Shown one piece after another: positions 1 through 64,000 of a DNA stretch of 64,000 nt. The stretch spans positions 62,001 to 126,000 of the forward strand of contig JADGAZ010000008.1 in the NCBI GenBank assembly GCA_015231755.1, written 5' to 3'. The notes beneath the pieces were generated by a model, which searched no databases, was not told the DNA's origin, and saw nothing but the letters and a program-made list of their open reading frames with translations. Both the position numbers and the translations under genes were made by a program. This stretch comes from Magnetococcales bacterium (lineage in GTDB: Bacteria; Pseudomonadota; Magnetococcia; Magnetococcales; Magnetaquicoccaceae). Numbering within the stretch: position 1 is the stretch's first letter; each line of letters starts with the position of its first letter.

Positions 1-34
1 CCGATTTCAGGAAATGGCAGGAGCCGATCACACC

Positions 35-1369
35 ATGTCAATTCAAGTCATCATGCCGGATGGCCCGGTACGCAAAGCCTGGAACTATCTGATCCTGCTG
101 GCCACCGTCTGGTATACCTGGAGCGTGCCGCTGTTTCTGGTCCCCAAGATCGGCATTCCGGACTGGTCGCATCTGATTGATATGATTTTGACCATTCTGT
201 TCTTTTGTGACCTGTTGCTCAATTTTCGCACGGCCGTGATGGTGGATGGGGAACTCCTGACCCGACCCGAAGCGATCCGCAAACACTATCTCAAAGGCTA
301 TTTCACCCTGGATCTGCTGGCCTCGATCCCGTGGGATTTTCTGTGCATGGCGCTGGGATACTGGGATGCGGCCACCTGGGCGGTGATCGCCGTCAGACTG
401 CTGCGCATCTTCCGACTGCCCCATCTGTTGCGGGTCCAGGGCATGGACATGCCGGCCACAGTCACGGAACAACTTTTCATTACCAATTTTTGGATTCTCA
501 CCATCACGTGCTGGTGTACCAGTATCTGGCTAATGATCGTCGAACAGCCGCCGAACGAAGATCTGACCACATTCATCATCAAGGGATTTTATTGGACCGT
601 GACCACCATGGCCTCGGTGGGCTATGGGGACATCACCCCCACCACCAACGTGGGCCGCATCTTTGCCATGTTCGTGATGCTCTTGGGGGTAGCGATCTAT
701 GCGTACATCATCGGCCACATTTCCACTCTGATCGTCAATTCCAACATCCTGCGCAAACAAAACAAGGAAAAAATCGAACAATTGGCCGCCTTCATGCGCC
801 AATATGACCTGCCTGTCGCCTTGCAGAACGATATTTTCAGCTTTTATCGTCACTATCTCATGGAACACAGCGCCGGTGGAGCCGGCATCCTGCGGGATCT
901 GCCGGACAAGTTGAGCAAACGGATCCATCAGCATGTCAACATTCACCTGTTGCGCCGTGGTCCACTGTTCAAAAAGGCCAGCCTGGAACTGCTGGAAGCC
1001 CTGGGAGCCCGTCTCACGTCGGAAATGTTTCTCCCCGGAGAGGAGATCATCCACATCGGCGCTTCAGGACACGAAATGTATATCCTGGTCCACGGCGTGG
1101 TGGCCGTGACCAATCAGGAAGGGGAGTTGCTCGCCAAACTGCGCACCAAGGACGTGTTCGGAGAGATCGCCCTGCTCCACGATACGGTGCGCATGGCCAA
1201 CATTCGGGCCATCACCGCCTGCAACACCTTGAAACTGGACAAACAGGATTTCGATCAGGTGATCGCCTCCTTCCCCGAATTCCGCAAAGAACTGCGCAAG
1301 ATCCAGTTGAACCGCACCACCGGCATGGACAGCCAACCCCCTCACGTTCAAGGAGACGACGGGGGATAA
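35..1369 (+). CDS. Voltage/cyclic-nucleotide-gated type potassium channel
   Basis: Inner-membrane six-helix ion channel with a cytoplasmic cyclic-nucleotide-binding-type domain, 444 residues. The sequence shows hydrophobic helices S1-S6 over roughly residues 15-240, an S4-like stretch with arginines three apart (RLLRIFRL, about residue 125), the K+ selectivity filter SVGYGD near residue 198 preceding the last helix, and a C-terminal cNMP domain (about 320-430) whose phosphate-binding cassette reads FGEIALLHDTVRMANIRA. I chose the ATG at 35 because AGGAG lies 11 bases upstream. An in-frame ATG at 14 would add seven residues and cannot be excluded so close to the window edge. The ligand is not proven by sequence. 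The 3' end overlaps the convergent AttH-like gene by 22 bases. Confidence 0.88.
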   Translation: MSIQVIMPDGPVRKAWNYLILLATVWYTWSVPLFLVPKIGIPDWSHLIDMILTILFFCDLLLNFRTAVMVDGELLTRPEAIRKHYLKGYFTLDLLASIPWDFLCMALGYWDAATWAVIAVRLLRIFRLPHLLRVQGMDMPATVTEQLFITNFWILTITCWCTSIWLMIVEQPPNEDLTTFIIKGFYWTVTTMASVGYGDITPTTNVGRIFAMFVMLLGVAIYAYIIGHISTLIVNSNILRKQNKEKIEQLAAFMRQYDLPVALQNDIFSFYRHYLMEHSAGGAGILRDLPDKLSKRIHQHVNIHLLRRGPLFKKASLELLEALGARLTSEMFLPGEEIIHIGASGHEMYILVHGVVAVTNQEGELLAKLRTKDVFGEIALLHDTVRMANIRAITACNTLKLDKQDFDQVIASFPEFRKELRKIQLNRTTGMDSQPPHVQGDDGG

Positions 1370-2520
1370 CCGGTCAATTCCACATAGCCGAAACCGGAAA
1401 CCGGGCGTTCCCCATGACGCCCCTGAATCTCCACCGCTCCCTCCCAATAGTGGACCGCGGCTTCGGCAAGCTCCTGATTTTTGATGCGCGGGGTGAGGGT
1501 GAGTTCCAGTTGCTGTTCCGGAACCACCACCCGCCATCCGGATGGATAACGGATGCCGGTGGCGGAACTGGTCCAGGATCCGGTGTTTTCCTGTCGCCAC
1601 GCCTCCCGACGCAAGGGAATGACCCGACCATCCGGAGCCACCAGGGTTCCCTGACTTTGGGGGTCATCGGCACCGTCTTTCAAACGCATGCGATAAAACA
1701 TCACCTCCCATCCGTCATCCAGTTGCAACGAAAACCAGTCCCAGCCCACCTGATCCGGAGCCAGGGCCGAGGTGCTCCACTCCCGATCCATCCAACTGGC
1801 GCCCCGCACCCGCTGGATCCGTTCCCCCAGACGCAACTCTCCCCGGGTTTCCAACCGGGTCAGGGAGTAATAATAAGAAGCCGCTCCGGTTTGATCACTC
1901 TTGCGGCTCAATCCTCGCTCCCCCTGAAGCACCACCGGCTTGAGGGCATTAAGCTCCAGTTGCAATTGGATCGCATCCTGGGCCGCTGTCAATTGCAGCC
2001 TGGGCTGTGCGGGGGTTCCCCCCACCCGGGCCAGACTCCACCCTTCCAGCCACACCCGTTCGGCATCGGCTCCGGCCAGTCCCAACGCACCCCGGGAAAC
2101 TTTCTGGAAATGATGAAACCGGTCCCCCGTCACATCGCTCACCGCCAGATGCCCCAAATAAAGCTGAGAAGCGCCCCAGGCGGATTCCCGTTTGGCCGGA
2201 TTTGGATCCAGACCCACGCGAAACAAGGTGAGTTGATAACCGAATCGGGACTTGCCATCGTCGCTTTCCAGATTGCCGGTCACATACCACCACTCCTGAC
2301 GAAACTCCGGATGGGGACCATGATCCGCCGGAAATTCAAAAACCCGGGGGATTGTGGCCTGACGGAAGCCCGTGCCGGACGGCTCACCCAGAACCGAGCG
2401 GATCTCCAGGCCACCCCCGCGGGAGTGGTGGGTCATCGGTCCCAGCCAGCGCCACATCACCCCTCCGATCAGGGCAACCGCAAGCAACACCACCAGCCCG
2501 TAAAAAGTCGCAGGTTTCAT
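1348..2520 (-). CDS. AttH/CrtC-like lipocalin-domain protein, membrane-anchored
   Basis: A 390-residue protein of the AttH/CrtC-like family (two lipocalin-type beta-barrels; relatives are annotated hydroxyneurosporene synthase-like or predicted secreted hydrolase). Seen in sequence: an N-terminal signal/anchor helix (residues 5-25), then the family hallmark EFPADHGPHPEFRQEWWYVTG near residue 65, and later blocks such as WMDREWSTS with a following GWDWFSLQLDDG. Its ATG overlaps the stop of the upstream FtsX permease as ATGA, so the two are translationally coupled. In many bacteria an AttH-like protein sits beside an FtsX permease and a LolD-type ATPase, which suggests a shared role in moving or modifying lipidic cargo at the envelope. 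The substrate is unknown. Confidence 0.8.
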   Translation of the reverse strand: MKPATFYGLVVLLAVALIGGVMWRWLGPMTHHSRGGGLEIRSVLGEPSGTGFRQATIPRVFEFPADHGPHPEFRQEWWYVTGNLESDDGKSRFGYQLTLFRVGLDPNPAKRESAWGASQLYLGHLAVSDVTGDRFHHFQKVSRGALGLAGADAERVWLEGWSLARVGGTPAQPRLQLTAAQDAIQLQLELNALKPVVLQGERGLSRKSDQTGAASYYYSLTRLETRGELRLGERIQRVRGASWMDREWSTSALAPDQVGWDWFSLQLDDGWEVMFYRMRLKDGADDPQSQGTLVAPDGRVIPLRREAWRQENTGSWTSSATGIRYPSGWRVVVPEQQLELTLTPRIKNQELAEAAVHYWEGAVEIQGRHGERPVSGFGYVELTGYPPSSP

Positions 2521-5048
2521 GACTCCCTCAACGCCTCCACCGGAGGCGTGCGGGCCATGCGCCGGGCAGCCGGGATTCCGGCCAGCAGAGCCGTGGGGAT
2601 GGCCAGCAACAATGGTTGCGCCACCAGCCAGAGATCCAGATGGCTTTCCAGGGTCCAGCCAAAGGCCCGCTGGTTGATGACATGGATCAACATCCATCCC
2701 TGGGCCAGCCCCAAAGGCACGGCCAGGGTGCCGGCGGCCAGACCCAACAGACCGGTTTGCAGCAGCACCGATCGACGAATTTCCCCCACGGTCAAGCCGA
2801 TGGCCCGCAACGCCGCCAGCTCACGCACCCGTTCGTGACCAATCGCGGCCAGGGCGGTCAACACCCCGAAAAAGGCGGTGAGCAACGCCAGCAGACGCAA
2901 GGCGCGGGTGATGGCGAAGGTGCGGTCGAAAATCTCCAAAGAGGTCTGACGCAACGCCCGGTTGGATTGCAAATGAAGGGATCGTTCCGGCCCCGCCGCC
3001 ACCCGCAGCGCATTCAGCATGGCATCGGGATCGACTCCCGCTTGCAACTGAATGCCCAACACGCTCATCTGCGCATCGTGCCAGTGGCGACGCCAGGTGT
3101 TGAGGCTTAAGGTGATCATGCCGGCATCCGAACGAAAATCACGATGGACCCCTCCGATCACAAAAGCGTGGGGACCGGCGGGAGTGGGCAGGGTGATCCG
3201 ATCCCCCACCCCCAGGTCGCGACGAAAGGCCAGGGATTCGGTGATCAGGATCGCCTCGTCGTCTTGAAAACGGGGCCAAAGAGCGGCATGGTTCCCCTGG
3301 TCCAACAACAGGCTGGAAAAGCGGGTCTCGTCGATATCCAACAGATGCAGCCGCAACACCCCTTCCAGAGTTTCCAGATTAACCCGTCGTCCCAGCCCCA
3401 CCGAGGCGATACCCGGCAGGGAGGAGAGCCGCCGGATCAACTCCGGATCCAAAGGAATCGAGTCGGCGTTGGAAAGGGTCCCGGCTGCCGAGACATAAAT
3501 ATCCGAAACCGTGGTGCTTTCCAGCCACTGCACCACGGTGCCACGAAAGCCATGAATCAGCATGCCCATGCCCGAAACCATGGCGGTGGCGACCGTCAAG
3601 GCCGCAACGGCCGTTCCGGTACGGCTCAAGCCCCGCTGCACCCCTCCGGCGGCCAGGGCGCCATTCAATCCGGCGATCCGCACCAGTGGGCCCCGCACCC
3701 GATCCATCAGCCAGGAGGTGAACCAGGGGGCGATCAAGGCGGCGCTGACGGTCAAAATGCCCATGGCAGCCAGTCCCGGCTCCAGCCGGTTCGATGGCAC
3801 CAACGCCACCACCAGGGCCAAAAGCATGCCCCCCACCCCGATCCACGCCCATCGGGGTGCCGCCACCCGGTGACGCTCCTCCAGATGGGAGCGGCTCATG
3901 GCGGCGATCACCGAAGCGTTGGCCGCCTCCCGAGCCGGCAGCCAGGAGGCGAGCAGCGTCGCGCCGATCCCCAACACACCCCCCTTGATCAAGGAAAACG
4001 GCTCCGGAGTAAGATCCGTGACCTGCAACCGGAAATACAAATCATCGATGGTGCGGGCCACCAGATGGAGCAGTCCCTCCCCCAGCAACACCCCCAGCGC
4101 CACCCCGATCAAGGTGCCGGGAATGCCCAGCATCAGGCCATCCAGAAGGGTCTGGCGGAAAATCTCCGCTTTCGTCACCCCCTGTGCCCGCAGCAGTCCG
4201 GTCAGGGGCCGGCGTCGCACCACGGAAAAAACCATGGCGTTGTGAATGATGAACATCCCCACCAGCAGGGCCAGCAGGCTCAAGGCGGTGAGATTGGCGC
4301 GAAACGAACGGGTCAACCCCTCCAACACCTCGATCCGGTCGTTGGCGGGCAGCAACAGCACACCGGCGGGCAGGGGCAAAGGGGGATTCTGCCCGGATTT
4401 CAGGATCACATCCATGCGGCTGATATGACCCGACAGGCCGAGAATTTCCTGAGCGGTCCCGATATCCACCAGCAAGGTGGCGTTCAGTCCCTGTTTGGCC
4501 ACGGGATCCTGGGTGGCGATCACCCCCAACAAGGTGATGGTCTTTTTTTGGCCATTGGCCTCGATCTGAAAACGCGCTCCGGGTTTAAGGCCCAGTGTGT
4601 CAGCGGTCGCCTCCAGCAACAGGCCCGAGTCGGGTCGGGTCATCAAGGCGGCCAGCAACGCCTGTTGATCCTTCAGGCCCAACGCAGGCCGCAGGCCCCC
4701 TTCGGCCAGGGGGTCGACACCGAGCAGGGTCAAAGAGTGAGGATCGGGCCACTCCCCCACCCGGATGGTGCCCTCGATCACCGGGGCGGCGGGGGGAGCA
4801 TTGGGCAACAGACGCCAGGCCGCGTAATACCCCTCGGGAACCCCCAGGGGATGGCCCACCAGCCGATGGGTGGCCTTGCCAGCCGCCGCTTCCACCGACA
4901 GGCGCATGGCCCGCAAGGCTCCCTGGTTGGCCAGATCCACCGCCGTGGCCGTGGCCACCCCCAGGGCCACGCCGATCATGGCCAAAAAAGCCAGACCGGG
5001 CTGAGCCAGCAAATGTCGCCACCCGGCCAGCCAGACCAGACGGCTCAT
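2517..5048 (-). CDS. FtsX-family ABC transporter permease (large, duplicated)
   Basis: An 843-residue permease with two MacB/FtsX-type halves: an N-terminal helix, a large periplasmic domain, a three-helix FtsX core (about 245-390), a central pair of helices, a second periplasmic domain (about 530-700) and a C-terminal FtsX core ending in MARTPPVEALRES. The C-terminal TPPVEALR-like tail is typical of the LolE/MacB/YbbP superfamily. I chose the ATG at 5048 because GAGG sits seven bases upstream; a GTG at 5093 would add 15 residues without a ribosome site. It is coupled by ATGA to the AttH-like gene. No LolD-type ATPase gene is found next to it, so the ATPase must be encoded elsewhere if the transporter is complete. 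Likely YbbP-like or lipid/toxin export; the cargo is unknown. Confidence 0.85.
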   Translation of the reverse strand: MSRLVWLAGWRHLLAQPGLAFLAMIGVALGVATATAVDLANQGALRAMRLSVEAAAGKATHRLVGHPLGVPEGYYAAWRLLPNAPPAAPVIEGTIRVGEWPDPHSLTLLGVDPLAEGGLRPALGLKDQQALLAALMTRPDSGLLLEATADTLGLKPGARFQIEANGQKKTITLLGVIATQDPVAKQGLNATLLVDIGTAQEILGLSGHISRMDVILKSGQNPPLPLPAGVLLLPANDRIEVLEGLTRSFRANLTALSLLALLVGMFIIHNAMVFSVVRRRPLTGLLRAQGVTKAEIFRQTLLDGLMLGIPGTLIGVALGVLLGEGLLHLVARTIDDLYFRLQVTDLTPEPFSLIKGGVLGIGATLLASWLPAREAANASVIAAMSRSHLEERHRVAAPRWAWIGVGGMLLALVVALVPSNRLEPGLAAMGILTVSAALIAPWFTSWLMDRVRGPLVRIAGLNGALAAGGVQRGLSRTGTAVAALTVATAMVSGMGMLIHGFRGTVVQWLESTTVSDIYVSAAGTLSNADSIPLDPELIRRLSSLPGIASVGLGRRVNLETLEGVLRLHLLDIDETRFSSLLLDQGNHAALWPRFQDDEAILITESLAFRRDLGVGDRITLPTPAGPHAFVIGGVHRDFRSDAGMITLSLNTWRRHWHDAQMSVLGIQLQAGVDPDAMLNALRVAAGPERSLHLQSNRALRQTSLEIFDRTFAITRALRLLALLTAFFGVLTALAAIGHERVRELAALRAIGLTVGEIRRSVLLQTGLLGLAAGTLAVPLGLAQGWMLIHVINQRAFGWTLESHLDLWLVAQPLLLAIPTALLAGIPAARRMARTPPVEALRES

Positions 5049-5549
5049 GGGGAGGCCTCGACCGCGCAGCGATGAAGAAGAAACAGATTCCACGCCATAG
5101 CGTTGATGGGCACCGTCTGAACTAAAGTGAGGGTTGGACTTCCAGGGAAAGAAAGGAGATCGGGTCGGATCTGTTCAAACTTGCAGCATAGCATGGGCCG
5201 CAAGGTCAGAAAATGGTTGCTCTGCCCTGACCTGTACATGAATATTAAATAGGCAGAATGACCACGAACAACACATCATGGTTGATAATTATGCCAAATA
5301 AATAATCATCTTAAATTCCAACAGCCGAATCATGAAGCGCTCCACACCATGACGAGACCGTTTCCAGACGGTTCTGAAGATTGGTTTTCTCATGTTAATT
5401 AACAGAAAAAAACCCAAACAGAAAACCGAGACAAAGCATTCACCGACTCATCAACCGGATTGCGCGGGATCTGGCACACGCTGTGCGAAAACCATTACTG
5501 TTGCCAATCTTTTCATCATGTCACTTCTTGTTCGACCAGGAGCGTGTCC
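5049..5549. other. Intergenic region upstream of urtA
   Basis: About 500 bases without a convincing gene. The stretch 5240-5420 is markedly AT-rich compared with its surroundings. It holds an inverted repeat ACCGT-N6-ACGGT (5357-5372) and, nearer urtA, the sigma-54 type promoter described separately. Open frames here (for example from 5392 or 5460) have no ribosome site and run into urtA in other frames or as an N-terminal extension that would mask its signal peptide. Confidence 0.6.
5472..5487 (+). promoter_or_regulatory. Sigma-54 (-24/-12) promoter candidate for urtABCDE
   Basis: TGGCACACGCTGTGCG has GG and GC separated by exactly 10 bases and matches 9 of 12 positions of the sigma-54 consensus TGGCACG-N4-TTGC(A/T). 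It lies 63 bases before the urtA start codon, which leaves a leader of about 50 bases. Urea transport operons are commonly under NtrC/sigma-54 nitrogen control, so function and position agree. I did not find a clear NtrC site (GCACC-N5-GGTGC type) upstream. Confidence 0.6.
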
Positions 5550-6821
<1,272 letters not shown>

Positions 6822-6830
6822 CGTTTCACC

Positions 6831-6869
6831 CTCAAGAGGCCGTCAGGGTGCCATCCCCGGCCTCTTGAG
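6831..6869 (+). terminator. Stem-loop between urtA and urtB (attenuator-like)
   Basis: CTCAAGAGGCCG (6831-6842) and CGGCCTCTTGAG (6858-6869) form a perfect 12-bp stem with a 15-base loop. There is no clear U-run after it, so it is more likely an mRNA-stabilising or partial-attenuation hairpin that keeps the binding protein more abundant than the permeases, as is common for ABC operons. Confidence 0.6.
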
Positions 6870-6949
6870 TTCATCTCAAGAATACGGTCAACAAGGCGCT
6901 CCACGATCCGGATGATCCCTCTTTGAAATTGATCTCCAGGACAAAAACA

Positions 6950-8557
6950 ATGCCCCGCTCGGTTTTCGCCATACGGTTCCTCGGGTTTTTCTGGTTTGGG
7001 CTGCTGCTGTGGATTCCACCGCTGCACGCGGAGTGGGATCCTCAACTGGCGCGCATGCTGGCCAGCGGCGATTTCGACTCCCGCATCGGCGCCATCCGCC
7101 AACTGGTGGCCAGCGGTGATCCCAAGGTGGAAGGGATACTCAAGGCCATGGCGGAAGACGCCCTGGCTGTGGCCAACGATCGCCTGTTGCGCCACTCCGA
7201 AGGGATCACCGTGGATCTGTCCACCGGTACCACCCTCACACCACCTTTGCCCGCCATGGAGATGGTCTCCATCAACAACCGCATTCGCCGGGAGATTCAA
7301 GCGGCGCTGGCCTTGCTGCGGCTGTTCGACGCCAAACGGGAGGTGCGCCTGACAGCCGCCGTCGCCTTGCAAAACCGCGCCACTCCCGAGATGGTGGCGG
7401 TTTTGGAACGGGCCATGGAAAAAGAACAGGATCCGGAGATTCATGACTATCTCTTCCTGGGACTGGCCCTGTCCCGGCTGAACAGTCCCGACCCCGCCCA
7501 ACGCCTGACCGCCGTGCGCGCCCTGGGCGACAGCTCCAGCCCCACGGTCAAGGTGACTCTGACCAGACTGCTCCAAAACACCCAGGAACCGGATGACAAC
7601 GTGCGCAAGGAGGCCAAAACCTCCCTGGATCGGGTCAGTCGACGTCTGGCCGTGGGGGAGGCGGTCGCCAGTCTGTTTTCCGGGATTTCGCTGGGATCGA
7701 TCCTGCTACTCACCGCCTTGGGGCTGGCCATCACCTACGGGGTGATGGGCATTCTCAACATGGCCCATGGCGAACTGCTGATGATCGGCGCCTATACCAC
7801 CTTCGCGGTGCAAACCCAGTTTCGCGCCCATCTGCCGGAACTGCTGGACGCCTACCTGCTGGCGGCCATTCCCGCCGCCTTCGTCATCACCGGACTGGTG
7901 GGGGTGGTGATGGAACGCACCGTGATCCGCTGGCTCTACGGTCGTCCTTTGGAAACGTTGCTGGCCACCTGGGGCATCTCCTTGATGTTGATCCAGGGGG
8001 TGCGGCTTTTGTTCGGCGCCCAGAACGTGGAGGTGGCCAATCCGTCGTGGATGTCCGGCGGGGTGATGCCCATGCCCGGCGTGGTGCTGCCTTGGAACCG
8101 GATCGTCATCACCGTGTTGGCCTTGCTGGTATTGGCTTTGACCTGGGGATTGCTCAACCGCACCCGCCTGGGGCTGTTCGTGCGGGCCGTCACCCAGAAC
8201 CGACCCATGGCCGGCTGCGTGGGCGTACCCACCAGTCGGGTGGATACCCTGGCCTTCGGCCTGGGCGCGGGCATCGCCGGATTGGGAGGGGTGGCCATCT
8301 CCCAGATCGCCAACGTGGGACCGGATATGGGACAAGGCTATATCGTGGACTCCTTCCTGGTGGTGGTGCTGGGTGGCGTCGGACAACTGGCCGGAGCGGT
8401 GTGGGCGGCTTTGGGATTGGGGATCGCCGCCAAGGCGCTCGAAGGCTGGGTGGGCGCGGTGATCGCCAAGATTCTCATGCTGGTCTTCATCATCGTCTTC
8501 ATTCAAAAACGCCCCCAGGGACTGTTTGTCCTCAAGGGTCGTCAGGCGGAGCATTAA
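6950..8557 (+). CDS. urtB: Urea ABC transporter, permease UrtB
   Basis: Inner-membrane permease of the LivH-like branched-chain family, 535 residues. UrtB proteins are longer than LivH because of an N-terminal periplasmic extension. Here there is a signal/anchor segment (about residues 8-28) followed by roughly 200 helical, HEAT-like residues, and then the permease core starting near FSGISLGSILLLTALG with about eight hydrophobic helices to the end. GVMGILNMAHGELLMIGAY is the LivH/UrtB signature. I chose the ATG at 6950 (AGGA upstream); a TTG at 6923 would add nine residues. It works with UrtC as the heterodimeric channel driven by UrtD/UrtE. Confidence 0.95.
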   Translation: MPRSVFAIRFLGFFWFGLLLWIPPLHAEWDPQLARMLASGDFDSRIGAIRQLVASGDPKVEGILKAMAEDALAVANDRLLRHSEGITVDLSTGTTLTPPLPAMEMVSINNRIRREIQAALALLRLFDAKREVRLTAAVALQNRATPEMVAVLERAMEKEQDPEIHDYLFLGLALSRLNSPDPAQRLTAVRALGDSSSPTVKVTLTRLLQNTQEPDDNVRKEAKTSLDRVSRRLAVGEAVASLFSGISLGSILLLTALGLAITYGVMGILNMAHGELLMIGAYTTFAVQTQFRAHLPELLDAYLLAAIPAAFVITGLVGVVMERTVIRWLYGRPLETLLATWGISLMLIQGVRLLFGAQNVEVANPSWMSGGVMPMPGVVLPWNRIVITVLALLVLALTWGLLNRTRLGLFVRAVTQNRPMAGCVGVPTSRVDTLAFGLGAGIAGLGGVAISQIANVGPDMGQGYIVDSFLVVVLGGVGQLAGAVWAALGLGIAAKALEGWVGAVIAKILMLVFIIVFIQKRPQGLFVLKGRQAEH

Positions 8558-8564
8558 AATCCCC

Positions 8565-9707
8565 ATGAGCGACTCCCGGCCCGTTTCCCTGCCCATTGTC
8601 CTCCCCGATCTTCCGCCGCCGCCCCGACCCGCGTTGCTGACCCGCATGGGCTGGACCGGTCTGGCCCTGTTCGCCCTGCTGGCCGTGGTGGTGATCCCCG
8701 CCTTGCATCTGGGTACCGCTCCCTCCCACCCGCTGCATGTGTCGGGGTATGCCGTCACCTTGGGGGGGAAAATCCTGTGTTACGCCATCGTGGCCGTGGC
8801 CATGGACCTGATCTGGGGATTCGCGGGCATCCTGTCTTTGGGACATGGGCTGTTTTTCGCCCTGGGAGGGTACGCCTTCGGCATGTACCTGATGCGCGCC
8901 ATTGGCACGGATGGGGTCTATCAATCCGAACTGCCGGATTTCATGGTCTTTCTCAACTGGAAGGAACTCCCCTGGTACTGGAGCGGCAGCGATCATCTGG
9001 GGGTGGCTTTGGCCCTGGTGCTGCTGGTGCCCGGCATTCTGGCTTTCGTGTTCGGTTATTTCGCCTTTCGTTCCCGCATCAAGGGGGTCTATTTCTCCAT
9101 CATCACCCAGGCACTCACCTATGCCTTCATGCTGCTCTTCTTCCGCAACGAAACCGGATTCGGGGGCAACAACGGCTTTACCGATTTCAAACGCATCCTC
9201 GGATTTTCCATCACCACCCCGGAGATGCGGGCCACCCTGTTCGCCCTTTCCGCCGCCATGCTGATCGCCTGTCTGCTGCTGTGCCGCCATCTGGTGACCG
9301 GCAAATTCGGACGGGTGCTGACCGCCATCCGCGACGCCGAATCCCGGGTGATGTTCATCGGCTATCAGCCCCTGTGGTACAAACTGTTCGCCTGGACCCT
9401 TTCGGCCCTCATGACCGCCGTGGCGGGTGCCTTGTATGTGCCCCAGGTGGGCATCATCAATCCCGGCGAGATGTCCCCGGCCAACTCCATCGAAATCGCC
9501 ATCTGGGTGGCCGTGGGAGGACGGGGCACCCTGATCGGACCGATCATCGGCGCTTTTGCCGTCAACCTGTCCAAAAGCTGGTTCACCGTCTCGTTTCCCG
9601 AATACTGGCTCTTTTTCCTGGGATTGCTGTTCGTGACCGTCACCTTGTGGCTGCCTGGAGGGGTCGTTTCCCTGTGGTCCCGCTTGAACGGAGACAAAAC
9701 ATCATGA
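8565..9707 (+). CDS. urtC: Urea ABC transporter, permease UrtC
   Basis: Second permease of the urea transporter (LivM family), 380 residues. After a proline-rich cytoplasmic N-terminus there are about ten hydrophobic segments. The region DLIWGFAGILSLGHGLFFALGGYAFGMYL (in part, about residues 85-110) and the block GVYFSIITQALTYAFMLLFFRNETGFGGNNG are typical of UrtC. The start at 8565 is 7 bases after the urtB stop; an in-frame ATG at 8526 would overlap urtB and lacks support. Its stop overlaps the urtD start as ATGA, indicating coupling. Confidence 0.94.
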   Translation: MSDSRPVSLPIVLPDLPPPPRPALLTRMGWTGLALFALLAVVVIPALHLGTAPSHPLHVSGYAVTLGGKILCYAIVAVAMDLIWGFAGILSLGHGLFFALGGYAFGMYLMRAIGTDGVYQSELPDFMVFLNWKELPWYWSGSDHLGVALALVLLVPGILAFVFGYFAFRSRIKGVYFSIITQALTYAFMLLFFRNETGFGGNNGFTDFKRILGFSITTPEMRATLFALSAAMLIACLLLCRHLVTGKFGRVLTAIRDAESRVMFIGYQPLWYKLFAWTLSALMTAVAGALYVPQVGIINPGEMSPANSIEIAIWVAVGGRGTLIGPIIGAFAVNLSKSWFTVSFPEYWLFFLGLLFVTVTLWLPGGVVSLWSRLNGDKTS

Positions 9708-10543
9708 CGCCTGCCGCCATCACCCCCGCCACCCACCCCAACGACGAGGATTACGGCTCCGCCAATCTGGGTCATCTGCTGGTGCCCGACACCCTGGACA
9801 TCTCCCACAAGGTGATTCTCTACCTGGAGGGGGTGACGGTCTCCTTCGACGGTTTCCGCGCCTTGAACCAGCTCACCCTCACCATCGACGCCGGGGAGTT
9901 GCGTTGCATCATCGGACCCAACGGCGCGGGCAAAACCACCATGATGGATGTGATCACCGGCAAAACCCGACCCGACTCCGGCACGGTCTTTTTCGGCCAG
10001 ACCCTGGACCTGACCCGCATGAGCGAACCGGAGATCGTCCACGCCGGCATTGGCAGAAAATTCCAGAAACCCACCATTTTCGAGCGTCACACCGTATTCG
10101 AGAATCTGGAACTGGCGGTCAAAACCGACAAACGGGTACGCCACAGCCTGCGCGCCCGGCTGGACGGCCTCACCCGCGACCGGATCGACGAGGCGTTGCG
10201 CACCATCCGCCTGACCCATCTGGCCCACGTGCAGGCGGGTCTGCTCTCCCACGGACAGAAACAGTGGCTGGAAATCGGCATGCTGCTGGTCCAGGATCCC
10301 CGACTGCTGCTGCTGGACGAACCGGTGGCGGGCATGACCGACGCAGAGACCGAACACACCGCGGAACTCTTCACCTCTTTGGCGGGACGCCATTCGCTGG
10401 TGGTGGTGGAACACGACATGGCCTTTGTCGCCAAACTGGCCAGTCGGGTCACGGTGCTGCACGAAGGGTCGGTGCTGGCCGAAGGCCGCATGGAAGAGGT
10501 GCAGAATCATCCTCGGGTCATCGAAGTCTATCTGGGACGCTGA
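9704..10543 (+). CDS. urtD: Urea ABC transporter, ATP-binding protein UrtD
   Basis: Cytoplasmic ATPase of the LivG type, 279 residues. Walker A GPNGAGKTT (about 70-78), ABC signature replaced by LSHGQKQWLEIG as usual in LivG/UrtD, Walker B RLLLLDEPVAGM, and the switch histidine in VVVEHDMAFV are all present. A 35-residue N-terminal extension precedes the ATPase domain. It starts inside the urtC stop (ATGA) and ends two bases before urtE. Confidence 0.95.
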   Translation: MTPAAITPATHPNDEDYGSANLGHLLVPDTLDISHKVILYLEGVTVSFDGFRALNQLTLTIDAGELRCIIGPNGAGKTTMMDVITGKTRPDSGTVFFGQTLDLTRMSEPEIVHAGIGRKFQKPTIFERHTVFENLELAVKTDKRVRHSLRARLDGLTRDRIDEALRTIRLTHLAHVQAGLLSHGQKQWLEIGMLLVQDPRLLLLDEPVAGMTDAETEHTAELFTSLAGRHSLVVVEHDMAFVAKLASRVTVLHEGSVLAEGRMEEVQNHPRVIEVYLGR

Positions 10544-10545
10544 TC

Positions 10546-11238
10546 ATGCTCACCGTGGACCATCTCAACCAGTTTTACGGCGGCAGTCACATCCTGCGGG
10601 ATCTGACCTTCACGGTGCCGCCGGGTCAGGTGACCGCCCTGCTGGGACGCAACGGGGTGGGCAAAAGCACCCTGATGCGCTGCCTGATGGGTCTGGTGCC
10701 GGTACGCGGGGGCACGATCCATTTTCAGGGACAAGAGATCACCATGGCCCCTTCCCATCTGCGGGTGCGGGGAGGCATGGGCTATGTGCCCCAAGGCAGG
10801 GAGATCTTTCCCCGTCTGACCGTGGAAGAAAACCTGCTCATGGGGCTGGCCAGCCGACCGGCGGGCACCCCGATTCCCCAGAAGATTTACGAAACCTTTC
10901 CGGTGCTGTGGGAGATGCGCCGACGGCGGGGGGGGGATCTTTCGGGGGGACAACAACAGCAACTGGCCATCGGTCGCGCTCTGGCGGCCAAACCACGCCT
11001 GTTGATTCTGGACGAACCCACCGAAGGGATTCAACCCTCCATCATCAAGGAGATCGAAAAGGTGATCCGCGCCTTGGCGGACGGCGGGGAGATGGCCATT
11101 TTGCTGGTGGAGCAATACTACGATTTCGCCCGTTCCTTGGCGGATCACTATCTGGTGATGGAACGGGGGGAGGTGGTCCTGCGGGGCAAAGGAGACCAGA
11201 TGGATGCCGATGGCGCGCGACAACGACTCGCGGTGTGA
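10546..11238 (+). CDS. urtE: Urea ABC transporter, ATP-binding protein UrtE
   Basis: Second ATPase (LivF type), 230 residues, the normal UrtE size. Walker A GRNGVGKST, signature LSGGQQQQLAIGRAL, Walker B RLLILDEPTEGIQPSII and the switch region LLVEQYYDFA are clear; EPTEGIQPSII is characteristic of UrtE. The ureD reading frame begins 35 bases before the urtE stop, so transporter and urease genes are physically joined in one transcription unit. Confidence 0.95.
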   Translation: MLTVDHLNQFYGGSHILRDLTFTVPPGQVTALLGRNGVGKSTLMRCLMGLVPVRGGTIHFQGQEITMAPSHLRVRGGMGYVPQGREIFPRLTVEENLLMGLASRPAGTPIPQKIYETFPVLWEMRRRRGGDLSGGQQQQLAIGRALAAKPRLLILDEPTEGIQPSIIKEIEKVIRALADGGEMAILLVEQYYDFARSLADHYLVMERGEVVLRGKGDQMDADGARQRLAV

Positions 11239-12067
11239 AGATCCTCCCCCCGGCTGGTCGGCGGGTCTGACGCTGACCTTGAGCCGTCGGGACAACGGCA
11301 CGGTGCTTTCCCGACGGGATCATCACGGACCGCTGCTGGTGCAAAAGGCGCTGTATCCCGAAGGCCGGGAGGTGTGTCATCTGTTGCTGCTGCATCCGCC
11401 GGGTGGATTGGTCTCTGGGGACGCCCTGACCCTGGATCTGACCCTGGAAGCCGACAGCCATCTGTTGCTCACCACCCCCGGCGCGGGCAAGTGGTATCGC
11501 TGCGAGACAGGATCCGCCTCCCAGACGCTTCGGGCGCGATTGGCCAAAGGAGCGATTCTGGAGTGGCTGCCCCAGGAGAACATCCTGTTCGACGGCTGCG
11601 ATGCCCGACTGGGCATGGCGGTGACTTTGGAAAGCGGCGCGCTTTTCATGGGCCTGGAGATGCTGTGTCTGGGACGCCGGGCCGGCGGGGAACGGTTCGA
11701 CCGGGGCCGGGTGACGCTGGACAGCCGCGTCCTCACCCCGGAAGGCACCCTCTGGCGGGAACAGGGGGCGATCATCGGCGGATCCCCCTGGATGATGGCC
11801 GATGCCGGTTTGGGAGGGCACGGCGTGACCGGCACCCTGATGGTGGCCGGGGTGGAGATCGACCCCGAATGGCTTGAGGTGTGTCGTCGGATCCCGGTTG
11901 CCGATGGCCTGCGCACCGGGGTGACCCGTCTACCCCGGATGCTGCTGGCCCGCGCCCTGGGTCACGACAGCGAAACCTTGCGCCACTGGTTGCGTGCGCT
12001 CTGGCAGGCTTTGCGCCCCCTGGTGGCGGGGCGAACCGGGGTTTTGCCGCGAATCTGGAATACGTAA
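11204..12067 (+). CDS. ureD: Urease accessory protein UreD (UreH)
   Basis: Urease maturation scaffold, 287 residues, which with UreF and UreG loads nickel into apo-urease. Recognisable features are the early GPLLVQKALYPEG, HPPGGLVSGDAL and the block TTPGAGKWYR of the UreD family, and EWLPQENILFDGC. The ATG at 11204 is preceded by AAGGAG with a 9-base spacer, inside the end of urtE. It opens the order ureD-A-B-C-E-F-G found in many alpha- and gammaproteobacteria. Confidence 0.93.
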   Translation: MPMARDNDSRCEDPPPGWSAGLTLTLSRRDNGTVLSRRDHHGPLLVQKALYPEGREVCHLLLLHPPGGLVSGDALTLDLTLEADSHLLLTTPGAGKWYRCETGSASQTLRARLAKGAILEWLPQENILFDGCDARLGMAVTLESGALFMGLEMLCLGRRAGGERFDRGRVTLDSRVLTPEGTLWREQGAIIGGSPWMMADAGLGGHGVTGTLMVAGVEIDPEWLEVCRRIPVADGLRTGVTRLPRMLLARALGHDSETLRHWLRALWQALRPLVAGRTGVLPRIWNT

Positions 12068-12091
12068 ATCGAATTAACGTAAGGAGAGACC

Positions 12092-12394
12092 ATGGACCTG
12101 ACCCCTCGCGAACGGGACAAACTGCTCATTTTCACAGCGGGTCTGCTGGCGGAACGCCGCAAGAATCGTGGCCTGAAGCTCAACCATCCGGAAGCGGTGG
12201 CCTACATCAGCGCGGCGATTCTGGAAGGGGCGCGGGATGGGCGCACCGTGGCGGATTTGATGGGCTACGGCACCACCCTGCTTTCCCGCGCCGAGGTGAT
12301 GGACGGGGTGGCGGAAATGATCCCGGAAATTCAGGTGGAAGCCACCTTTCCGGATGGCACCAAGCTGGTCACGGTGCATCACCCCATCGTGTGA
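12092..12394 (+). CDS. ureA: Urease subunit gamma
   Basis: Smallest structural subunit, 100 residues, full length. [23 protein letters not shown] at the start (seen in the first 23 residues) and the block [21 protein letters not shown] are near-invariant in UreA. AAGGAG lies eight bases upstream. With UreB and UreC it forms the (alpha-beta-gamma) urease trimer that splits urea to ammonia and carbamate in the cytoplasm. Confidence 0.97.
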
Positions 12395-12446
12395 GTGTTC
12401 CTGACTCCACTTGCCATAATCATCTTATCAAAAAGAGGTCCGCCCC

Positions 12447-12752
12447 ATGATTCCTGGAGAACTGGATATCCGCCCCGGCACCATCGAACTGAACACGGAC
12501 CGGGAAAAACGCACCCTGGTGGTGGCCAACCGGGGGGATCGGCCCATTCAGGTGGGATCGCATTTTCATTTTTTTGAAGTCAACGCCGCATTGGATTTCA
12601 ACCGGACGGCCAGTCGGGGATTCCGCCTCGACATTCCCGCCGGCACCGCCGTGCGCTTCGAGCCGGGACAGAAACGCACCGTACCTTTGGTGGCCCTGGC
12701 GGGAGAACGGCGGGTGTATGGTTTCAACGCTCAGGTGATGGGAGCCTTGTAA
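12447..12752 (+). CDS. ureB: Urease subunit beta
   Basis: Structural subunit, 101 residues. It starts MIPGELDI, and contains [18 protein letters not shown] and NAALDFNR, all standard in UreB. It ends one base before the ureC ATG. A separate 101-residue beta subunit indicates the three-gene bacterial urease form rather than the fused Helicobacter form. Confidence 0.97.
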
Positions 12753-12753
12753 A

Positions 12754-14457
12754 ATGGCCACGATTTCCCGACAGGCTTACGCGGAGATGTACGGTCCCAC
12801 CACCGGCGACCGGATCCGGCTGGCGGATACGGAGCTGTGGATCGAGGTGGAGTCGGATTTCACCATTCCCGGCGAGGAGGTGAAATTCGGCGGCGGCAAG
12901 GTGATCCGGGATGGCATGGGGCAATCCCAACGGCTGTCTGACGCGGTGATGGATACGGTGATCACCAATGCCTTGATCCTGGACCACTGGGGCATCGTCA
13001 AGGCGGATATCGGCTTGCGTCAGGGGCGCATCGCCGGCATCGGCAAGGCGGGCAATCCGGACATTCAACCCGGCGTGACGGTGGTGATCGGTCCGGCCAC
13101 GGAGATCATCGCCGGCGAGGGGTTGATCGTCACCGCCGGGGGCATCGACAGCCACATCCACTTCATCTGTCCCCAGCAGGTGGAAGAGGCGCTTTACAGC
13201 GGCGTCACCACCATGCTGGGAGGGGGCACCGGTCCGGCGGCGGGCACCTGCGCCACCACCTGCACGCCGGGGCCTTGGCATATCCATCGCATGCTGGAAG
13301 CCGCCGAGGCGTTCCCGATGAATCTGGGCTTTTTGGGCAAGGGCAACGCCAGTCTGCCGGAAGGTCTGCGGGAACAGGTGCGGGCCGGCGCCATGGGACT
13401 GAAATTGCACGAGGATTGGGGCACCACGCCGGCGGCCATCGACTGTTGCCTGACCGTGGCCGACGAAATGGATGTGCAGGTGGCCATCCACACCGACACC
13501 CTCAACGAATCGGGATTCGTGGAAACCACCCTGGCGGCGTTCAAGGGGCGGACCATCCATACCTTTCATACCGAAGGCGCCGGAGGTGGCCACGCGCCGG
13601 ACATCCTGCGGGCCGTGGGGGAGGCCCATGTCCTGCCCTCCTCCACCAACCCCACCCGGCCTTATACCGTGAACACCGTGGATGAGCATCTGGACATGCT
13701 CATGGTGTGTCACCATCTGGATGCGGCCATCGCCGAGGATGTGGCCTTCGCCGAATCCCGCATCCGGCGGGAAACCATCGCCGCCGAAGACATTCTGCAC
13801 GATCTGGGGGCCATTTCCATGCTCTCGTCCGACTCCCAGGCCATGGGTCGGGTGGGTGAGGTGATTCTGCGCACCTGGCAGACCGCCCACAAGATGAAAG
13901 TACAACGGGGCGCCCTGCCCGAGGATCGTCAGGCGGGCAACGACAATTTCCGGGCCAAGCGTTATGTGGCCAAATACACCATCAATCCGGCCCTGGCCCA
14001 TGGCATCGGCCATTGGGTGGGATCGGTGAGCGTGGGCAAACTGGCGGATCTGGTATTGTGGAAACCGGCCTTCTTCGGGGTCAAACCCACCCTGATCCTC
14101 AAAGGCGGCATGATCGCCGCCGCCGTCATGGGAGATCCCAACGCCTCGATTCCCACGCCCCAGCCGGTCTATTTCCGTCCCATGTTCGGAGCGATGGGAG
14201 CGGCGGTGCGGTGCGCCGTGACGTTCGTCTCCGGTGCCGCCTTGGACAACCCGGCGCTTCAGGAACTGGGATTGAAGAAATCCCTGGTGGCGGTGCAAGG
14301 GTGCCGCAGCGTGAAAAAAACCGACATGATCCACAACGGTCTGACCCCGCGCATGGAGGTGGATCCAGAGACCTATCGGGTGCGGGCCGATGGCGAGATC
14401 CTCACCTGCGCCCCCCTGGCTCAACTACCGATGGCGCAACGTTATTTTCTGTTTTGA
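12754..14457 (+). CDS. ureC: Urease subunit alpha (catalytic)
   Basis: Catalytic urease subunit, 567 residues, full length. Nickel-site motifs are intact: the HIHFI pair, the lysine to be carbamylated in [18 protein letters not shown], and [12 protein letters not shown], plus the flap histidine in MVCHHLD and the aspartate in SSDSQAMGR. All expected ligands can be seen, so the enzyme should be active once matured by UreDEFG. It is the core of the urt-ure operon. Confidence 0.98.
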
Positions 14458-14502
14458 TGCGTTTCACCCGTCACCTTAACGAAACCATGGCGGACACAAC
14501 CC

Positions 14503-15003
14503 ATGATCACGATTCGCGCCTTCGCGCCCGAAAACGCTTCCACGGATCTTGCCCTGCCTTTGACCTGGGGGCAACGGTGTCACAGCCGTCTGCACACCCA
14601 TCTGCCCGACGGGGAGGTATTGGCGTTGCGACTGCCCCATGGCACCACCTTGAGCCATGGGGATCTGTTGTCGAGCGACGATGGCCGCATTCTGCGGGTG
14701 GTCGCGGCGCCAGAGCCGCTGCTGGAGGTACGGGCCGACCATGGGCTGGCCTTGACCCGGGCGGCCTATCATTTAGGCAATCGGCATGGGTCGGTGGAAA
14801 TCGGTCCGGATTGTATCCGGCTGCCGGAAGACCCCATCCTGATGGGCATGCTGGAGGGGCTGGGGTGTCGGGTGAGCCGGGTGCAGGCCTCTTTCGAGCC
14901 GGAACGCGGAGCCTATGGACACGGACACAGCCATGGACATGGCCACGATTCCGGTACATCCGATCGCCATGCCCCTGGACAACACATCCACGAGTTCGCG
15001 TGA
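14503..15003 (+). CDS. ureE: Urease accessory protein UreE (nickel metallochaperone)
   Basis: Nickel-binding chaperone, 166 residues. The UreE body is recognisable (HTHLPDGEVLALRLPHGTTL, GNRHGSVEIG, DPILMGMLEGLG), and the C-terminus is histidine-rich (alternating GH and SH residues from about 142 on), a nickel-storage tail. Its stop shares bases with the GTG start of ureF (GTGA), indicating coupling. Confidence 0.95.
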   Translation: MITIRAFAPENASTDLALPLTWGQRCHSRLHTHLPDGEVLALRLPHGTTLSHGDLLSSDDGRILRVVAAPEPLLEVRADHGLALTRAAYHLGNRHGSVEIGPDCIRLPEDPILMGMLEGLGCRVSRVQASFEPERGAYGHGHSHGHGHDSGTSDRHAPGQHIHEFA

Positions 15004-15662
15004 ACACGCCTCTGATCCGACTGATGCAACTGGCCAGCCCCGCCTTGCCCGTGGGGGCCTACACCTACTCCCAAGGGATGGAGTGGGCCGTGGAACAGGG
15101 CTGGATCCGGGACGAGGCCACGGCGTTGGCCTGGGTGGAAGGGATCCTGCGCCACCCGATGGCCGGTTTCGAGGCGCCCATGCTGGCCACCTTGCAACGG
15201 GCGGCGAACGACTGCGACACGGACCGCTTTCGGGAGTTGAACGACTGGTTCATCGCCAGCCGGGAGACCGGAGAGCTGCGGGCCGAAACCGTGCAGATGG
15301 GATATTCGTTGTTTCGTCTGGCGTTGGCGTTGGGAGAAGCGGATTTTGTCGCGGATGAGGAGTCCCTTTCGTTCCCGGCGGTGTGGGCCTTGTTGGCGAA
15401 CCGCTGGCAGATCGATGAAAGCGCGTCGGTGGGGGGCTATCTGTGGAGTTGGAGCGAAAATCAGGTGATGGCGGCCATCAAGCTGGTGCCTTTGGGTCAG
15501 ACCGCCGGACAGAGGCTGTTGTGGCGTCTGGGAGGATTGATTCCTGATCTGGCCCGGGCCGCCATCATTTTGGAAGAACCCCTCTGGAACGGCTACGCCC
15601 CGGGAGTGGCGTTGGCTTCCAGCGGTCACGAAACCCAGTATTGCCGCCTGTTTCGTTCTTGA
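15000..15662 (+). CDS. ureF: Urease accessory protein UreF
   Basis: GTPase-regulating maturation factor, 220 residues. The N-terminal block LMQLASPALPVGAYTYSQGMEW and the later SWSENQVMAAIKLVPLGQTAGQRLL (both family hallmarks) are present. The GTG at 15000 overlaps the ureE stop and gives the normal UreF length; longer frames upstream run through ureC in the wrong frame. UreF with UreD recruits UreG to urease. Confidence 0.94.
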   Translation: MNTPLIRLMQLASPALPVGAYTYSQGMEWAVEQGWIRDEATALAWVEGILRHPMAGFEAPMLATLQRAANDCDTDRFRELNDWFIASRETGELRAETVQMGYSLFRLALALGEADFVADEESLSFPAVWALLANRWQIDESASVGGYLWSWSENQVMAAIKLVPLGQTAGQRLLWRLGGLIPDLARAAIILEEPLWNGYAPGVALASSGHETQYCRLFRS

Positions 15663-15733
15663 AGCCATGTCGTTCCTCAACGTTTTGTTCCTCAGAGAAT
15701 TTCGTTCCTGAAATGGTCGCATGACGCGGGAGA

Positions 15734-16351
15734 ATGGAAAAAATCATGAAAGATCCGGTATGGCGCATCGGCATCGGCGGACCCGTGGGGTCCGGCAAAA
15801 CCGCGTTGACTCTGGCCTTGTGTCAACGGTTGCGGCAACGCTTGAGCCTGGGGGTGGTCACCAACGACATCTATACCGCCGAAGATGCCCAATTTCTGGT
15901 CCGGCATCAGGCCCTGCCCCCGGAACGGATTCTGGGGGTGGAGACCGGCGGCTGTCCCCATACCGCCATCCGGGAGGATGCCTCGATCAATCTGGAGGCG
16001 GTTGACCGTCTGATCCGGCGTTTTCCGGATTTGCAGGTGGTGCTGGTGGAGTCCGGAGGAGACAATCTGGCCGCCACCTTCAGTCCCGAGTTGGCGGATC
16101 TGACCTTGTATGTGATCGATGTGGCCGCCGGAGACAAAATCCCCCGCAAGGGCGGGCCGGGCATCACCCGTTCGGATCTGCTGGTGATCAACAAGATCGA
16201 TCTGGCCCCCCTGGTCAACGCCTCTTTGGAGGTGATGGATCGGGATGCCCGACGCATGCGCGGAGAGCGTCCTTTTGTCTTCACCAACATGAAAACCGGA
16301 GAAGGCGTGGAACAGATCATCGCGTTTTTGGAGAGCAGAGGATTGACTTGA
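15734..16351 (+). CDS. ureG: Urease accessory GTPase UreG
   Basis: SIMIBI-class GTPase, 205 residues, that couples GTP hydrolysis to nickel insertion. P-loop GGPVGSGKT (about 15-23), TNDIYT, the metal-binding CPH in [22 protein letters not shown] and the NKID nucleotide-specificity motif are all present. The start could be 15734 or the ATG four codons later (15746). It is 71 bases after ureF and 49 bases before nifA. Confidence 0.96.
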
Positions 16352-16400
16352 CGTTCCAGACCGCATCAGGAATCACGCTTGATCATGGAGGGCGTTCAAT

Positions 16401-17984
16401 ATGGAGATTCTGGAACCTTTTACCGAAGATGTCATCTTTTCGGAAAAATCGGTCACGACCACCTATCTGCGCGCCCTGTTTCACGTGGGTCAGGCATTGC
16501 AGTTGTCCGCCGACCCCAGACGCACCATGCAAAGCGTGGCCGAGGCGTTGCATCGTTACGCCGACATGGAAATCGCCACCATCACCCTGGTGGAACTCTC
16601 CTCCGGCTCTTTGGTCATCAACGCCATGGCACCCATGGGCACCAAATCCATGTGCGATGTGTGTTACCGCTCCGGGGAGGGGGTTTTGGGAACGGTGCTG
16701 GCCGCCGGACGCACCATTCTGGTTCCCCGCGCCGGGGACGAACCCCGTTTCTTGAACAAATGTGGCTTGCTGGAGCGTCATCTGCCGTTCATCGGCGTTC
16801 CCATCCGCATCGGCGAGCAGGAGTTGGTCGGGGTGCTGGCGGTGCAGCCGAAGTTGATGGCTGCGGAAAAATTGATGCACCATGCCTGGTTTCTGGAGAT
16901 GGTCAGCCATTTATTGGTGCAAAGCATCCTGCTGGCCCGCAAGGTGGAAGAGGAAAAACGCAATCTCGCCGAACACCGGGATCGGCTGCTCATGGAAGTG
17001 CGCAACCGTTACGGGTTCGACAACGTGATCGGACGTTCGGCCTCCATGCGTCAGGTGTTCGATCAGGTGCGCATGGTCTCCAAATGGAACACCACGGTAT
17101 TGCTGCGCGGGGAGTCGGGCACCGGCAAGGAGTTGATCGCCCATGCCATTCATTTCAACTCGCCCCGGGCCAAGCTGCCCTTTATCAAGCTCAACTGCGC
17201 CGCCCTGCCGGACAACGTGTTGGAATCGGAACTGTTCGGTCACGAAAAAGGGGCTTTTACCGGCGCGGTGGGGATCCGGCGCGGTCGTTTTGAACTGGCC
17301 CACGGGGGTACTTTGTTTCTGGACGAGTTGGGAGAAATCTCCCCCACGTTTCAGGCCAAGCTGTTGCGGGTGTTGCAAGAAGGGGAGTTCGAGCGGGTGG
17401 GCGGCGAGCAGACCCTGCGGGTGGATGTGCGCATCATCGCGGCCACCAATCGCAATCTGGAAGAGGCGGTGCAGCGGGGATTGTTCCGCCAGGATCTGTA
17501 TTACCGGTTGAATGTCATGACCATCACCCTGCCCTCCTTGAGTTCCCGCAAGGAGGACATCCCGGAAATCTCCCGTTTTTTATTGGCCCGCATCGCCAAA
17601 CGGCAGGGACGACGCTTGGTGATCACGGACGCCACCATGCGCCTGCTGTTGCAACACGACTGGCCGGGCAATGTGCGTGAGCTGGAAAACTGCCTGGAAC
17701 GGGCGGCGGTGATGAGCGAAGGCAACATTTTGCTGCCGGACAGCATCGTTTTCGCCACGGCGCTGGGAGAGATCAAACCCGCTTCGGTGATCAGCGCACC
17801 GGCGTTCCGCCTGCCGGAAACCGAAGGGGAAGAGGAGATGGGGGAAGGGGAAAAGGAACGGGTGATCCAGGCATTGCGCAAGACCGGCTGGGTCAAGGCC
17901 AAAGCCGCCCGCCTGCTGGGCCTGACCCCCCGCCAGATCGCCTATCGCATCAAGATCTTCGGCATCGAGACCGAGACCTTTTGA
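16401..17984 (+). CDS. nifA: Nif-specific sigma-54 activator NifA
   Basis: Transcription activator of nif promoters, 527 residues. Order: N-terminal GAF domain (about 25-175, with [23 protein letters not shown]-like sequence around residue 95), an AAA+ domain with Walker A GESGTGKE (about 236) and the sigma-54-contacting GAFTGA loop (about 284), and a C-terminal Fis-type helix-turn-helix ([19 protein letters not shown]). The GAF type and the HTH ending in RQIAYRIK point to NifA rather than NtrC. The oxygen-sensing four-cysteine linker of rhizobial NifA is absent between AAA+ and HTH; only one Cys (NCLER) is there, as in NifL-partnered NifA proteins. No nifL lies nearby. GGAGG is 10 bases upstream of the ATG. 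Confidence 0.9.
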
Positions 17985-18075
17985 TGCCGTGTGGCCGGAA
18001 TGATTGAACTTCACTGCCGATAATCCGCCTCTCGCCCCGCATCCCGAAGGACATGGACCTGCCATCTATTTTTTA

Positions 18076-18105
18076 TTGGCCAACCCAATACATTGGTGGT
18101 AATAT
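18076..18105 (+). promoter_or_regulatory. Sigma-70 like promoter candidate for the BELL-like/NLR pair
   Basis: TTGGCC (18076-18081) and TAATAT (18100-18105) are 18 bases apart, in front of the small gene at 18154. The local sequence turns AT-rich here. Weak evidence, by eye only. Confidence 0.35.
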
Positions 18106-18153
18106 GGTCAAATGCACTCCAATATCCTTATCAACACCGAAAGGGGCTATAAC

Positions 18154-18528
18154 ATGGATCCGATTTCCACTGCTATTATAACCGCAATCCCCGCCATTGC
18201 CGGAAAGGTCGGAGGACAGATGGTTTCGGATGCCTATGATGCTTTGAAAGGCAAGATCAAACAATTGTTCGGTGAGCAACACGCCGTGGTCACCGCCTTG
18301 CAAGGGGTTGAACAAAACCCTGCTTCCGATGGCCGTAAACTGACCTTGCAAGAAGAAATCGCTGCCAGCGGGCTGGATCGCGATGCCGAGATTATGAAAC
18401 TGGCCTCTGCTTTGAGCGAACTGATGAAAAATCATGGCGGGACGAATGTGAAAAACGAGATTAGAAACAAAATCAGACTGAAAGAATCTAAACACAATAA
18501 AATTGTCTCAAAGAACATATCCAACTAA
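18154..18528 (+). CDS. Small BELL-like helical protein, putative effector partner of the NLR
   Basis: A 124-residue protein. The N-terminus MDPISTAIITAIPAIAGKV is a short hydrophobic helix and is followed by SDAYDALKGKIKQLFG and a helical part (LTLQEEIAASGLDRDAEIMKLASALSEL). This layout resembles the bacterial BELL domain (a HeLo-like membrane-targeting domain often encoded beside NLR proteins that share a short amyloid motif), but that is recognition by eye. The basic, Asn-rich C-terminus (residues 102-121) resembles residues 4-22 of the next protein: I, N, I, S, K, I, V, K and N coincide with one gap. AAAGGGG lies 8 bases before the ATG. It ends 13 bases before the NLR gene, so the two are probably one operon. 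Confidence 0.6.
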   Translation: MDPISTAIITAIPAIAGKVGGQMVSDAYDALKGKIKQLFGEQHAVVTALQGVEQNPASDGRKLTLQEEIAASGLDRDAEIMKLASALSELMKNHGGTNVKNEIRNKIRLKESKHNKIVSKNISN

Positions 18529-18541
18529 AGAGAGCGATATC

Positions 18542-21500
18542 ATGACAAACAGAATAAATAATAGAATAAAAGCAACAAAATCAAAAGTTATTATTGTTAA
18601 TAAGAATAAGAATTCAGAAAGTACCACACCTCCTCTGCGCCTGGAATTGCAGTTGCTGCCTCCGGGTGTGACCCAGGAAGTCTCCAAAGATATTACCCGA
18701 TTCCGTTATACCTCCCAAAAGATGCAAATGATCGGTAAGGAAGTGGAACAGGCACAATTGCGTGAGTTCCTGGAAGGTCCAGAGCCATTCAAGTGGTGGC
18801 TGGTTGTGGGCGCGGGAGGCCTGGGCAAAAGCCGTCTGGCGCTCGAAACCGCTTTGGAGTGCCAAAAGCAGGGATGGGAGGCAGGTTTTCTGGGTCGCAA
18901 TCGGACATGGGAGCAGAATGTTCGTTTCCTGAACGAACCACCGCAGGATTGGCCGAGCAAACCGGTCCTTCTGATTGCGGATTACGTCCTTGGCAAACCC
19001 AAAGAAATGAGCGAACTGGTGTGCAGGTTGGCCACCCGGAAGTATGCAGATAATGCCAAGGTGCGATTATTGCTGCTGGAACGCGAAGGGGAAGAGGCCG
19101 ACTGGTTTAAACAATTTCTGGGAGAGGATGGCTACAGCAGAAGTGTCATTACGGGCAACAAACACCGAGAAAAAGCACTGAAGTTGGCACCACTTTCCAT
19201 GGAACAACTGGTTGAAGTGGTGAACCAATGGCCGGGAAGCAAACGTCTGCCCCAACAGAAGTGGCGCGCGCTTCTGGAGAGATTGGAGATAGACGGACGT
19301 CCCCTGTATGCTCTGTTACTGGCCGATGCCTTGCAACATAACGCAACTGCGGCTTTCACCTGGAACAAAAAGGAGTTGGTCTCAGACATCCTGGAACGCG
19401 AAAAACACCGCTGGCAAGAAGGGGGCGTGCAACTGGATTCGGATTTGCCTCTGTTGATCGTGGCAACCCTGTGCGGCGGGATTGATACGCTTCGGGAGGA
19501 CTTGCCGGAGACACTCCTGACCCGACTGGAACAGGCCGTGAACATCCAGAATCCGCCTTGGAGCGAACGCTCCTTGCATCTGACTGGTCACGCCATGAAC
19601 GCTGAGCAGTCGCGTCTTTTTCCCCTGGAACCTGACCTGATCGGCGAACTTTTTGTTCTGCAAGAGTTGCAGCCAACCCAGGCCAATCCCCGACTGGATA
19701 AAAGAAAATGCGACCTGCGCGCCAAACTTCTCACCACTTCCTGGAAAATCAACCCAATCGAGACTTTTGAAACCCTGTCGCGCTGCGCCCAGGACTATCC
19801 GGACCACCCAGCCTTGTGGCCGCTCATGGCCTTGCCGGAGGATCATTCTATTTGGATTCGAGAGTTCTGGGCACGTACTGTGGTCAATGTCATCAACTTT
19901 GCCGGGGTTCATACCCAGAAGGCCAAGAAACTGCTGGATCGACTCGCCGCCCTGGCCACCGCGCATCCCGGCGAGGCTACTCTGCGGGAGTTGCACGCCA
20001 AGGGCGCCTTCAATTTGATTAACGATTATCTCCAAGTTGGAAATCCAACCCAAGCACGTGAGCTGTACGACTCCCTGTCCAAACTGGCCATTTTACATCC
20101 CGGCGAGGCTACGCTGCGGGAATGGCAAGCCAAGGGCGCAGTCAATTTGATTAGAGCTTATGGCAAAGCCGGAGATCTGATCCAGACGCGAGAACTATAC
20201 TATGCCCTGTTCAGACTGGCCTCAGATCATCCCGGCGAGGCCATGCTGAGAAAGGAACAGGCCAAGGGCGCGGTCAATTTGATTGGCTCTTATACCCAAG
20301 CTGGAGATCTGACCCAGGCGCAGGAACTGTACGACGCCCTGTCCAAACTGGCTGTTTCACATCCCGATGAGGCTACATTGAGGGAGTCACAAGCCAATGG
20401 CGCATTCAATTTGTTTTTCGCTTATGGCAAAGCCGAAGATCTAGCCCAATCATGGAAACTGTACGACGCCCTGTCCAAACTGGCCGCCAAACATACCGAC
20501 GAGGCTACTCTACGGGAATGGCAAGCCAAAGGTGCGGTCGGTTTGATTCTCGCTTATAGCCAAGCCGGAGATCTGATCCGGGCGCATGAACTGTGCGATG
20601 CTCTGTCCAAACTGGCTGCCAAACATCCCCACGAGGCCACGTTACGGGAGGAGTACGCCAAGGGCGCGACCAATTTAATTCACGCTTATTGCCAAGCCGA
20701 AAATCTGACCCAAGCGCGTGAACTGTACGACTCCCTGTCCAAACTAGCCGCCGACCATCCCGACGAGGCTACGCTACGGGAGAAACAAGCCAAAGGCGCC
20801 ATCAATGTAATTTTATCTTATTGCCAAGCTGGAGATCTGACCCAAGCGCGTGAACTGTACGACTCCCTGTCCAAACTGGCCGCCGACCATCCCGATGAGG
20901 CTACCCTGCGGGAGTTGCACGCCAGTAGCGCGGTCAATTTGATTCCCGCTTATCGCCAAACAGGAGAACTGACCCGGGTGCATGAACTGTACGACACACT
21001 GTCTAAACTGGCGGCAGACCATCCCGATGAAGCCACATTGCGGGAGTTGCATGCCAAGGGCGCGGTCAATTTGATTTTCGCTTATGATCAAGCCAGAGAT
21101 CTGACTCAGGCGCAGGAAATATATGACGCTCTGTCCAAATTGGCCGCCTTACATCCCGATGAAGCTACTCTGCGGGAGCAACAAGCCAAGAGCGCATTCA
21201 ATTTGATTAACGCTTATTTCCAAGCTGAAGATCTAACTCAAGCACGGGAACTGTACGACGCCCTGTCCAAACTGGCCTCCTCACATCCCGGCGAGGCTAC
21301 GCTGCGGGAATGGCAAGCCAAGGGCGCAGTCAATTTGATTAGAGCTTATGGCAAAGCCGGAGATCTGATCCAGACGCGAGAACTATACTATGCCCTGTTC
21401 AGACTGGCCTCAGATCATCCCGGCGAGGCCATGCTGAGAAAGGAACAGGCCAAGGGCGCGGTCAATTTGATTGGCTCTTATACCCAAGCTGGAGATCTGA

Positions 21501-22846
21501 CCCAGGCGCAGGAACTGTACGACGCCCTGTCCAAACTGGCTGTTTCACATCCCGATGAGGCTACATTGAGGGAGTCACAAGCCAATGGCGCATTCAATTT
21601 GTTTTTCGCTTATGGCAAAGCCGAAGATCTAGCCCAATCATGGAAACTGTACGACGCCCTGTCCAAACTGGCCGCCAAACATACCGACGAGGCTACTCTA
21701 CGGGAATGGCAAGCCAAAGGTGCGGTCGGTTTGATTCTCGCTTATAGCCAAGCCGGAGATCTGATCCGGGCGCATGAACTGTGCGATGCTCTGTCCAAAC
21801 TGGCTGCCAAACATCCCCACGAGGCCACGTTACGGGAGGAGTACGCCAAGGGCGCGACCAATTTAATTCACGCTTATTGCCAAGCCGAAAATCTGACCCA
21901 AGCGCGTGAACTGTACGACTCCCTGTCCAAACTAGCCGCCGACCATCCCGACGAGGCTACGCTACGGGAGAAACAAGCCAAAGGCGCCATCAATGTAATT
22001 TTATCTTATTGCCAAGCTGGAGATCTGACCCAAGCGCGTGAACTGTACGACTCCCTGTCCAAACTGGCCGCCGACCATCCCGATGAGGCTACCCTGCGGG
22101 AGTTGCACGCCAGTAGCGCGGTCAATTTGATTCCCGCTTATCGCCAAACAGGAGAACTGACCCGGGTGCATGAACTGTACGACACACTGTCTAAACTGGC
22201 GGCAGACCATCCCGATGAAGCCACATTGCGGGAGTTGCATGCCAAGGGCGCGGTCAATTTGATTTTCGCTTATGATCAAGCCAGAGATCTGACTCAGGCG
22301 CAGGAAATATATGACGCTCTGTCCAAATTGGCCGCCTTACATCCCGATGAAGCTACTCTGCGGGAGCAACAAGCCAAGAGCGCATTCAATTTGATTAACG
22401 CTTATTTCCAAGCTGAAGATCTAACTCAAGCACGGGAACTGTACGACGCCCTGTCCAAACTGGCCTCCTCACATCCCGACGAGGCTACGCTACGGGAATG
22501 GCAAGCCCAAAGCATGGTCAATTTGATTCTCGCTTACGGCCAAGCCGGAGATCTAATCCAGGCGCACGAGATGTACGAGGCTCTATCTGAACTGGCCGTC
22601 GACCATCCCGACGAAGCCCCACTGAGAAAGCAGCACGCCAATGGCGCGTCTAATATGATTCTCGCTTATCTCCAAGCCGGAGACCTGACCCAAGCGAACG
22701 AGTTGTACGAGCGTGTCGCGGATCTTCTCAAAAGTGAATTTCCATCATTGTACGAGCGTTTCGCAGACCTTCTCGCAGGAATGACCGAAAATCAAATCAA
22801 GGCCGTGTGGCCGAGATTTTCAGCAGTTTACGGGCTCAATCTGTGA
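18542..22846 (+). CDS. NLR-like STAND ATPase with about 21 TPR-like 44-residue repeats
   Basis: A 1434-residue protein. Residues 1-25 form a short basic Asn/Lys-rich leader. Residues 65-400 are a STAND-type P-loop ATPase: Walker A GAGGLGKS (90-97), Walker B PVLLIADYV (141-149) and a sensor-like strand VRLLLLERE (174-182). From about residue 475 to 1400 there are about 21 tandem 44-residue helical repeats with the core HPDEATLRE-QAKGAVNLI-AY-QAGDLTQARELYDALSKLA, TPR/SEL-like superhelix units. Nine of these are doubled by a perfect 1188-bp tandem duplication. No enzymatic effector domain is seen, so signalling would go through the short leader and the upstream small protein. I chose the ATG at 18542 (GAGAG 8 bases upstream). 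Role inferred: inflammasome-like defence sensor. Confidence 0.75.
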   Translation: MTNRINNRIKATKSKVIIVNKNKNSESTTPPLRLELQLLPPGVTQEVSKDITRFRYTSQKMQMIGKEVEQAQLREFLEGPEPFKWWLVVGAGGLGKSRLALETALECQKQGWEAGFLGRNRTWEQNVRFLNEPPQDWPSKPVLLIADYVLGKPKEMSELVCRLATRKYADNAKVRLLLLEREGEEADWFKQFLGEDGYSRSVITGNKHREKALKLAPLSMEQLVEVVNQWPGSKRLPQQKWRALLERLEIDGRPLYALLLADALQHNATAAFTWNKKELVSDILEREKHRWQEGGVQLDSDLPLLIVATLCGGIDTLREDLPETLLTRLEQAVNIQNPPWSERSLHLTGHAMNAEQSRLFPLEPDLIGELFVLQELQPTQANPRLDKRKCDLRAKLLTTSWKINPIETFETLSRCAQDYPDHPALWPLMALPEDHSIWIREFWARTVVNVINFAGVHTQKAKKLLDRLAALATAHPGEATLRELHAKGAFNLINDYLQVGNPTQARELYDSLSKLAILHPGEATLREWQAKGAVNLIRAYGKAGDLIQTRELYYALFRLASDHPGEAMLRKEQAKGAVNLIGSYTQAGDLTQAQELYDALSKLAVSHPDEATLRESQANGAFNLFFAYGKAEDLAQSWKLYDALSKLAAKHTDEATLREWQAKGAVGLILAYSQAGDLIRAHELCDALSKLAAKHPHEATLREEYAKGATNLIHAYCQAENLTQARELYDSLSKLAADHPDEATLREKQAKGAINVILSYCQAGDLTQARELYDSLSKLAADHPDEATLRELHASSAVNLIPAYRQTGELTRVHELYDTLSKLAADHPDEATLRELHAKGAVNLIFAYDQARDLTQAQEIYDALSKLAALHPDEATLREQQAKSAFNLINAYFQAEDLTQARELYDALSKLASSHPGEATLREWQAKGAVNLIRAYGKAGDLIQTRELYYALFRLASDHPGEAMLRKEQAKGAVNLIGSYTQAGDLTQAQELYDALSKLAVSHPDEATLRESQANGAFNLFFAYGKAEDLAQSWKLYDALSKLAAKHTDEATLREWQAKGAVGLILAYSQAGDLIRAHELCDALSKLAAKHPHEATLREEYAKGATNLIHAYCQAENLTQARELYDSLSKLAADHPDEATLREKQAKGAINVILSYCQAGDLTQARELYDSLSKLAADHPDEATLRELHASSAVNLIPAYRQTGELTRVHELYDTLSKLAADHPDEATLRELHAKGAVNLIFAYDQARDLTQAQEIYDALSKLAALHPDEATLREQQAKSAFNLINAYFQAEDLTQARELYDALSKLASSHPDEATLREWQAQSMVNLILAYGQAGDLIQAHEMYEALSELAVDHPDEAPLRKQHANGASNMILAYLQAGDLTQANELYERVADLLKSEFPSLYERFADLLAGMTENQIKAVWPRFSAVYGLNL
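20095..22478 (+). repeat. Perfect 1188-bp tandem duplication inside the NLR repeat region
   Basis: The stretch beginning ACATCCCGGCGAGGC at 20095 recurs 1188 bases later at 21283, and the match continues without a difference that I can see until 22478 (first copy 21290), where GGC becomes GAC. 1188 bases equal 396 codons, that is nine 44-codon repeats, so the frame is kept. The individual 44-codon units within one copy differ clearly from one another, so the large duplication is much younger than the small repeats. Confidence 0.92.
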
Positions 22847-22871
22847 ACGAAACCTCTGTATCCCGATTGTA

Positions 22872-23132
22872 TTACGCTGGCGAATGCGCCTTGAGCCAGT
22901 CCCGCAAGACGCTGTTCATGCGGACCTGCCATCCCTGCCCGGATGCACGAAAGGCAGCAAGCACGTCGGAATCCAGTTGAACGATCGATGAAGGGCTGTC
23001 TGTGGGACGGCCACGGCGAACCAGATTCCCGCCTTTATAAAGGTCGGCTTGCTCGAACCACTCATCCGTCAGTTCCGGAGCATCATCAGGGTCAATCCAG
23101 ATAGACTCGATATCTCGTTTGTTCGCGTTCAT
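22872..23132 (-). CDS. brnA: BrnA-family antitoxin
   Basis: An 86-residue antitoxin-like protein of the BrnA family: an acidic N-terminus with IWIDPDDAPELTDEWFEQAD, then RRGRPTDSPSSIVQLDSDVLAAFRASGQGWQVRMNSVLRDWL (in part), which is a ribbon-helix-helix DNA-binding segment typical of BrnA. It overlaps the upstream brnT by 41 bases, so toxin and antitoxin are coupled. BrnA normally binds BrnT and autoregulates the pair. Confidence 0.85.
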   Translation of the reverse strand: MNANKRDIESIWIDPDDAPELTDEWFEQADLYKGGNLVRRGRPTDSPSSIVQLDSDVLAAFRASGQGWQVRMNSVLRDWLKAHSPA

Positions 23133-23373
23133 TGGCCTTCCTTAGTGAGATGACATGTCGGGCATGCTCCCGTGGAGTCCAAACAAGAACCACCATCCGT
23201 CCATCCAAAACGCCTATCGTAACAAAACGTTGCTCTCCGTAATCCCTGCGTTCATCAAGACGTGTATACTGCTCACCAACAAAGATTTCTGGAGCGCGAA
23301 GAAAATCCAGTCCTCGTTCAACGAGGGTCTTTTCCCGTTTTGCCGGGTCGCAGGTGATCTTCATGGCTTCCAT
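23092..23373 (-). CDS. brnT: BrnT-family ribonuclease toxin
   Basis: A 93-residue BrnT toxin (RelE-like fold ribonuclease). Family landmarks: CDPAKREKTLVERGLDF, DERRDYGEQRFVTIGVLDGRMVVLVWT and the C-terminal RHVISLRKANEREQTRY, whose basic residues are typical of the active site. Translation may begin at 23373 or at the ATG at 23364 (MKITCDP). It lies beside the NLR gene and before nifV. Confidence 0.85.
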   Translation of the reverse strand: MEAMKITCDPAKREKTLVERGLDFLRAPEIFVGEQYTRLDERRDYGEQRFVTIGVLDGRMVVLVWTPREHARHVISLRKANEREQTRYRVYLD

Positions 23374-23446
23374 TGTAATGAGTCTTTTGACGGGAATTCA
23401 ACCATGAAACACCTCGGAGACCTCCTTTTGCCCGATTGATCGAGGC

Positions 23447-24598
23447 TCAACCCAGGCACGCACTCCGACACGCAACCGTATCATAGAGTTTCAACAAGTC
23501 CTCGGAACGGGGCACCCGTTTATGGCGTCGGGCGAAGTGACGCAGTTGCAATTGGAGGGTATCCACCTCCTGCGCCGTGATGTCGATGCCCAGGCTGGCG
23601 TAGACCCAGCGAATGCCGTGTCGTCCCGAATGTTTGCCCAGTACCAGACGATGTTCCCGACCCACCGCGTGGGGGTCGATGCCCTGATAGTTGAGGGGAT
23701 CCTTGAGCAGTCCATCCACGTGAATGCCCGCCTCGTGGGAAAAAACCCGCTCGCCCACCACACTTTTCTGAGGCGAAAGGGTCATGCCCGACGCCTGCTC
23801 CACCAACTTGGAAACCTTGGGAAATTGCGTCAGATCTATGCCGGTCCGCTGGCCGGAAAAACGGGTCAGGGCCGCGACCACCTCTTCCAAAGGGGCGTTG
23901 CCGGCCCGCTCTCCCAGACCGTTGACCGTGGTGTTGACATGGGTGACTCCGGCCCGGATCGCGGCCAGGGTGTTGGCGGTGGCCAGACCCAGATCGTTGT
24001 GGGCGTGCATCTCCAGATCCAGATCCGAGGCGCGACGCAACCGCGACATCCGCTCATACAGGCCGAACGGCTCCAAGATGCCCAACGTGTCGGCAAACCG
24101 GAACCGCTCCGCCCCGGCCTGTTGAGCCACCTCCATCACCTGAAGCAAAAAATCCGGATCCCCCCGGGAAGCGTCCTCTCCCCCCACGCACACCGCCAAG
24201 CCATCTGCCACCGCCTCGGTCACGCACCGTCGCACCTGGGACAACACCCAGGCCCGGTCTTTTTTCAGCTTGTGTTGGATCTGCTGGTCGGATACCGGAA
24301 TGGAAAGATCCACCAACCCCACCCCCAAATGGCGGCAGGCCCGAATCTCTTCGCTGCGCATCCGGCACCAGACCAGCAGACGCGCCCGCAAACCCAGTTG
24401 CGCCACGGCGCGGATCTCCTCCTGCTCTTCGCGCCCCATGGCGGGGATGCCGATTTCCAGCTCCGGCACCCCCATGGCATCCAGACAGGTGGCAATGGCC
24501 AACCGCTCTTCCAGGGTAAAGGAGACGCCGGCGCTCTGCTCGCCATCCCGCAGGGTGGTATCGTCGATGATCACCGATGGCAGTCGTTGATGCGGCAT
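23447..24598 (-). CDS. nifV: Homocitrate synthase NifV
   Basis: Makes homocitrate, the organic ligand of FeMo-cofactor, from acetyl-CoA and 2-oxoglutarate; 383 residues. TIM-barrel DRE-TIM family motifs are present: [16 protein letters not shown] at the start, the metal-binding HAHND (in [18 protein letters not shown]), [20 protein letters not shown] and the [11 protein letters not shown] block. The length and the sequence after it ([11 protein letters not shown]) fit NifV rather than LeuA. GGAG precedes the ATG. Last gene of the nifE operon. Confidence 0.93.
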
Positions 24599-24619
24599 GG
24601 CGGACTCCTGCGGAAAGGA

Positions 24620-24949
24620 TCACCCGTTCCTGGACAAAGGGGCATGGGTATGACACCGCTTGGGACACACCTTGGAACAGGCGGCGCAGCCAATGCAATC
24701 GTCGGCGTTGTGGATGATCATCACCATGTGGGGATCATCGTCGAAACCGTCATCCTGCCAATCCTCCTCTTCTTCCGACCCGCTCAGACCGGCCACCGAA
24801 TCCCGGTCCACTAGGTCGAACACCTCACGGGGACACACCTTGAAACATCGGCCACAACCGATACAGCGTTTTCCATCCAGCAGGGTAATGAAGGTGGGCA
24901 TCCAGGGGGTGCCGCCACGGGTCAAACTGGTGACAAACGTTCCGGTCAT
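24620..24949 (-). CDS. fdxB: Nif-specific ferredoxin III (FdxB-type, 2[4Fe-4S])
   Basis: A 109-residue ferredoxin of the nif-specific ferredoxin III group. Two cluster motifs: CIGCGRCFKVCPREVF (about 28-43) and CIGCAACSKVCPKRCHTHAP (about 85-104), separated by an acidic insert (EEEEDWQDDGFDDD) typical of this family. The ATG at 24949 has AAGGAG upstream (spacing 7). Position between the NifX-associated gene and nifV is the classic one. It probably carries electrons to cofactor-assembly enzymes or nitrogenase reductase. Confidence 0.92.
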   Translation of the reverse strand: MTGTFVTSLTRGGTPWMPTFITLLDGKRCIGCGRCFKVCPREVFDLVDRDSVAGLSGSEEEEDWQDDGFDDDPHMVMIIHNADDCIGCAACSKVCPKRCHTHAPLSRNG

Positions 24950-25043
24950 CCTCGTCTCCTTGGGCTGCGGGCGCGCGACGCTCGCCATGGGTGTTCATCC
25001 GCACACTTCCGGTCGCGATGCGGTCAGGATAGGGTCATCACGC

Positions 25044-25511
25044 TCACAATCCAGCCACGACCCCATGTTCCCCGATCCGCTGCAACGCCACGGCCAGCAA
25101 CTTGTCCGCCTCGTGTTTCATGCGGGACAGGTCGGCGAAACCGAAACGATGCACATCCCGCAACACCCGATCCACAGCCACCAGTTTTCCCACCACGATC
25201 AGCAAAGTGCCGAATCCTTCCGGGTTCATCTCCAACAAAGGCCGGGCCATGAGACCGCACTCTTTTTCGATGAGGACCGCGATGGCGTTGTAAAAACAGC
25301 GCAACCGGCCCAACGTGGCAGGCGAGGGATCCCCGACGATGGGAATCGATTGGCGCATTTCCGGAGTCACCAGAAAAGGTTCCAGCATCTTGTGCATCGA
25401 GATGCCCTCGCGAACACCACCATGGGAGAGCAATTGACGCCGCATCTCCTGGAAAAAATCGGTGGACAACAACGCTTCATCCTGCCACTGGGTGGTCTCT
25501 TGCTCTTGCAT
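25044..25511 (-). CDS. NifX-associated nitrogen fixation protein (DUF269)
   Basis: A 155-residue protein of the DUF269 family, always found after nifX in diazotrophs. Typical segments are MRRQLLSHGGVREGISMHKML, LVTPEMRQSIPIVGDPSPAT and CGLMARPLLEMNPEGFG. The biochemical role is unknown. Gene order nifE-nifN-nifX-DUF269-fdxB is conserved in alphaproteobacteria. 29 bases separate it from nifX. Confidence 0.92.
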   Translation of the reverse strand: MQEQETTQWQDEALLSTDFFQEMRRQLLSHGGVREGISMHKMLEPFLVTPEMRQSIPIVGDPSPATLGRLRCFYNAIAVLIEKECGLMARPLLEMNPEGFGTLLIVVGKLVAVDRVLRDVHRFGFADLSRMKHEADKLLAVALQRIGEHGVVAGL

Positions 25512-25540
25512 GATCCGGCTCCGTTCTGGTTTGTTTAAGG

Positions 25541-26023
25541 TTATTCATCCCAACCATTGGCCAGCATGGCCAAAAATTTATCCTCCGCCTCCTGGGAAGA
25601 GAGCGGTTTCTTGAAAGGGGTCAGACTCTCCCCATGGGAGGCCGAATGCGCTTGCAGTCTGTCCAGCAGCGTGGCAATCGATTCCCCCGACTCCACCACC
25701 ATGGCGGTGATGCCCGCCGTGGCCAACTGCTGTTTGGCGGCCTCGCCGATCGCCACGCAAAACAACAGACGACACCCTGCCAGCAAGCGAACGCGCTCCC
25801 CGATCCGACCGCTGTGGCTGTCCGATGCCACGGATTGCAGCACCTCCACCAGTCGATATCCGTCCGACGCCACTTCGTGGATCACAAAACCCGTGGCCAT
25901 GCCGAAATGCTCATCGACCCGCTGCCGATCGCTGCTGGCAAAGGCCACCTTTCCGGCGGGTTCACCCATGACCGGGGCTTCCAGGCCATGATGAACCCGC
26001 AACCGACGCCAGACGTTGCTCAT
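25541..26023 (-). CDS. nifX: NifX, FeMo-cofactor precursor carrier
   Basis: A 160-residue protein of the dinitrogenase iron-molybdenum cofactor biosynthesis family, which holds NifB-co and the VK-cluster during transfer to NifEN. The core KVAFASSDRQRVDEHFGMATGF followed by SDSHSGRIGERVRLLAGCRLLFCVAIG is typical. The reading frame overlaps the 3' end of nifN by 62 bases. The C-terminal segment after residue 130 (SLTPFKKPLSSQEAEDKFL) is the usual NifX tail. Confidence 0.93.
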   Translation of the reverse strand: MSNVWRRLRVHHGLEAPVMGEPAGKVAFASSDRQRVDEHFGMATGFVIHEVASDGYRLVEVLQSVASDSHSGRIGERVRLLAGCRLLFCVAIGEAAKQQLATAGITAMVVESGESIATLLDRLQAHSASHGESLTPFKKPLSSQEAEDKFLAMLANGWDE

Positions 26024-27392
26024 CGTTCACCGCTCCAAGAGACGCAGGAATGGAACGCAACCCGCTGAAGTAAGGAGAAATCCCGTGCGCGGCACCCTCC
26101 AGCAGCCGGTTGGCCGCCTCGAACAGGGCATTGCGACTGCCCCGATAACCAATGCGCGCCTCGCGGAATCCGCCCAAACGGTCGAAGATGGGAAATCCGG
26201 CCCGCATCAGCGGCAGATGCAACCGGGCGGCGGTCTCCGCCAGTTGGGAGTTGCCCACCAGCAGTTCGGCTTTCTCCGCCACGGCCACTCTTTCCAGATC
26301 ATCCAGATCCCCCACCACGGTCAACTCCGGCCCGACGTTGCGGCCCGATGACCGATGCGGGACCACGGCGGCCACGGTGTGGCTTCCCATTTCGGCGAAC
26401 AGTTGATGAAATCCCGCCACCAGATCCGGCTCCCCGGCCATGGCCACCCGTTTTTGCCCCAACAGAAAATGGGTATCCAGCATGGCGTCCAGCATTTGCC
26501 GCCGCCAGCGCTCCACACGGGATGGCACCTTGCCCCCGGTCAAATTGGCCAACGCGGAAACCAGCCGGTCGGTGGCATCCAGCCCCATCAGATGCTCGAA
26601 CCGCAACACCGGCATGGGGCAAAGCTGTTGCAGACGTTCCGCCGCCGGAAACAAGGAGCGGCCAATCACCAAGGTGGCCTGGGATTGATGGAATTCTTTA
26701 AAAAAATCAAGCGTGGTACCCCCCGTGGTAACCGGGAGATAATCCCCTTCCGCCAGATGCCCATCCAGGGCGTCGGACAGATCGGGCAGAAACACCGCCT
26801 CCCGATCAAACGCGGCCAACAGATCCCGCACCTCCTCCAGATCCCCCGGAGTCAGGCTGGAGGCGGCCAACACGTTGACGCGGGGAAGCGTGGCGTCGGC
26901 CCTCCAGGGACGCGGGGTGATCAGATGTTCCACCATGGCCAGAACCGCCAATCCGTAACCGCTCTCCTGGCATCCGGTGAAATCCGGCGCCTCCACCGGC
27001 ACGATGGGCAACTCCCGCCATTGGGGATACTCCTGCCGAAAATGCCGGATCACCCGTGGCAGATCACATCCCTGGGTGGACACCAGTCCGGTGGCCACCA
27101 CCCCGATCAAGACGGCCCCGCTCTTGGCGGCCAGAGTGGCCATCGCCTCGATCAGGTTGCCGTCCGCCCCCATGATGGTGCTGGTCTGATCCAAAGCCGT
27201 GGTCTGAATCGGAATCGGCTCCCGGAAGTGGCGTACAAAAAAGACCTTGGTGAACGCGCTGCACCCCTGGGAGCCATGCAACAACGGAATGGCGTTGGCC
27301 ATGCCCTGAAAGGCCAATACCGCGCCGACGGTCTGACTGGTTTTCAAGGGGCGCACGGTCAGGGCTTTGCGTTTGAGGACAGGGGTGGTCAT
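25962..27392 (-). CDS. nifN: Nitrogenase FeMo-cofactor scaffold subunit NifN
   Basis: A 476-residue member of the nitrogenase component 1 family; with NifE it forms the scaffold on which NifB-co is matured. N-terminus [45 protein letters not shown] and [20 protein letters not shown] are diagnostic of NifN. The start overlaps the nifE stop as ATGA (27389-27392). The C-terminus extends 62 bases into nifX, which may make translation of the two dependent on each other. Confidence 0.95.
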
Positions 27393-28789
27393 GGGGTCTC
27401 TCCCGTGGCGACAGGCACGGTCGCGGTCGCCCAGGGGGCCGGTCGACGCACCCGCTCCCAGATCGGACTGTGCATGGTGATGTCCAGTTGTCGGGCCAGC
27501 TCCGGCAGGCCCGCGTAACCGGCGTAGGCGTGCTCCCGCTCCTGGTTGATATCCAGAAAAGGCAGACAGGCCTTCAACGCGGTAAACATGTTGCGCCCAC
27601 CGGCGATGAACACATCCGCCCGCTGCCGACGAAACAGATCCAACATCAGGCGCGGATTGCCCTCCTCGATCAGCACCGCCTCCTCCCCCATCAACTCCTG
27701 AATGCGCTCCCGGTCCTGCTGGGTGGACTTCTTCACGCCGGTCGCCACCACCGTCATGCCCAGATCCTGCAACGCGGAAACCACGGACCAGGACTTGACC
27801 CCGCCGGTGTACAGCAGCGCCCGCTTGCCCTGCAATCGTTGACGCCAGGGGAGCAGTTCCTGAGTCAGGCGTGCCTCTTCCCGCTGGATCACGGTTTCGG
27901 TGCGCTGTTGCAAGTCGGCATCACCGGTCAGCCGGGCCATGCGCCGCAAGGCGTCCGAGGTGTCGCGCATGCCGTAAAAACTCCCCTCGAACCAGGGAAT
28001 GCCGTATTGCTCTTCGAGCTTGCGCGCCACGTTGATCAGCGCCTTGGAACAGACCAGCATGGTGACTTCGGCCCGGTGCATGGTCTGCACCTCGTGATAG
28101 CGGGTATCCCCGGCCAGGGTACACAACACCCGAATGCCCAGTTCGTCCAGCAACGGGGCTACATGCCAGAACTCCCCGGCAATATTGAACTCCCCGACCA
28201 GATTGATGGCGTGGATGCGCATCTCCGACCTGGGCGGCACCGGGTCCGGCTCCCGGGTGCCCACCACATATTTCAAGATGGTCTCTCCGGCGATCCGGTT
28301 GCCCAGATTCTTGGTGCCATAAAAACCGGCAGCGTCCACCGGAATCACCGGCAAACCAAAGGCATTGCCCGCCGCGCGACACACCGCCTCCAGATCATCG
28401 CCGATCAGGGCGGGAATGCAGGTCTGATAGACGAATACCGCAGGCGGATGCCACCGTTCCACCGTGGTCTTGATGGCGAACAACAGCTTCTTTTCGCCCC
28501 GCCCCATGATGATCTCCTGTTCGGACAGATCGGTGGTCAACCCCAAGCGATGCAACTCCGGACCGCTGGACAACGATCCCCGCCCATTCCAGGAACTCCC
28601 CGCGCAGGCGATGGAACCGTGAACGATATGGGCCGCATCGCTGATGGGAAACAGGGTGATCTGCGCGCCGTCGAAACTGCATCCTCCGGCTGTGGCACCG
28701 GGCTTGAGCTTGCCACAGGTAGTCTTGTCCGGGGTGTGATGCTGGCAGGCGGGTTCTTCCAGCAGTCTGGCGATCTCGGCGTTTTTCAT
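27389..28789 (-). CDS. nifE: Nitrogenase FeMo-cofactor scaffold subunit NifE
   Basis: A 466-residue scaffold partner of NifN. It begins [20 protein letters not shown] and contains [34 protein letters not shown] and the cysteine-bearing [13 protein letters not shown]; all are hallmarks of NifE. The ATG at 28789 follows GGAGAGG. A longer frame to 28828 would cross the -12 region of the promoter described here, so it is not used. First gene of nifE-N-X-DUF269-fdxB-nifV. Confidence 0.95.
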
Positions 28790-28823
28790 GGGCCTCTCCT
28801 GAAATGGGGTTCCACCAGAAAAT

Positions 28824-28839
28824 CGCAATGGTTATGCCA
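28824..28839 (-). promoter_or_regulatory. Sigma-54 (-24/-12) promoter for nifE
   Basis: On the minus strand TGGCATAACCATTGCG has GG-N10-GC and fits the consensus TGGCAYR-N4-TTGC. It is 35 bases before the nifE ATG, so the leader is short. Together with the nifB promoter it makes a back-to-back divergent pair. Confidence 0.8.
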
Positions 28840-28880
28840 GAGACAATTAGTTGATTTATTTTGATATTTTGCCGTGATCG

Positions 28881-28929
28881 ATTGTCCGGAATCCGACCAC
28901 ATCCCCCCCTTGGTCCGGTTTCGGACAAT
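28881..28929. promoter_or_regulatory. Pair of NifA-type upstream sites arranged as an inverted repeat
   Basis: TGT-N10-ACC (28883-28898) and GGT-N10-ACA (28912-28927) each match the NifA site TGT-N10-ACA at five of six positions. The 18-base arms 28881-28898 and 28912-28929 are imperfect inverted repeats around a 13-base C-rich spacer. One site lies about 45-75 bases from the nifE promoter and the other about 70-90 from the nifB promoter. Confidence 0.55.
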
Positions 28930-28999
28930 TGTTCGCCCATTGTCGCACAAAGCCGGCGCATCGTAATAAATAGATCATTATATATCAATTAATTAAGCT

Positions 29000-29015
29000 A
29001 GGCACAGCTCTTGCT
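29000..29015 (+). promoter_or_regulatory. Sigma-54 (-24/-12) promoter for nifB
   Basis: AGGCACAGCTCTTGCT: GG-N10-GC with the -12 element TTGCT perfect and GGCAC at -24; 10 of 12 consensus positions match. It is about 50 bases before the nifB start codon. Confidence 0.8.
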
Positions 29016-29065
29016 GACCTGATATGTGTGGCACGATCACAAAAACCCTATCAAGGAGTCACGGC

Positions 29066-30427
29066 ATGAGCATGGTCCAAGAGTCTGGATGCCGCCCGAT
29101 CCAGCCAAACAATGCGCGGATCGAGGAGCATCCCTGTTATTCGGAAGGGGCCTCTCATCGCTACGCCCGCATGCATCTGCCGGTGGCCCCGGCGTGCAAC
29201 ATGCAGTGTCGTTATTGCAACCGGAAATTCGACTGTTCCAACGAATCCAGACCCGGGGTGGTTTCCGGGGTGCTAAACCCCGATCAGGCGGTGAAACGGG
29301 CCTGGGAGGCCAGACAGCGTTTGCCCCATCTGCGGGTGATCGGTTTTGCCGGACCCGGCGATCCCCTGGCCAACCGGGAACGGGTGTTCGCCACCTGCAA
29401 ACCGTTGCGCTCCTCGTTTCCCGATTGGCATTTGTGCCTGTCCACCAATGGGCTATGTCTGCCCGAATCGGTGAACGCGATCCTGGATCACGGCATTCAG
29501 CACGTCACCATCACCCTCAACGCCCTGGATCCCGAGGTGGGAGCGGCCATCTATTCGTGGATTTTCTGGAACAAAAAACGACGACGCGGGGTGGAAGCCG
29601 CCCACATTCTGTTGGAGCAGCAACTGGCGGGGCTGTCCGCCCTGATCGCCCGGGGGGTGTTGGTGAAAATCAACTCGGTGTTGATTCCCGGAGTCAACGA
29701 TCGACAGATCCCGGAAATCAACCGTCTGGTGAGCGAGGCCGGGGTGTTCAGTCACAACATCATGCCCCTGATCAGCGCCCCGGAGCATGGCACCTATTAC
29801 GGTGTCATGGGGATTCCCGGACCAAACGAGGCCCAATTGCAGCAGGTGCGGAGTCAATGTGGCGGAGCGGCCAAACTGATGACCCATTGCCGTCAGTGTC
29901 GGGCCGACGCGGTGGGATTGCTGGAGCAGGATCGTCAGGCGGAGTTGAACCGCTCCCCGGTGGAAGACAGTCGGGTCATTCCCATTCACCGCCCCACCCG
30001 ACGCGATCCGGTGGCCAACCCCCCATCACCGGTGGTGCTGGCCGTGGCCAGTCAATCCGGCGAGCGGGTGGATACCCATTTCGGGCACGCGGCATTTTTC
30101 CGGATCTACCGGGTAACGGGAGCGCAGATCGAACACCTGGGCGAACGTTTCGTGCCCCGTTATTGCCAGGGTGATGATCAATGCGAGGACAAGGACCACA
30201 CTCTGAAAGCCGTTTTGAATCTTCTGAACGACTGTCAGGGTGTGATCTGTGCCCGCATCGGCTTTGTCCCCTGGCAGGAGTTGCTGGAACGGGGCATCGA
30301 ACCGGTGAACAGCCATGCGGATCGGCCTGTGCTGGAAGCGTTGTCGCACACCGCGCGCCTGTTGCAGGACAAACACGCCATCCCCACCCCCAAGGTGGCC
30401 GCAGCCGGCATGAAAGGACGCGGCTGA
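29066..30427 (+). CDS. nifB: FeMo-cofactor biosynthesis radical SAM protein NifB
   Basis: Fuses [4Fe-4S] clusters and inserts carbide to make NifB-co; 453 residues. Radical-SAM cysteines are in the motif CNMQCRYC (44, 48, 51 from this start), after HPCYSEGASHRYARMHLPVAP. The rest of the barrel shows GFAGPGDPLAN and SVLIPGVND. A C-terminal NifX-like domain follows (from about residue 320, VVLAVASQSGERVDTHFGHA), typical of proteobacterial NifB. AAGGAG is seven bases before the ATG; an ATG two codons later is also possible, while one at 29024 would sit directly behind the promoter. Confidence 0.95.
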   Translation: MSMVQESGCRPIQPNNARIEEHPCYSEGASHRYARMHLPVAPACNMQCRYCNRKFDCSNESRPGVVSGVLNPDQAVKRAWEARQRLPHLRVIGFAGPGDPLANRERVFATCKPLRSSFPDWHLCLSTNGLCLPESVNAILDHGIQHVTITLNALDPEVGAAIYSWIFWNKKRRRGVEAAHILLEQQLAGLSALIARGVLVKINSVLIPGVNDRQIPEINRLVSEAGVFSHNIMPLISAPEHGTYYGVMGIPGPNEAQLQQVRSQCGGAAKLMTHCRQCRADAVGLLEQDRQAELNRSPVEDSRVIPIHRPTRRDPVANPPSPVVLAVASQSGERVDTHFGHAAFFRIYRVTGAQIEHLGERFVPRYCQGDDQCEDKDHTLKAVLNLLNDCQGVICARIGFVPWQELLERGIEPVNSHADRPVLEALSHTARLLQDKHAIPTPKVAAAGMKGRG

Positions 30428-30459
30428 AAACCAACACCCAATCGAGGAGCCTGAAAACC

Positions 30460-30720
30460 ATGATCGCCTTAATCATCACCGCCGAATGCATCGCCTGCTG
30501 GGCCTGTGAGCCCATTTGTCCCAACGCGGCCATCCGGGTCAAGAATGAGGTGTTCCGCATCGACAAAAAATCCTGCACCCGCTGCGAAGGATACGGCGAC
30601 CTGCCGCAATGTGTGGAAATCTGTCCGGTGGAAGGGGCCATCATCGACGATGAAGGAACCGCCATGAATCCTCCGGGCAGCCTGACCGGCATTCCCCCCA
30701 GGGAGCCACTGCCAGCCTGA
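30460..30720 (+). CDS. 2[4Fe-4S] ferredoxin downstream of nifB
   Basis: A small 86-residue ferredoxin: CIACWACEPICPNAAI (C-x2-C-x2-C-x3-CP) and CTRCEGYGDLPQCVEICPVEG (C-x2-C-x8-C-x3-C), the arrangement found in ferredoxins encoded after nifB (FdxN/NifB-associated group). The longer spacing in the second motif is typical of that group. GAGGAG is 10 bases upstream. Probably the electron donor for NifB or nitrogenase reductase. Confidence 0.92.
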   Translation: MIALIITAECIACWACEPICPNAAIRVKNEVFRIDKKSCTRCEGYGDLPQCVEICPVEGAIIDDEGTAMNPPGSLTGIPPREPLPA

Positions 30721-30748
30721 AATCACGCCAGCCTATGGAGCAAAGACC

Positions 30749-31348
30749 ATGGAACTGTCCACCGTGTGGCGTTCAACCCGTCCACCCTTTCATCACCGCA
30801 GGCTTGGCATCCATCCAACGCTGCTGGACGCGGCCCGACACAACCCGCTTGGGGTGTGGCTGGCCCGCATCATCAGTTCCTGGTTGAATGGAGATACGGC
30901 GTTGCCGGGTCATCTCGGTCTGGGAAGTCAGGCGTTCGCGGCGTTGATGCGCTACCATTTTCCCGGGATCACCCTGCCCAATCCGCTCCTGGATGGGCGG
31001 ACGACTCCGGACCCGCAACGCGCGCCGGAACGGGAGGCGCTGATCGAATTGTTGCGCGCACACTGCGTGCTGGGTTATCCGGATGCCGACTGGATGGCGC
31101 GGATCGTGGCGGAAGGGTGTCTGGGAGAGGATCATCTGTGGCAGGATCTGGGGTTGTGGGCGCGGGAGGATCTCTCCTCCCTGCTCCAGCATGCGTTCAC
31201 CCCCCTGGCGAGCCGCAATGTGAACGACATGAAATGGAAAAAATTCTTCTACAAGCAACTGTGCGAGGCGGCGGAGATTTCCCTGTGCCGGGCGCCGTCG
31301 TGCGACGCCTGTCGGGACTATGACCGGTGTTTCGGGCCGGAGAGATGA
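30749..31348 (+). CDS. nifQ: NifQ, molybdenum donor for FeMo-cofactor
   Basis: A 199-residue protein. The C-terminal cysteine motif C-x4-C-x2-C-x5-C (CRAPSCDACRDYDRCFG) holds the Fe-S/Mo cluster of NifQ. The upstream block NDMKWKKFFYKQLCE and GHLGLGSQAFAALMRYHFPG are also typical. Its stop overlaps the ATG of draG as ATGA. It fits in the nifB-fdx-nifQ operon, where NifQ delivers molybdenum to NifEN. Confidence 0.93.
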   Translation: MELSTVWRSTRPPFHHRRLGIHPTLLDAARHNPLGVWLARIISSWLNGDTALPGHLGLGSQAFAALMRYHFPGITLPNPLLDGRTTPDPQRAPEREALIELLRAHCVLGYPDADWMARIVAEGCLGEDHLWQDLGLWAREDLSSLLQHAFTPLASRNVNDMKWKKFFYKQLCEAAEISLCRAPSCDACRDYDRCFGPER

Positions 31349-32304
31349 TATCCCCCCGCTGGAGCCCGTTACAGAAACGGGCGGTGGGGGCTTATCTGGG
31401 GTTGGCGGTGGGAGACGCCCTGGGGGCCACGGTGGAATTCATGACCCCACGGGAAATCAAGGCCAACCATGGTCGGCACCGGGAGATCATCGGCGGGGGC
31501 TGGCTGGGACTCAAACCCGGTCACGTCACCGACGACACCACCATGAGTCTGGCACTGGGGGAGGCGATTCTGCGCAACCGCCGCATCGATCCGGTGGACG
31601 CGGCCCAGGCGTTCGACGCCTGGATGCGGGCCAAACCGGTGGATATCGGCAACACGGTGCGCCGGGGCATTCTGCATTTTCGCCGCACCGGGGCACCCCG
31701 CTCGCCACCGGGGGAGCAGGACGCGGGCAACGGTTCGTGCATGCGGGTATTGCCGGTAATTCTGGCCTGTCATGGGGGGACAGAGGAAAATCTCGACTTG
31801 GCCTGCCTGCATCAAGGCCGGGTGACCCATCACAATCCCCTGGCCGAGGCGGGAACCGAGTGCATGGCCCATCTGGTGCGCATGGCCCTGACCGGCATCC
31901 AGGTCTCCGACATGCTGTCTGGACCGGTACAACAATTGGTGTCGGCCTGGCCGGTTTTCCGTTTCCGGGTGCGACCGGAGATGAGCCATCCCTCTGGTTT
32001 TATCGCCGACACGCTGCGGGCAGTATTCCAAGGGTTTTTCGACTCCGACAGCTTCGAAGAGTGTGTCACCGACGTGGTCAATCTGGGTGGCGACGCCGAC
32101 ACCACCGGGGCCATTGCCGGCATGTTGGCCGGCGCCCATCACGGGGTGGAAGCGATCCCGAAACGATGGCTCAACGCCCTGCAACCCCAGGTGGTCGAGG
32201 GTTGTATACGTCAGGCTTTGGCTTTGATCCAATCCGCGCCCCTGCCCGTCATGCCCGAGGCGGGATGGTCAAATCCGGATGTGCGCATCACCGGGACAAG
32301 GTGA
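31345..32304 (+). CDS. draG: ADP-ribosyl-[dinitrogen reductase] hydrolase DraG
   Basis: A 319-residue ADP-ribosylglycohydrolase that removes ADP-ribose from NifH and reactivates nitrogenase. Diagnostic motifs: GLAVGDALGATVEFM near the start, the di-metal site residues in TDDTTMSLALGEAI, and GGDADTTGAIAGMLAGAHHG near the end; NLGGDADTTGA is the second metal-binding site. The ATG at 31345 overlaps the nifQ stop; an upstream GTG at 31327 would also work and has a better spaced neighbour. It ends 17 bases into the convergent draT 3' end. Confidence 0.94.
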   Translation: MISPRWSPLQKRAVGAYLGLAVGDALGATVEFMTPREIKANHGRHREIIGGGWLGLKPGHVTDDTTMSLALGEAILRNRRIDPVDAAQAFDAWMRAKPVDIGNTVRRGILHFRRTGAPRSPPGEQDAGNGSCMRVLPVILACHGGTEENLDLACLHQGRVTHHNPLAEAGTECMAHLVRMALTGIQVSDMLSGPVQQLVSAWPVFRFRVRPEMSHPSGFIADTLRAVFQGFFDSDSFEECVTDVVNLGGDADTTGAIAGMLAGAHHGVEAIPKRWLNALQPQVVEGCIRQALALIQSAPLPVMPEAGWSNPDVRITGTR

Positions 32305-33121
32305 CTTCGTACAACCCTCCGATCACCAGATACTCCTCTTCCCCTTTGAGCACGCCGGGCAACAGGGCGTTGAAAAACATGATTTTAGGTATTGGAACAT
32401 CCGTTTCCAAAATTTGATCCCCAAATTCATCTGCCCGTTCCCGATTGATGGTGAATGAACTAAGATTGTTGAGCAACACCACGCACAGCCGTCGTCCCAG
32501 TCTGGCGACCAGATCGTGTTCCGCCAGCCGGTTCACCCCGCGAAACAAGGTGACGTGTTGCTGCCGGGGCTGTTGCCGGACCAACTCATATTGACAATAG
32601 GTATACAGCAGATCCAATTGCCCTTCCAGATTATTGGTGTTGTAGACCCCCGCGCTTTGTTGCCTTAAGAATCTTTGGTAATCGTCACTTTCCGGCAGGA
32701 TGCGACCGCCGAAATAACGGGGTAGCAACCCGAAGCGCGACGCCACCCAGCCTTTCAACACCGCCCCTTCCCGACCATCCGGATCGAACAGCCAGCCGCG
32801 CAACACACTCAAATAATCCGCCTTGTTGCGGCGGATGCGGGATTGGGCGTTGAAGCCCGCGCTCTCCGGCGAGGCCAGGGAAAAATAAACCGCCAAGTAA
32901 TCCATAAACTGCACAGCCCGATCCTTCGGGTCGGAGAGACGCTCCAGACGCCAAAACAAATCCTTGTGGATGATGGCCACCCCATCCAGTTCCACCCGTT
33001 CGGGCCGCAACTGAAAATCCAAACTGGCCAACACCGACGAGGGGACGTTGCACCGGTTGAACCGGGTCCACGACTCTCTGGGAGGCGGCCAGGACTCCCC
33101 CACATCCACACGCTGCGGCAT
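32288..33121 (-). CDS. draT: NAD-dinitrogen-reductase ADP-ribosyltransferase DraT
   Basis: A 277-residue mono-ADP-ribosyltransferase that inactivates NifH in the dark or with ammonium. Family landmarks: RFNRCNVPSSVLASLDFQ near the start, PVELDGVAIIHKDLFW-like sequence, SRFGLLPRYFGGRI, and LFRGVNRLAEHD. The ATG at 33121 has GGGAG six bases upstream; a TTG at 33199 would add 26 residues. Unusually draT is not in one operon with draG: it is divergent from nifH and convergent with draG. Confidence 0.92.
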   Translation of the reverse strand: MPQRVDVGESWPPPRESWTRFNRCNVPSSVLASLDFQLRPERVELDGVAIIHKDLFWRLERLSDPKDRAVQFMDYLAVYFSLASPESAGFNAQSRIRRNKADYLSVLRGWLFDPDGREGAVLKGWVASRFGLLPRYFGGRILPESDDYQRFLRQQSAGVYNTNNLEGQLDLLYTYCQYELVRQQPRQQHVTLFRGVNRLAEHDLVARLGRRLCVVLLNNLSSFTINRERADEFGDQILETDVPIPKIMFFNALLPGVLKGEEEYLVIGGLYEVTLSR

Positions 33122-33213
33122 ACTCGCTCCCTTGCGGGCCAAAGGCACCCAAAACGATTGGTTTTTTCGATCCCGAAGTCTATCGACAATTCCTTCCAAA
33201 GCTCAATCCCTCT

Positions 33214-33229
33214 TGTGATTTTGTAGACA
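33214..33229. promoter_or_regulatory. NifA upstream activator site between draT and nifH
   Basis: TGT-GATTTTGTAG-ACA is a perfect TGT-N10-ACA match, extended as TTGT...ACAA. It lies about 106 bases before the nifH -24 element, the usual distance for a NifA site. The site is symmetric, so it could also help draT, though no clear -24/-12 element faces draT. Confidence 0.8.
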
Positions 33230-33299
33230 AACGGACATTCAGACGCTTCATGTCGTATTCCAGACCTGATTTCAGGCGTGGCGAAAGTCAATTTAATGA

Positions 33300-34316
<1,017 letters not shown>

Positions 34317-34327
34317 GGAGACGGGCC

Positions 34328-35779
34328 ATGTTGACACGTGACGAAGCGGAAAAATTGATTCAGGAGGTGCTGGCGGCCTATCCCCCGGAGGCCGCCGAAG
34401 ACCGGGCCAAACATCTGGCGGTGCTGGACGGAGAAGCCCTGGAAGGCGGTTGCGGCATCACAGCCAACCGCAAATCCCTGCCCGGCGTGATGACCATTCG
34501 CGGTTGCGCCTACGCCGGTTCCAAGGGGGTGGTCTGGGGACCGATCAAGGACATGATCCACATCTCCCATGGTCCGGTGGGATGTGGTCAATACTCCCGG
34601 GCGGGACGACGCAACTATTATGTGGGGACGACCGGGATCAACGCGTTCGGCACCATGAATTTCACCTCGGATTTCCAGGAGAAGGATATCGTCTTCGGCG
34701 GCGACAAGAAGCTCGCCAAACTGCTGGAAGAGGCCAACGCCTTGTTTCCCCTCAACAAGGGAATTTCCGTGCAATCCGAATGCCCGGTGGGTCTGATCGG
34801 CGACGACATCGAAGCCGTGGCCAAGAAAAAAAGCGTGGACCTGAACAAACCCATCGTGCCGGTGCGCTGCGAAGGCTTTCGCGGGGTCTCCCAGTCCTTG
34901 GGCCACCACATCGCCAACGACACCATCCGGGATTATATTCTCGACCGTCCCAAGGCCGATGACGGCATTCAAGCCGGTCCTTACGACGTGGCCATCATCG
35001 GGGATTACAACATCGGCGGGGATGCCTGGTCTTCCCGCATTCTGCTGGAGGAAATGGGATTGCAGGTGGTCGCCCAGTGGTCCGGGGATGGCACCCTCGC
35101 CGAACTGGAACGGACTCCCAAGGTGCGGCTGAATCTGGTGCATTGTTACCGCTCCATGAACTACATCAGCCGTCACATGGAGACCAAATACGGCATTCCC
35201 TGGCTGGAATACAACTTTTTCGGGCCTTCCAGGATCGCCGACTCGTTGCGCCGCATCGCCGCCCGCTTCGATGACCGCATCAAGGCCGGCGCGGAAGCGG
35301 TGATCGCCAAATATCAACCCATGGCCGATGCCATCACCAACCGTTTCCGGCCCCGTCTGGAGGGCAAACGGGTGATGCTGTATGTCGGCGGATTGCGTCC
35401 CCGGCATGTGATCGGCGCCTATGAGGATCTGGGCATGGAGGTGGTGGGCACCGGTTATGAATTCGGCCACAACGACGACTACGACCGCACCCAGGTGGAT
35501 TTGAAAAACACCACGCTGATCTATGACGACGCCTCCGGCTACGAGTTGGAGCGTTTTGTGGAACGGGTGCGTCCGGATCTGATCGGATCGGGCATCAAGG
35601 AGAAATATGTCTTCCAGAAGATGGGCATTCCCTTCCGGCAGATGCACTCCTGGGACTATTCCGGCCCTTATCACGGTTACGACGGTTACGCCATTTTCGC
35701 ACGGGACATGGATATGACCATCAACAACCCCTGCTGGAAAATGATGACGCCTCCCTGGCGTCAGCCCAACGCCGCGTGA
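34328..35779 (+). CDS. nifD: Nitrogenase MoFe protein alpha chain NifD
   Basis: 483 residues. P-cluster cysteines are at 60 (RGCAYAG), 86 (GPVGCGQYS) and 152 ([11 protein letters not shown]); the FeMo-cofactor cysteine is Cys273 ([10 protein letters not shown]) and the cofactor histidine is in [13 protein letters not shown] near 440. The length and [13 protein letters not shown] are those of a Mo-nitrogenase rather than V- or Fe-only forms. AAGGAG sits eight bases upstream, 11 bases after nifH. Confidence 0.97.
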
Positions 35780-35855
35780 ACCCAAAAAGAAAAAATCTCA
35801 ATGTTCCACTGTCTTTCGTGTCTGCGGATGAGCAGCACGGGAGGGGAGACCCACC

Positions 35856-37427
35856 ATGAATCAAACCGCGGAAAAGATCATTCCCTGTTATCCCCTTTTC
35901 CAACAACCGGAATACCGTGACACCCTGAGAAAAAAGGGGGAAGAGTACGAAAACCGGGAACCGAAAGCCAAAATCGACGAAACCTTCGCCTGGAGTACCT
36001 CGCCGGAATATCAGGCGCTGAATTTCCAGCGGGAGGCGTTGACCGTCAATCCCGCCAAGGCCTGTCAGCCTCTGGGGGCGGTACTGTGCGCGTTAGGCTT
36101 TCACGCCACCTTGCCTTACGTGCATGGCAGTCAGGGCTGCACCGCCTATTTTCGCACCTATTTCAATCGCCATTTCAAAGAGCCGGTGGCTTGCGTCTCC
36201 GACTCCATGACCGAAGACGCGGCGGTGTTCGGCGGTCAGAAGAACATGTTCGCCGGTCTGCAAAACGCCAAGGCGCTGTACGAACCGGAGATGATCGCCG
36301 TTTCGTCCACCTGCATGGCGGAGGTGATCGGGGATGACCTGAACGCTTTCATCACCAACACCAAAAAAGATGGCCGCATCCCCACCGACTTCCCCACCCC
36401 CTACGCCCACACCCCGAGTTTCATCGGCAGCCATTTGACCGGGTGGGACAACATGCTGGAGGGGATTTTGCGCTATTTCACCCTCAACGCCATGGCCGAC
36501 AAGGTGCCGGGCAAGAGTGGCAAGATCAATCTGGTGGCGGGATTCGAGGGGTATCTGGGCAATTTCCGGGTGTTGAAACGCATGATGCAGGAGATGGGGG
36601 TTTCGGCCACCTTACTGTCCGACCCGGAGGCGGTACTGGATACGCCGGCGGATGGCAAATACCGCATGTATGCCGGAGGCACCACCCAGGACGAGATCAG
36701 ACAGGCTCCCAACGCCATCGACACCTTGTTTCTGCAACCGTGGGGAGCCGACAAAAGCAAGAAATTCGTCAAGGAGACCTGGAACCATCCGGTGACCAGC
36801 GTGGATGCGCCCTATGGTCTGGCGGCCACGGATCGCTTCCTGATGACCATCTCCCAACTGACCGGTCAGCCCATCCCCGCCTCCCTGGAACTGGAGCGTG
36901 GCCGACTGCTGGACATGATGGCCGACTCCCACGCCTGGTTGCATGGTCGCAAGTTTTCGGTATACGGCGACCCGGATTTTGTCATGGGCATGGCCCGTTT
37001 TCTCATGGAACTGGGCGCCGAGCCTGTGCATCTGTTGAGCCACAACGCCAACAAACGCTGGGGCAAGGCCATGGAACAATTGCTGGCCTCTTCCCCCTAC
37101 GGCAAAGGGGCGGAGGTGCATTTCGGTCGGGATTTGTGGCATCTGCGCTCCCTGCTGTTTGAAAAGAAGCCCGATTTCCTGATTGGCAACTCCTACGGCA
37201 AGTTCATTCAACGCGACACCCTGCACAAGGGCAAGGAGTTTGAAGTGCCGTTGATCCGCATCGGATTTCCCATTTTCGACCGGCACCATCTTCATCGTCA
37301 CACCACTCTGGGTTACGAAGGGGCCATGTACCTGCTGACCACCCTGGTCAACGCGGTGCTGGAACGGCTCGACGAGGATACCCGGGGCATGGCGGAGACC
37401 GACTACAACTATGATTTGATTCGATAG
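35856..37427 (+). CDS. nifK: Nitrogenase MoFe protein beta chain NifK
   Basis: 523 residues, full length. P-cluster cysteine contexts PAKACQPLGAVL, GSQGCTAYFRTYFNRHFKEP and SSTCMAEVIGDDL are present, as is the long N-terminal arm typical of Mo-type NifK. The start has GGAGGGGAG a few bases upstream and is 76 bases after nifD. With NifD it forms the MoFe tetramer that reduces N2. Confidence 0.97.
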   Translation: MNQTAEKIIPCYPLFQQPEYRDTLRKKGEEYENREPKAKIDETFAWSTSPEYQALNFQREALTVNPAKACQPLGAVLCALGFHATLPYVHGSQGCTAYFRTYFNRHFKEPVACVSDSMTEDAAVFGGQKNMFAGLQNAKALYEPEMIAVSSTCMAEVIGDDLNAFITNTKKDGRIPTDFPTPYAHTPSFIGSHLTGWDNMLEGILRYFTLNAMADKVPGKSGKINLVAGFEGYLGNFRVLKRMMQEMGVSATLLSDPEAVLDTPADGKYRMYAGGTTQDEIRQAPNAIDTLFLQPWGADKSKKFVKETWNHPVTSVDAPYGLAATDRFLMTISQLTGQPIPASLELERGRLLDMMADSHAWLHGRKFSVYGDPDFVMGMARFLMELGAEPVHLLSHNANKRWGKAMEQLLASSPYGKGAEVHFGRDLWHLRSLLFEKKPDFLIGNSYGKFIQRDTLHKGKEFEVPLIRIGFPIFDRHHLHRHTTLGYEGAMYLLTTLVNAVLERLDEDTRGMAETDYNYDLIR

Positions 37428-37436
37428 GGGGTGTGC

Positions 37437-37649
37437 GTGCCAGAGATCATGTTGAGACACAATGAACGGGGGGAACTGCTGTGCTATGTGCCCAAAAAGG
37501 ATCTCGAAGCGGTCGTGCGAACCGTGGAGTTCGATCAGGACGACCGGTGGGGAGGCACCCTGAGTCTCGCCAATGGGGAAAAGCTCTATCTGGAACCTTT
37601 GACCCAACGACCGCTGATCCCTGTCACCTTTCGTGTACGCAAATTGTGA
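37437..37649 (+). CDS. nifT: NifT/FixU-type small protein
   Basis: A 70-residue protein with the NifT pattern (EIMLRHNERGELLCYVPKKDLE, then WGGTLSLANGEKLYLEP). I chose the GTG at 37437 because the family begins MPxxMxR and AGGGGG lies just upstream; a GTG at 37431 or the ATG at 37449 are alternatives. It follows nifK by 9 bases, the usual position. The function of NifT is not established; it is dispensable in the diazotrophs tested. Confidence 0.88.
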   Translation: MPEIMLRHNERGELLCYVPKKDLEAVVRTVEFDQDDRWGGTLSLANGEKLYLEPLTQRPLIPVTFRVRKL

Positions 37650-37664
37650 ACCAGGAGTAAAACC

Positions 37665-38342
37665 ATGACCGTTTCAGTCCAGGAGTTGACCGAAGAGCTG
37701 GCCTTGCGCATCGGTTTGGCCAGTCGGGAATTGTCGCTGCCTTCGCCCCGCGTCCTGATCACGCGGTTGCAGGAGCTGTTTGGAGGTCAACTCCCGGACC
37801 AGGAACGGTTGAAAACCCTGACCCCCTGTCAGTTGCGCCCTTTGTTGCAACAGGATCTGCCCGATCTCACGGGCAAGACCCTCAAATCCGCCCTGCACTG
37901 GTTGACCAGTTGGGAACCGGAGGTCGCCAACCCGGTTAAGGATTCCGCCGCGCCTGTGGCGGATCATCCCCCGGATGGGGTGGTACGGGTGGCCATGGCC
38001 AGCATGGGTCATGGTCGGCTGGATGGCCATTTCGCCTCATGCAGCCACTTCATGATTCATGATGTCACCTCCGACGGGATACGCCGGGTGACGGAGCGCG
38101 CCCTTCCCCTGACGGACGAAAAGCGGGACAAGGTGGAAAGCCGTCTGGCCCTGATCCGGGACTGTCGGATTCTGGTGGCGACCAGCATCGGCGGACCGGC
38201 AGCCGCCAGAGTGACCCGCGCAGGTCTGTTGCCTCTCAAGGTGACAGACGGCATGACCGCCACGGCATGGCTGGAGGATCTGCGACAGGTCCTGGCCACC
38301 ACCCCACCGCCCTGGCTGAAACGGATCATGCATGGGGATTGA
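37665..38342 (+). CDS. nifY: NifY/NafY-type dinitrogenase assembly protein
   Basis: A 225-residue protein with an N-terminal helical (SAM-like) domain (residues 1-85) and a C-terminal cofactor-binding domain of the NifX/NafY family (from about 105, VVRVAMASMGHGRLDGHFASCSHFMIHDV). This two-domain build is that of NafY/NifY proteins, which hold apo-NifDK and insert FeMo-cofactor. It is last in the nifHDKTY unit, 15 bases after nifT. Confidence 0.85.
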   Translation: MTVSVQELTEELALRIGLASRELSLPSPRVLITRLQELFGGQLPDQERLKTLTPCQLRPLLQQDLPDLTGKTLKSALHWLTSWEPEVANPVKDSAAPVADHPPDGVVRVAMASMGHGRLDGHFASCSHFMIHDVTSDGIRRVTERALPLTDEKRDKVESRLALIRDCRILVATSIGGPAAARVTRAGLLPLKVTDGMTATAWLEDLRQVLATTPPPWLKRIMHGD

Positions 38343-38561
38343 CGCAGAAGGTGATGCCCGTTTTGCACCATGCGGCCATTCCGGGCATCAAGAAGCCGTC
38401 GGGCTTGCGGGGACGGGTGAGCGTTTGTGGTGGGGTGTGGAGGTATTGAAACGCCATGGACAGGATGGCGGGAACGATCAGGGGAAATTTTCTGATACGC
38501 TGAAGGCAAGGATCTGGTATCATGGTTCCGTCATTCACATTGATTCTCGAAGACTCCGACC

Positions 38562-38741
38562 ATGAGCGCCTCCATTGCCACGTTTGACACCTTGAAATTT
38601 GTCCACCGTTTGCGTGATGCCGGGGTGGATGTGACCAACCCCGAAGCGCGCCCATTCACCGGGGGGATATCCTGGATCCGGTCGAGGGTCATCCCGCAGG
38701 GGACTTTTTTCGATGTGGGAATGATGGGGGATCTGGTATGA
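38562..38741 (+). pseudogene. DUF1640-like N-terminal fragment joined to a 67-bp repeat
   Basis: A 59-codon frame. The first 22 codons (MSASIATFDTLKFVHRLRDAG) resemble the start of the DUF1640-type gene just downstream (ATVTFDTLELVESLEAAG), then the frame passes without a break into repeat copy 1. The original downstream coding part is missing, so this is a truncated paralog. Expression is unlikely. Confidence 0.55.
38632..38698 (+). repeat. 67-bp interspersed repeat, copy 1
   Basis: Begins TGACCAACCCCGAAGCGCGC and ends with GGTCATCCCGCA. It differs from copy 2 at 39223-39289 at about three or four positions (TTCACC for TCTACC, CCTGG for CATGG). Read in one frame both copies encode TNPEARP-TGGISW-like sequence, but no independent gene is evident. 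Confidence 0.85.
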
Positions 38742-38778
38742 TGAGGCCTCATCCACACATAAATCCGGAGCAATCACC

Positions 38779-39066
38779 ATGGCCACCGTCACTTTCGATA
38801 CCCTGGAACTGGTTGAATCTCTTGAGGCTGCCGGATTCACCAAAGAGCAATCCAAGGGTGTCGTCAACGCCTTCAAAAAGGCTCAAGACGTTTCCTTCAA
38901 AGAACTCGCCACCAGGGGAGACATCAAGGAGCTGGAAATGCGAATGGATGCCAAGTTCGAAAAAGAACTCGCCCCAATTCGTACCGATCTCCTGCTGATC
39001 AAATGGATGCTGGCCCTGGTGATCACAGCCACAGTGCTTCCCGCCTTGAGAACACTCTTTGGATGA
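38779..39066 (+). CDS. DUF1640-type coiled-coil protein with C-terminal membrane anchor
   Basis: A 95-residue protein: N-terminal FDTLELVESLEAAGFTKEQSKGVVNAF, a charged helical middle (ATRGDIKELEMRMDAKFEKEL), and a single hydrophobic C-terminal helix (WMLALVITATVLPALRTLF). This is the DUF1640/CCDC90-like layout common as small multi-copy genes in some proteobacteria. Function unknown. It lies between the two 67-bp repeats and its flanks carry fragments of paralogs. Confidence 0.75.
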   Translation: MATVTFDTLELVESLEAAGFTKEQSKGVVNAFKKAQDVSFKELATRGDIKELEMRMDAKFEKELAPIRTDLLLIKWMLALVITATVLPALRTLFG

Positions 39067-39075
39067 CGCGCCTGA

Positions 39076-39225
39076 ATGAACTGGTCCCGCGCAAAAGCCC
39101 CCAACGAACTTGAGTTGGCCACCAAGAAAAATCTGCAAGTCGAACTCGCCCCACTCAAATGGGGCATGGCTGGATGCGTTGCCGGAATCGTCACGCTCAT
39201 CCTCCAATCGTTCTTCCTGCACTGA
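39076..39225 (+). pseudogene. Fragment of a second DUF1640-like gene (C-terminal part)
   Basis: A 49-codon frame with NELELATKKNLQVELAPLKWGMAGCVAGIVTLILQSFF: a DUF1640-like coiled-coil piece and a membrane helix, lacking the N-terminal third. It starts 9 bases after the intact gene and ends inside repeat copy 2. It may be a remnant; a real mini-protein cannot be excluded. Confidence 0.45.
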
Positions 39226-39289
39226 CCAACCCCGAAGCGCGCCCATCTACCGGGGGGATATCATGGATCCGGTCGAGGGTCATCCCGCA
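39223..39289 (+). repeat. 67-bp interspersed repeat, copy 2
   Basis: Same 67-base element as 38632-38698, in the same orientation, 591 bases downstream. The two copies bracket the intact DUF1640-type gene and the fragment after it. Confidence 0.85.
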
Positions 39290-39462
39290 CCCGCGAGGCA
39301 TTTTCCGTTTTTTCAATAATGGGACGTGGCCATCACGGATGGTGACTACTTTTTGAATGCTGGGAGTGGCAAACTGTCCACCTTGACCATGGAACCCGAT
39401 GCCATGCTTGACGAGGATTTTCAGTAGCCTGACTCATTAATTTGGTCAAGAAATAGCGTTCA

Positions 39463-40266
39463 CTACTCATCACATTTATTGCGTGACAGATCAACGACAA
39501 TCATGCCGTCAACTTCTGGAAGTTGGCTTCTAAAATCTCGTTCCCAACCATCAGAACCTTCTTCCCCTTTCATGAATGAACGCACATAATCCGGAATTTC
39601 ATTAAAATAGCCTGGGGAATTTGTGTTGCTGTTGTTATATTCTGTTATGGTTTTTGAAAAGCAATCACCAAAGAACATTTGCAGTCCTTTGATTCCATTG
39701 CTGTGCGCCATAGGGCAACAAAACAAACAAGATGCGGGCATGGCATCGTTTAAAAGAACACTCCACCCTATAACTTGTTTTACTCCTTTAATGTATTGAT
39801 TAGAAATAGGTATTGCCTCACTTAAGAAAACACCCTCATCAATCCCTTTCGAGGGCATCCCGCCACATTTTGTCTTGAACGGTTGACTGCCAAAGTGCAA
39901 AGCACTATAGAGTGCATAAAACGGCAAGAGATTCTTAGCATGTGCATCTTTAATAAGTGTATCAATCTGAAGCCCATATTTGTTGGCATAGGCTAAGGAA
40001 GGGTAATTGTCATTTTTGTCAAGGCGTTTAGCTTGCACGCGCAGACCAATTCCTGCACATCCATCTATGAACCACCACTCCCAGTCTGCCCCTGTTGTTT
40101 TTCCCTCTTCCCGTCGCGTAAATTTATGATAACGGACATAAGGAATATGTTTGGTAAGGGAATACAGAAACCAGTCCGTTATGGATTCTTCGCCAACGTT
40201 TGACTGTGAAGACATCCAATCGTAAACTTCTTGACAGACTTTGGTGGCTTGGTCGCACGAAGACAT
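39463..40266 (-). CDS. DUF6615-like protein, possible nuclease-fold orphan
   Basis: A 267-residue protein with the features I associate with DUF6615: an N-terminal ESITDWFLYSL segment, the block TRREEGKTTGADWEWWF with GLRVQAKRLDKNDNYPSL, then a helical part with QIDTLIKDAHAKNLLPFYALY. The arrangement GADWEWWF followed by RVQAKR looks like the D...QxK core of restriction-endonuclease-like folds; catalysis is not shown. The gene is clearly lower in GC and uses AT-rich codons unlike its neighbours, and it lies next to tRNA-Val, both signs of transfer. A cysteine cluster (CLFCC near 190) is notable. The start ATG is at 40266. Confidence 0.6.
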   Translation of the reverse strand: MSSCDQATKVCQEVYDWMSSQSNVGEESITDWFLYSLTKHIPYVRYHKFTRREEGKTTGADWEWWFIDGCAGIGLRVQAKRLDKNDNYPSLAYANKYGLQIDTLIKDAHAKNLLPFYALYSALHFGSQPFKTKCGGMPSKGIDEGVFLSEAIPISNQYIKGVKQVIGWSVLLNDAMPASCLFCCPMAHSNGIKGLQMFFGDCFSKTITEYNNSNTNSPGYFNEIPDYVRSFMKGEEGSDGWERDFRSQLPEVDGMIVVDLSRNKCDE

Positions 40267-40443
40267 ATTGATTTGCCTATATAACTGTGTGCTGGATTAC
40301 ATCAACTGCCCCTATTCAGCAGTCAACTGAAAATTTTAGACTCCCACCCCATTTTTGGGACAGTTTTTGCGATTGCAGTATGGCTTGACCCATGGAGTTC
40401 CGCATACTACCCCTTGAATCTCTTTGGGACTTAAATACAATCC

Positions 40444-40482
40444 CAAAAACGGCCTTCCCAGTATTCCCGGAAAGGCCGTTTA
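40444..40482 (-). terminator. Rho-independent terminator after tRNA-Val
   Basis: On the minus strand AACGGCCTTTCC and GGGAAGGCCGTT form a stem with a short loop, followed by a T-run (GTTTTTGGGA). It lies 14 bases beyond the 3' end of the tRNA and is well formed. Confidence 0.8.
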
Positions 40483-40495
40483 GCGATTCAAAATA

Positions 40496-40570
40496 TGGTG
40501 GGCGGCACAGGGATTGAACCTGTGACCCCTGCCGTGTGAAGGCAGTGCTCTCCCGCTGAGCTAGCCGCCC
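40496..40570 (-). tRNA. tRNA-Val (anticodon CAC)
   Basis: 75 nucleotides including an encoded CCA. Acceptor GGGCGGC/GCCGCCC, D-stem GCTC/GAGC, anticodon stem CTGCC/GGCAG with loop TTCACAC, T-stem ACAGG/CCTGT with loop TTCAATC all pair correctly. The anticodon CAC reads the valine codon GUG. Confidence 0.97.
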
Positions 40571-40731
40571 GCTTGCGGGGAAAGATCGTGGAGCTTTTCT
40601 CGATCTTTCTTGCGGTACAACGTTGAAAAGGATACACCACTCTTCCTCCAAGAGTCAATGAAAATCGTCAGCCTCGCCCATCTCTTCTTGCGGGACCCCC
40701 AAAAGCCAGGGCAGGCGGATTCGGGATCGGT

Positions 40732-43700
40732 TCAGGTGGCGGGTTGCGCAGACAGATGGTGATCCAGACGTCGGATCAGGGTCTGCAAGGTCGCGCCAGC
40801 CTCCACGAAGGCAAAACGATCCAGATTGGTTTCCATTTCCTCCACCAAAACCCGCAGATCCTCCGGGGCATGGGCCATCATGGGTTTCAGAGCCTCGAAC
40901 ATATCCAATCCCTCCCCCGAGGAGACATGGAGAAAGTCGGCCAATCGATGCAACACAGGTCGGATGACCGCCAGATCCAGCGGTTGCGCTTTTTCGTCCC
41001 CCCACGACTGCTGTTCGTGGCACGCCAACAGTCCGATGGATGCCATGACCCGCTTCAACGCTTGGTCGAATTGTGCCAACACCAGGGGCCACCGTTCCCG
41101 GAGATTCTCCTTGATGGCGATTTCCAGTTCCGAGGCCACCACGGACAGCTCCGTGGCGGAAAGATTGCCCGCCAGTCCCTTGATGGAATGGACCAGACGC
41201 TTGACCGGCTCCAGTCCATGTCCTTCGGCCTGCTCCAGGTGGTGACGAATGGTTTCCGTGGCCTGGGCGTGTTCGCGACCAAACGAAAGCAACAACGCAC
41301 GCAACAGCTTGTGATTGCCGTTGACCCGATCCAATGCCCGTGGCACATCAATTCCGGGCAGGATGTCGGGCAAACACGCCGCTCCGGAATCCCCGACCTC
41401 GGGAACGAGAATGGAAATTTCTTCAGGCACCACCCGCGCCATGGGCTTGATCCAGTGCAGCAGCGCTTCGTAAAGCCGACATTTATCAATGGGCTTGGAG
41501 AGATGATCGTTCATCCCCGCCGCCAGACACCGTTCCCGTTCTCCGGCCATGGCGTGGGCGGTCATGGCGACGATGGGCAGATCCCGGGGCAAAGACGAGG
41601 CGCGCATCTGACGGGTGGCCTCATAGCCATCCATGATGGGCATCTGGATGTCCATCAGGACCAGATCATAAGGGGATGCCAAAGCCTTTTCGACCCCCTG
41701 TTGACCATTTTCCGCCGCTTCCACCAGCAGACCGACACCACGCAACAGCTCCTCGGCCACCAGACGGTTGATGGCATGATCTTCCACCAGCAGCACTTTG
41801 GCGCCGCCAATCCGGGCGCGCAATCCTGCCAGATCCATGGGCGTGCCCATACCCCGGTGGGTTTTGGGACACAACGGGGCCGGTGGCAGGGTGGCGGGAT
41901 CCTGACTGGGCAAAAGCACCGTGAAAAAAAACAGACTGCCCTCCTGGGGTATGCTTTCCACCCGCATCTCCCCCCCCATCATGGCCACCAACCGTTTGCA
42001 GATGGTCAAACCCAGACCGGTTCCGCCGTAACGGCGTGTGGTGGAGCCATCCGCCTGCACAAACGGATGAAAAAGTCTGCCGACTTCTTCCGCAGTCATG
42101 CCGATTCCCGTATCCCGCACCGAAAATTCCAATTGTTCCGGGGTGAGATCATCCCGGGCACGCAGCAGACGGGCTGTGACCACGATTTCGCCACGCGGGG
42201 TGAACTTCAAGGCGTTGGCGACCAGATTGATCAGGATCTGTTCCAACCGGTAGGGATCCCCGATCACCCGGGGGGGAGAGTCGCCGATCCAGTGCAGGGT
42301 CAGCCGCAACCCCTTCTCCTCCGCCTGCCCCCGGAACAGATCCGACAGCCGATCCAGCAACTCCCGTGGCGAAAAGAGAACCGTTTCCACTTCCAGTTTG
42401 CCGGCCTCGATCTTGGAGAAGTCGAGGATGTCATTGATGATCCGCAGCAACAAATGCGAAGAGTCGGCGATCTGCCGCAGGTAGAAATGCGAACGGGGAT
42501 CCGTGGGATGCTGCAATCCCAGATCGGTCAAACCGATGATGGCATTCATCGGAGTACGGATTTCATGGCTCATGTTGGCCAGGAATTCACTTTTGGTGCG
42601 GCTGGCGGCTTCGGCCTGCTCCTTGGCCTGTTCCAGAGTGGTCATGTTCTCCTTGAGGGCCAAATCCTTGAGGTGCAGACTGGAAGCCATATGATTGAAA
42701 GCATGACCCAGTTCGGCGAACACGTCTCCGGATTCCAGATGGATGCGATGTTCCAGACGTCCCTGAGCAAACTGTTCGGCGCCAATACGCAACTGCTGGG
42801 TTCGTTCTTTGATGATTTTCTTCAGAAACAGGACAATCAGGACAAACAGAACCAGACCCTCCACGGAAAGCAGCATGAACAGCTTCTGATTCCAACTCCC
42901 GACAGCCATCACATTCTCTTCGACGCGCCCCAAATAGTCGCCCATTTCCTGCTTCATGGCGTCGATGGTGATTTCAAGATCCTGCCAGGAACGCAAGGCA
43001 CCCTTTTTCGCCCGTTCCGCCGGATCGGCCCGATAGTTCCCGAGTTGCACCTCCTCGTGATAACGCAGCAATCCGGCATGAAACCGTCTCAGATCCTTCT
43101 CAAGACCATTCAGCCAATCCGGATCGGTCCACTCCTTGGATTGGGCGATCTGCTGGAACTCCTGAAACTGGGCGAAAGCCAGTTCCATCTCCCGGATCCC
43201 CTCTTCCAGATCCACCTCCGGTCGATTCAGATAACGCTTGAGCGCCTGTTCCAGATCCAAAAAAACAGAACGGCTGGCATGACTGCGTAACCGCACCGGT
43301 TCCGGCACCTCCTGAAGACGATTATCCGGGATGATCCCGAACAGGCTCTCCCGAAAGGCCGACAGTTTCTGTTCGATCTGGGAGACCTGAGCCATATGGA
43401 TTGCGCTGGTCAACTCCCGGCGCATATCCACCTGTTTGTCCTGATACTGCACCAACGCGACCCGCAAAACCGACAACGCCTCGCTGGGAATGACGGGGGG
43501 AAACAGCAGACCCGCGGTGTGCAGATCCTGTTCGAGTTGCCGGACCTGTTGCTCAAAACCATCCAGGGAGTCCAGAATCGACTTGAAAAACGGGGGTTCC
43601 GTCTGACTGGTCATCAGAAAGGCGGCATGGGCTCCGCGGAGATGATCGTGGACTTGTTGCAGGCGTTTGAGTTGGGGGGCGTGAAAATTGATCAGGGTGT

Positions 43701-43830
43701 GGAGCGCCGCGTTGCTCTGACTGCTGTTGCGGTAGGCGATCACCACCACCGAAACCAGAATCACAAACAACAACGCAAAACCGATATTCTGGGCCGTACC
43801 GTATGGAAGACGCCACAAACGGACAATCAT
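40732..43830 (-). CDS. Hybrid sensor histidine kinase (HAMP-HisKA-HATPase-REC-HPt)
   Basis: A 1032-residue inner-membrane kinase. Order: TM helix (about 12-32), long periplasmic helical sensor domain (about 35-300, four-helix type), a second TM (about 315-335), HAMP, coiled coil, HisKA with [12 protein letters not shown], HATPase (about 520-640; with [22 protein letters not shown]), a receiver ([13 protein letters not shown] ... [16 protein letters not shown]) and a C-terminal HPt ([12 protein letters not shown]). A complete internal phosphorelay is therefore present. I took the ATG at 43830; a TTG at 43911 would overlap the acyl-carrier gene. It follows the ACP gene by 53 bases and could be cotranscribed with that cluster. 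Confidence 0.9.
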
Positions 43831-43883
43831 GCTCAATCCGGGATCCCGGCGAGAAGACGAGTCATGGCGATACGCGACCGGTT

Positions 43884-44108
43884 TCACAACTTCGACTGAA
43901 TGATCTGGCAAATGTCATAAAAGGAGGTCATGGATTCCATTTCATCCACCTCCAGGGTCACGCCGAACTCCTGTTCCAACGCCAGGCACAAATTGAGATG
44001 GTTGAACGAATCCCAGCCATCCACCTCTTCCATAGCGGTGGAGTCGTCAATCCGGGCGGGATTCAGATTCAGCAGATCGGCCATCAGTTGTTTGATCTGT
44101 TCTTCCAT
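43884..44108 (-). CDS. Acyl carrier protein (FkbH-associated)
   Basis: A 74-residue ACP. The phosphopantetheine serine is in [11 protein letters not shown] (typically D-S-L; here D-S-F), after an acidic helix ([15 protein letters not shown]). Its start overlaps the end of the FkbH-like gene by 62 bases (an internal ATG at 44084 would reduce the overlap). FkbH proteins load a glyceryl unit from 1,3-bisphosphoglycerate onto such ACPs. Confidence 0.85.
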
Positions 44109-46002
44109 GGTCGGCTCCAATCCGGGTGATCCACGGCGGTGTGGCGACATCGCCGCAGGTAAGGTCCAATTCCCAAAGAGTTTCGCCTTGATTGGCGTTT
44201 TCAGGGGCCACGGACGAACGAATGAATCCATGGTCCGGATAAAGGTTTTCTGCCGGGACATTCCTGGCCGTGGGAATGAAACAGCCCCGGATGCGCCGAC
44301 GGTTCAGGCGACGCGCTCCTTTGCACAATTCGGCCAGCATGGCGGTTTCGATGGTGCGTCCGATGACCCGGCAACTCAGCAAAAAGGTCTCCACCTCCAG
44401 GGTCTCCTGGTCGTCCAGACCTCTGGCCATCATCAAACCCACCACCCCGTTGTCGCCGAAACGATCCGTCACCCGCACGCCGTACACCAGCCAATCCGGA
44501 TCGTTTAGGCGTCTGGCCACCTCTTCTTCGGAATGGCGCCGGGTGGTGAGGTTGAATTGATTGGTTTTCTGGGTCAACTGGGCCGCACGGGCCACGGTGG
44601 TGGCGGTCACCGGAACGATCTCCACCCCCATCTCCAGACTGATATAATATTCCTGCAACGAACCACTCGCCATTTTCAACGCCTCGGCCTGATCCCGTTG
44701 TGCGTAAAGGGCGCTGCGGTTACGATCCTCCGCCGATACGGTCAAGGCATCGAACCAGCCGGGTTCAAGAATGGCCTCCACCGCCTCTTCGGGCCGGGCC
44801 GGAAATACGATCACGGTCACCATGGGCAAGGCGGCCCGCACTTCGGCGCACTCCACCGGGTTGTCGTCCACGAAAACCAGATGTTCCAGACCGATGTTAA
44901 GCCCCTGGGCAATAGCCCGCAAGGATTGGGACTTGGGTTGCCAATGAATCTCCTGCCGGGCGAAATGGTGAGGCTTGAGCAGCATGGCCGGATGATCCCG
45001 GAACACCTCCGCCACATCCTGGGGATTGTTTTTACTGGCAATGGCCAACAAAATCCCTCGGCTGTGAAGTTGCAACAAAACCCGCTGATAGGCCAGATGG
45101 GCGCTGCCCGGATAGTCCGGGCCCAGCTTGAGGCCATGGAGACCATCCTCCCCCACGATTCCCCCCCACAAGGTGTTGTCCAAGTCGGTGACCAGACATT
45201 TCCGGGTCAGACCCGCCGCGGCCCGCAAATATTTCAGATACTCCCCGGCCAAGCGGGGCAACATCGGGGCGGCGATGGGGGCTTTGGCCAGATGGGCCAT
45301 GCGCCGGTCGAACCACCGTTCCGTCCCGCAGCGGGCCACCAGACCGGAGTAGTCCACCACATGCAGACCCCGTGCGGCCCGAGCCCGCTCCAGCAAGGCG
45401 GCGCGCACTCCCTGGATCACCTCGGCGGCACCCGGCCCGTTCATCCCCTCCAGAATTCCCCAGGCCCGCTCCCTCGGCCCCACCAGATCGTGAATCAGCA
45501 ACAGCGCCTCGCAACGACTCCGAAAGGCAGTGATCAACGGATCGATCACCCCCATGGCCGCCGCGACCCCGTTCTCCACCGCAGAAGCCGGCAGAATCCC
45601 CCCGTCTTCATACAGATGGGGCAACAACCGTTCCCCCTCGATGGCGAGGATCACCACATCCGGCTTGAAGGCGTAAAGTCCGCTGTCGGGATTTAAAATC
45701 TCCTGGTGGTACTGGGCAAAGCCCGACACATGCCACACCACCCGCACCCCATGGGCCAACCCCAGGGCCAACAGGGCATCTTGCATGAAATCAATCGAAA
45801 AAGAGGCCAGAACCGCAACCCGCAGCGTCTTGAGTCCCAACGCCCCTTCCGGCAATTCACGGGCGACCCGGGCCACCACGCGCCAACGTCCCGCCTCTTC
45901 TCCCCGGGTCAGATAGTCCAAGGCGGCATTGCGGGTTTCAAAGATACGGTTCTGCTCCAGAGCGGTCAGAAACGCCTTGCGTGCTTCACGGATCATAACC
46001 AT
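44047..46002 (-). CDS. FkbH-like HAD-superfamily protein with acyltransferase-like domains
   Basis: A 651-residue protein. The N-terminal half (to about 290) is a SGNH-like region (VVILAIEGERLLP, LLIHDLVGP). The HAD/FkbH domain starts at KCLVTDLDNTLWGGIVGEDG (DxDxT-type motif DLDNT), and continues with IASKNNPQDV and VFVDDNPVEC. A C-terminal GNAT-like part ends the protein (TDRFGDNGVVGLMMA). FkbH-type proteins transfer a glyceryl or acyl unit from a phosphorylated donor to an ACP; here the ACP is encoded immediately downstream. AAGGA precedes the ATG at 46002 by four bases; the ATG at 45996 is an alternative. It overlaps the AAC(3) gene by 17 bases. Confidence 0.85.
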   Translation of the reverse strand: MVMIREARKAFLTALEQNRIFETRNAALDYLTRGEEAGRWRVVARVARELPEGALGLKTLRVAVLASFSIDFMQDALLALGLAHGVRVVWHVSGFAQYHQEILNPDSGLYAFKPDVVILAIEGERLLPHLYEDGGILPASAVENGVAAAMGVIDPLITAFRSRCEALLLIHDLVGPRERAWGILEGMNGPGAAEVIQGVRAALLERARAARGLHVVDYSGLVARCGTERWFDRRMAHLAKAPIAAPMLPRLAGEYLKYLRAAAGLTRKCLVTDLDNTLWGGIVGEDGLHGLKLGPDYPGSAHLAYQRVLLQLHSRGILLAIASKNNPQDVAEVFRDHPAMLLKPHHFARQEIHWQPKSQSLRAIAQGLNIGLEHLVFVDDNPVECAEVRAALPMVTVIVFPARPEEAVEAILEPGWFDALTVSAEDRNRSALYAQRDQAEALKMASGSLQEYYISLEMGVEIVPVTATTVARAAQLTQKTNQFNLTTRRHSEEEVARRLNDPDWLVYGVRVTDRFGDNGVVGLMMARGLDDQETLEVETFLLSCRVIGRTIETAMLAELCKGARRLNRRRIRGCFIPTARNVPAENLYPDHGFIRSSVAPENANQGETLWELDLTCGDVATPPWITRIGADHGRTDQTTDGRSAESESRPD

Positions 46003-46840
46003 AGCGTCCTTGCGCCGCCATTTCGCTGAAAGTGGCCAGCACGTCGCGGGCATCCAGGCACAACAGCTCCGCCCCCCCCAGGCGGGCATGACGCCACCCC
46101 CCGCGCCGTTTGAGATCCGGCACCAAGCGTGAAATGCGCCGTTTTCGGGAGATCTCCGGGTCGAAAAGTCGGGTAACCGTCACCACCGTCCCGGATGGGG
46201 TGCGGGATGACAATCGAAACGATTCACGGGTGAAGGGCGAGAAGGGCAGATGTTCTTCCAGGAGCGCCTCGGCGGCGTGGAAAAAGGTCATGGATTCGAT
46301 GGACGCCCCCAGAAACAGAATCTTGCCGTTTTCCGCCAGCAATCCGGCATACGGGGAACCGGCTCCGCAGGGGGTGGAACAGTTGGGGTGATCGCGACAA
46401 AAGGCGTCCGCCCGCTCCCCCCAGGCCGCCACCGAATGGGTGGGATGAATGCTGCGCACCACCCCCGGAGAGCGACGGAACAGCTCGGTAAGCAGTCCGG
46501 AGCGGGAAGGCGTGGCCCGCAGGTCAAACACACTCCCGGCCCGGGCCCACTCCACCGCCGTGCCGGTAAAGGGCAAAGTGGGCATGAACAGCAATCCGGA
46601 CGGTCCCACCACCTCTTGCAACACCTGGAGAATGTCACTGCTTTTCCCGGTGAAGGCCTCCAGACGATCCAGGGAAGAGTGAACCAGCAGGCAATCCCCG
46701 GTGTGAATTCCCAGACCCGTCAGGGTCTGTTTCAGGGCTTCCGGACCGAATCCCTGCCAGCGCCGGAGCCAGGCCAGACGGTGTTTTTTCCAGGCTCCCT
46801 TGACGAACCGTTTGCAACGGGCCGCAAAAGGACGAATCAT
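45986..46840 (-). CDS. AAC(3)-family (aminoglycoside 3-N-acetyltransferase-like) protein
   Basis: A 284-residue protein of the Antibiotic_NAT fold: DCLLVHSSLDRLEAF near residue 50, GLLFMPTLPFTG, DLRATPSRSGLLTELFRRSPGVVRSIHPTHSVAAWG and CGAGSPYAGLLAENGKILFLG are family landmarks. In glycan and FkbH clusters members of this family acylate amino sugars or move acyl groups, so it should not be read as a resistance gene. ATGA overlap with the upstream alpha/alpha-barrel gene indicates coupling. Confidence 0.85.
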   Translation of the reverse strand: MIRPFAARCKRFVKGAWKKHRLAWLRRWQGFGPEALKQTLTGLGIHTGDCLLVHSSLDRLEAFTGKSSDILQVLQEVVGPSGLLFMPTLPFTGTAVEWARAGSVFDLRATPSRSGLLTELFRRSPGVVRSIHPTHSVAAWGERADAFCRDHPNCSTPCGAGSPYAGLLAENGKILFLGASIESMTFFHAAEALLEEHLPFSPFTRESFRLSSRTPSGTVVTVTRLFDPEISRKRRISRLVPDLKRRGGWRHARLGGAELLCLDARDVLATFSEMAAQGRYGYDP

Positions 46841-48132
46841 GCCCGCCCCTCGATGATCCGGTCTTGCAACAGCAGGGCATCCAGGAGGTACTTGGTGGCC
46901 CAGTTGGGAAAGCCGGCGGGTTGGTACTCCCCCAGAAACATGGGAAACGATCCGGCCAAAGCCCCGCGCATGGGGGAGGACGGAACACCGATCACCTGCA
47001 ATCCCTTGAGAAAATCCAACAAACGATGACCCGCCTCCAGAAAAATGCCGTCCCCCAGAATTTGGAACAGTCGGAAACAGACCACCGCCAGTTGGGCATT
47101 GCCCGTGAGGCAGGAACTGAAAGAGGCGGGGCTCCAGTCCGCGTGAAACCGGCCCGGCAAAAAACCATCCGGAGAGAGGACATCGATGATCGGCAGCATG
47201 CCCCGACGGGCAGACTCGATCAGGGCGGTATCTCCGGCGGCGATGCCGGTTTCCAGCAGTCCCTGGAGGGTATAGCCGATGGTATGGGTCAAGGGGGCCT
47301 CGTCCCGTTCGAGGCAGTTGTGGGGAAACCAGCCATTGGACCGTTGCAGACGCATGGAGGCCCGGGCGATGCGCACCGCGGCTTGCTGACAGTTCGGATC
47401 CTGGACCAGGGTGCCGAACTGGTGCAATCCCCAGGCGCACAGACAGTTGTAGGTCTTGATGGGCCGATCGACGACAAACTGGCCATGGGTGCGCAAGTGG
47501 CCATCCCGATCCATGTCGGCGAGGAGGAAATCGGCGGCGCGTCGGGCGGCCTGTTCGATACGGGGATCGGGTTCGTGTTTCAGAAGGGCGGCAAAACCCT
47601 GGAGCACCATGCCGGTATTGAACACCGCCGGCCGTTGACGGGCCGGCGTGGTGATGGCACCGCTCTGCACCGCCCCGGAGGCCATTTGCACCTCTGCCTC
47701 CCAGTGAGCCATGGCCAAAGCCCGCTCCCGCATCAGGGCATCGGAAAACCGAATGGCGTAATCGAGCAACGAGACGATGATATAACCCGTGGTCTCCGGA
47801 TAGGATGGCCGCCAGCCATTGCCCAAAGGGGAGCGTTCCAACGGGTCGCAGGGGTAATAGCCCATGGAGACCCCATCATCCGGGGTGCTTTCCCAGGCGC
47901 GGATCAGCCATTCGGCGGCGGCATGGGCCCTCTGGCGACAGGCTCCGTCCACGGGTTGCACCCCGTTGGTCATGAAACGGATCTGATCGTTCCAGGCCAG
48001 CCACGCAAATTCGGCCTGACCCGGAAGTCGGCCCAGACGGGCGAGGTGTTCACAAAAGGCCCAATAGTGCTCCTTGAACGGGCGGGCCCGGAGACGACTG
48101 GATACAATACGTGGTATGGCGAGCGGATGCAT
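46837..48132 (-). CDS. Alpha/alpha-barrel (terpene-cyclase/glycosidase-like) protein of unknown activity
   Basis: A 431-residue protein with a repetitive helical pattern typical of (alpha/alpha)6 barrels: NGWRPSYPETTGYIIVSLLDYA (about 105), FNTGMVLQGFAALL (about 170), SNGWFPHNCLE with LTHTIGYTLQGLLETG (about 265), and FSSCLTGNAQLAVVCFRLFQ (about 345). Conserved aromatic and acidic residues line these loops. Relatives are annotated as prenyltransferase-like or hypothetical. The real substrate is not evident from sequence. It starts 27 bases after the MaoC-SDR gene and overlaps the AAC(3) gene (ATGA). Confidence 0.6.
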   Translation of the reverse strand: MHPLAIPRIVSSRLRARPFKEHYWAFCEHLARLGRLPGQAEFAWLAWNDQIRFMTNGVQPVDGACRQRAHAAAEWLIRAWESTPDDGVSMGYYPCDPLERSPLGNGWRPSYPETTGYIIVSLLDYAIRFSDALMRERALAMAHWEAEVQMASGAVQSGAITTPARQRPAVFNTGMVLQGFAALLKHEPDPRIEQAARRAADFLLADMDRDGHLRTHGQFVVDRPIKTYNCLCAWGLHQFGTLVQDPNCQQAAVRIARASMRLQRSNGWFPHNCLERDEAPLTHTIGYTLQGLLETGIAAGDTALIESARRGMLPIIDVLSPDGFLPGRFHADWSPASFSSCLTGNAQLAVVCFRLFQILGDGIFLEAGHRLLDFLKGLQVIGVPSSPMRGALAGSFPMFLGEYQPAGFPNWATKYLLDALLLQDRIIEGRA

Positions 48133-48159
48133 GGGCGAGCCGATGGTAAACGGTATTTT

Positions 48160-49383
48160 TCAGGGCATGACTTGTCCGCCGGTCAGGGGCAGATCCACCC
48201 CTGTGAGGAAGGCGGCCCCTTCTCCGAGGAGAAATGCCACGGTACGGGCCACGTCTTCCGGGGTTCCCAGACGACGCAACGGAGTGCGACCGATTTCGCT
48301 TTTGAAGATACGTTCGTTCAAATGTTCGGTCATGTCGGTACGGAGCAATCCGGGGGAGACGGTATTGACCCGGATTCCCTCTTCGGCCCACTCCACGGCC
48401 AGTGCCTTGGAGAATCCCTTGAGGGCATATTTGGCCGCGACATAATCGGCCATCTGGGCGGGCGGGGCATCCCAGACCACCTGGGACAGAATATTGACCA
48501 CGGATCCGCCACTGTTTTTGAGATGCGGAAAAGCCTGACGACACACCTGATGGACCGCCTTGAGTTGAAAATCCAGGTGGTGCATGAACTGGGACCATTC
48601 CAGATCCCGCATCGGACGATGAAAAATCTCCCCGGAGGCGGCATTGACCACGGCGTCGAGGCGGGCGAACCGTTTGAGGGCAAGCTGGAACAACCGTTCC
48701 ACGGCGTTGCCTTCCCGCAGGTCGGCCTGGATGGCGAAAGCCTCGCCACCGGCCTCACCGATTTTTTGGACCATTCGTGCGGCCTTTTCCTCGTTTTGGA
48801 AGTAGTGGATCCCCACCGCCCAGCCGGAAGCGGCCAGCAAGGTGGCGATGGCCGATCCCACTCCCCCCGTGGCGCCGGTGATCAACACGCACTTTTGGCC
48901 GACGGGAAGCGGGTCGCACTGTTCCGGGGTCGGATTGGGGGATTCCGGAAGGGCTTCGTGATCGCGAATCTTGACCCGGGCCATGCCCCCCACCGCCACC
49001 TGATCCTCGGCGTTGCGAATCTCCGTGGAAAGCAAAATGGTCTGGGTGGTGGGATTCTTGCCGATGACCCGGGCCAGGGCGGTGACGCACTCCCCCACCC
49101 GCACCGGTCGCCGGAAGGCCAGATCCTGGGCCAGATACAAGGCGTTGCGGCCTGGAATCCGCATGCCGACCAACTGGGAAAAAAGCGCGGCCAACAGCAT
49201 GCCGTGGACCACCCGGCCCTCGAAGCCGGAAGCGACGGCATAGTCTTGATCCATGTGCAACGGACTGAAGTCACCACTGACTTGCGCGAAATGGTCCACA
49301 TCGGCGGCGGCAAAGGTCTTTTCCAAACGGAACGTGTCGCCCACTTGAATCTGATGGAAGGTCAATTCATCGCAAAGGTGCAT
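48160..49383 (-). CDS. MaoC dehydratase - short-chain reductase fusion
   Basis: A 407-residue fusion: an N-terminal hot-dog MaoC/PhaJ-like hydratase (residues 1-135; catalytic Asp/His in DFSPLHMDQDYA, with GFEGRVVHGMLLAALFS), a short linker, and a FabG-type SDR domain with the glycine-rich TGATGGVGSAIA (about 165), catalytic YVAAKYALKGFS (Tyr-x3-Lys) and a C-terminal GVDLPLTGGQVMP. It could hydrate and reduce (or the reverse) a 3-hydroxyacyl chain on CoA or ACP. The ATG at 49383 is used; a TTG at 49404 would add seven residues. No clear ribosome site. First gene of the 49.4-43.9 kb unit. Confidence 0.88.
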   Translation of the reverse strand: MHLCDELTFHQIQVGDTFRLEKTFAAADVDHFAQVSGDFSPLHMDQDYAVASGFEGRVVHGMLLAALFSQLVGMRIPGRNALYLAQDLAFRRPVRVGECVTALARVIGKNPTTQTILLSTEIRNAEDQVAVGGMARVKIRDHEALPESPNPTPEQCDPLPVGQKCVLITGATGGVGSAIATLLAASGWAVGIHYFQNEEKAARMVQKIGEAGGEAFAIQADLREGNAVERLFQLALKRFARLDAVVNAASGEIFHRPMRDLEWSQFMHHLDFQLKAVHQVCRQAFPHLKNSGGSVVNILSQVVWDAPPAQMADYVAAKYALKGFSKALAVEWAEEGIRVNTVSPGLLRTDMTEHLNERIFKSEIGRTPLRRLGTPEDVARTVAFLLGEGAAFLTGVDLPLTGGQVMP

Positions 49384-49469
49384 GGCGTTCACGGGGTAGA
49401 CCAATAATTTAGAGTAATTTCTGAGTTTTATATATTACCCCTTTCCGATCTCGCCACCAAGGCTTTTTT

Positions 49470-49485
49470 TTGTCCGTGCAGACAA
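49470..49485. promoter_or_regulatory. Palindrome TTGTC-N6-GACAA upstream of the sigma-54 promoter
   Basis: TTGTC (49470-49474) and GACAA (49481-49485) form a perfect inverted repeat with a 6-base spacer, about 20 bases before the -24 element at 49505. It resembles a NifA site but has N8 instead of N10 between TGT and ACA, so it may belong to another regulator. Confidence 0.45.
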
Positions 49486-49504
49486 GGGATTGACGATTTT
49501 ATGA

Positions 49505-49520
49505 TGGCATTATTCTTGCT
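49505..49520 (+). promoter_or_regulatory. Sigma-54 (-24/-12) promoter for the small gene at 49595
   Basis: TGGCATTATTCTTGCT: GG-N10-GC, with both boxes nearly perfect (about 11 of 12). It is the best sigma-54 match in the window and lies about 75 bases before the start codon of an otherwise unremarkable 63-residue protein. Confidence 0.78.
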
Positions 49521-49594
49521 TTGAACCTTCCGCAATTCCACTTTTTATCAAGAGATTGGCCTGTCAGTCAACCAACGATCCAAGGAGATCACCC

Positions 49595-49786
49595 ATGTTT
49601 GAAAGTGCGGATCTGATGCGCATCAAGCTGGACCTGCTCAAAGGGGTGCCGGCGGCTTACAGCTCACTCATGAGCCGTCTGTATCGGGAAGGACTGGCGG
49701 AAATGGACGGAGTGGACGAGGCCCGTCAATCCCGGCTGTGCGGCATTCTGGATGACTATTACGATCAATACATTCTGCGGGCCTGA
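49595..49786 (+). CDS. Small protein of unknown function under a sigma-54 promoter
   Basis: A 63-residue, helical, acidic and tyrosine-bearing protein (MFESADLMRIKLDLLKGVPAA at the start; DDYYDQYIL at the end); no signal or membrane helix and no domain that I recognise. AAGGAG is 8 bases before the ATG. It is alone on its strand and convergent with the YqaA-like gene. The strong sigma-54 promoter suggests nitrogen-, flagellar- or stress-linked expression. Confidence 0.7.
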   Translation: MFESADLMRIKLDLLKGVPAAYSSLMSRLYREGLAEMDGVDEARQSRLCGILDDYYDQYILRA

Positions 49787-49824
49787 AAACACACGGGCAG
49801 CGTCGCAGGCCGATTCCCAAGGAT

Positions 49825-50244
49825 TCACAACAGGCCCACGATCAACAGATAGCGTCCCGCCTTGCCCGGAATGACCCAAAAGGAAAAACGCCAGAAGGGC
49901 ACCCCGAACGCTCCGGCCACAAAGGTGAGCGGATCACCGACCACCGGCAGCCACGAAAAGAACAGACTCCACTCGCCCCGCGCGCGAAACCGCTCACCGG
50001 CCTTGTGCAGCGTCTCCGGGGCGATGGGAAACCAGCGTCGATCCTGAAACCGCAGACAGTAACGCCCCACCCCCCAATTGATCTGCGCGCCGATCACATT
50101 GCCGAGGGTCGCGGCCCACCACAATGACCAGGGATCGAATCTCCCCGACAGCAGCATGGCCGCCAGAATCGCCTCCGACGAAAAAGGCACGATCGTGGCC
50201 GCCAGCAACGCCGCCAAAAAAAGGGAGATCACTCCGGGTTCCAC
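49825..50244 (-). CDS. YqaA/DedA-family (SNARE-associated, VTT) membrane protein
   Basis: A 139-residue inner-membrane protein: SLFLAALLAATIVPFSSEAILAAML at the start, a middle WAATLGNVIGAQINWGVGRY and the re-entrant SWLPVVGDPLTFVAGAFGVPFWRFSFWVIPGKAGRYLL, all typical of YqaA-type VTT-domain proteins, some of which act as lipid or proton-dependent transporters. I used the GTG at 50244 because GGAGGGG is just upstream. It overlaps the HD-GYP gene end by 16 bases and so is coupled. Confidence 0.85.
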   Translation of the reverse strand: MEPGVISLFLAALLAATIVPFSSEAILAAMLLSGRFDPWSLWWAATLGNVIGAQINWGVGRYCLRFQDRRWFPIAPETLHKAGERFRARGEWSLFFSWLPVVGDPLTFVAGAFGVPFWRFSFWVIPGKAGRYLLIVGLL

Positions 50245-51620
50245 AACCCCTCCTTTTCCCGGATCAAGGCGATGAAACGCCGGACCAAATTCGGATCCCA
50301 CTGGCCCGCGTCCTGTTCCCGCTCTAAAATTCCCAACGCCTTTTCGGGGGGCATTCCCTTGCGATAGACCCGATCCCCGGTCATGGCGTCCCAGGTGTCG
50401 GCGATGGAGACGATGCGGGCCAACAATGGAATTTTCTCTCCCGCCAAACCATCCGGATAACCGCTGCCGTCCCAGTGTTCGTGATGCCATGCGGCGATTT
50501 CGAGAAATTCGTGGAAACGGTGCAACGGACGCATGATGGTCGCGGTATAGCGGGCATGGGTGCGCATGATCACGAACTCTTCGTCGGTCAACGGGGCGGG
50601 CTTGTTGAGAATGGCATCCGGAACCCCGATCTTGCCCAGATCGTGCATCAAGGCACCCTTGTTGAGCACCTTGAGGGTCGCCTCCGGCAATCCCAAATGC
50701 TTGCCCAACATGACCGCATACTTGGAAACCCGGGCCGAATGGCTTTGGGTATAGGAATCCTTGGCCTCCAACGCCTTACTGAGGGATTGGAGGGTTTGCA
50801 GATACCCCTCCTCCTGCTCCCGCATCAACTGGCAAAGGTTGTCCGCCATGCCATTGATCGAACGACCCAACTCCCCGATCTCATCCTGGGGCAAAGGCAA
50901 CGGGATGCGCGCATCCAGAGTGCCGGAACCGAATGCCGACATGGTACGGGCAAATTGGGTCACATGGCGGATGGCCAACCGGTGCAACATCCACCAGACA
51001 AACAAAAACAACAACAAGCCGGAAGCCAGGGTCAACAGGATGATGCGTCTTTCATAGGCGTCGTCGTTGATCTTGATCTGACGCATCAAGGCGGTCATGT
51101 CCAATTCCGCCTCCAGACCGGCATTGACTTGCTGGCTGCCACCCAACCGGACCGGAATGATCACGTCGATGGTGGGATGGGTGTTGAAAACCCGACTCTC
51201 GATGACCGTGGGCAGGTCGGATGAGATGATCGACTTGCCTTCCCGAATCACCTGACCATACACCCCGTCCAAAGGCTTGTCCGGATGATCCCCCGGTTCG
51301 GTGTGGGCCAGGATTCTACCGTCGGCCGCATACAGATAGATTTCGTTCGGCGTGAACTGAAAATAGGGATGCTCCTCACCGGACAGACCATTCAGCAACA
51401 CCCGTCGATACTGCTCCATGCTGGTGTTGACCGGCATGGATTCCATATGTTGGGAGAGACCAAACAGATAACTCTGCGCCTGTTTGTAGACCTGATCAAG
51501 CATGGCGCGTTCCAGCTGAGTCTCGGAGACCGCCACCAGAAGATAAATCGTGATCGCAAACCCCAGAAAGGACCAAAACACCACCTTCTGGGTCAAGGAG
51601 AATCGGGACAAACGTGTCAT
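50229..51620 (-). CDS. HD-GYP domain cyclic-di-GMP phosphodiesterase with periplasmic sensor and HAMP
   Basis: A 463-residue membrane protein: TM1 (about 12-32), periplasmic sensor (35-170), TM2 (about 180-200), a HAMP region, and an HD-GYP domain (about 275-460) with HSARVSKYAVMLG, HDLGKIGVPD, HHEHWDGSGYPDGL and RIVSIADTWDAM; the metal ligands and the GYP motif are complete. It should degrade cyclic di-GMP in the cytoplasm in response to a periplasmic cue. I chose the ATG at 51620 (GGAAG upstream); the ORF start at 51719 has no ribosome site. Confidence 0.93.
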   Translation of the reverse strand: MTRLSRFSLTQKVVFWSFLGFAITIYLLVAVSETQLERAMLDQVYKQAQSYLFGLSQHMESMPVNTSMEQYRRVLLNGLSGEEHPYFQFTPNEIYLYAADGRILAHTEPGDHPDKPLDGVYGQVIREGKSIISSDLPTVIESRVFNTHPTIDVIIPVRLGGSQQVNAGLEAELDMTALMRQIKINDDAYERRIILLTLASGLLLFLFVWWMLHRLAIRHVTQFARTMSAFGSGTLDARIPLPLPQDEIGELGRSINGMADNLCQLMREQEEGYLQTLQSLSKALEAKDSYTQSHSARVSKYAVMLGKHLGLPEATLKVLNKGALMHDLGKIGVPDAILNKPAPLTDEEFVIMRTHARYTATIMRPLHRFHEFLEIAAWHHEHWDGSGYPDGLAGEKIPLLARIVSIADTWDAMTGDRVYRKGMPPEKALGILEREQDAGQWDPNLVRRFIALIREKEGLWNPE

Positions 51621-51807
51621 GATCTTGCTTCCATTAAGCCAACAGGTCGATATCCGATCGGTCGAGCATAATCCCATTTCCACACGTTTTCCACCGTTGA
51701 TCACGGTTCCCCGTTGCATTGGTGAGAGCTTTACCGGAAAATCTCTCTATATATATAACCTCGAACCCCACCATGCTCCGAATCATGCACGCAAAGGATA
51801 CACACCC

Positions 51808-53000
51808 TTGAGTTCGTCTCCGGATTGGGATGTCATCATCCTGGGAGCAGGCGCATCCGGCCTGATGTGCGCCGCGACCGCCGGTCGGCGCGGACGACGG
51901 GTCATGGTGGTGGATCATGCCCGACGTGCGGGAGAAAAAATCCGTGTTTCCGGCGGAGGACGGTGCAATTTCACCCATCTCAAGGCCAGTGCGCACCATT
52001 ATCTCAGCGATCCAGCCAGCGATCCGAATTTTCCCCAAGCCGCCCTGAAAGCCTTCACGCCGAAAGCGTTTCTGGATCTGTTGGGACGTCACGGCATTTC
52101 TCATCACGAAAAAACACCGGGACAACTCTTTTGCGACCACTCCGCCGAACAGGTGGTCGCCATGCTGCTGGCCGAATGCCAACGCAGCAAAGTCAAGGTG
52201 CTGCTGGAACAGACCATCCAGCAAGTCACGGCCCTGCCCTCCGGATTCCGGGTACAAACCGCTCAGGGAACCTGGACCACCCGTGCCCTGGTGGTGGCGT
52301 TGGGGGGACGCTCCATGCCCAAACTCGGCGCCACACCTCTGGGATACGAAATCGCCCGTCAGTTCGGTCTCCGGATCGTGCCCACCAGACCGGGTTTGAC
52401 CCCGTTGAGCTTTGGCGGCGACATCCGGGAGTCCTGCCGGGATTTGACGGGTCTTTCGGTGCAGGCCACGGTGACCTGTCAGTCCGCCCGATTCACGGAT
52501 GATCTGCTGTTCACCCATCGGGGCCTGAGCGGACCGGTGATTCTGCAAATCTCCTCCCACTGGCGCGGCGGAGAAGCCATCACCGTTGACCTGACCCCCG
52601 GAGTCGCAATTTATCCCCTGCTCAAACAGGCCCGGGAGCGGGAACCCGGCTTGAATCTGCGCACCATCGTCTCCCGGTTTCTGCCGAAGCGGTTGGCCCT
52701 GCAACGAATCGCCCTGGCGGGAGGGGATGGACGCATGGCGGAAATCGCCGACAAACGTTTGCAACTGGCCGCCGAACTGGTGAACCAGTGGCGCGTCACC
52801 CCGAACGGCACCGGGGGATTCGACCGGGCCGAAGTGACCGTGGGAGGGGTGGACACCCGTGCCCTGGATCCCCACACCCTGGCCTGTCCCTCGGTTCCCG
52901 GTCTGTATTGCATCGGAGAGGTGGTGGATGTGACCGGATGGCTGGGAGGTTTCAATCTTCAATGGGCGTGGTCTTCGGGCCATGCCGCTGGATCGGCTGT

Positions 53001-53004
<4 letters not shown>
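51808..53004 (+). CDS. YhiN/HI0933-family flavoprotein oxidoreductase
   Basis: A 398-residue FAD-binding protein of the HI0933/YhiN (BaiN-like) group. Dinucleotide fold DVIILGAGASGLMCAATAGRRG at the N-terminus, GGGRCNFTH (family signature), and the C-terminal GEVVDVTGWLGGFNLQWAWSSGHAAG. I take TTG at 51808 (AAGGA upstream) because it gives the normal length and N-terminus; an ATG start at 51550 would add 86 residues with no homology. The stop overlaps the next kinase ATG (ATGA). Confidence 0.88.
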
Positions 53005-56225
<3,221 letters not shown>

Positions 56226-56558
56226 TCAGCGTTCGCCGCATCTGAAAGCGGACAAAACCGACAAGGTCGAGCCTGCCTGCCCCACGATCGATTCCGGTGG
56301 TGGGGCTGATGTTCTTCGGCCAATCGACTCAAAACCGCCCGCATGGTTGCATCCACAGCCCCGTTCTGGGCTTTCCAAGTAACGATAATTCAATTAACGT
56401 GACTTGGAGCAGACCCATCACCCCGGATCCCCCCCGATCCGCCCCCCGGCGCCTCCGGTCAAGAGAAAAAGGCTTGCCCGCGATTCTACGGTCCTATATT
56501 CTACCTTAAACCCATCCCATCTTGGATATCACCCTCCCCAGCTTGCGACGACATCCCC
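56226..56558. other. Intergenic region, no gene recognised
   Basis: About 330 bases between the kinase and the small membrane gene. It holds only short unsupported frames. Local inverted bits such as CCCCACGATCG / GGTGGTGGGG (56280-56306) are weak, and a run of C and CG-rich sequence occurs at 56420-56460. I see no clear promoter or terminator. Confidence 0.5.
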
Positions 56559-56900
56559 ATGGAAGACGAGAACAATAACGACGAAAGGCCGGAACGTTCC
56601 GAAGGTCCATCCAGGAGACCCTCCCCTCAGGATGGGGACAGCAGCAAATCCAAAATGATCTCCGTGGTGGTGGGCATTATTGTCGTGCTGGTCGCCTTGC
56701 TGCAATTCACCCGGGTATCCCAACGGCAACTGCGTGAAATGGAACTGGAACAGATCCTGCAACAAAACCGCGCCCAGGAAACGTTCCGGGAAAAAGCCCA
56801 GCAAAGACGTTTCGACACCCTCGAAAACAACAAACAAGCCGAAATGCTGGAGTCCCAGTTCAAACCCATGAACCAAACCGTTCACCCACGGGAACCTTAA
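56559..56900 (+). CDS. Small single-pass membrane protein with a coiled-coil tail
   Basis: A 113-residue protein: an acidic, proline/serine-rich N-terminus (1-32), one hydrophobic helix (MISVVVGIIVVLVALLQF, about 33-51) and a long charged helical tail rich in Gln/Glu/Arg (QLREMELEQILQQNRAQETF onward). No known domain. It is convergent with the receiver gene (overlap of 4 bases at their 3' ends). Function unknown. Confidence 0.6.
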   Translation: MEDENNNDERPERSEGPSRRPSPQDGDSSKSKMISVVVGIIVVLVALLQFTRVSQRQLREMELEQILQQNRAQETFREKAQQRRFDTLENNKQAEMLESQFKPMNQTVHPREP

Positions 56901-57310
56901 CCTCCACCGGCCACAACCGGCTTCAGACAAAAACGGATCCTCTCCAACAACCGCCGGGCATCCACCGGTTTGTCGATCCGTTCCTCCCAGGCCCGAGCGC
57001 ACACCGGATCCACCTCCAAAGCCTCCTCCCGGCCTGTGATGAAAATCACCGGCAGCTCACGGGTTTCCGGCTTCTCCCGGATGGCCCTGCACACCTCGAT
57101 GCCATTCATGTCCGGCAAACCAAGATCCAACAACACCAAATCCGGTCGACTCAAGGCCACAAGCTCCAAAGCCTTGCGACCCGACGTGGCAAAACAGACC
57201 TGATAATGATCCTGCAAAATCTGGCCAAGGAGTTTCAGGTTGACCACCACGTCATCCACAATCAGGATCATGATGGGCCGGGGAGACGAACGGGACATCT
57301 GGGAGGTCAT
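56897..57310 (-). CDS. Stand-alone response-regulator receiver protein
   Basis: A 137-residue single receiver domain with no output domain: ILIVDDVVVNLKLL (acid pair D-D), phospho-acceptor Asp in LVLLDLGLPDMNG, Thr/Lys pocket in VIFITG and RIDKPVD. It starts in the stop of the rfbC-like gene (ATGA overlap 57307-57310), an unusual partner. It may be a phosphorelay shuttle for one of the nearby hybrid kinases. Confidence 0.88.
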   Translation of the reverse strand: MTSQMSRSSPRPIMILIVDDVVVNLKLLGQILQDHYQVCFATSGRKALELVALSRPDLVLLDLGLPDMNGIEVCRAIREKPETRELPVIFITGREEALEVDPVCARAWEERIDKPVDARRLLERIRFCLKPVVAGGG

Positions 57311-57858
57311 GGGGAATGGGGACACAACCGCTGGGAACTGTGATAAACAGGGGCCGACTCCTGAATCGACTCCCGAGACAAAGGCCATTGGATGCCGATT
57401 GCCGGATCGTTCCAATCCAGCAGGCGTTCGCCATCGGGTTGATCCGGATGGGTACTCTTGCCAATCCACTCGGCCTGGGGGCTGATCACCTGGAAGCCGT
57501 GGGCAAACCCCGGAGGAATCCACAACTGACGTTTGTTCTCCTCTGTCAGCAGTTCACCCACCCACCGATCCCCCTGGGGCGCCTCTTTTCCCACGTCCAC
57601 CGCCACCACAAACACCGCGCCCAACGCGACCCGTATCAACCACCCCCGGGCAGGATCCGCCGCCACAAACAATCCGCCCATCCAGCCCCGGGACGCGCCG
57701 AAGGATTGCTCCCAGGCCCAATCCAACGCCATTCCCGTGGCAGCCGCGCAATCCCGCCGATTGAAACTCTCGAAAAAAAATCCCCGTTCGTCATAAAAAA
57801 CATGGGGTTCAATCAGCAAAACTCCGGGCAGACGGGTCTGGGTCACAGTAATGGCCAT
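57307..57858 (-). CDS. RmlC-like dTDP-sugar epimerase, catalytic residues diverged
   Basis: A 183-residue cupin protein of the RmlC/RfbC fold. Recognisable: RLPGVLLIEPHVFYDERGFFFESFN, QLWIPPGFAHGFQVIS and the C-terminal DWNDPAIGIQWP. But the strand that carries the catalytic His in RmlC (RGLHYQ) reads MGGLFV, the later Lys (QGKLVRV) reads RGWLIRV, and the Tyr position (LYKxT) reads WIGKST. So the usual His/Lys/Tyr machinery seems missing by eye. It lies 12 bases after rfbA, so it still belongs to a dTDP-sugar context, and overlaps the receiver gene (ATGA). Confidence 0.75.
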   Translation of the reverse strand: MAITVTQTRLPGVLLIEPHVFYDERGFFFESFNRRDCAAATGMALDWAWEQSFGASRGWMGGLFVAADPARGWLIRVALGAVFVVAVDVGKEAPQGDRWVGELLTEENKRQLWIPPGFAHGFQVISPQAEWIGKSTHPDQPDGERLLDWNDPAIGIQWPLSRESIQESAPVYHSSQRLCPHSP

Positions 57859-57870
57859 GTTACGCCACCC

Positions 57871-58740
57871 TCAACGCAACAACGACAGCAGATACTGCCC
57901 ATAACCACTCTTGACCAAAGGCGCAGCCAACCGGCTCACCTGAACCGCGTCGATCCAGCGATGGGCATAGGCGATCTCTTCGGGACAGGCGACCATCAAA
58001 CCCTGACGTTTTTGCAACGTGGCGATAAAACTGGCCGCTTCCAACAGGCTGTCGTGGGTGCCGGTATCCAACCAAGCGTAGCCCCGACCCATGATCTCCA
58101 CGGACAGATCCCCCTGATCCAAATAGTACCGATTGACATCGGTGATCTCCAACTCACCACGGGCCGACGGCTTGATCCCGGCGGCGATGTCGCACACCTG
58201 GGCATCATAAAAATACAGTCCGGTCACCGCGTAATGACTTTTCGGTATCGCCGGTTTCTCTTCGATGCTGATGGCCCGCCGTTGGGCATTGAACTCCACC
58301 ACCCCGTAGCGTTCCGGATCCTGCACCCGATAGGCAAAAATCGTGGCTCCGAACGGTCGCCGATTGGCCTGCCGCAGTTGCCGCACCAGATCGTGACCGT
58401 AAAAAATATTGTCCCCCAACACCAACGTACTCGGTTTGTCGTCGATGAATTTCCGACCGATCAAAAAGGCCTGGGCCAGCCCATCCGGAGAGGGTTGCAC
58501 CGCATAGTGGATGCTCATTCCCCACCGTTCCCCATCTCCGAGCAGCTCCGCGAAACGGGGGGTGTCCTGGGGAGTGGAAATCACCAAAACCTCCCGGATG
58601 CCCGCCAGCATCAAGGTACTCAAAGGATAATAGATCATGGGTTTGTCGTAGACCGGCATCAACTGTTTCGAGACCGCCTGGGTGACCGGATACAGTCGCG
58701 TGCCCGAGCCTCCAGCCAGAATGATGCCCTTGCGGGTCAT
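57871..58740 (-). CDS. rfbA: Glucose-1-phosphate thymidylyltransferase RfbA/RmlA
   Basis: Makes dTDP-glucose, the first step of dTDP-rhamnose and other deoxysugars; 289 residues. Starts [20 protein letters not shown] with the nucleotide-binding signature GGSGTRL, then [32 protein letters not shown] and [20 protein letters not shown]; all RmlA landmarks are intact. GGGAA precedes the ATG at 58740; an ATG at 58764 (MSNDS, with GAGG) is an alternative. The other rml genes (rfbB, rfbD) are not in the window. Confidence 0.95.
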
Positions 58741-59015
58741 GTTTCCCGATGAATCGTTGCTCATAACGGCCTCACTCCAGATGCAAACGACGTGGATCTT
58801 TCCTGTCGATGGATCAGGCAACCCGCTCCGATCCACCAACAAGACCACCAACAAGACGGGTATTGGAAGGACAGATGCTTCGCATTATCAATGGATATTG
58901 TGTTTTGTCCACAAACAAAATATCCTTGTCCAATGAATCACGATCAAGGATTCCACCCCGGGAAATCCCTCAAGAAACAACAATCCTCCCACAATATGAA
59001 ACCAGGAGACGGCGT

Positions 59016-59717
59016 ATGTGTGAAAACCATTGGAGCCGACGTGACATGTTGACAGGCATGGCAGTCGGCGTTGGCGCGTTGGTATTGCCCAAATTCTCGT
59101 TTGCTTCCGACGCCAAAGCCGCGCCGATCATGAGTCCGGATCGGGCCTTGCAACTGCTCAAGGAGGGTCACGCCCGTTTTCTGTCCGGCAAACCCGAGCG
59201 CCCCAACCTCACGCCCCAACGGATCGCGGAGACCTTCTCCAAGGGACAGTTTCCTTTTGTCACCATCATTTCCTGTTCGGACTCCCGCGTGCCGGTGGAG
59301 CACATTTTTGATCGGGGCATCGGGGATCTGTTTGTCATCCGGGTGGCGGGCAACGTGGCCGACACCGACGAAATCGGTACCGCCGAATATGGCGCCGGAC
59401 ATCTGAACACCCCATTGATCCTGGTACTCGGCCACACCAAGTGCGGGGCCGTGACCGCCGTGGTGAAGGGCGACAAGGTGGGAGGCAGCATTCCCAAGTT
59501 GGTGGACAACATCATCCCCGCCGTCGAACGGGCCAAGGCCAAAGGTCTGACGGGTGACGATCTGATCCTGGAAGCCATTCGCGAAAACGTCAACCAATCG
59601 ATCCAGGACATGCTGGCCAACAGCCAGGAACTGTCCCACCTGCGCCATGAAGGCAAGGTCAAAATCGTCGGCGCGGTGTATCACATCGACAACGGCGCCC
59701 TGGAGTGGTTGTCGTAA
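59016..59717 (+). CDS. Tat-exported beta-class carbonic anhydrase
   Basis: A 233-residue periplasmic beta-carbonic anhydrase. The N-terminus MCENHWSRRDMLTGMAVGVG holds a twin-arginine motif (SRRDML) and hydrophobic helix, followed by an Ala-rich cleavage region (FASDAKA). Zinc ligands are visible: Cys in ISCSDSRVPVEH (with Asp-Arg pair), His and Cys in LGHTKCGAV. The usual RVAGN block is present. AGGAG is 8 bases before the ATG. Interconverts CO2 and bicarbonate outside the cytoplasm. Confidence 0.93.
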   Translation: MCENHWSRRDMLTGMAVGVGALVLPKFSFASDAKAAPIMSPDRALQLLKEGHARFLSGKPERPNLTPQRIAETFSKGQFPFVTIISCSDSRVPVEHIFDRGIGDLFVIRVAGNVADTDEIGTAEYGAGHLNTPLILVLGHTKCGAVTAVVKGDKVGGSIPKLVDNIIPAVERAKAKGLTGDDLILEAIRENVNQSIQDMLANSQELSHLRHEGKVKIVGAVYHIDNGALEWLS

Positions 59718-59735
59718 GCGGTTCCGGTTTCGATT

Positions 59736-59784
59736 CAAAAAAAATGGCCGCGCCCCTTCCTTGAAACCTGAAAAGGACGCGGCC
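59736..59784 (-). terminator. Rho-independent terminator for the minus-strand operon ending at 59830
   Basis: On the minus strand GGCCGCGTCCTTTT and AAGGGGCGCGGCC form a stem (59746-59784) followed by a run of eight T (59737-59744, A-run on the plus strand). It would stop transcripts from the unknown gene; it can also mark the end of the carbonic anhydrase gene. Confidence 0.75.
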
Positions 59785-59829
59785 AACACCTTCCACTCCC
59801 GAACCCCCTCCCGACGCCCCGGTATCCCC

Positions 59830-60618
59830 TCAAGCCGGATCCGCATCACCCGACGACAAAGCCCGACGAATCGACTCCAGCAGTTCCATGGCGGACTCCA
59901 CCGGCGCCCGCGCCCCTTCCAGGGCCAGCACCAGACTCCCTTCGCAATCGTCCACCCCTCCGGCGGCCAGGGGCGTGGCCCGCACCTGTCCCGCCGTCAG
60001 AATGGTCATGGCCGCAACCTCCGTGACCACCGTGGCCGATCCGGCCATGATGGGCATGTACCCCACCGGCGAACCCATCACCCGAATGGCACGTCCCTGT
60101 CCCGTCAGACGGCAGGCCGCCGGAACCGACGGGATCAGTTTGGACAGGGAGACCGGCACGATCAACTCCCCGCCACGGGCCATGAGAATCGCCAGGGCCG
60201 CCCCGATGGTTCCTCCCACGGGAGAGGCCAGCAACACCGCCACATGACCCGCCGCATCGATGGCATTGGCCCCTTTGATGTAGACATCCCCGGCCTGGAA
60301 CCGTTCCAGCATGGCGCCGGGCCAGCCCCGGGAGACCTGACCGGCTTCAAACAGATAAGGTCCGGGACCACGTCCCTCTTTGGGGGTTTCCCCCAGCAGG
60401 CCATCCCGGATCCAGCCCACGGTGAAAGCCTCCCGTCCCGGATCCTCCCCCAGCAACGCGGTCACCACATGGCGGGTGGTGGAACCGCCGACAATCACCA
60501 TGCGGCCTTGCTGCAACCGTTCCTGGACCGCGGGCAACCGGGCCACGGCCATGCCGATCAGCCGACGACCTTCACCGGGGCGCAAAACCGCGATGGCGGT
60601 CACGTCAGGGTTTGTCAT
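59830..60618 (-). CDS. Unknown protein encoded directly after tcdA
   Basis: A 262-residue cytoplasmic protein that I do not recognise. It has no signal or strong membrane helix; it is rich in Gly, Ala and Val with alternating strands and helices (MVIVGGSTTRHVVTALLG near 40; VYIKGANAIDAAGHVAVLLASPVGGTIGAAL near 110; VVTEVAAMTILTAGQV near 195). The motif GGSTTRHV and the later KGANAID-like block suggest a nucleotide/sugar-phosphate or CoA-binding fold. It starts one base after the tcdA stop and is the last gene of that minus-strand run. Confidence 0.6.
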   Translation of the reverse strand: MTNPDVTAIAVLRPGEGRRLIGMAVARLPAVQERLQQGRMVIVGGSTTRHVVTALLGEDPGREAFTVGWIRDGLLGETPKEGRGPGPYLFEAGQVSRGWPGAMLERFQAGDVYIKGANAIDAAGHVAVLLASPVGGTIGAALAILMARGGELIVPVSLSKLIPSVPAACRLTGQGRAIRVMGSPVGYMPIMAGSATVVTEVAAMTILTAGQVRATPLAAGGVDDCEGSLVLALEGARAPVESAMELLESIRRALSSGDADPA

Positions 60619-60619
60619 C

Positions 60620-61387
60620 TTAAGGTTCTGCCACGGCCTCGCCGTGCTCCTCGTGCGGGTTGATGGGGGACAAAAGGGACTGGATGACCAATCCCGCCAG
60701 GGTCATGCCGAACAGGGCGGGCAGATAGCTGATGGTGCCGTTGACCGAACGGGGACGACCGGTCGGGGTAGGTTCCGGCGGCAAAGGTTCGGCGGGCGGT
60801 TCGATGGACCACACCGCCTGGATTCCCCGTCCCTGACCCCGCCGATGCAAACGACGCCGCACCTCCCGCGCCAAAGGACAAATGGTGGAATCCATCAAGT
60901 CCCCCACCACCAGACCGGTAGGATCCAGCCGTCCACCGGCTCCCATGCTGCTGGCCACTGCAATCCCCCTCTCCCGCGCCGCGATCAACAAGCCCACCTT
61001 GGAATTGAGACTGTCGATGGCATCGATCAGCCAATCGGGACGGGCGGCATCCAGAACCTCCGGAATGGTGGCTGGTGTCAGAAACCGGTCCACCAGTTCC
61101 AGTTGACATGCCGGATGAATGCTCGCCAACCGACGCCCCAGCACCTCGACCTTTTTTTGTCCCATGGTGTCGTGGGTGCTGGCCAGTTGACGATTCAGAT
61201 CGGTCATGGCCACCACATCGTGGTCCACCAGGGTCAAACGGCCAATACCCGCCCGTACCAGAGCCTCTGCGGCAAATCCCCCCACTCCGCCGACTCCGGC
61301 GAGCAGCACATGCGCCTGACGCAACCGCTCCACCCCGGCGGCCTTCACCAGAATTTCCGTGCGCGTGTACAATCCCGGTTCGTCCAT
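60620..61387 (-). CDS. tcdA: TcdA-like tRNA threonylcarbamoyladenosine dehydratase (ThiF/E1 family)
   Basis: A 255-residue E1-like enzyme that dehydrates t6A in tRNA to the cyclic form ct6A with ATP. Visible: VLLAGVGGVGGFAAEALVRAGIGRLTLVDHD (E1 dinucleotide fold), DLNRQLAST, KVEVLGRRLASIHP, DAIDSLNSKVGLL and the C-terminal hydrophobic segment (LPALFGMTLAGLVIQSLLS). It follows tatD by 9 bases. Confidence 0.92.
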   Translation of the reverse strand: MDEPGLYTRTEILVKAAGVERLRQAHVLLAGVGGVGGFAAEALVRAGIGRLTLVDHDVVAMTDLNRQLASTHDTMGQKKVEVLGRRLASIHPACQLELVDRFLTPATIPEVLDAARPDWLIDAIDSLNSKVGLLIAARERGIAVASSMGAGGRLDPTGLVVGDLMDSTICPLAREVRRRLHRRGQGRGIQAVWSIEPPAEPLPPEPTPTGRPRSVNGTISYLPALFGMTLAGLVIQSLLSPINPHEEHGEAVAEP

Positions 61388-61396
61388 GAATCCCCC

Positions 61397-62158
61397 CTAT
61401 GCTCCCTGCAAGCCCAAGACCCGACGTGCGTTACGCGAGGTCACCATCCGGATCTGTTCCGGATCCGTCCGTCTCAAAGCGGCCAAAACCGCCACCACCT
61501 CCGGCAAAAAAGCCGGCTCGTTGCGTTCTCCGTAGTGCGCGGCAGGAGTCAGGTCCGGGGCGTCGCTCTCCACCACCAAACACTCTTCGGGCAACGCGGC
61601 GGCCACCTGACGGATCCGTCGGGAGCGCTCATAGGTCACAACCCCGCCAATCCCCAGACAAAATCCCATTTTTATATACGCTTCGGCCTGTTGCAGGCTC
61701 CCGCCAAAGGCATGCACGATCCCCCCATGCCGAAAAGCAAGACGCCGCAATACCGATATCACCAGATCATGGGCGCGACGCACATGCAGCAACACCGGCA
61801 AACGAAACCGTTCCGCCAATCGCAACTGCCCTTCCAGCAGGCCCAACTGGAGCGCATGGGTTTCCGCTGACAACAGATGATCCAGACCGATCTCCCCCAC
61901 CGCCACCGGTTGGTCACGCAACAACCGGGATTCCAGTTGCGCCAACGCATCCGGAGGATGCTCCGCGAGAAAACACGGATGCAGCCCCAGGGCGATCCAC
62001 ATCCCCGGAGCGCGCAACGCCACCACGCGCCCAAAATCCCTCAAACAGACCCCCGGCACCACCCCTCCCACCACCCCGACCGCCAGGGCGCGCCGCCAGA
62101 CCGCCTCACGGTCGGCGTCAAAGTGTGGAAAATCCAGATGACAATGGGTATCGATCAT
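61397..62158 (-). CDS. TatD-family metal-dependent hydrolase (deoxyribonuclease-like)
   Basis: A 253-residue TIM-barrel hydrolase. Metal-binding residues: IDTHCHLDFPHFD at the start, GEIGLDH, HVRRAHD (usual HxR), HAFGG and the aspartate in ESDAPDL. In TatD the motif is typically ETDAP; here ESDAPD, close enough. Likely a DNA or RNA 3'-5' exonuclease/repair role as in the family. It precedes tcdA and follows a Sel1-type gene by 3 bases. Confidence 0.92.
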   Translation of the reverse strand: MIDTHCHLDFPHFDADREAVWRRALAVGVVGGVVPGVCLRDFGRVVALRAPGMWIALGLHPCFLAEHPPDALAQLESRLLRDQPVAVGEIGLDHLLSAETHALQLGLLEGQLRLAERFRLPVLLHVRRAHDLVISVLRRLAFRHGGIVHAFGGSLQQAEAYIKMGFCLGIGGVVTYERSRRIRQVAAALPEECLVVESDAPDLTPAAHYGERNEPAFLPEVVAVLAALRRTDPEQIRMVTSRNARRVLGLQGA

Positions 62159-62161
62159 GCC

Positions 62162-62674
62162 TCAATCGTCTTCACCCGGATGGGGAATCCGCTCCTCGAC
62201 ATAGGCCATGGAGGCGGCATCCAACTCCTGACGGGCCAGTTCCATGGCCTGACGGATCTCTTCGCGAAACGCCTCGGGCACACCGGGTTCGGCGCGGCTC
62301 AACCAGATCATGGCCCGGACCGGATCCCGTCCGGTGCCCATGCCCTCGAAATAAAGCGCACCCAGACAATGGGCGGATTTGACATCGCCGGCCAAGGCGG
62401 CACGTCGGAACCAGTAGAAAGCCTGTTGCGGATCTTTGGGCACTCCGGCACCCCGGAGATACAAGGTGGCCAGATTGTGCTGAGACAAGGCCTCTCCCCG
62501 TTCAGCGGCCTTGGCGAACCACTCGGCGGCTCGGGTGGGATCCCTCGGCACCCCCAATCCTTTGAGATACATGGCTCCAAGGTTGTGTTGCGCCTTGGTG
62601 TTGCCCTCTTCGGCCATGGCGCGCAGCAACGCCAGATAACGCGCCGGGTCGATTTGATCGCTGGGTGGCATCAT
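62162..62674 (-). CDS. Sel1-repeat protein
   Basis: A 170-residue protein of Sel1-like (TPR-like) repeats: AEEGNTKAQHNLGAMYLKGLG, AAERGEALSQHNLATLYLRGAG and AALAGDVKSAHCLGALYFEGMG are three successive units of the classic 36-residue type. No signal peptide. Probably a cytoplasmic scaffold or interaction protein. It is 3 bases before tatD and 19 bases after the AAA gene. Confidence 0.9.
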   Translation of the reverse strand: MMPPSDQIDPARYLALLRAMAEEGNTKAQHNLGAMYLKGLGVPRDPTRAAEWFAKAAERGEALSQHNLATLYLRGAGVPKDPQQAFYWFRRAALAGDVKSAHCLGALYFEGMGTGRDPVRAMIWLSRAEPGVPEAFREEIRQAMELARQELDAASMAYVEERIPHPGEDD

Positions 62675-62693
62675 GGTGGATTCGTCCGGGCGG

Positions 62694-63992
62694 TTACAGC
62701 AGTTTCAACGGGCCGCCCTGGACGATATTGGCAAAACGTTCCAGAAGGCGCGGGGTCATGAGGTGGGCAGCCGGACCCTGGGCGATGCGCCCCGGATGCT
62801 CCGACATGTCTTGAATGCGAATCAATCGACTCGAACCGGTCCGGGGATCCCGGTGACACAACACCGCATGGGGTAGCGCCCGATCCGGCAGGGCATCCAG
62901 CAAAGCAGGATCCCGTCCCACGAACAGCACCCGCAAAGCGCGCCGTTCCGCGATGCGCAGGGTGGTTTCCAGCACCATCCGGGCAATGGCCGGATAAACG
63001 GTGTGTTCGATGTCATCCACCACCAGCAGGCTTTCTTCGGGACAGCTCAACAGCGCCGCGCCCAGGGCCAACAGACGCACGGTGCCAGTGGAAAGCTGCC
63101 GGGCATCGAAGCGGCGCGCCGACTCGGCGTCCGACTCCCGCAGGGTCGCCAGCACCTCGCCGCGGGGTGTGGTGACGAAACCCAAAGCGGCCTGCTCCAA
63201 TCCGGGCAGCACCCGCACGAAATCCAGCAGATCGGCCCGCAGGGTCCGTTGCGTCTCGGACCACTCCCCTTCGGGTCGATCCCCGCCACAAAGCTGAAAC
63301 AGTACCCCGGAAAGATTGGCCCCATCGGCAGTCAACGCTCCGGCCTGTCGGGGGGCGTAACCCCGGGCGGCCACCGGATCGACTTCCAGACACAGGATGC
63401 GGGTCAACCATTGTCCGACACAAGCCGTGGCCTCGGGAATGCGTTGACCCGACTCGGCATGCGCCGCCGGAAAGCGGGAAGCCCCATCCAATTGGACAAA
63501 AACCGCCCGCTGCTCATCACCAGCCAGCCGCGGTTTGGGAGCACCGGCGCCAAAGGGGTGGTATTCGACCGTCAACGCCCCACCCGGCCCCGGACCGGCC
63601 TGATACAGGGCCACCGGGGTTTTTCCTCCGGTCTCCTTGAGGTGTTCGTAGACCAGACGGGCTTCGTCTTCTTCCCGACACTCGATCATCAGGCCCATCT
63701 GGAGTTCCGTGGCGCCCGCCAGTCCCGAACAGGCCAAGCCGAACCGGTTGGCACCGGAATAAGGCAGATCCCCCACCCGGCCCCGGGCCACCCCTTCCGG
63801 CTGATGCATGGCAAGGGGCAGAGCCTCGAAACGATGGCCACGGGCGAGCCAGGAGAGCAGTTTCGCCCCTTCGACCACATGACTTTTTCCCGACGCTCCG
63901 GCTCCGAGAAGCAGGGTCAGGGGAGCCAGCGGGAGGATGGCTTTCTGGAAATTCCGGAATTGATTGAAAAGAAAACGCTCCAACATGAACAT
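62694..63992 (-). CDS. AAA-family ATPase (AbiEii/OLD-like predicted ATPase)
   Basis: A 432-residue ATPase of the SMC/ABC-like AAA_21 group: N-terminus FLFNQFRNFQKAILPLAPLTLLLGAGASGKS with Walker A GAGASGKS (about 32-39), the middle LSTGTVRLLALGAALL (signature-like) and Walker B LLVVDDIEH (about 320). The usual coiled-coil/nuclease insert of OLD proteins is not visible, so it is an ATPase alone. Start at 63992 or at the ATG 6 bases later (63986); the gene lies close to the window edge and its upstream context is not visible. Confidence 0.82.
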   Translation of the reverse strand: MFMLERFLFNQFRNFQKAILPLAPLTLLLGAGASGKSHVVEGAKLLSWLARGHRFEALPLAMHQPEGVARGRVGDLPYSGANRFGLACSGLAGATELQMGLMIECREEDEARLVYEHLKETGGKTPVALYQAGPGPGGALTVEYHPFGAGAPKPRLAGDEQRAVFVQLDGASRFPAAHAESGQRIPEATACVGQWLTRILCLEVDPVAARGYAPRQAGALTADGANLSGVLFQLCGGDRPEGEWSETQRTLRADLLDFVRVLPGLEQAALGFVTTPRGEVLATLRESDAESARRFDARQLSTGTVRLLALGAALLSCPEESLLVVDDIEHTVYPAIARMVLETTLRIAERRALRVLFVGRDPALLDALPDRALPHAVLCHRDPRTGSSRLIRIQDMSEHPGRIAQGPAAHLMTPRLLERFANIVQGGPLKLL

Positions 63993-64000
63993 GCCCCATC

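Follow-up and report, generated by a model that had tools for sequence, protein, structure and literature searches.

What does a compact set of five genes centered on an FkbH-type acyl-loading enzyme and an ACP make, and to what is the product attached? The set lies in a 64,000-nt stretch (hereafter, the window) of the genome of a magnetotactic bacterium of the order Magnetococcales, where it runs from 49383 to 43884 on the minus strand:

48160-49383, minus strand: MaoC-SDR fusion protein, 407 aa (PF01575 and PF00106/PF13561)
46837-48132, minus strand: (alpha/alpha)6-barrel protein, 431 aa, without Pfam or NCBIfam match
45986-46840, minus strand: AAC(3)-like acyltransferase, 284 aa (PF02522)
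44047-45996, minus strand: FkbH-type HAD-IIIC acyl-loading enzyme, 649 aa (TIGR01686)
43884-44108, minus strand: ACP, 74 aa (PF00550)

The original prediction of five coupled genes at this position is borne out by the coordinates, strand and overlaps read directly from the sequence: the barrel and AAC(3)-like genes meet in an ATGA overlap (46837-46840), the AAC(3)-like and FkbH genes overlap by 11 nt, and the FkbH and ACP genes by 62 nt, with the ACP start ATG located within FkbH, and a gap of 27 nt, with no overlap, lies between the MaoC-SDR and barrel genes. The set is flanked by signaling genes and a nif cluster, and no glycosyltransferase or polymer gene adjoins it in the window. The neighborhood of the set gives no hint of a link to magnetosomes.

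The encoded proteins

The gene identities proposed originally were confirmed by profile matches and, for the barrel protein, by a structure model. In the Pfam profile search, the MaoC-SDR protein matched PF01575 with 67 bits (cut-off 27) and, in its FabG-like SDR part, PF00106 with 150 bits and PF13561 with 169 bits. The MaoC motif is present as VSGDFSPLH, in which the R-hydratase signature GD-x2-P-L-H takes the form GDFSPLH, and the SDR motifs as TGATGGVG (TGxxxGxG) and YVAAK (Y-x3-K). The FkbH protein contains a TIGR01686 domain scoring 307.6 bits, above the curated cut-off of 146.65, also matches FkbH_N (PF21211), and carries the HAD motif DxDxT as VTDLDNT within VTDLDNTLWGG; the nearest solved structure is 3slr (BF1531; E 1e-38). 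The ACP matches PF00550 with 30.7 bits (cut-off 20.8), with the phosphopantetheine serine in GWDSF, and is retained in all five-gene loci. The formation of glyceryl-ACP by FkbH together with an ACP has been described (PMC7489565).

For the barrel protein, neither Pfam (up to E = 10) nor NCBIfam yielded a match; it has no convincing relatives among solved structures by sequence, and no apparent signal peptide. Its structure model (pLDDT 92.7, pTM 0.93) resembles (alpha/alpha)6 carbohydrate enzymes in structure comparison, namely the GH88 enzyme 3wiw (Z 33.5 over 336 residues at 3.0 A), 9l8i (Z 32.7) and cellobiose 2-epimerases (Z about 32). The protein belongs to an undescribed family, which occurs in Magnetococcales, Planctomycetota, Acidobacteriota, Bacteroidota and haloarchaea. 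An alignment of 33 sequences contains 43 invariant columns, with invariant regions that are the family's own (SYPETTGY, FNTG, HTI-Y, TG-AQ and FPNWATKY). A protein of the Pseudoalteromonas vps cluster is at most a candidate distant barrel, as the profile comparison (86% probability) extends over only 85 columns.

Recurrence, rearrangement and fusion of the set

The search for the same five-gene neighborhood, suggested with the original prediction, recovered this order in five congeneric genomes (L034, L035, L037, L038 and L041), within which the proteins of the set are about 59-92% identical, and, in more divergent form, in one other family (L080). Of the 38 AAC(3)-like matches in the order (48 genomes), about 14 have an FkbH match no more than 3 kb away, whereas the estimated chance expectation is a fraction of one, with approximately 1.6 FkbH matches per 4-Mb genome. 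Given this conservation of gene order and this excess of proximity, the arrangement is not due to chance.

The same parts also occur in other arrangements. In six loci, they form two consecutive proteins, AAC3-FkbH (open frames of 838-868 aa) followed by MaoC-SDR with an added C-terminal ACP (468-517 aa). Three of these fused pairs come from Magnetococcales (L176, L200 and L201) and three from Alphaproteobacteria and Gammaproteobacteria, namely Sinorhizobium (L226), Maritalea (L227) and Erwinia (L228). As separate genes, and in different orders, the four parts are found in L174, L175 and L178; in L177, FkbH, MaoC-SDR and AAC3 are present and an ACP was not detected. Among 64 FkbH frames, an ACP is encoded within 3 kb of 43, MaoC and SDR of 30, AAC3 of 17 and all three of 13, a count that is partly biased because AAC3 was the reason for choosing some of the loci. 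In the phylogeny of AAC3, the association with FkbH changes at least 5 times across strongly supported branches, and therefore the pairing does not reflect a single inherited neighborhood. Thus, AAC(3)-like protein, FkbH, MaoC-SDR and ACP constitute the conserved functional unit, and their membership in one pathway is well supported. The barrel is a separable partner outside this unit, given that in two other families the barrel gene and its AAC(3) partner lie at separate loci. The original prediction would have been refuted by scattering of the genes in relatives; such scattering is seen for the barrel and, within a single family, for AAC(3), whereas the core four remain together, even fused. 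The loader is interchangeable: 11 Bacteroidota loci combine an AMP-ligase with ACP, AAC3 and barrel, and FkbH accompanies AAC3 and barrel in L055.

The AAC(3)-like protein matches PF02522 (Antibiotic_NAT) with 171.3 bits (gathering cut-off 25), and both Pfam and pipeline names would make it an aminoglycoside 3-N-acetyltransferase, that is, a resistance gene with unrelated neighbors. This assignment is highly improbable and was rejected, considering that the best NCBIfam match, AAC_3 (NF033082), reaches 106 bits, below the equivalog cut-off of 270 bits, with the subfamilies scoring far lower, and that relatives of the protein are fused to FkbH. An ACP and/or a loader also adjoins the relatives in 25 of the 35 examined loci of the order; seven close relatives in family f4 and three others have neither nearby. 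The HP-x2-S and H-x2-E positions are conserved between this protein and solved family members, and a segment of about 15-20 residues that is present in the solved acetyl-CoA enzymes is missing. The covalent fusion to FkbH indicates that the AAC(3)-like protein probably performs the transferase step.

A probable surface-glycan context

Related sets are located among amino-sugar genes, as supported by computation. Two of the six fused loci lie among genes for pseudaminic/sialic-type sugars: the Maritalea pair is surrounded by PseB, scoring above cut-off, and a NeuB-type synthase, and the Sinorhizobium pair by PseI, also above cut-off, and a cytidylyltransferase. The Bacteroidota barrel sets are flanked by relatives of the sugar deacetylase VimE, and in Cetobacterium and Pseudoalteromonas AAC(3) adjoins O-antigen polymerase or vps-type genes. 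In four Magnetococcales genomes, the gene directly next to AAC3 codes for a glycosyltransferase, as it does in a Polarisedimenticolaceae locus in which the barrel is also present.

Gene co-occurrence in Magnetococcales genomes that are at least 90% complete, which is not independent of the species tree, ties the barrel both to AAC(3)/ACP sets and to a locus for a surface glycan, again as supported by computation. The O-ligase PEP_O_lig_1 (TIGR03097) is present in 20 of the 20 genomes with a barrel and in 1 of the 10 without; the glycosyltransferase mentioned above in 19 of 20 and 0 of 10, respectively; and a close AAC3 in 12 of 12 genomes with a close barrel compared with 0 of 18 without. In the genome from which the window comes, the O-ligase is encoded on another contig (C4:152319-153692). 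Two more specific ideas were considered and rejected. Exosortase A as the user of the sugar was ruled out by the absence of XrtA (TIGR03109), which has no match in the window's genome and none above cut-off in 48 genomes. Pilus glycosylation was suggested by four f9 genomes, in which the glycosyltransferase, AAC3 and ACP genes are located at the end of an MshE-type pilus operon; in the other genomes read, including the window's own, none of these pilus genes lies beside this glycosyltransferase, so the MshE operon is only a local clue and pilus glycosylation was rejected as the general role.

The fused pair of Erwinia and Rahnella has a different setting, with an aminotransferase, a CDP-alcohol phosphatidyltransferase, an ATP-grasp protein and an exporter as neighbors, which looks like a small-molecule pathway. 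Accordingly, the set could yield a small N-acylated secondary metabolite, such as a signal or a siderophore-like compound, with the acyl part supplied by FkbH, ACP and MaoC-SDR, the amide formed by AAC(3), and the barrel acting as a cyclase-like or hydrolytic tailoring enzyme. Polyketide pathways are indeed the best-known home of FkbH and of stand-alone ACPs, and the top PDB profile match of the AAC(3)-like protein is FrbF, an AAC(3)-fold protein of a natural-product pathway. Nevertheless, we consider this scenario improbable: no PKS, NRPS or exporter gene is present within the set, barrel and AAC3 track surface-glycan genes across genomes, and the loci of Maritalea, Sinorhizobium, Pseudoalteromonas and Cetobacterium are those of sugars or polysaccharides.

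A proposed pathway and its closest known counterparts

The five genes probably encode a cassette that acylates a surface glycan by way of a carrier protein. The acyl group, the sequence of reactions, the sugar acylated and the activity of the barrel are inferred as follows. FkbH would load a C3 unit onto the ACP, by family precedent a glyceryl group from 1,3-bisphosphoglycerate, and MaoC-SDR would modify the ACP-bound acyl group by dehydration and reduction. Because no ketosynthase is present, in the simplest chemistry glyceryl-ACP would lose water to give the enol of pyruvyl-ACP, which would then be reduced to lactyl-ACP. Once complete, the hydroxyacyl group would be passed by the AAC(3)-fold enzyme to an amino sugar with a free amine, with acyl-ACP, not acetyl-CoA, as the donor. 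The barrel might work on the same sugar or growing glycan as an epimerase, lyase or trimming hydrolase; we propose that it acts on the same glycan or on its lipid-linked or nucleotide-linked precursor. Originally, a group derived from glyceryl or hydroxyacyl was suggested to be made and attached to a sugar, lipid or protein; the single pathway stands, and the amino-sugar contexts make the amine of an amino sugar in a surface glycan the most likely acceptor, rather than a lipid or a protein directly.

A variant of this cassette, rather than an exclusive alternative, differs in the acyl group: MaoC-SDR would convert fatty-acid intermediates into (R)-3-hydroxybutyryl or a different hydroxyacyl group, FkbH would prime or edit the ACP without contributing retained carbon, and AAC(3) would still acylate an amino sugar. 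This version is possible but the less likely one. The usual substrates of MaoC and FabG-like SDR proteins are 3-hydroxyacyl and 3-oxoacyl thioesters, bacterial amino sugars commonly carry 3-hydroxybutyryl amides, and a KAS III gene lies beside MaoC-SDR, FkbH and ACP in L173. However, the five-gene set includes neither a ketosynthase nor an acyl-CoA ligase, and FkbH and AAC3 are one protein in six loci, which places the FkbH product next to the transfer step.

A broader generalization can be offered tentatively, as a rather speculative one: this branch of AAC(3) "resistance" proteins might consist of carrier-protein-dependent N-acyltransferases that are widespread in surface-sugar synthesis, with an FkbH form that includes a ketosynthase-free route from glyceryl-ACP to lactyl-ACP, and the barrel might be a new carbohydrate-active family serving the same glycan. 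If so, many chromosomal "aminoglycoside acetyltransferases" would be carrier-protein-fed sugar acyltransferases, with consequences for resistance annotation. The fused two-protein form is a compact system that could be reconstituted in vitro to learn the product of FkbH and MaoC-SDR, and the barrel family now has a testable context. A limited literature search found no prior report of AAC(3) with ACP and glycosyltransferase or of FkbH with capsule, an absence that proves little.

Among known systems, the glyceryl-loading FkbH/ACP modules of tetronate and methoxymalonyl polyketide pathways, e.g., Mad7/Mad8 and Mad14/Mad12 (PMC7489565), share with the window set an FkbH-family loader adjoining a stand-alone ACP. 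Unlike these modules, the window set lacks a PKS and FkbK/FkbI-type dehydrogenases, no FabH-like release (tetronate-forming) enzyme is encoded among the five genes or their immediate neighbors, and MaoC-SDR and the AAC(3)-fold acyltransferase are present instead. FkbH (cj1302) is also found in the flagellin-glycan locus of Campylobacter (PMC7099621). The likeness here is that an FkbH belongs to a locus for sugar modification, by which nonulosonic acids are decorated. Its neighbors there are presumably cj1303 (FabH) and cj1304 (ACP), and an AAC(3)-fold protein, a MaoC-SDR fusion and a barrel are not known from that locus. The AAC(3)/Antibiotic_NAT acetyltransferases FrbF (3sma), YokD (2nyg) and AAC(3)-IIIb (6mb4) belong to the same sequence family as the AAC(3)-like protein, but the latter scores below the curated cut-offs, and it and its relatives have loaders as neighbors or fusion partners, along with an ACP. 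The barrel shares the (alpha/alpha)6 fold of GH88/GH105 unsaturated glucuronyl hydrolases and AGE/cellobiose 2-epimerases (Z 30-33) but is only 8-19% identical to them, has no Pfam match and has its own invariant residues. Finally, in the Wbp/Vim linking-sugar pathway, the deacetylase VimE and acyl transfer by VimA (PMC7468200) follow a shared logic, in which the sugar amine is exposed and then re-acylated; the window set differs in having FkbH and no adjoining VimE gene, and the Bacteroidota sets add AMP-ligase, ACP, AAC(3) and barrel to this scheme.

The five-gene set in the window and in related genomes

The window (G000:C8:62001-126000) belongs to a genome of 3.84 Mb, whose closest named relatives are metagenome-assembled genomes of Magnetococcales. 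Pfam and NCBIfam searches assigned the five consecutive gene calls, in order, to MaoC plus SDR, no family (the barrel protein), Antibiotic_NAT (an AAC(3)-like protein, AAC3), FkbH, with a score above the curated NCBIfam cut-off, and ACP. The junctions comprise an ATGA overlap, an 11-nt overlap, a 62-nt overlap and one 27-nt gap. The relevant features are:

49383 to 43884, minus strand: five-gene set (Pfam and NCBIfam)
40732-43830: hybrid histidine kinase with HAMP, HisKA, HATPase, receiver and Hpt domains, inferred to start at 43830, about 54 bp past the end of the ACP gene
49556-49786, plus strand: small divergent ORF upstream of the MaoC-SDR gene
23447-38342: nif gene cluster (homocitrate-synthase-like, nitrogenase component, NifH-like and NifB-like radical SAM proteins)

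Homologous kinases are located 3' of the ACP gene in four other loci (L034, L035, L039 and L041), and the kinase may be co-transcribed with the set. One VTT-domain and one HD-GYP protein are also encoded upstream. The position of the divergent ORF is kept in most loci of the genus, including those with the barrel only (L036, L088, L089). Given that the rest of the window contains nif, urease and transport genes, the set lies outside any visible glycan locus.

The compact five-gene neighborhood of the original prediction recurs in identical order in five loci of the same genus (L034, L035, L037, L038, L041) and in one locus of family f11 (L080), but it does not extend to families f9 and f4. In another locus, L039, four of the five genes share a contig and MaoC-SDR lies at the end of another. 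In f9, the AAC(3) homologue is located away from the barrel, with a glycosyltransferase on one side and an ACP on the other; one genome also has FkbH there. In f4, it has neither ACP nor loader and is adjoined in three genomes by a WecG/TagA glycosyltransferase. Thus, the five-gene set is a genus- or family-level arrangement from which the barrel is separable. In four f9 loci (L101, L103, L104, L111), the glycosyltransferase-AAC3-ACP genes are the last ones of an MshE-type pilus operon, a hint of pilin glycosylation. In the ACPs that adjoin AAC3 in the absence of FkbH (L103:8896-9123, L104:10304-10531 and L111:9284-9511), WGS replaces WDS around the phosphopantetheine serine.

Recurrent association and fusion of the core genes

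AAC3, FkbH, MaoC-SDR and ACP occur together, in differing orders, in L174, L175 and L178; L177 contains the first three, with no ACP detected, and G061, G081 (L115, L116) and G143 (L173) encode a MaoC-SDR, FkbH and ACP triad without AAC3 and barrel. In L176, L200 and L201, AAC3-FkbH form one open frame followed by MaoC-SDR-ACP in the next; the same protein pair is found in Sinorhizobium sp. RAC02, Maritalea myrionectae and Erwinia rhapontici. Rahnella sikkimica shares the AAC3-FkbH fusion; its MaoC and SDR are annotated separately, as two genes. This fusion is the strongest computational sign that the core four genes belong to one pathway. Within the order, an ACP, a loader or both were found within about 5 kb of the AAC(3)-like gene in 25 of the 35 places read (out of 38). 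On the AAC3 tree, where some branches are long and individual placements accordingly unsure, a minimum of five changes across strongly supported branches is needed to explain the FkbH label, so that the pairing is repeated rather than one inherited neighborhood.

Around the fused pair in Maritalea and Sinorhizobium are genes for PseB, a NeuB-type synthase, PseI and a cytidylyltransferase, enzymes that make nonulosonic acids from precursors with amines available for acylation. Next to the fused set, a DUF4910/DUF2172 protein is consistently encoded (L176, L200, L201, L226, L227). The surroundings of AAC3-FkbH and MaoC/SDR in Erwinia rhapontici pERA53 (L228) and Rahnella sikkimica (L233), namely an aminotransferase, a CDP-alcohol phosphatidyltransferase, a HAD hydrolase, an ATP-grasp protein and an MFS exporter, look like an undescribed small-molecule cluster.

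The barrel protein

The barrel has many relatives and matched no family in Pfam and NCBIfam profile searches. Across an alignment of 33 sequences, 43 columns are invariant; the regions that hold them include SYPETTGY, FNTG, HTI and FPNWATKY. The confident AlphaFold2 model (pLDDT 92.7) is an (alpha/alpha)6 barrel that best matches unsaturated glucuronyl hydrolases (Z 33.5), and also cellobiose or N-acylglucosamine 2-epimerases (Z 30-33); the model thus points to a carbohydrate-active fold, a match that does not give the reaction. Haloarchaeal relatives, annotated as 'prenyltransferase/squalene oxidase repeat', are surrounded by wecB, UDP-sugar dehydrogenases, sulfatases and glycosyltransferases. 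In other Magnetococcales, a SAM methyltransferase is fused to the barrel or adjoins it, and glycosyltransferases, asparagine-synthase-type proteins and the exosortase-A-associated O-ligase PEP_O_lig_1 are encoded nearby.

Phyletic profiles across 48 genomes of the order, in which shared ancestry inflates the counts, follow the barrel: PEP_O_lig_1 is present in 29/32 genomes with it versus 3/16 without (20/20 versus 1/10 at >=90% completeness; 12/12 versus 1/5 by genus), and the AAC3-linked glycosyltransferase in 25/32 versus 2/16 (19/20 versus 0/10). Close AAC3 accompanies close barrel in 12/12 genomes of >=90% completeness, versus 0/18 without. Despite the inflation by shared ancestry, barrel, glycosyltransferase and ligase are all missing together from the sister genus g2. 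PEP_O_lig_1 scores above cut-off in 31 of the 48 genomes, exosortase A (XrtA) in none.

Predicted chemistry and comparison with known systems

Because the set encodes no ketosynthase, the product of FkbH is the simplest candidate substrate for MaoC-SDR. MaoC would remove water at the 3-hydroxyl, yielding the enol of pyruvyl-ACP, and SDR would reduce this to lactyl-ACP. Given AAC(3)-family chemistry and the fusion to FkbH, the AAC(3)-like enzyme would finally transfer the acyl group to an amine. Unlike solved acetyl-CoA enzymes, ACP-linked AAC(3)-like enzymes lack a segment of about 15-20 residues, which fits, but does not prove, an acyl carrier other than CoA.

Every part except the barrel is a member of a known family, and FkbH in a glycan locus has a precedent in cj1302 (PMC7099621). 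A limited literature search found no earlier description of the AAC(3)-FkbH or MaoC-SDR-ACP fusions, of an AAC(3)-type enzyme acting with an ACP, or of the barrel family.

The loader is exchangeable. In 11 Bacteroidota loci (L045-L050, L052, L054, L065-L067), the genes run barrel, AMP-ligase, ACP, GNAT and AAC3. DUF7033 genes flank this set on one side or on both, and most of the loci also encode a protein of 300-320 aa, possibly FemAB/VimA-like. L055 has FkbH as its loader, together with a small protein that carries a DSI motif and resembles an ACP. The DUF7033 protein scores 162 bits against the NCBIfam model of VimE (UDP-diacetamido-glucuronate deacetylase; cut-off 440) and so is a VimE relative only. 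According to the scheme proposed for the Wbp/Vim pathway, VimE exposes a sugar amine and VimA re-acylates it with serine or glycine (PMC7468200). A deacetylase relative adjoining an ACP-linked acyltransferase fits this logic, and the Bacteroidota loci possibly represent a variant linking-sugar pathway.
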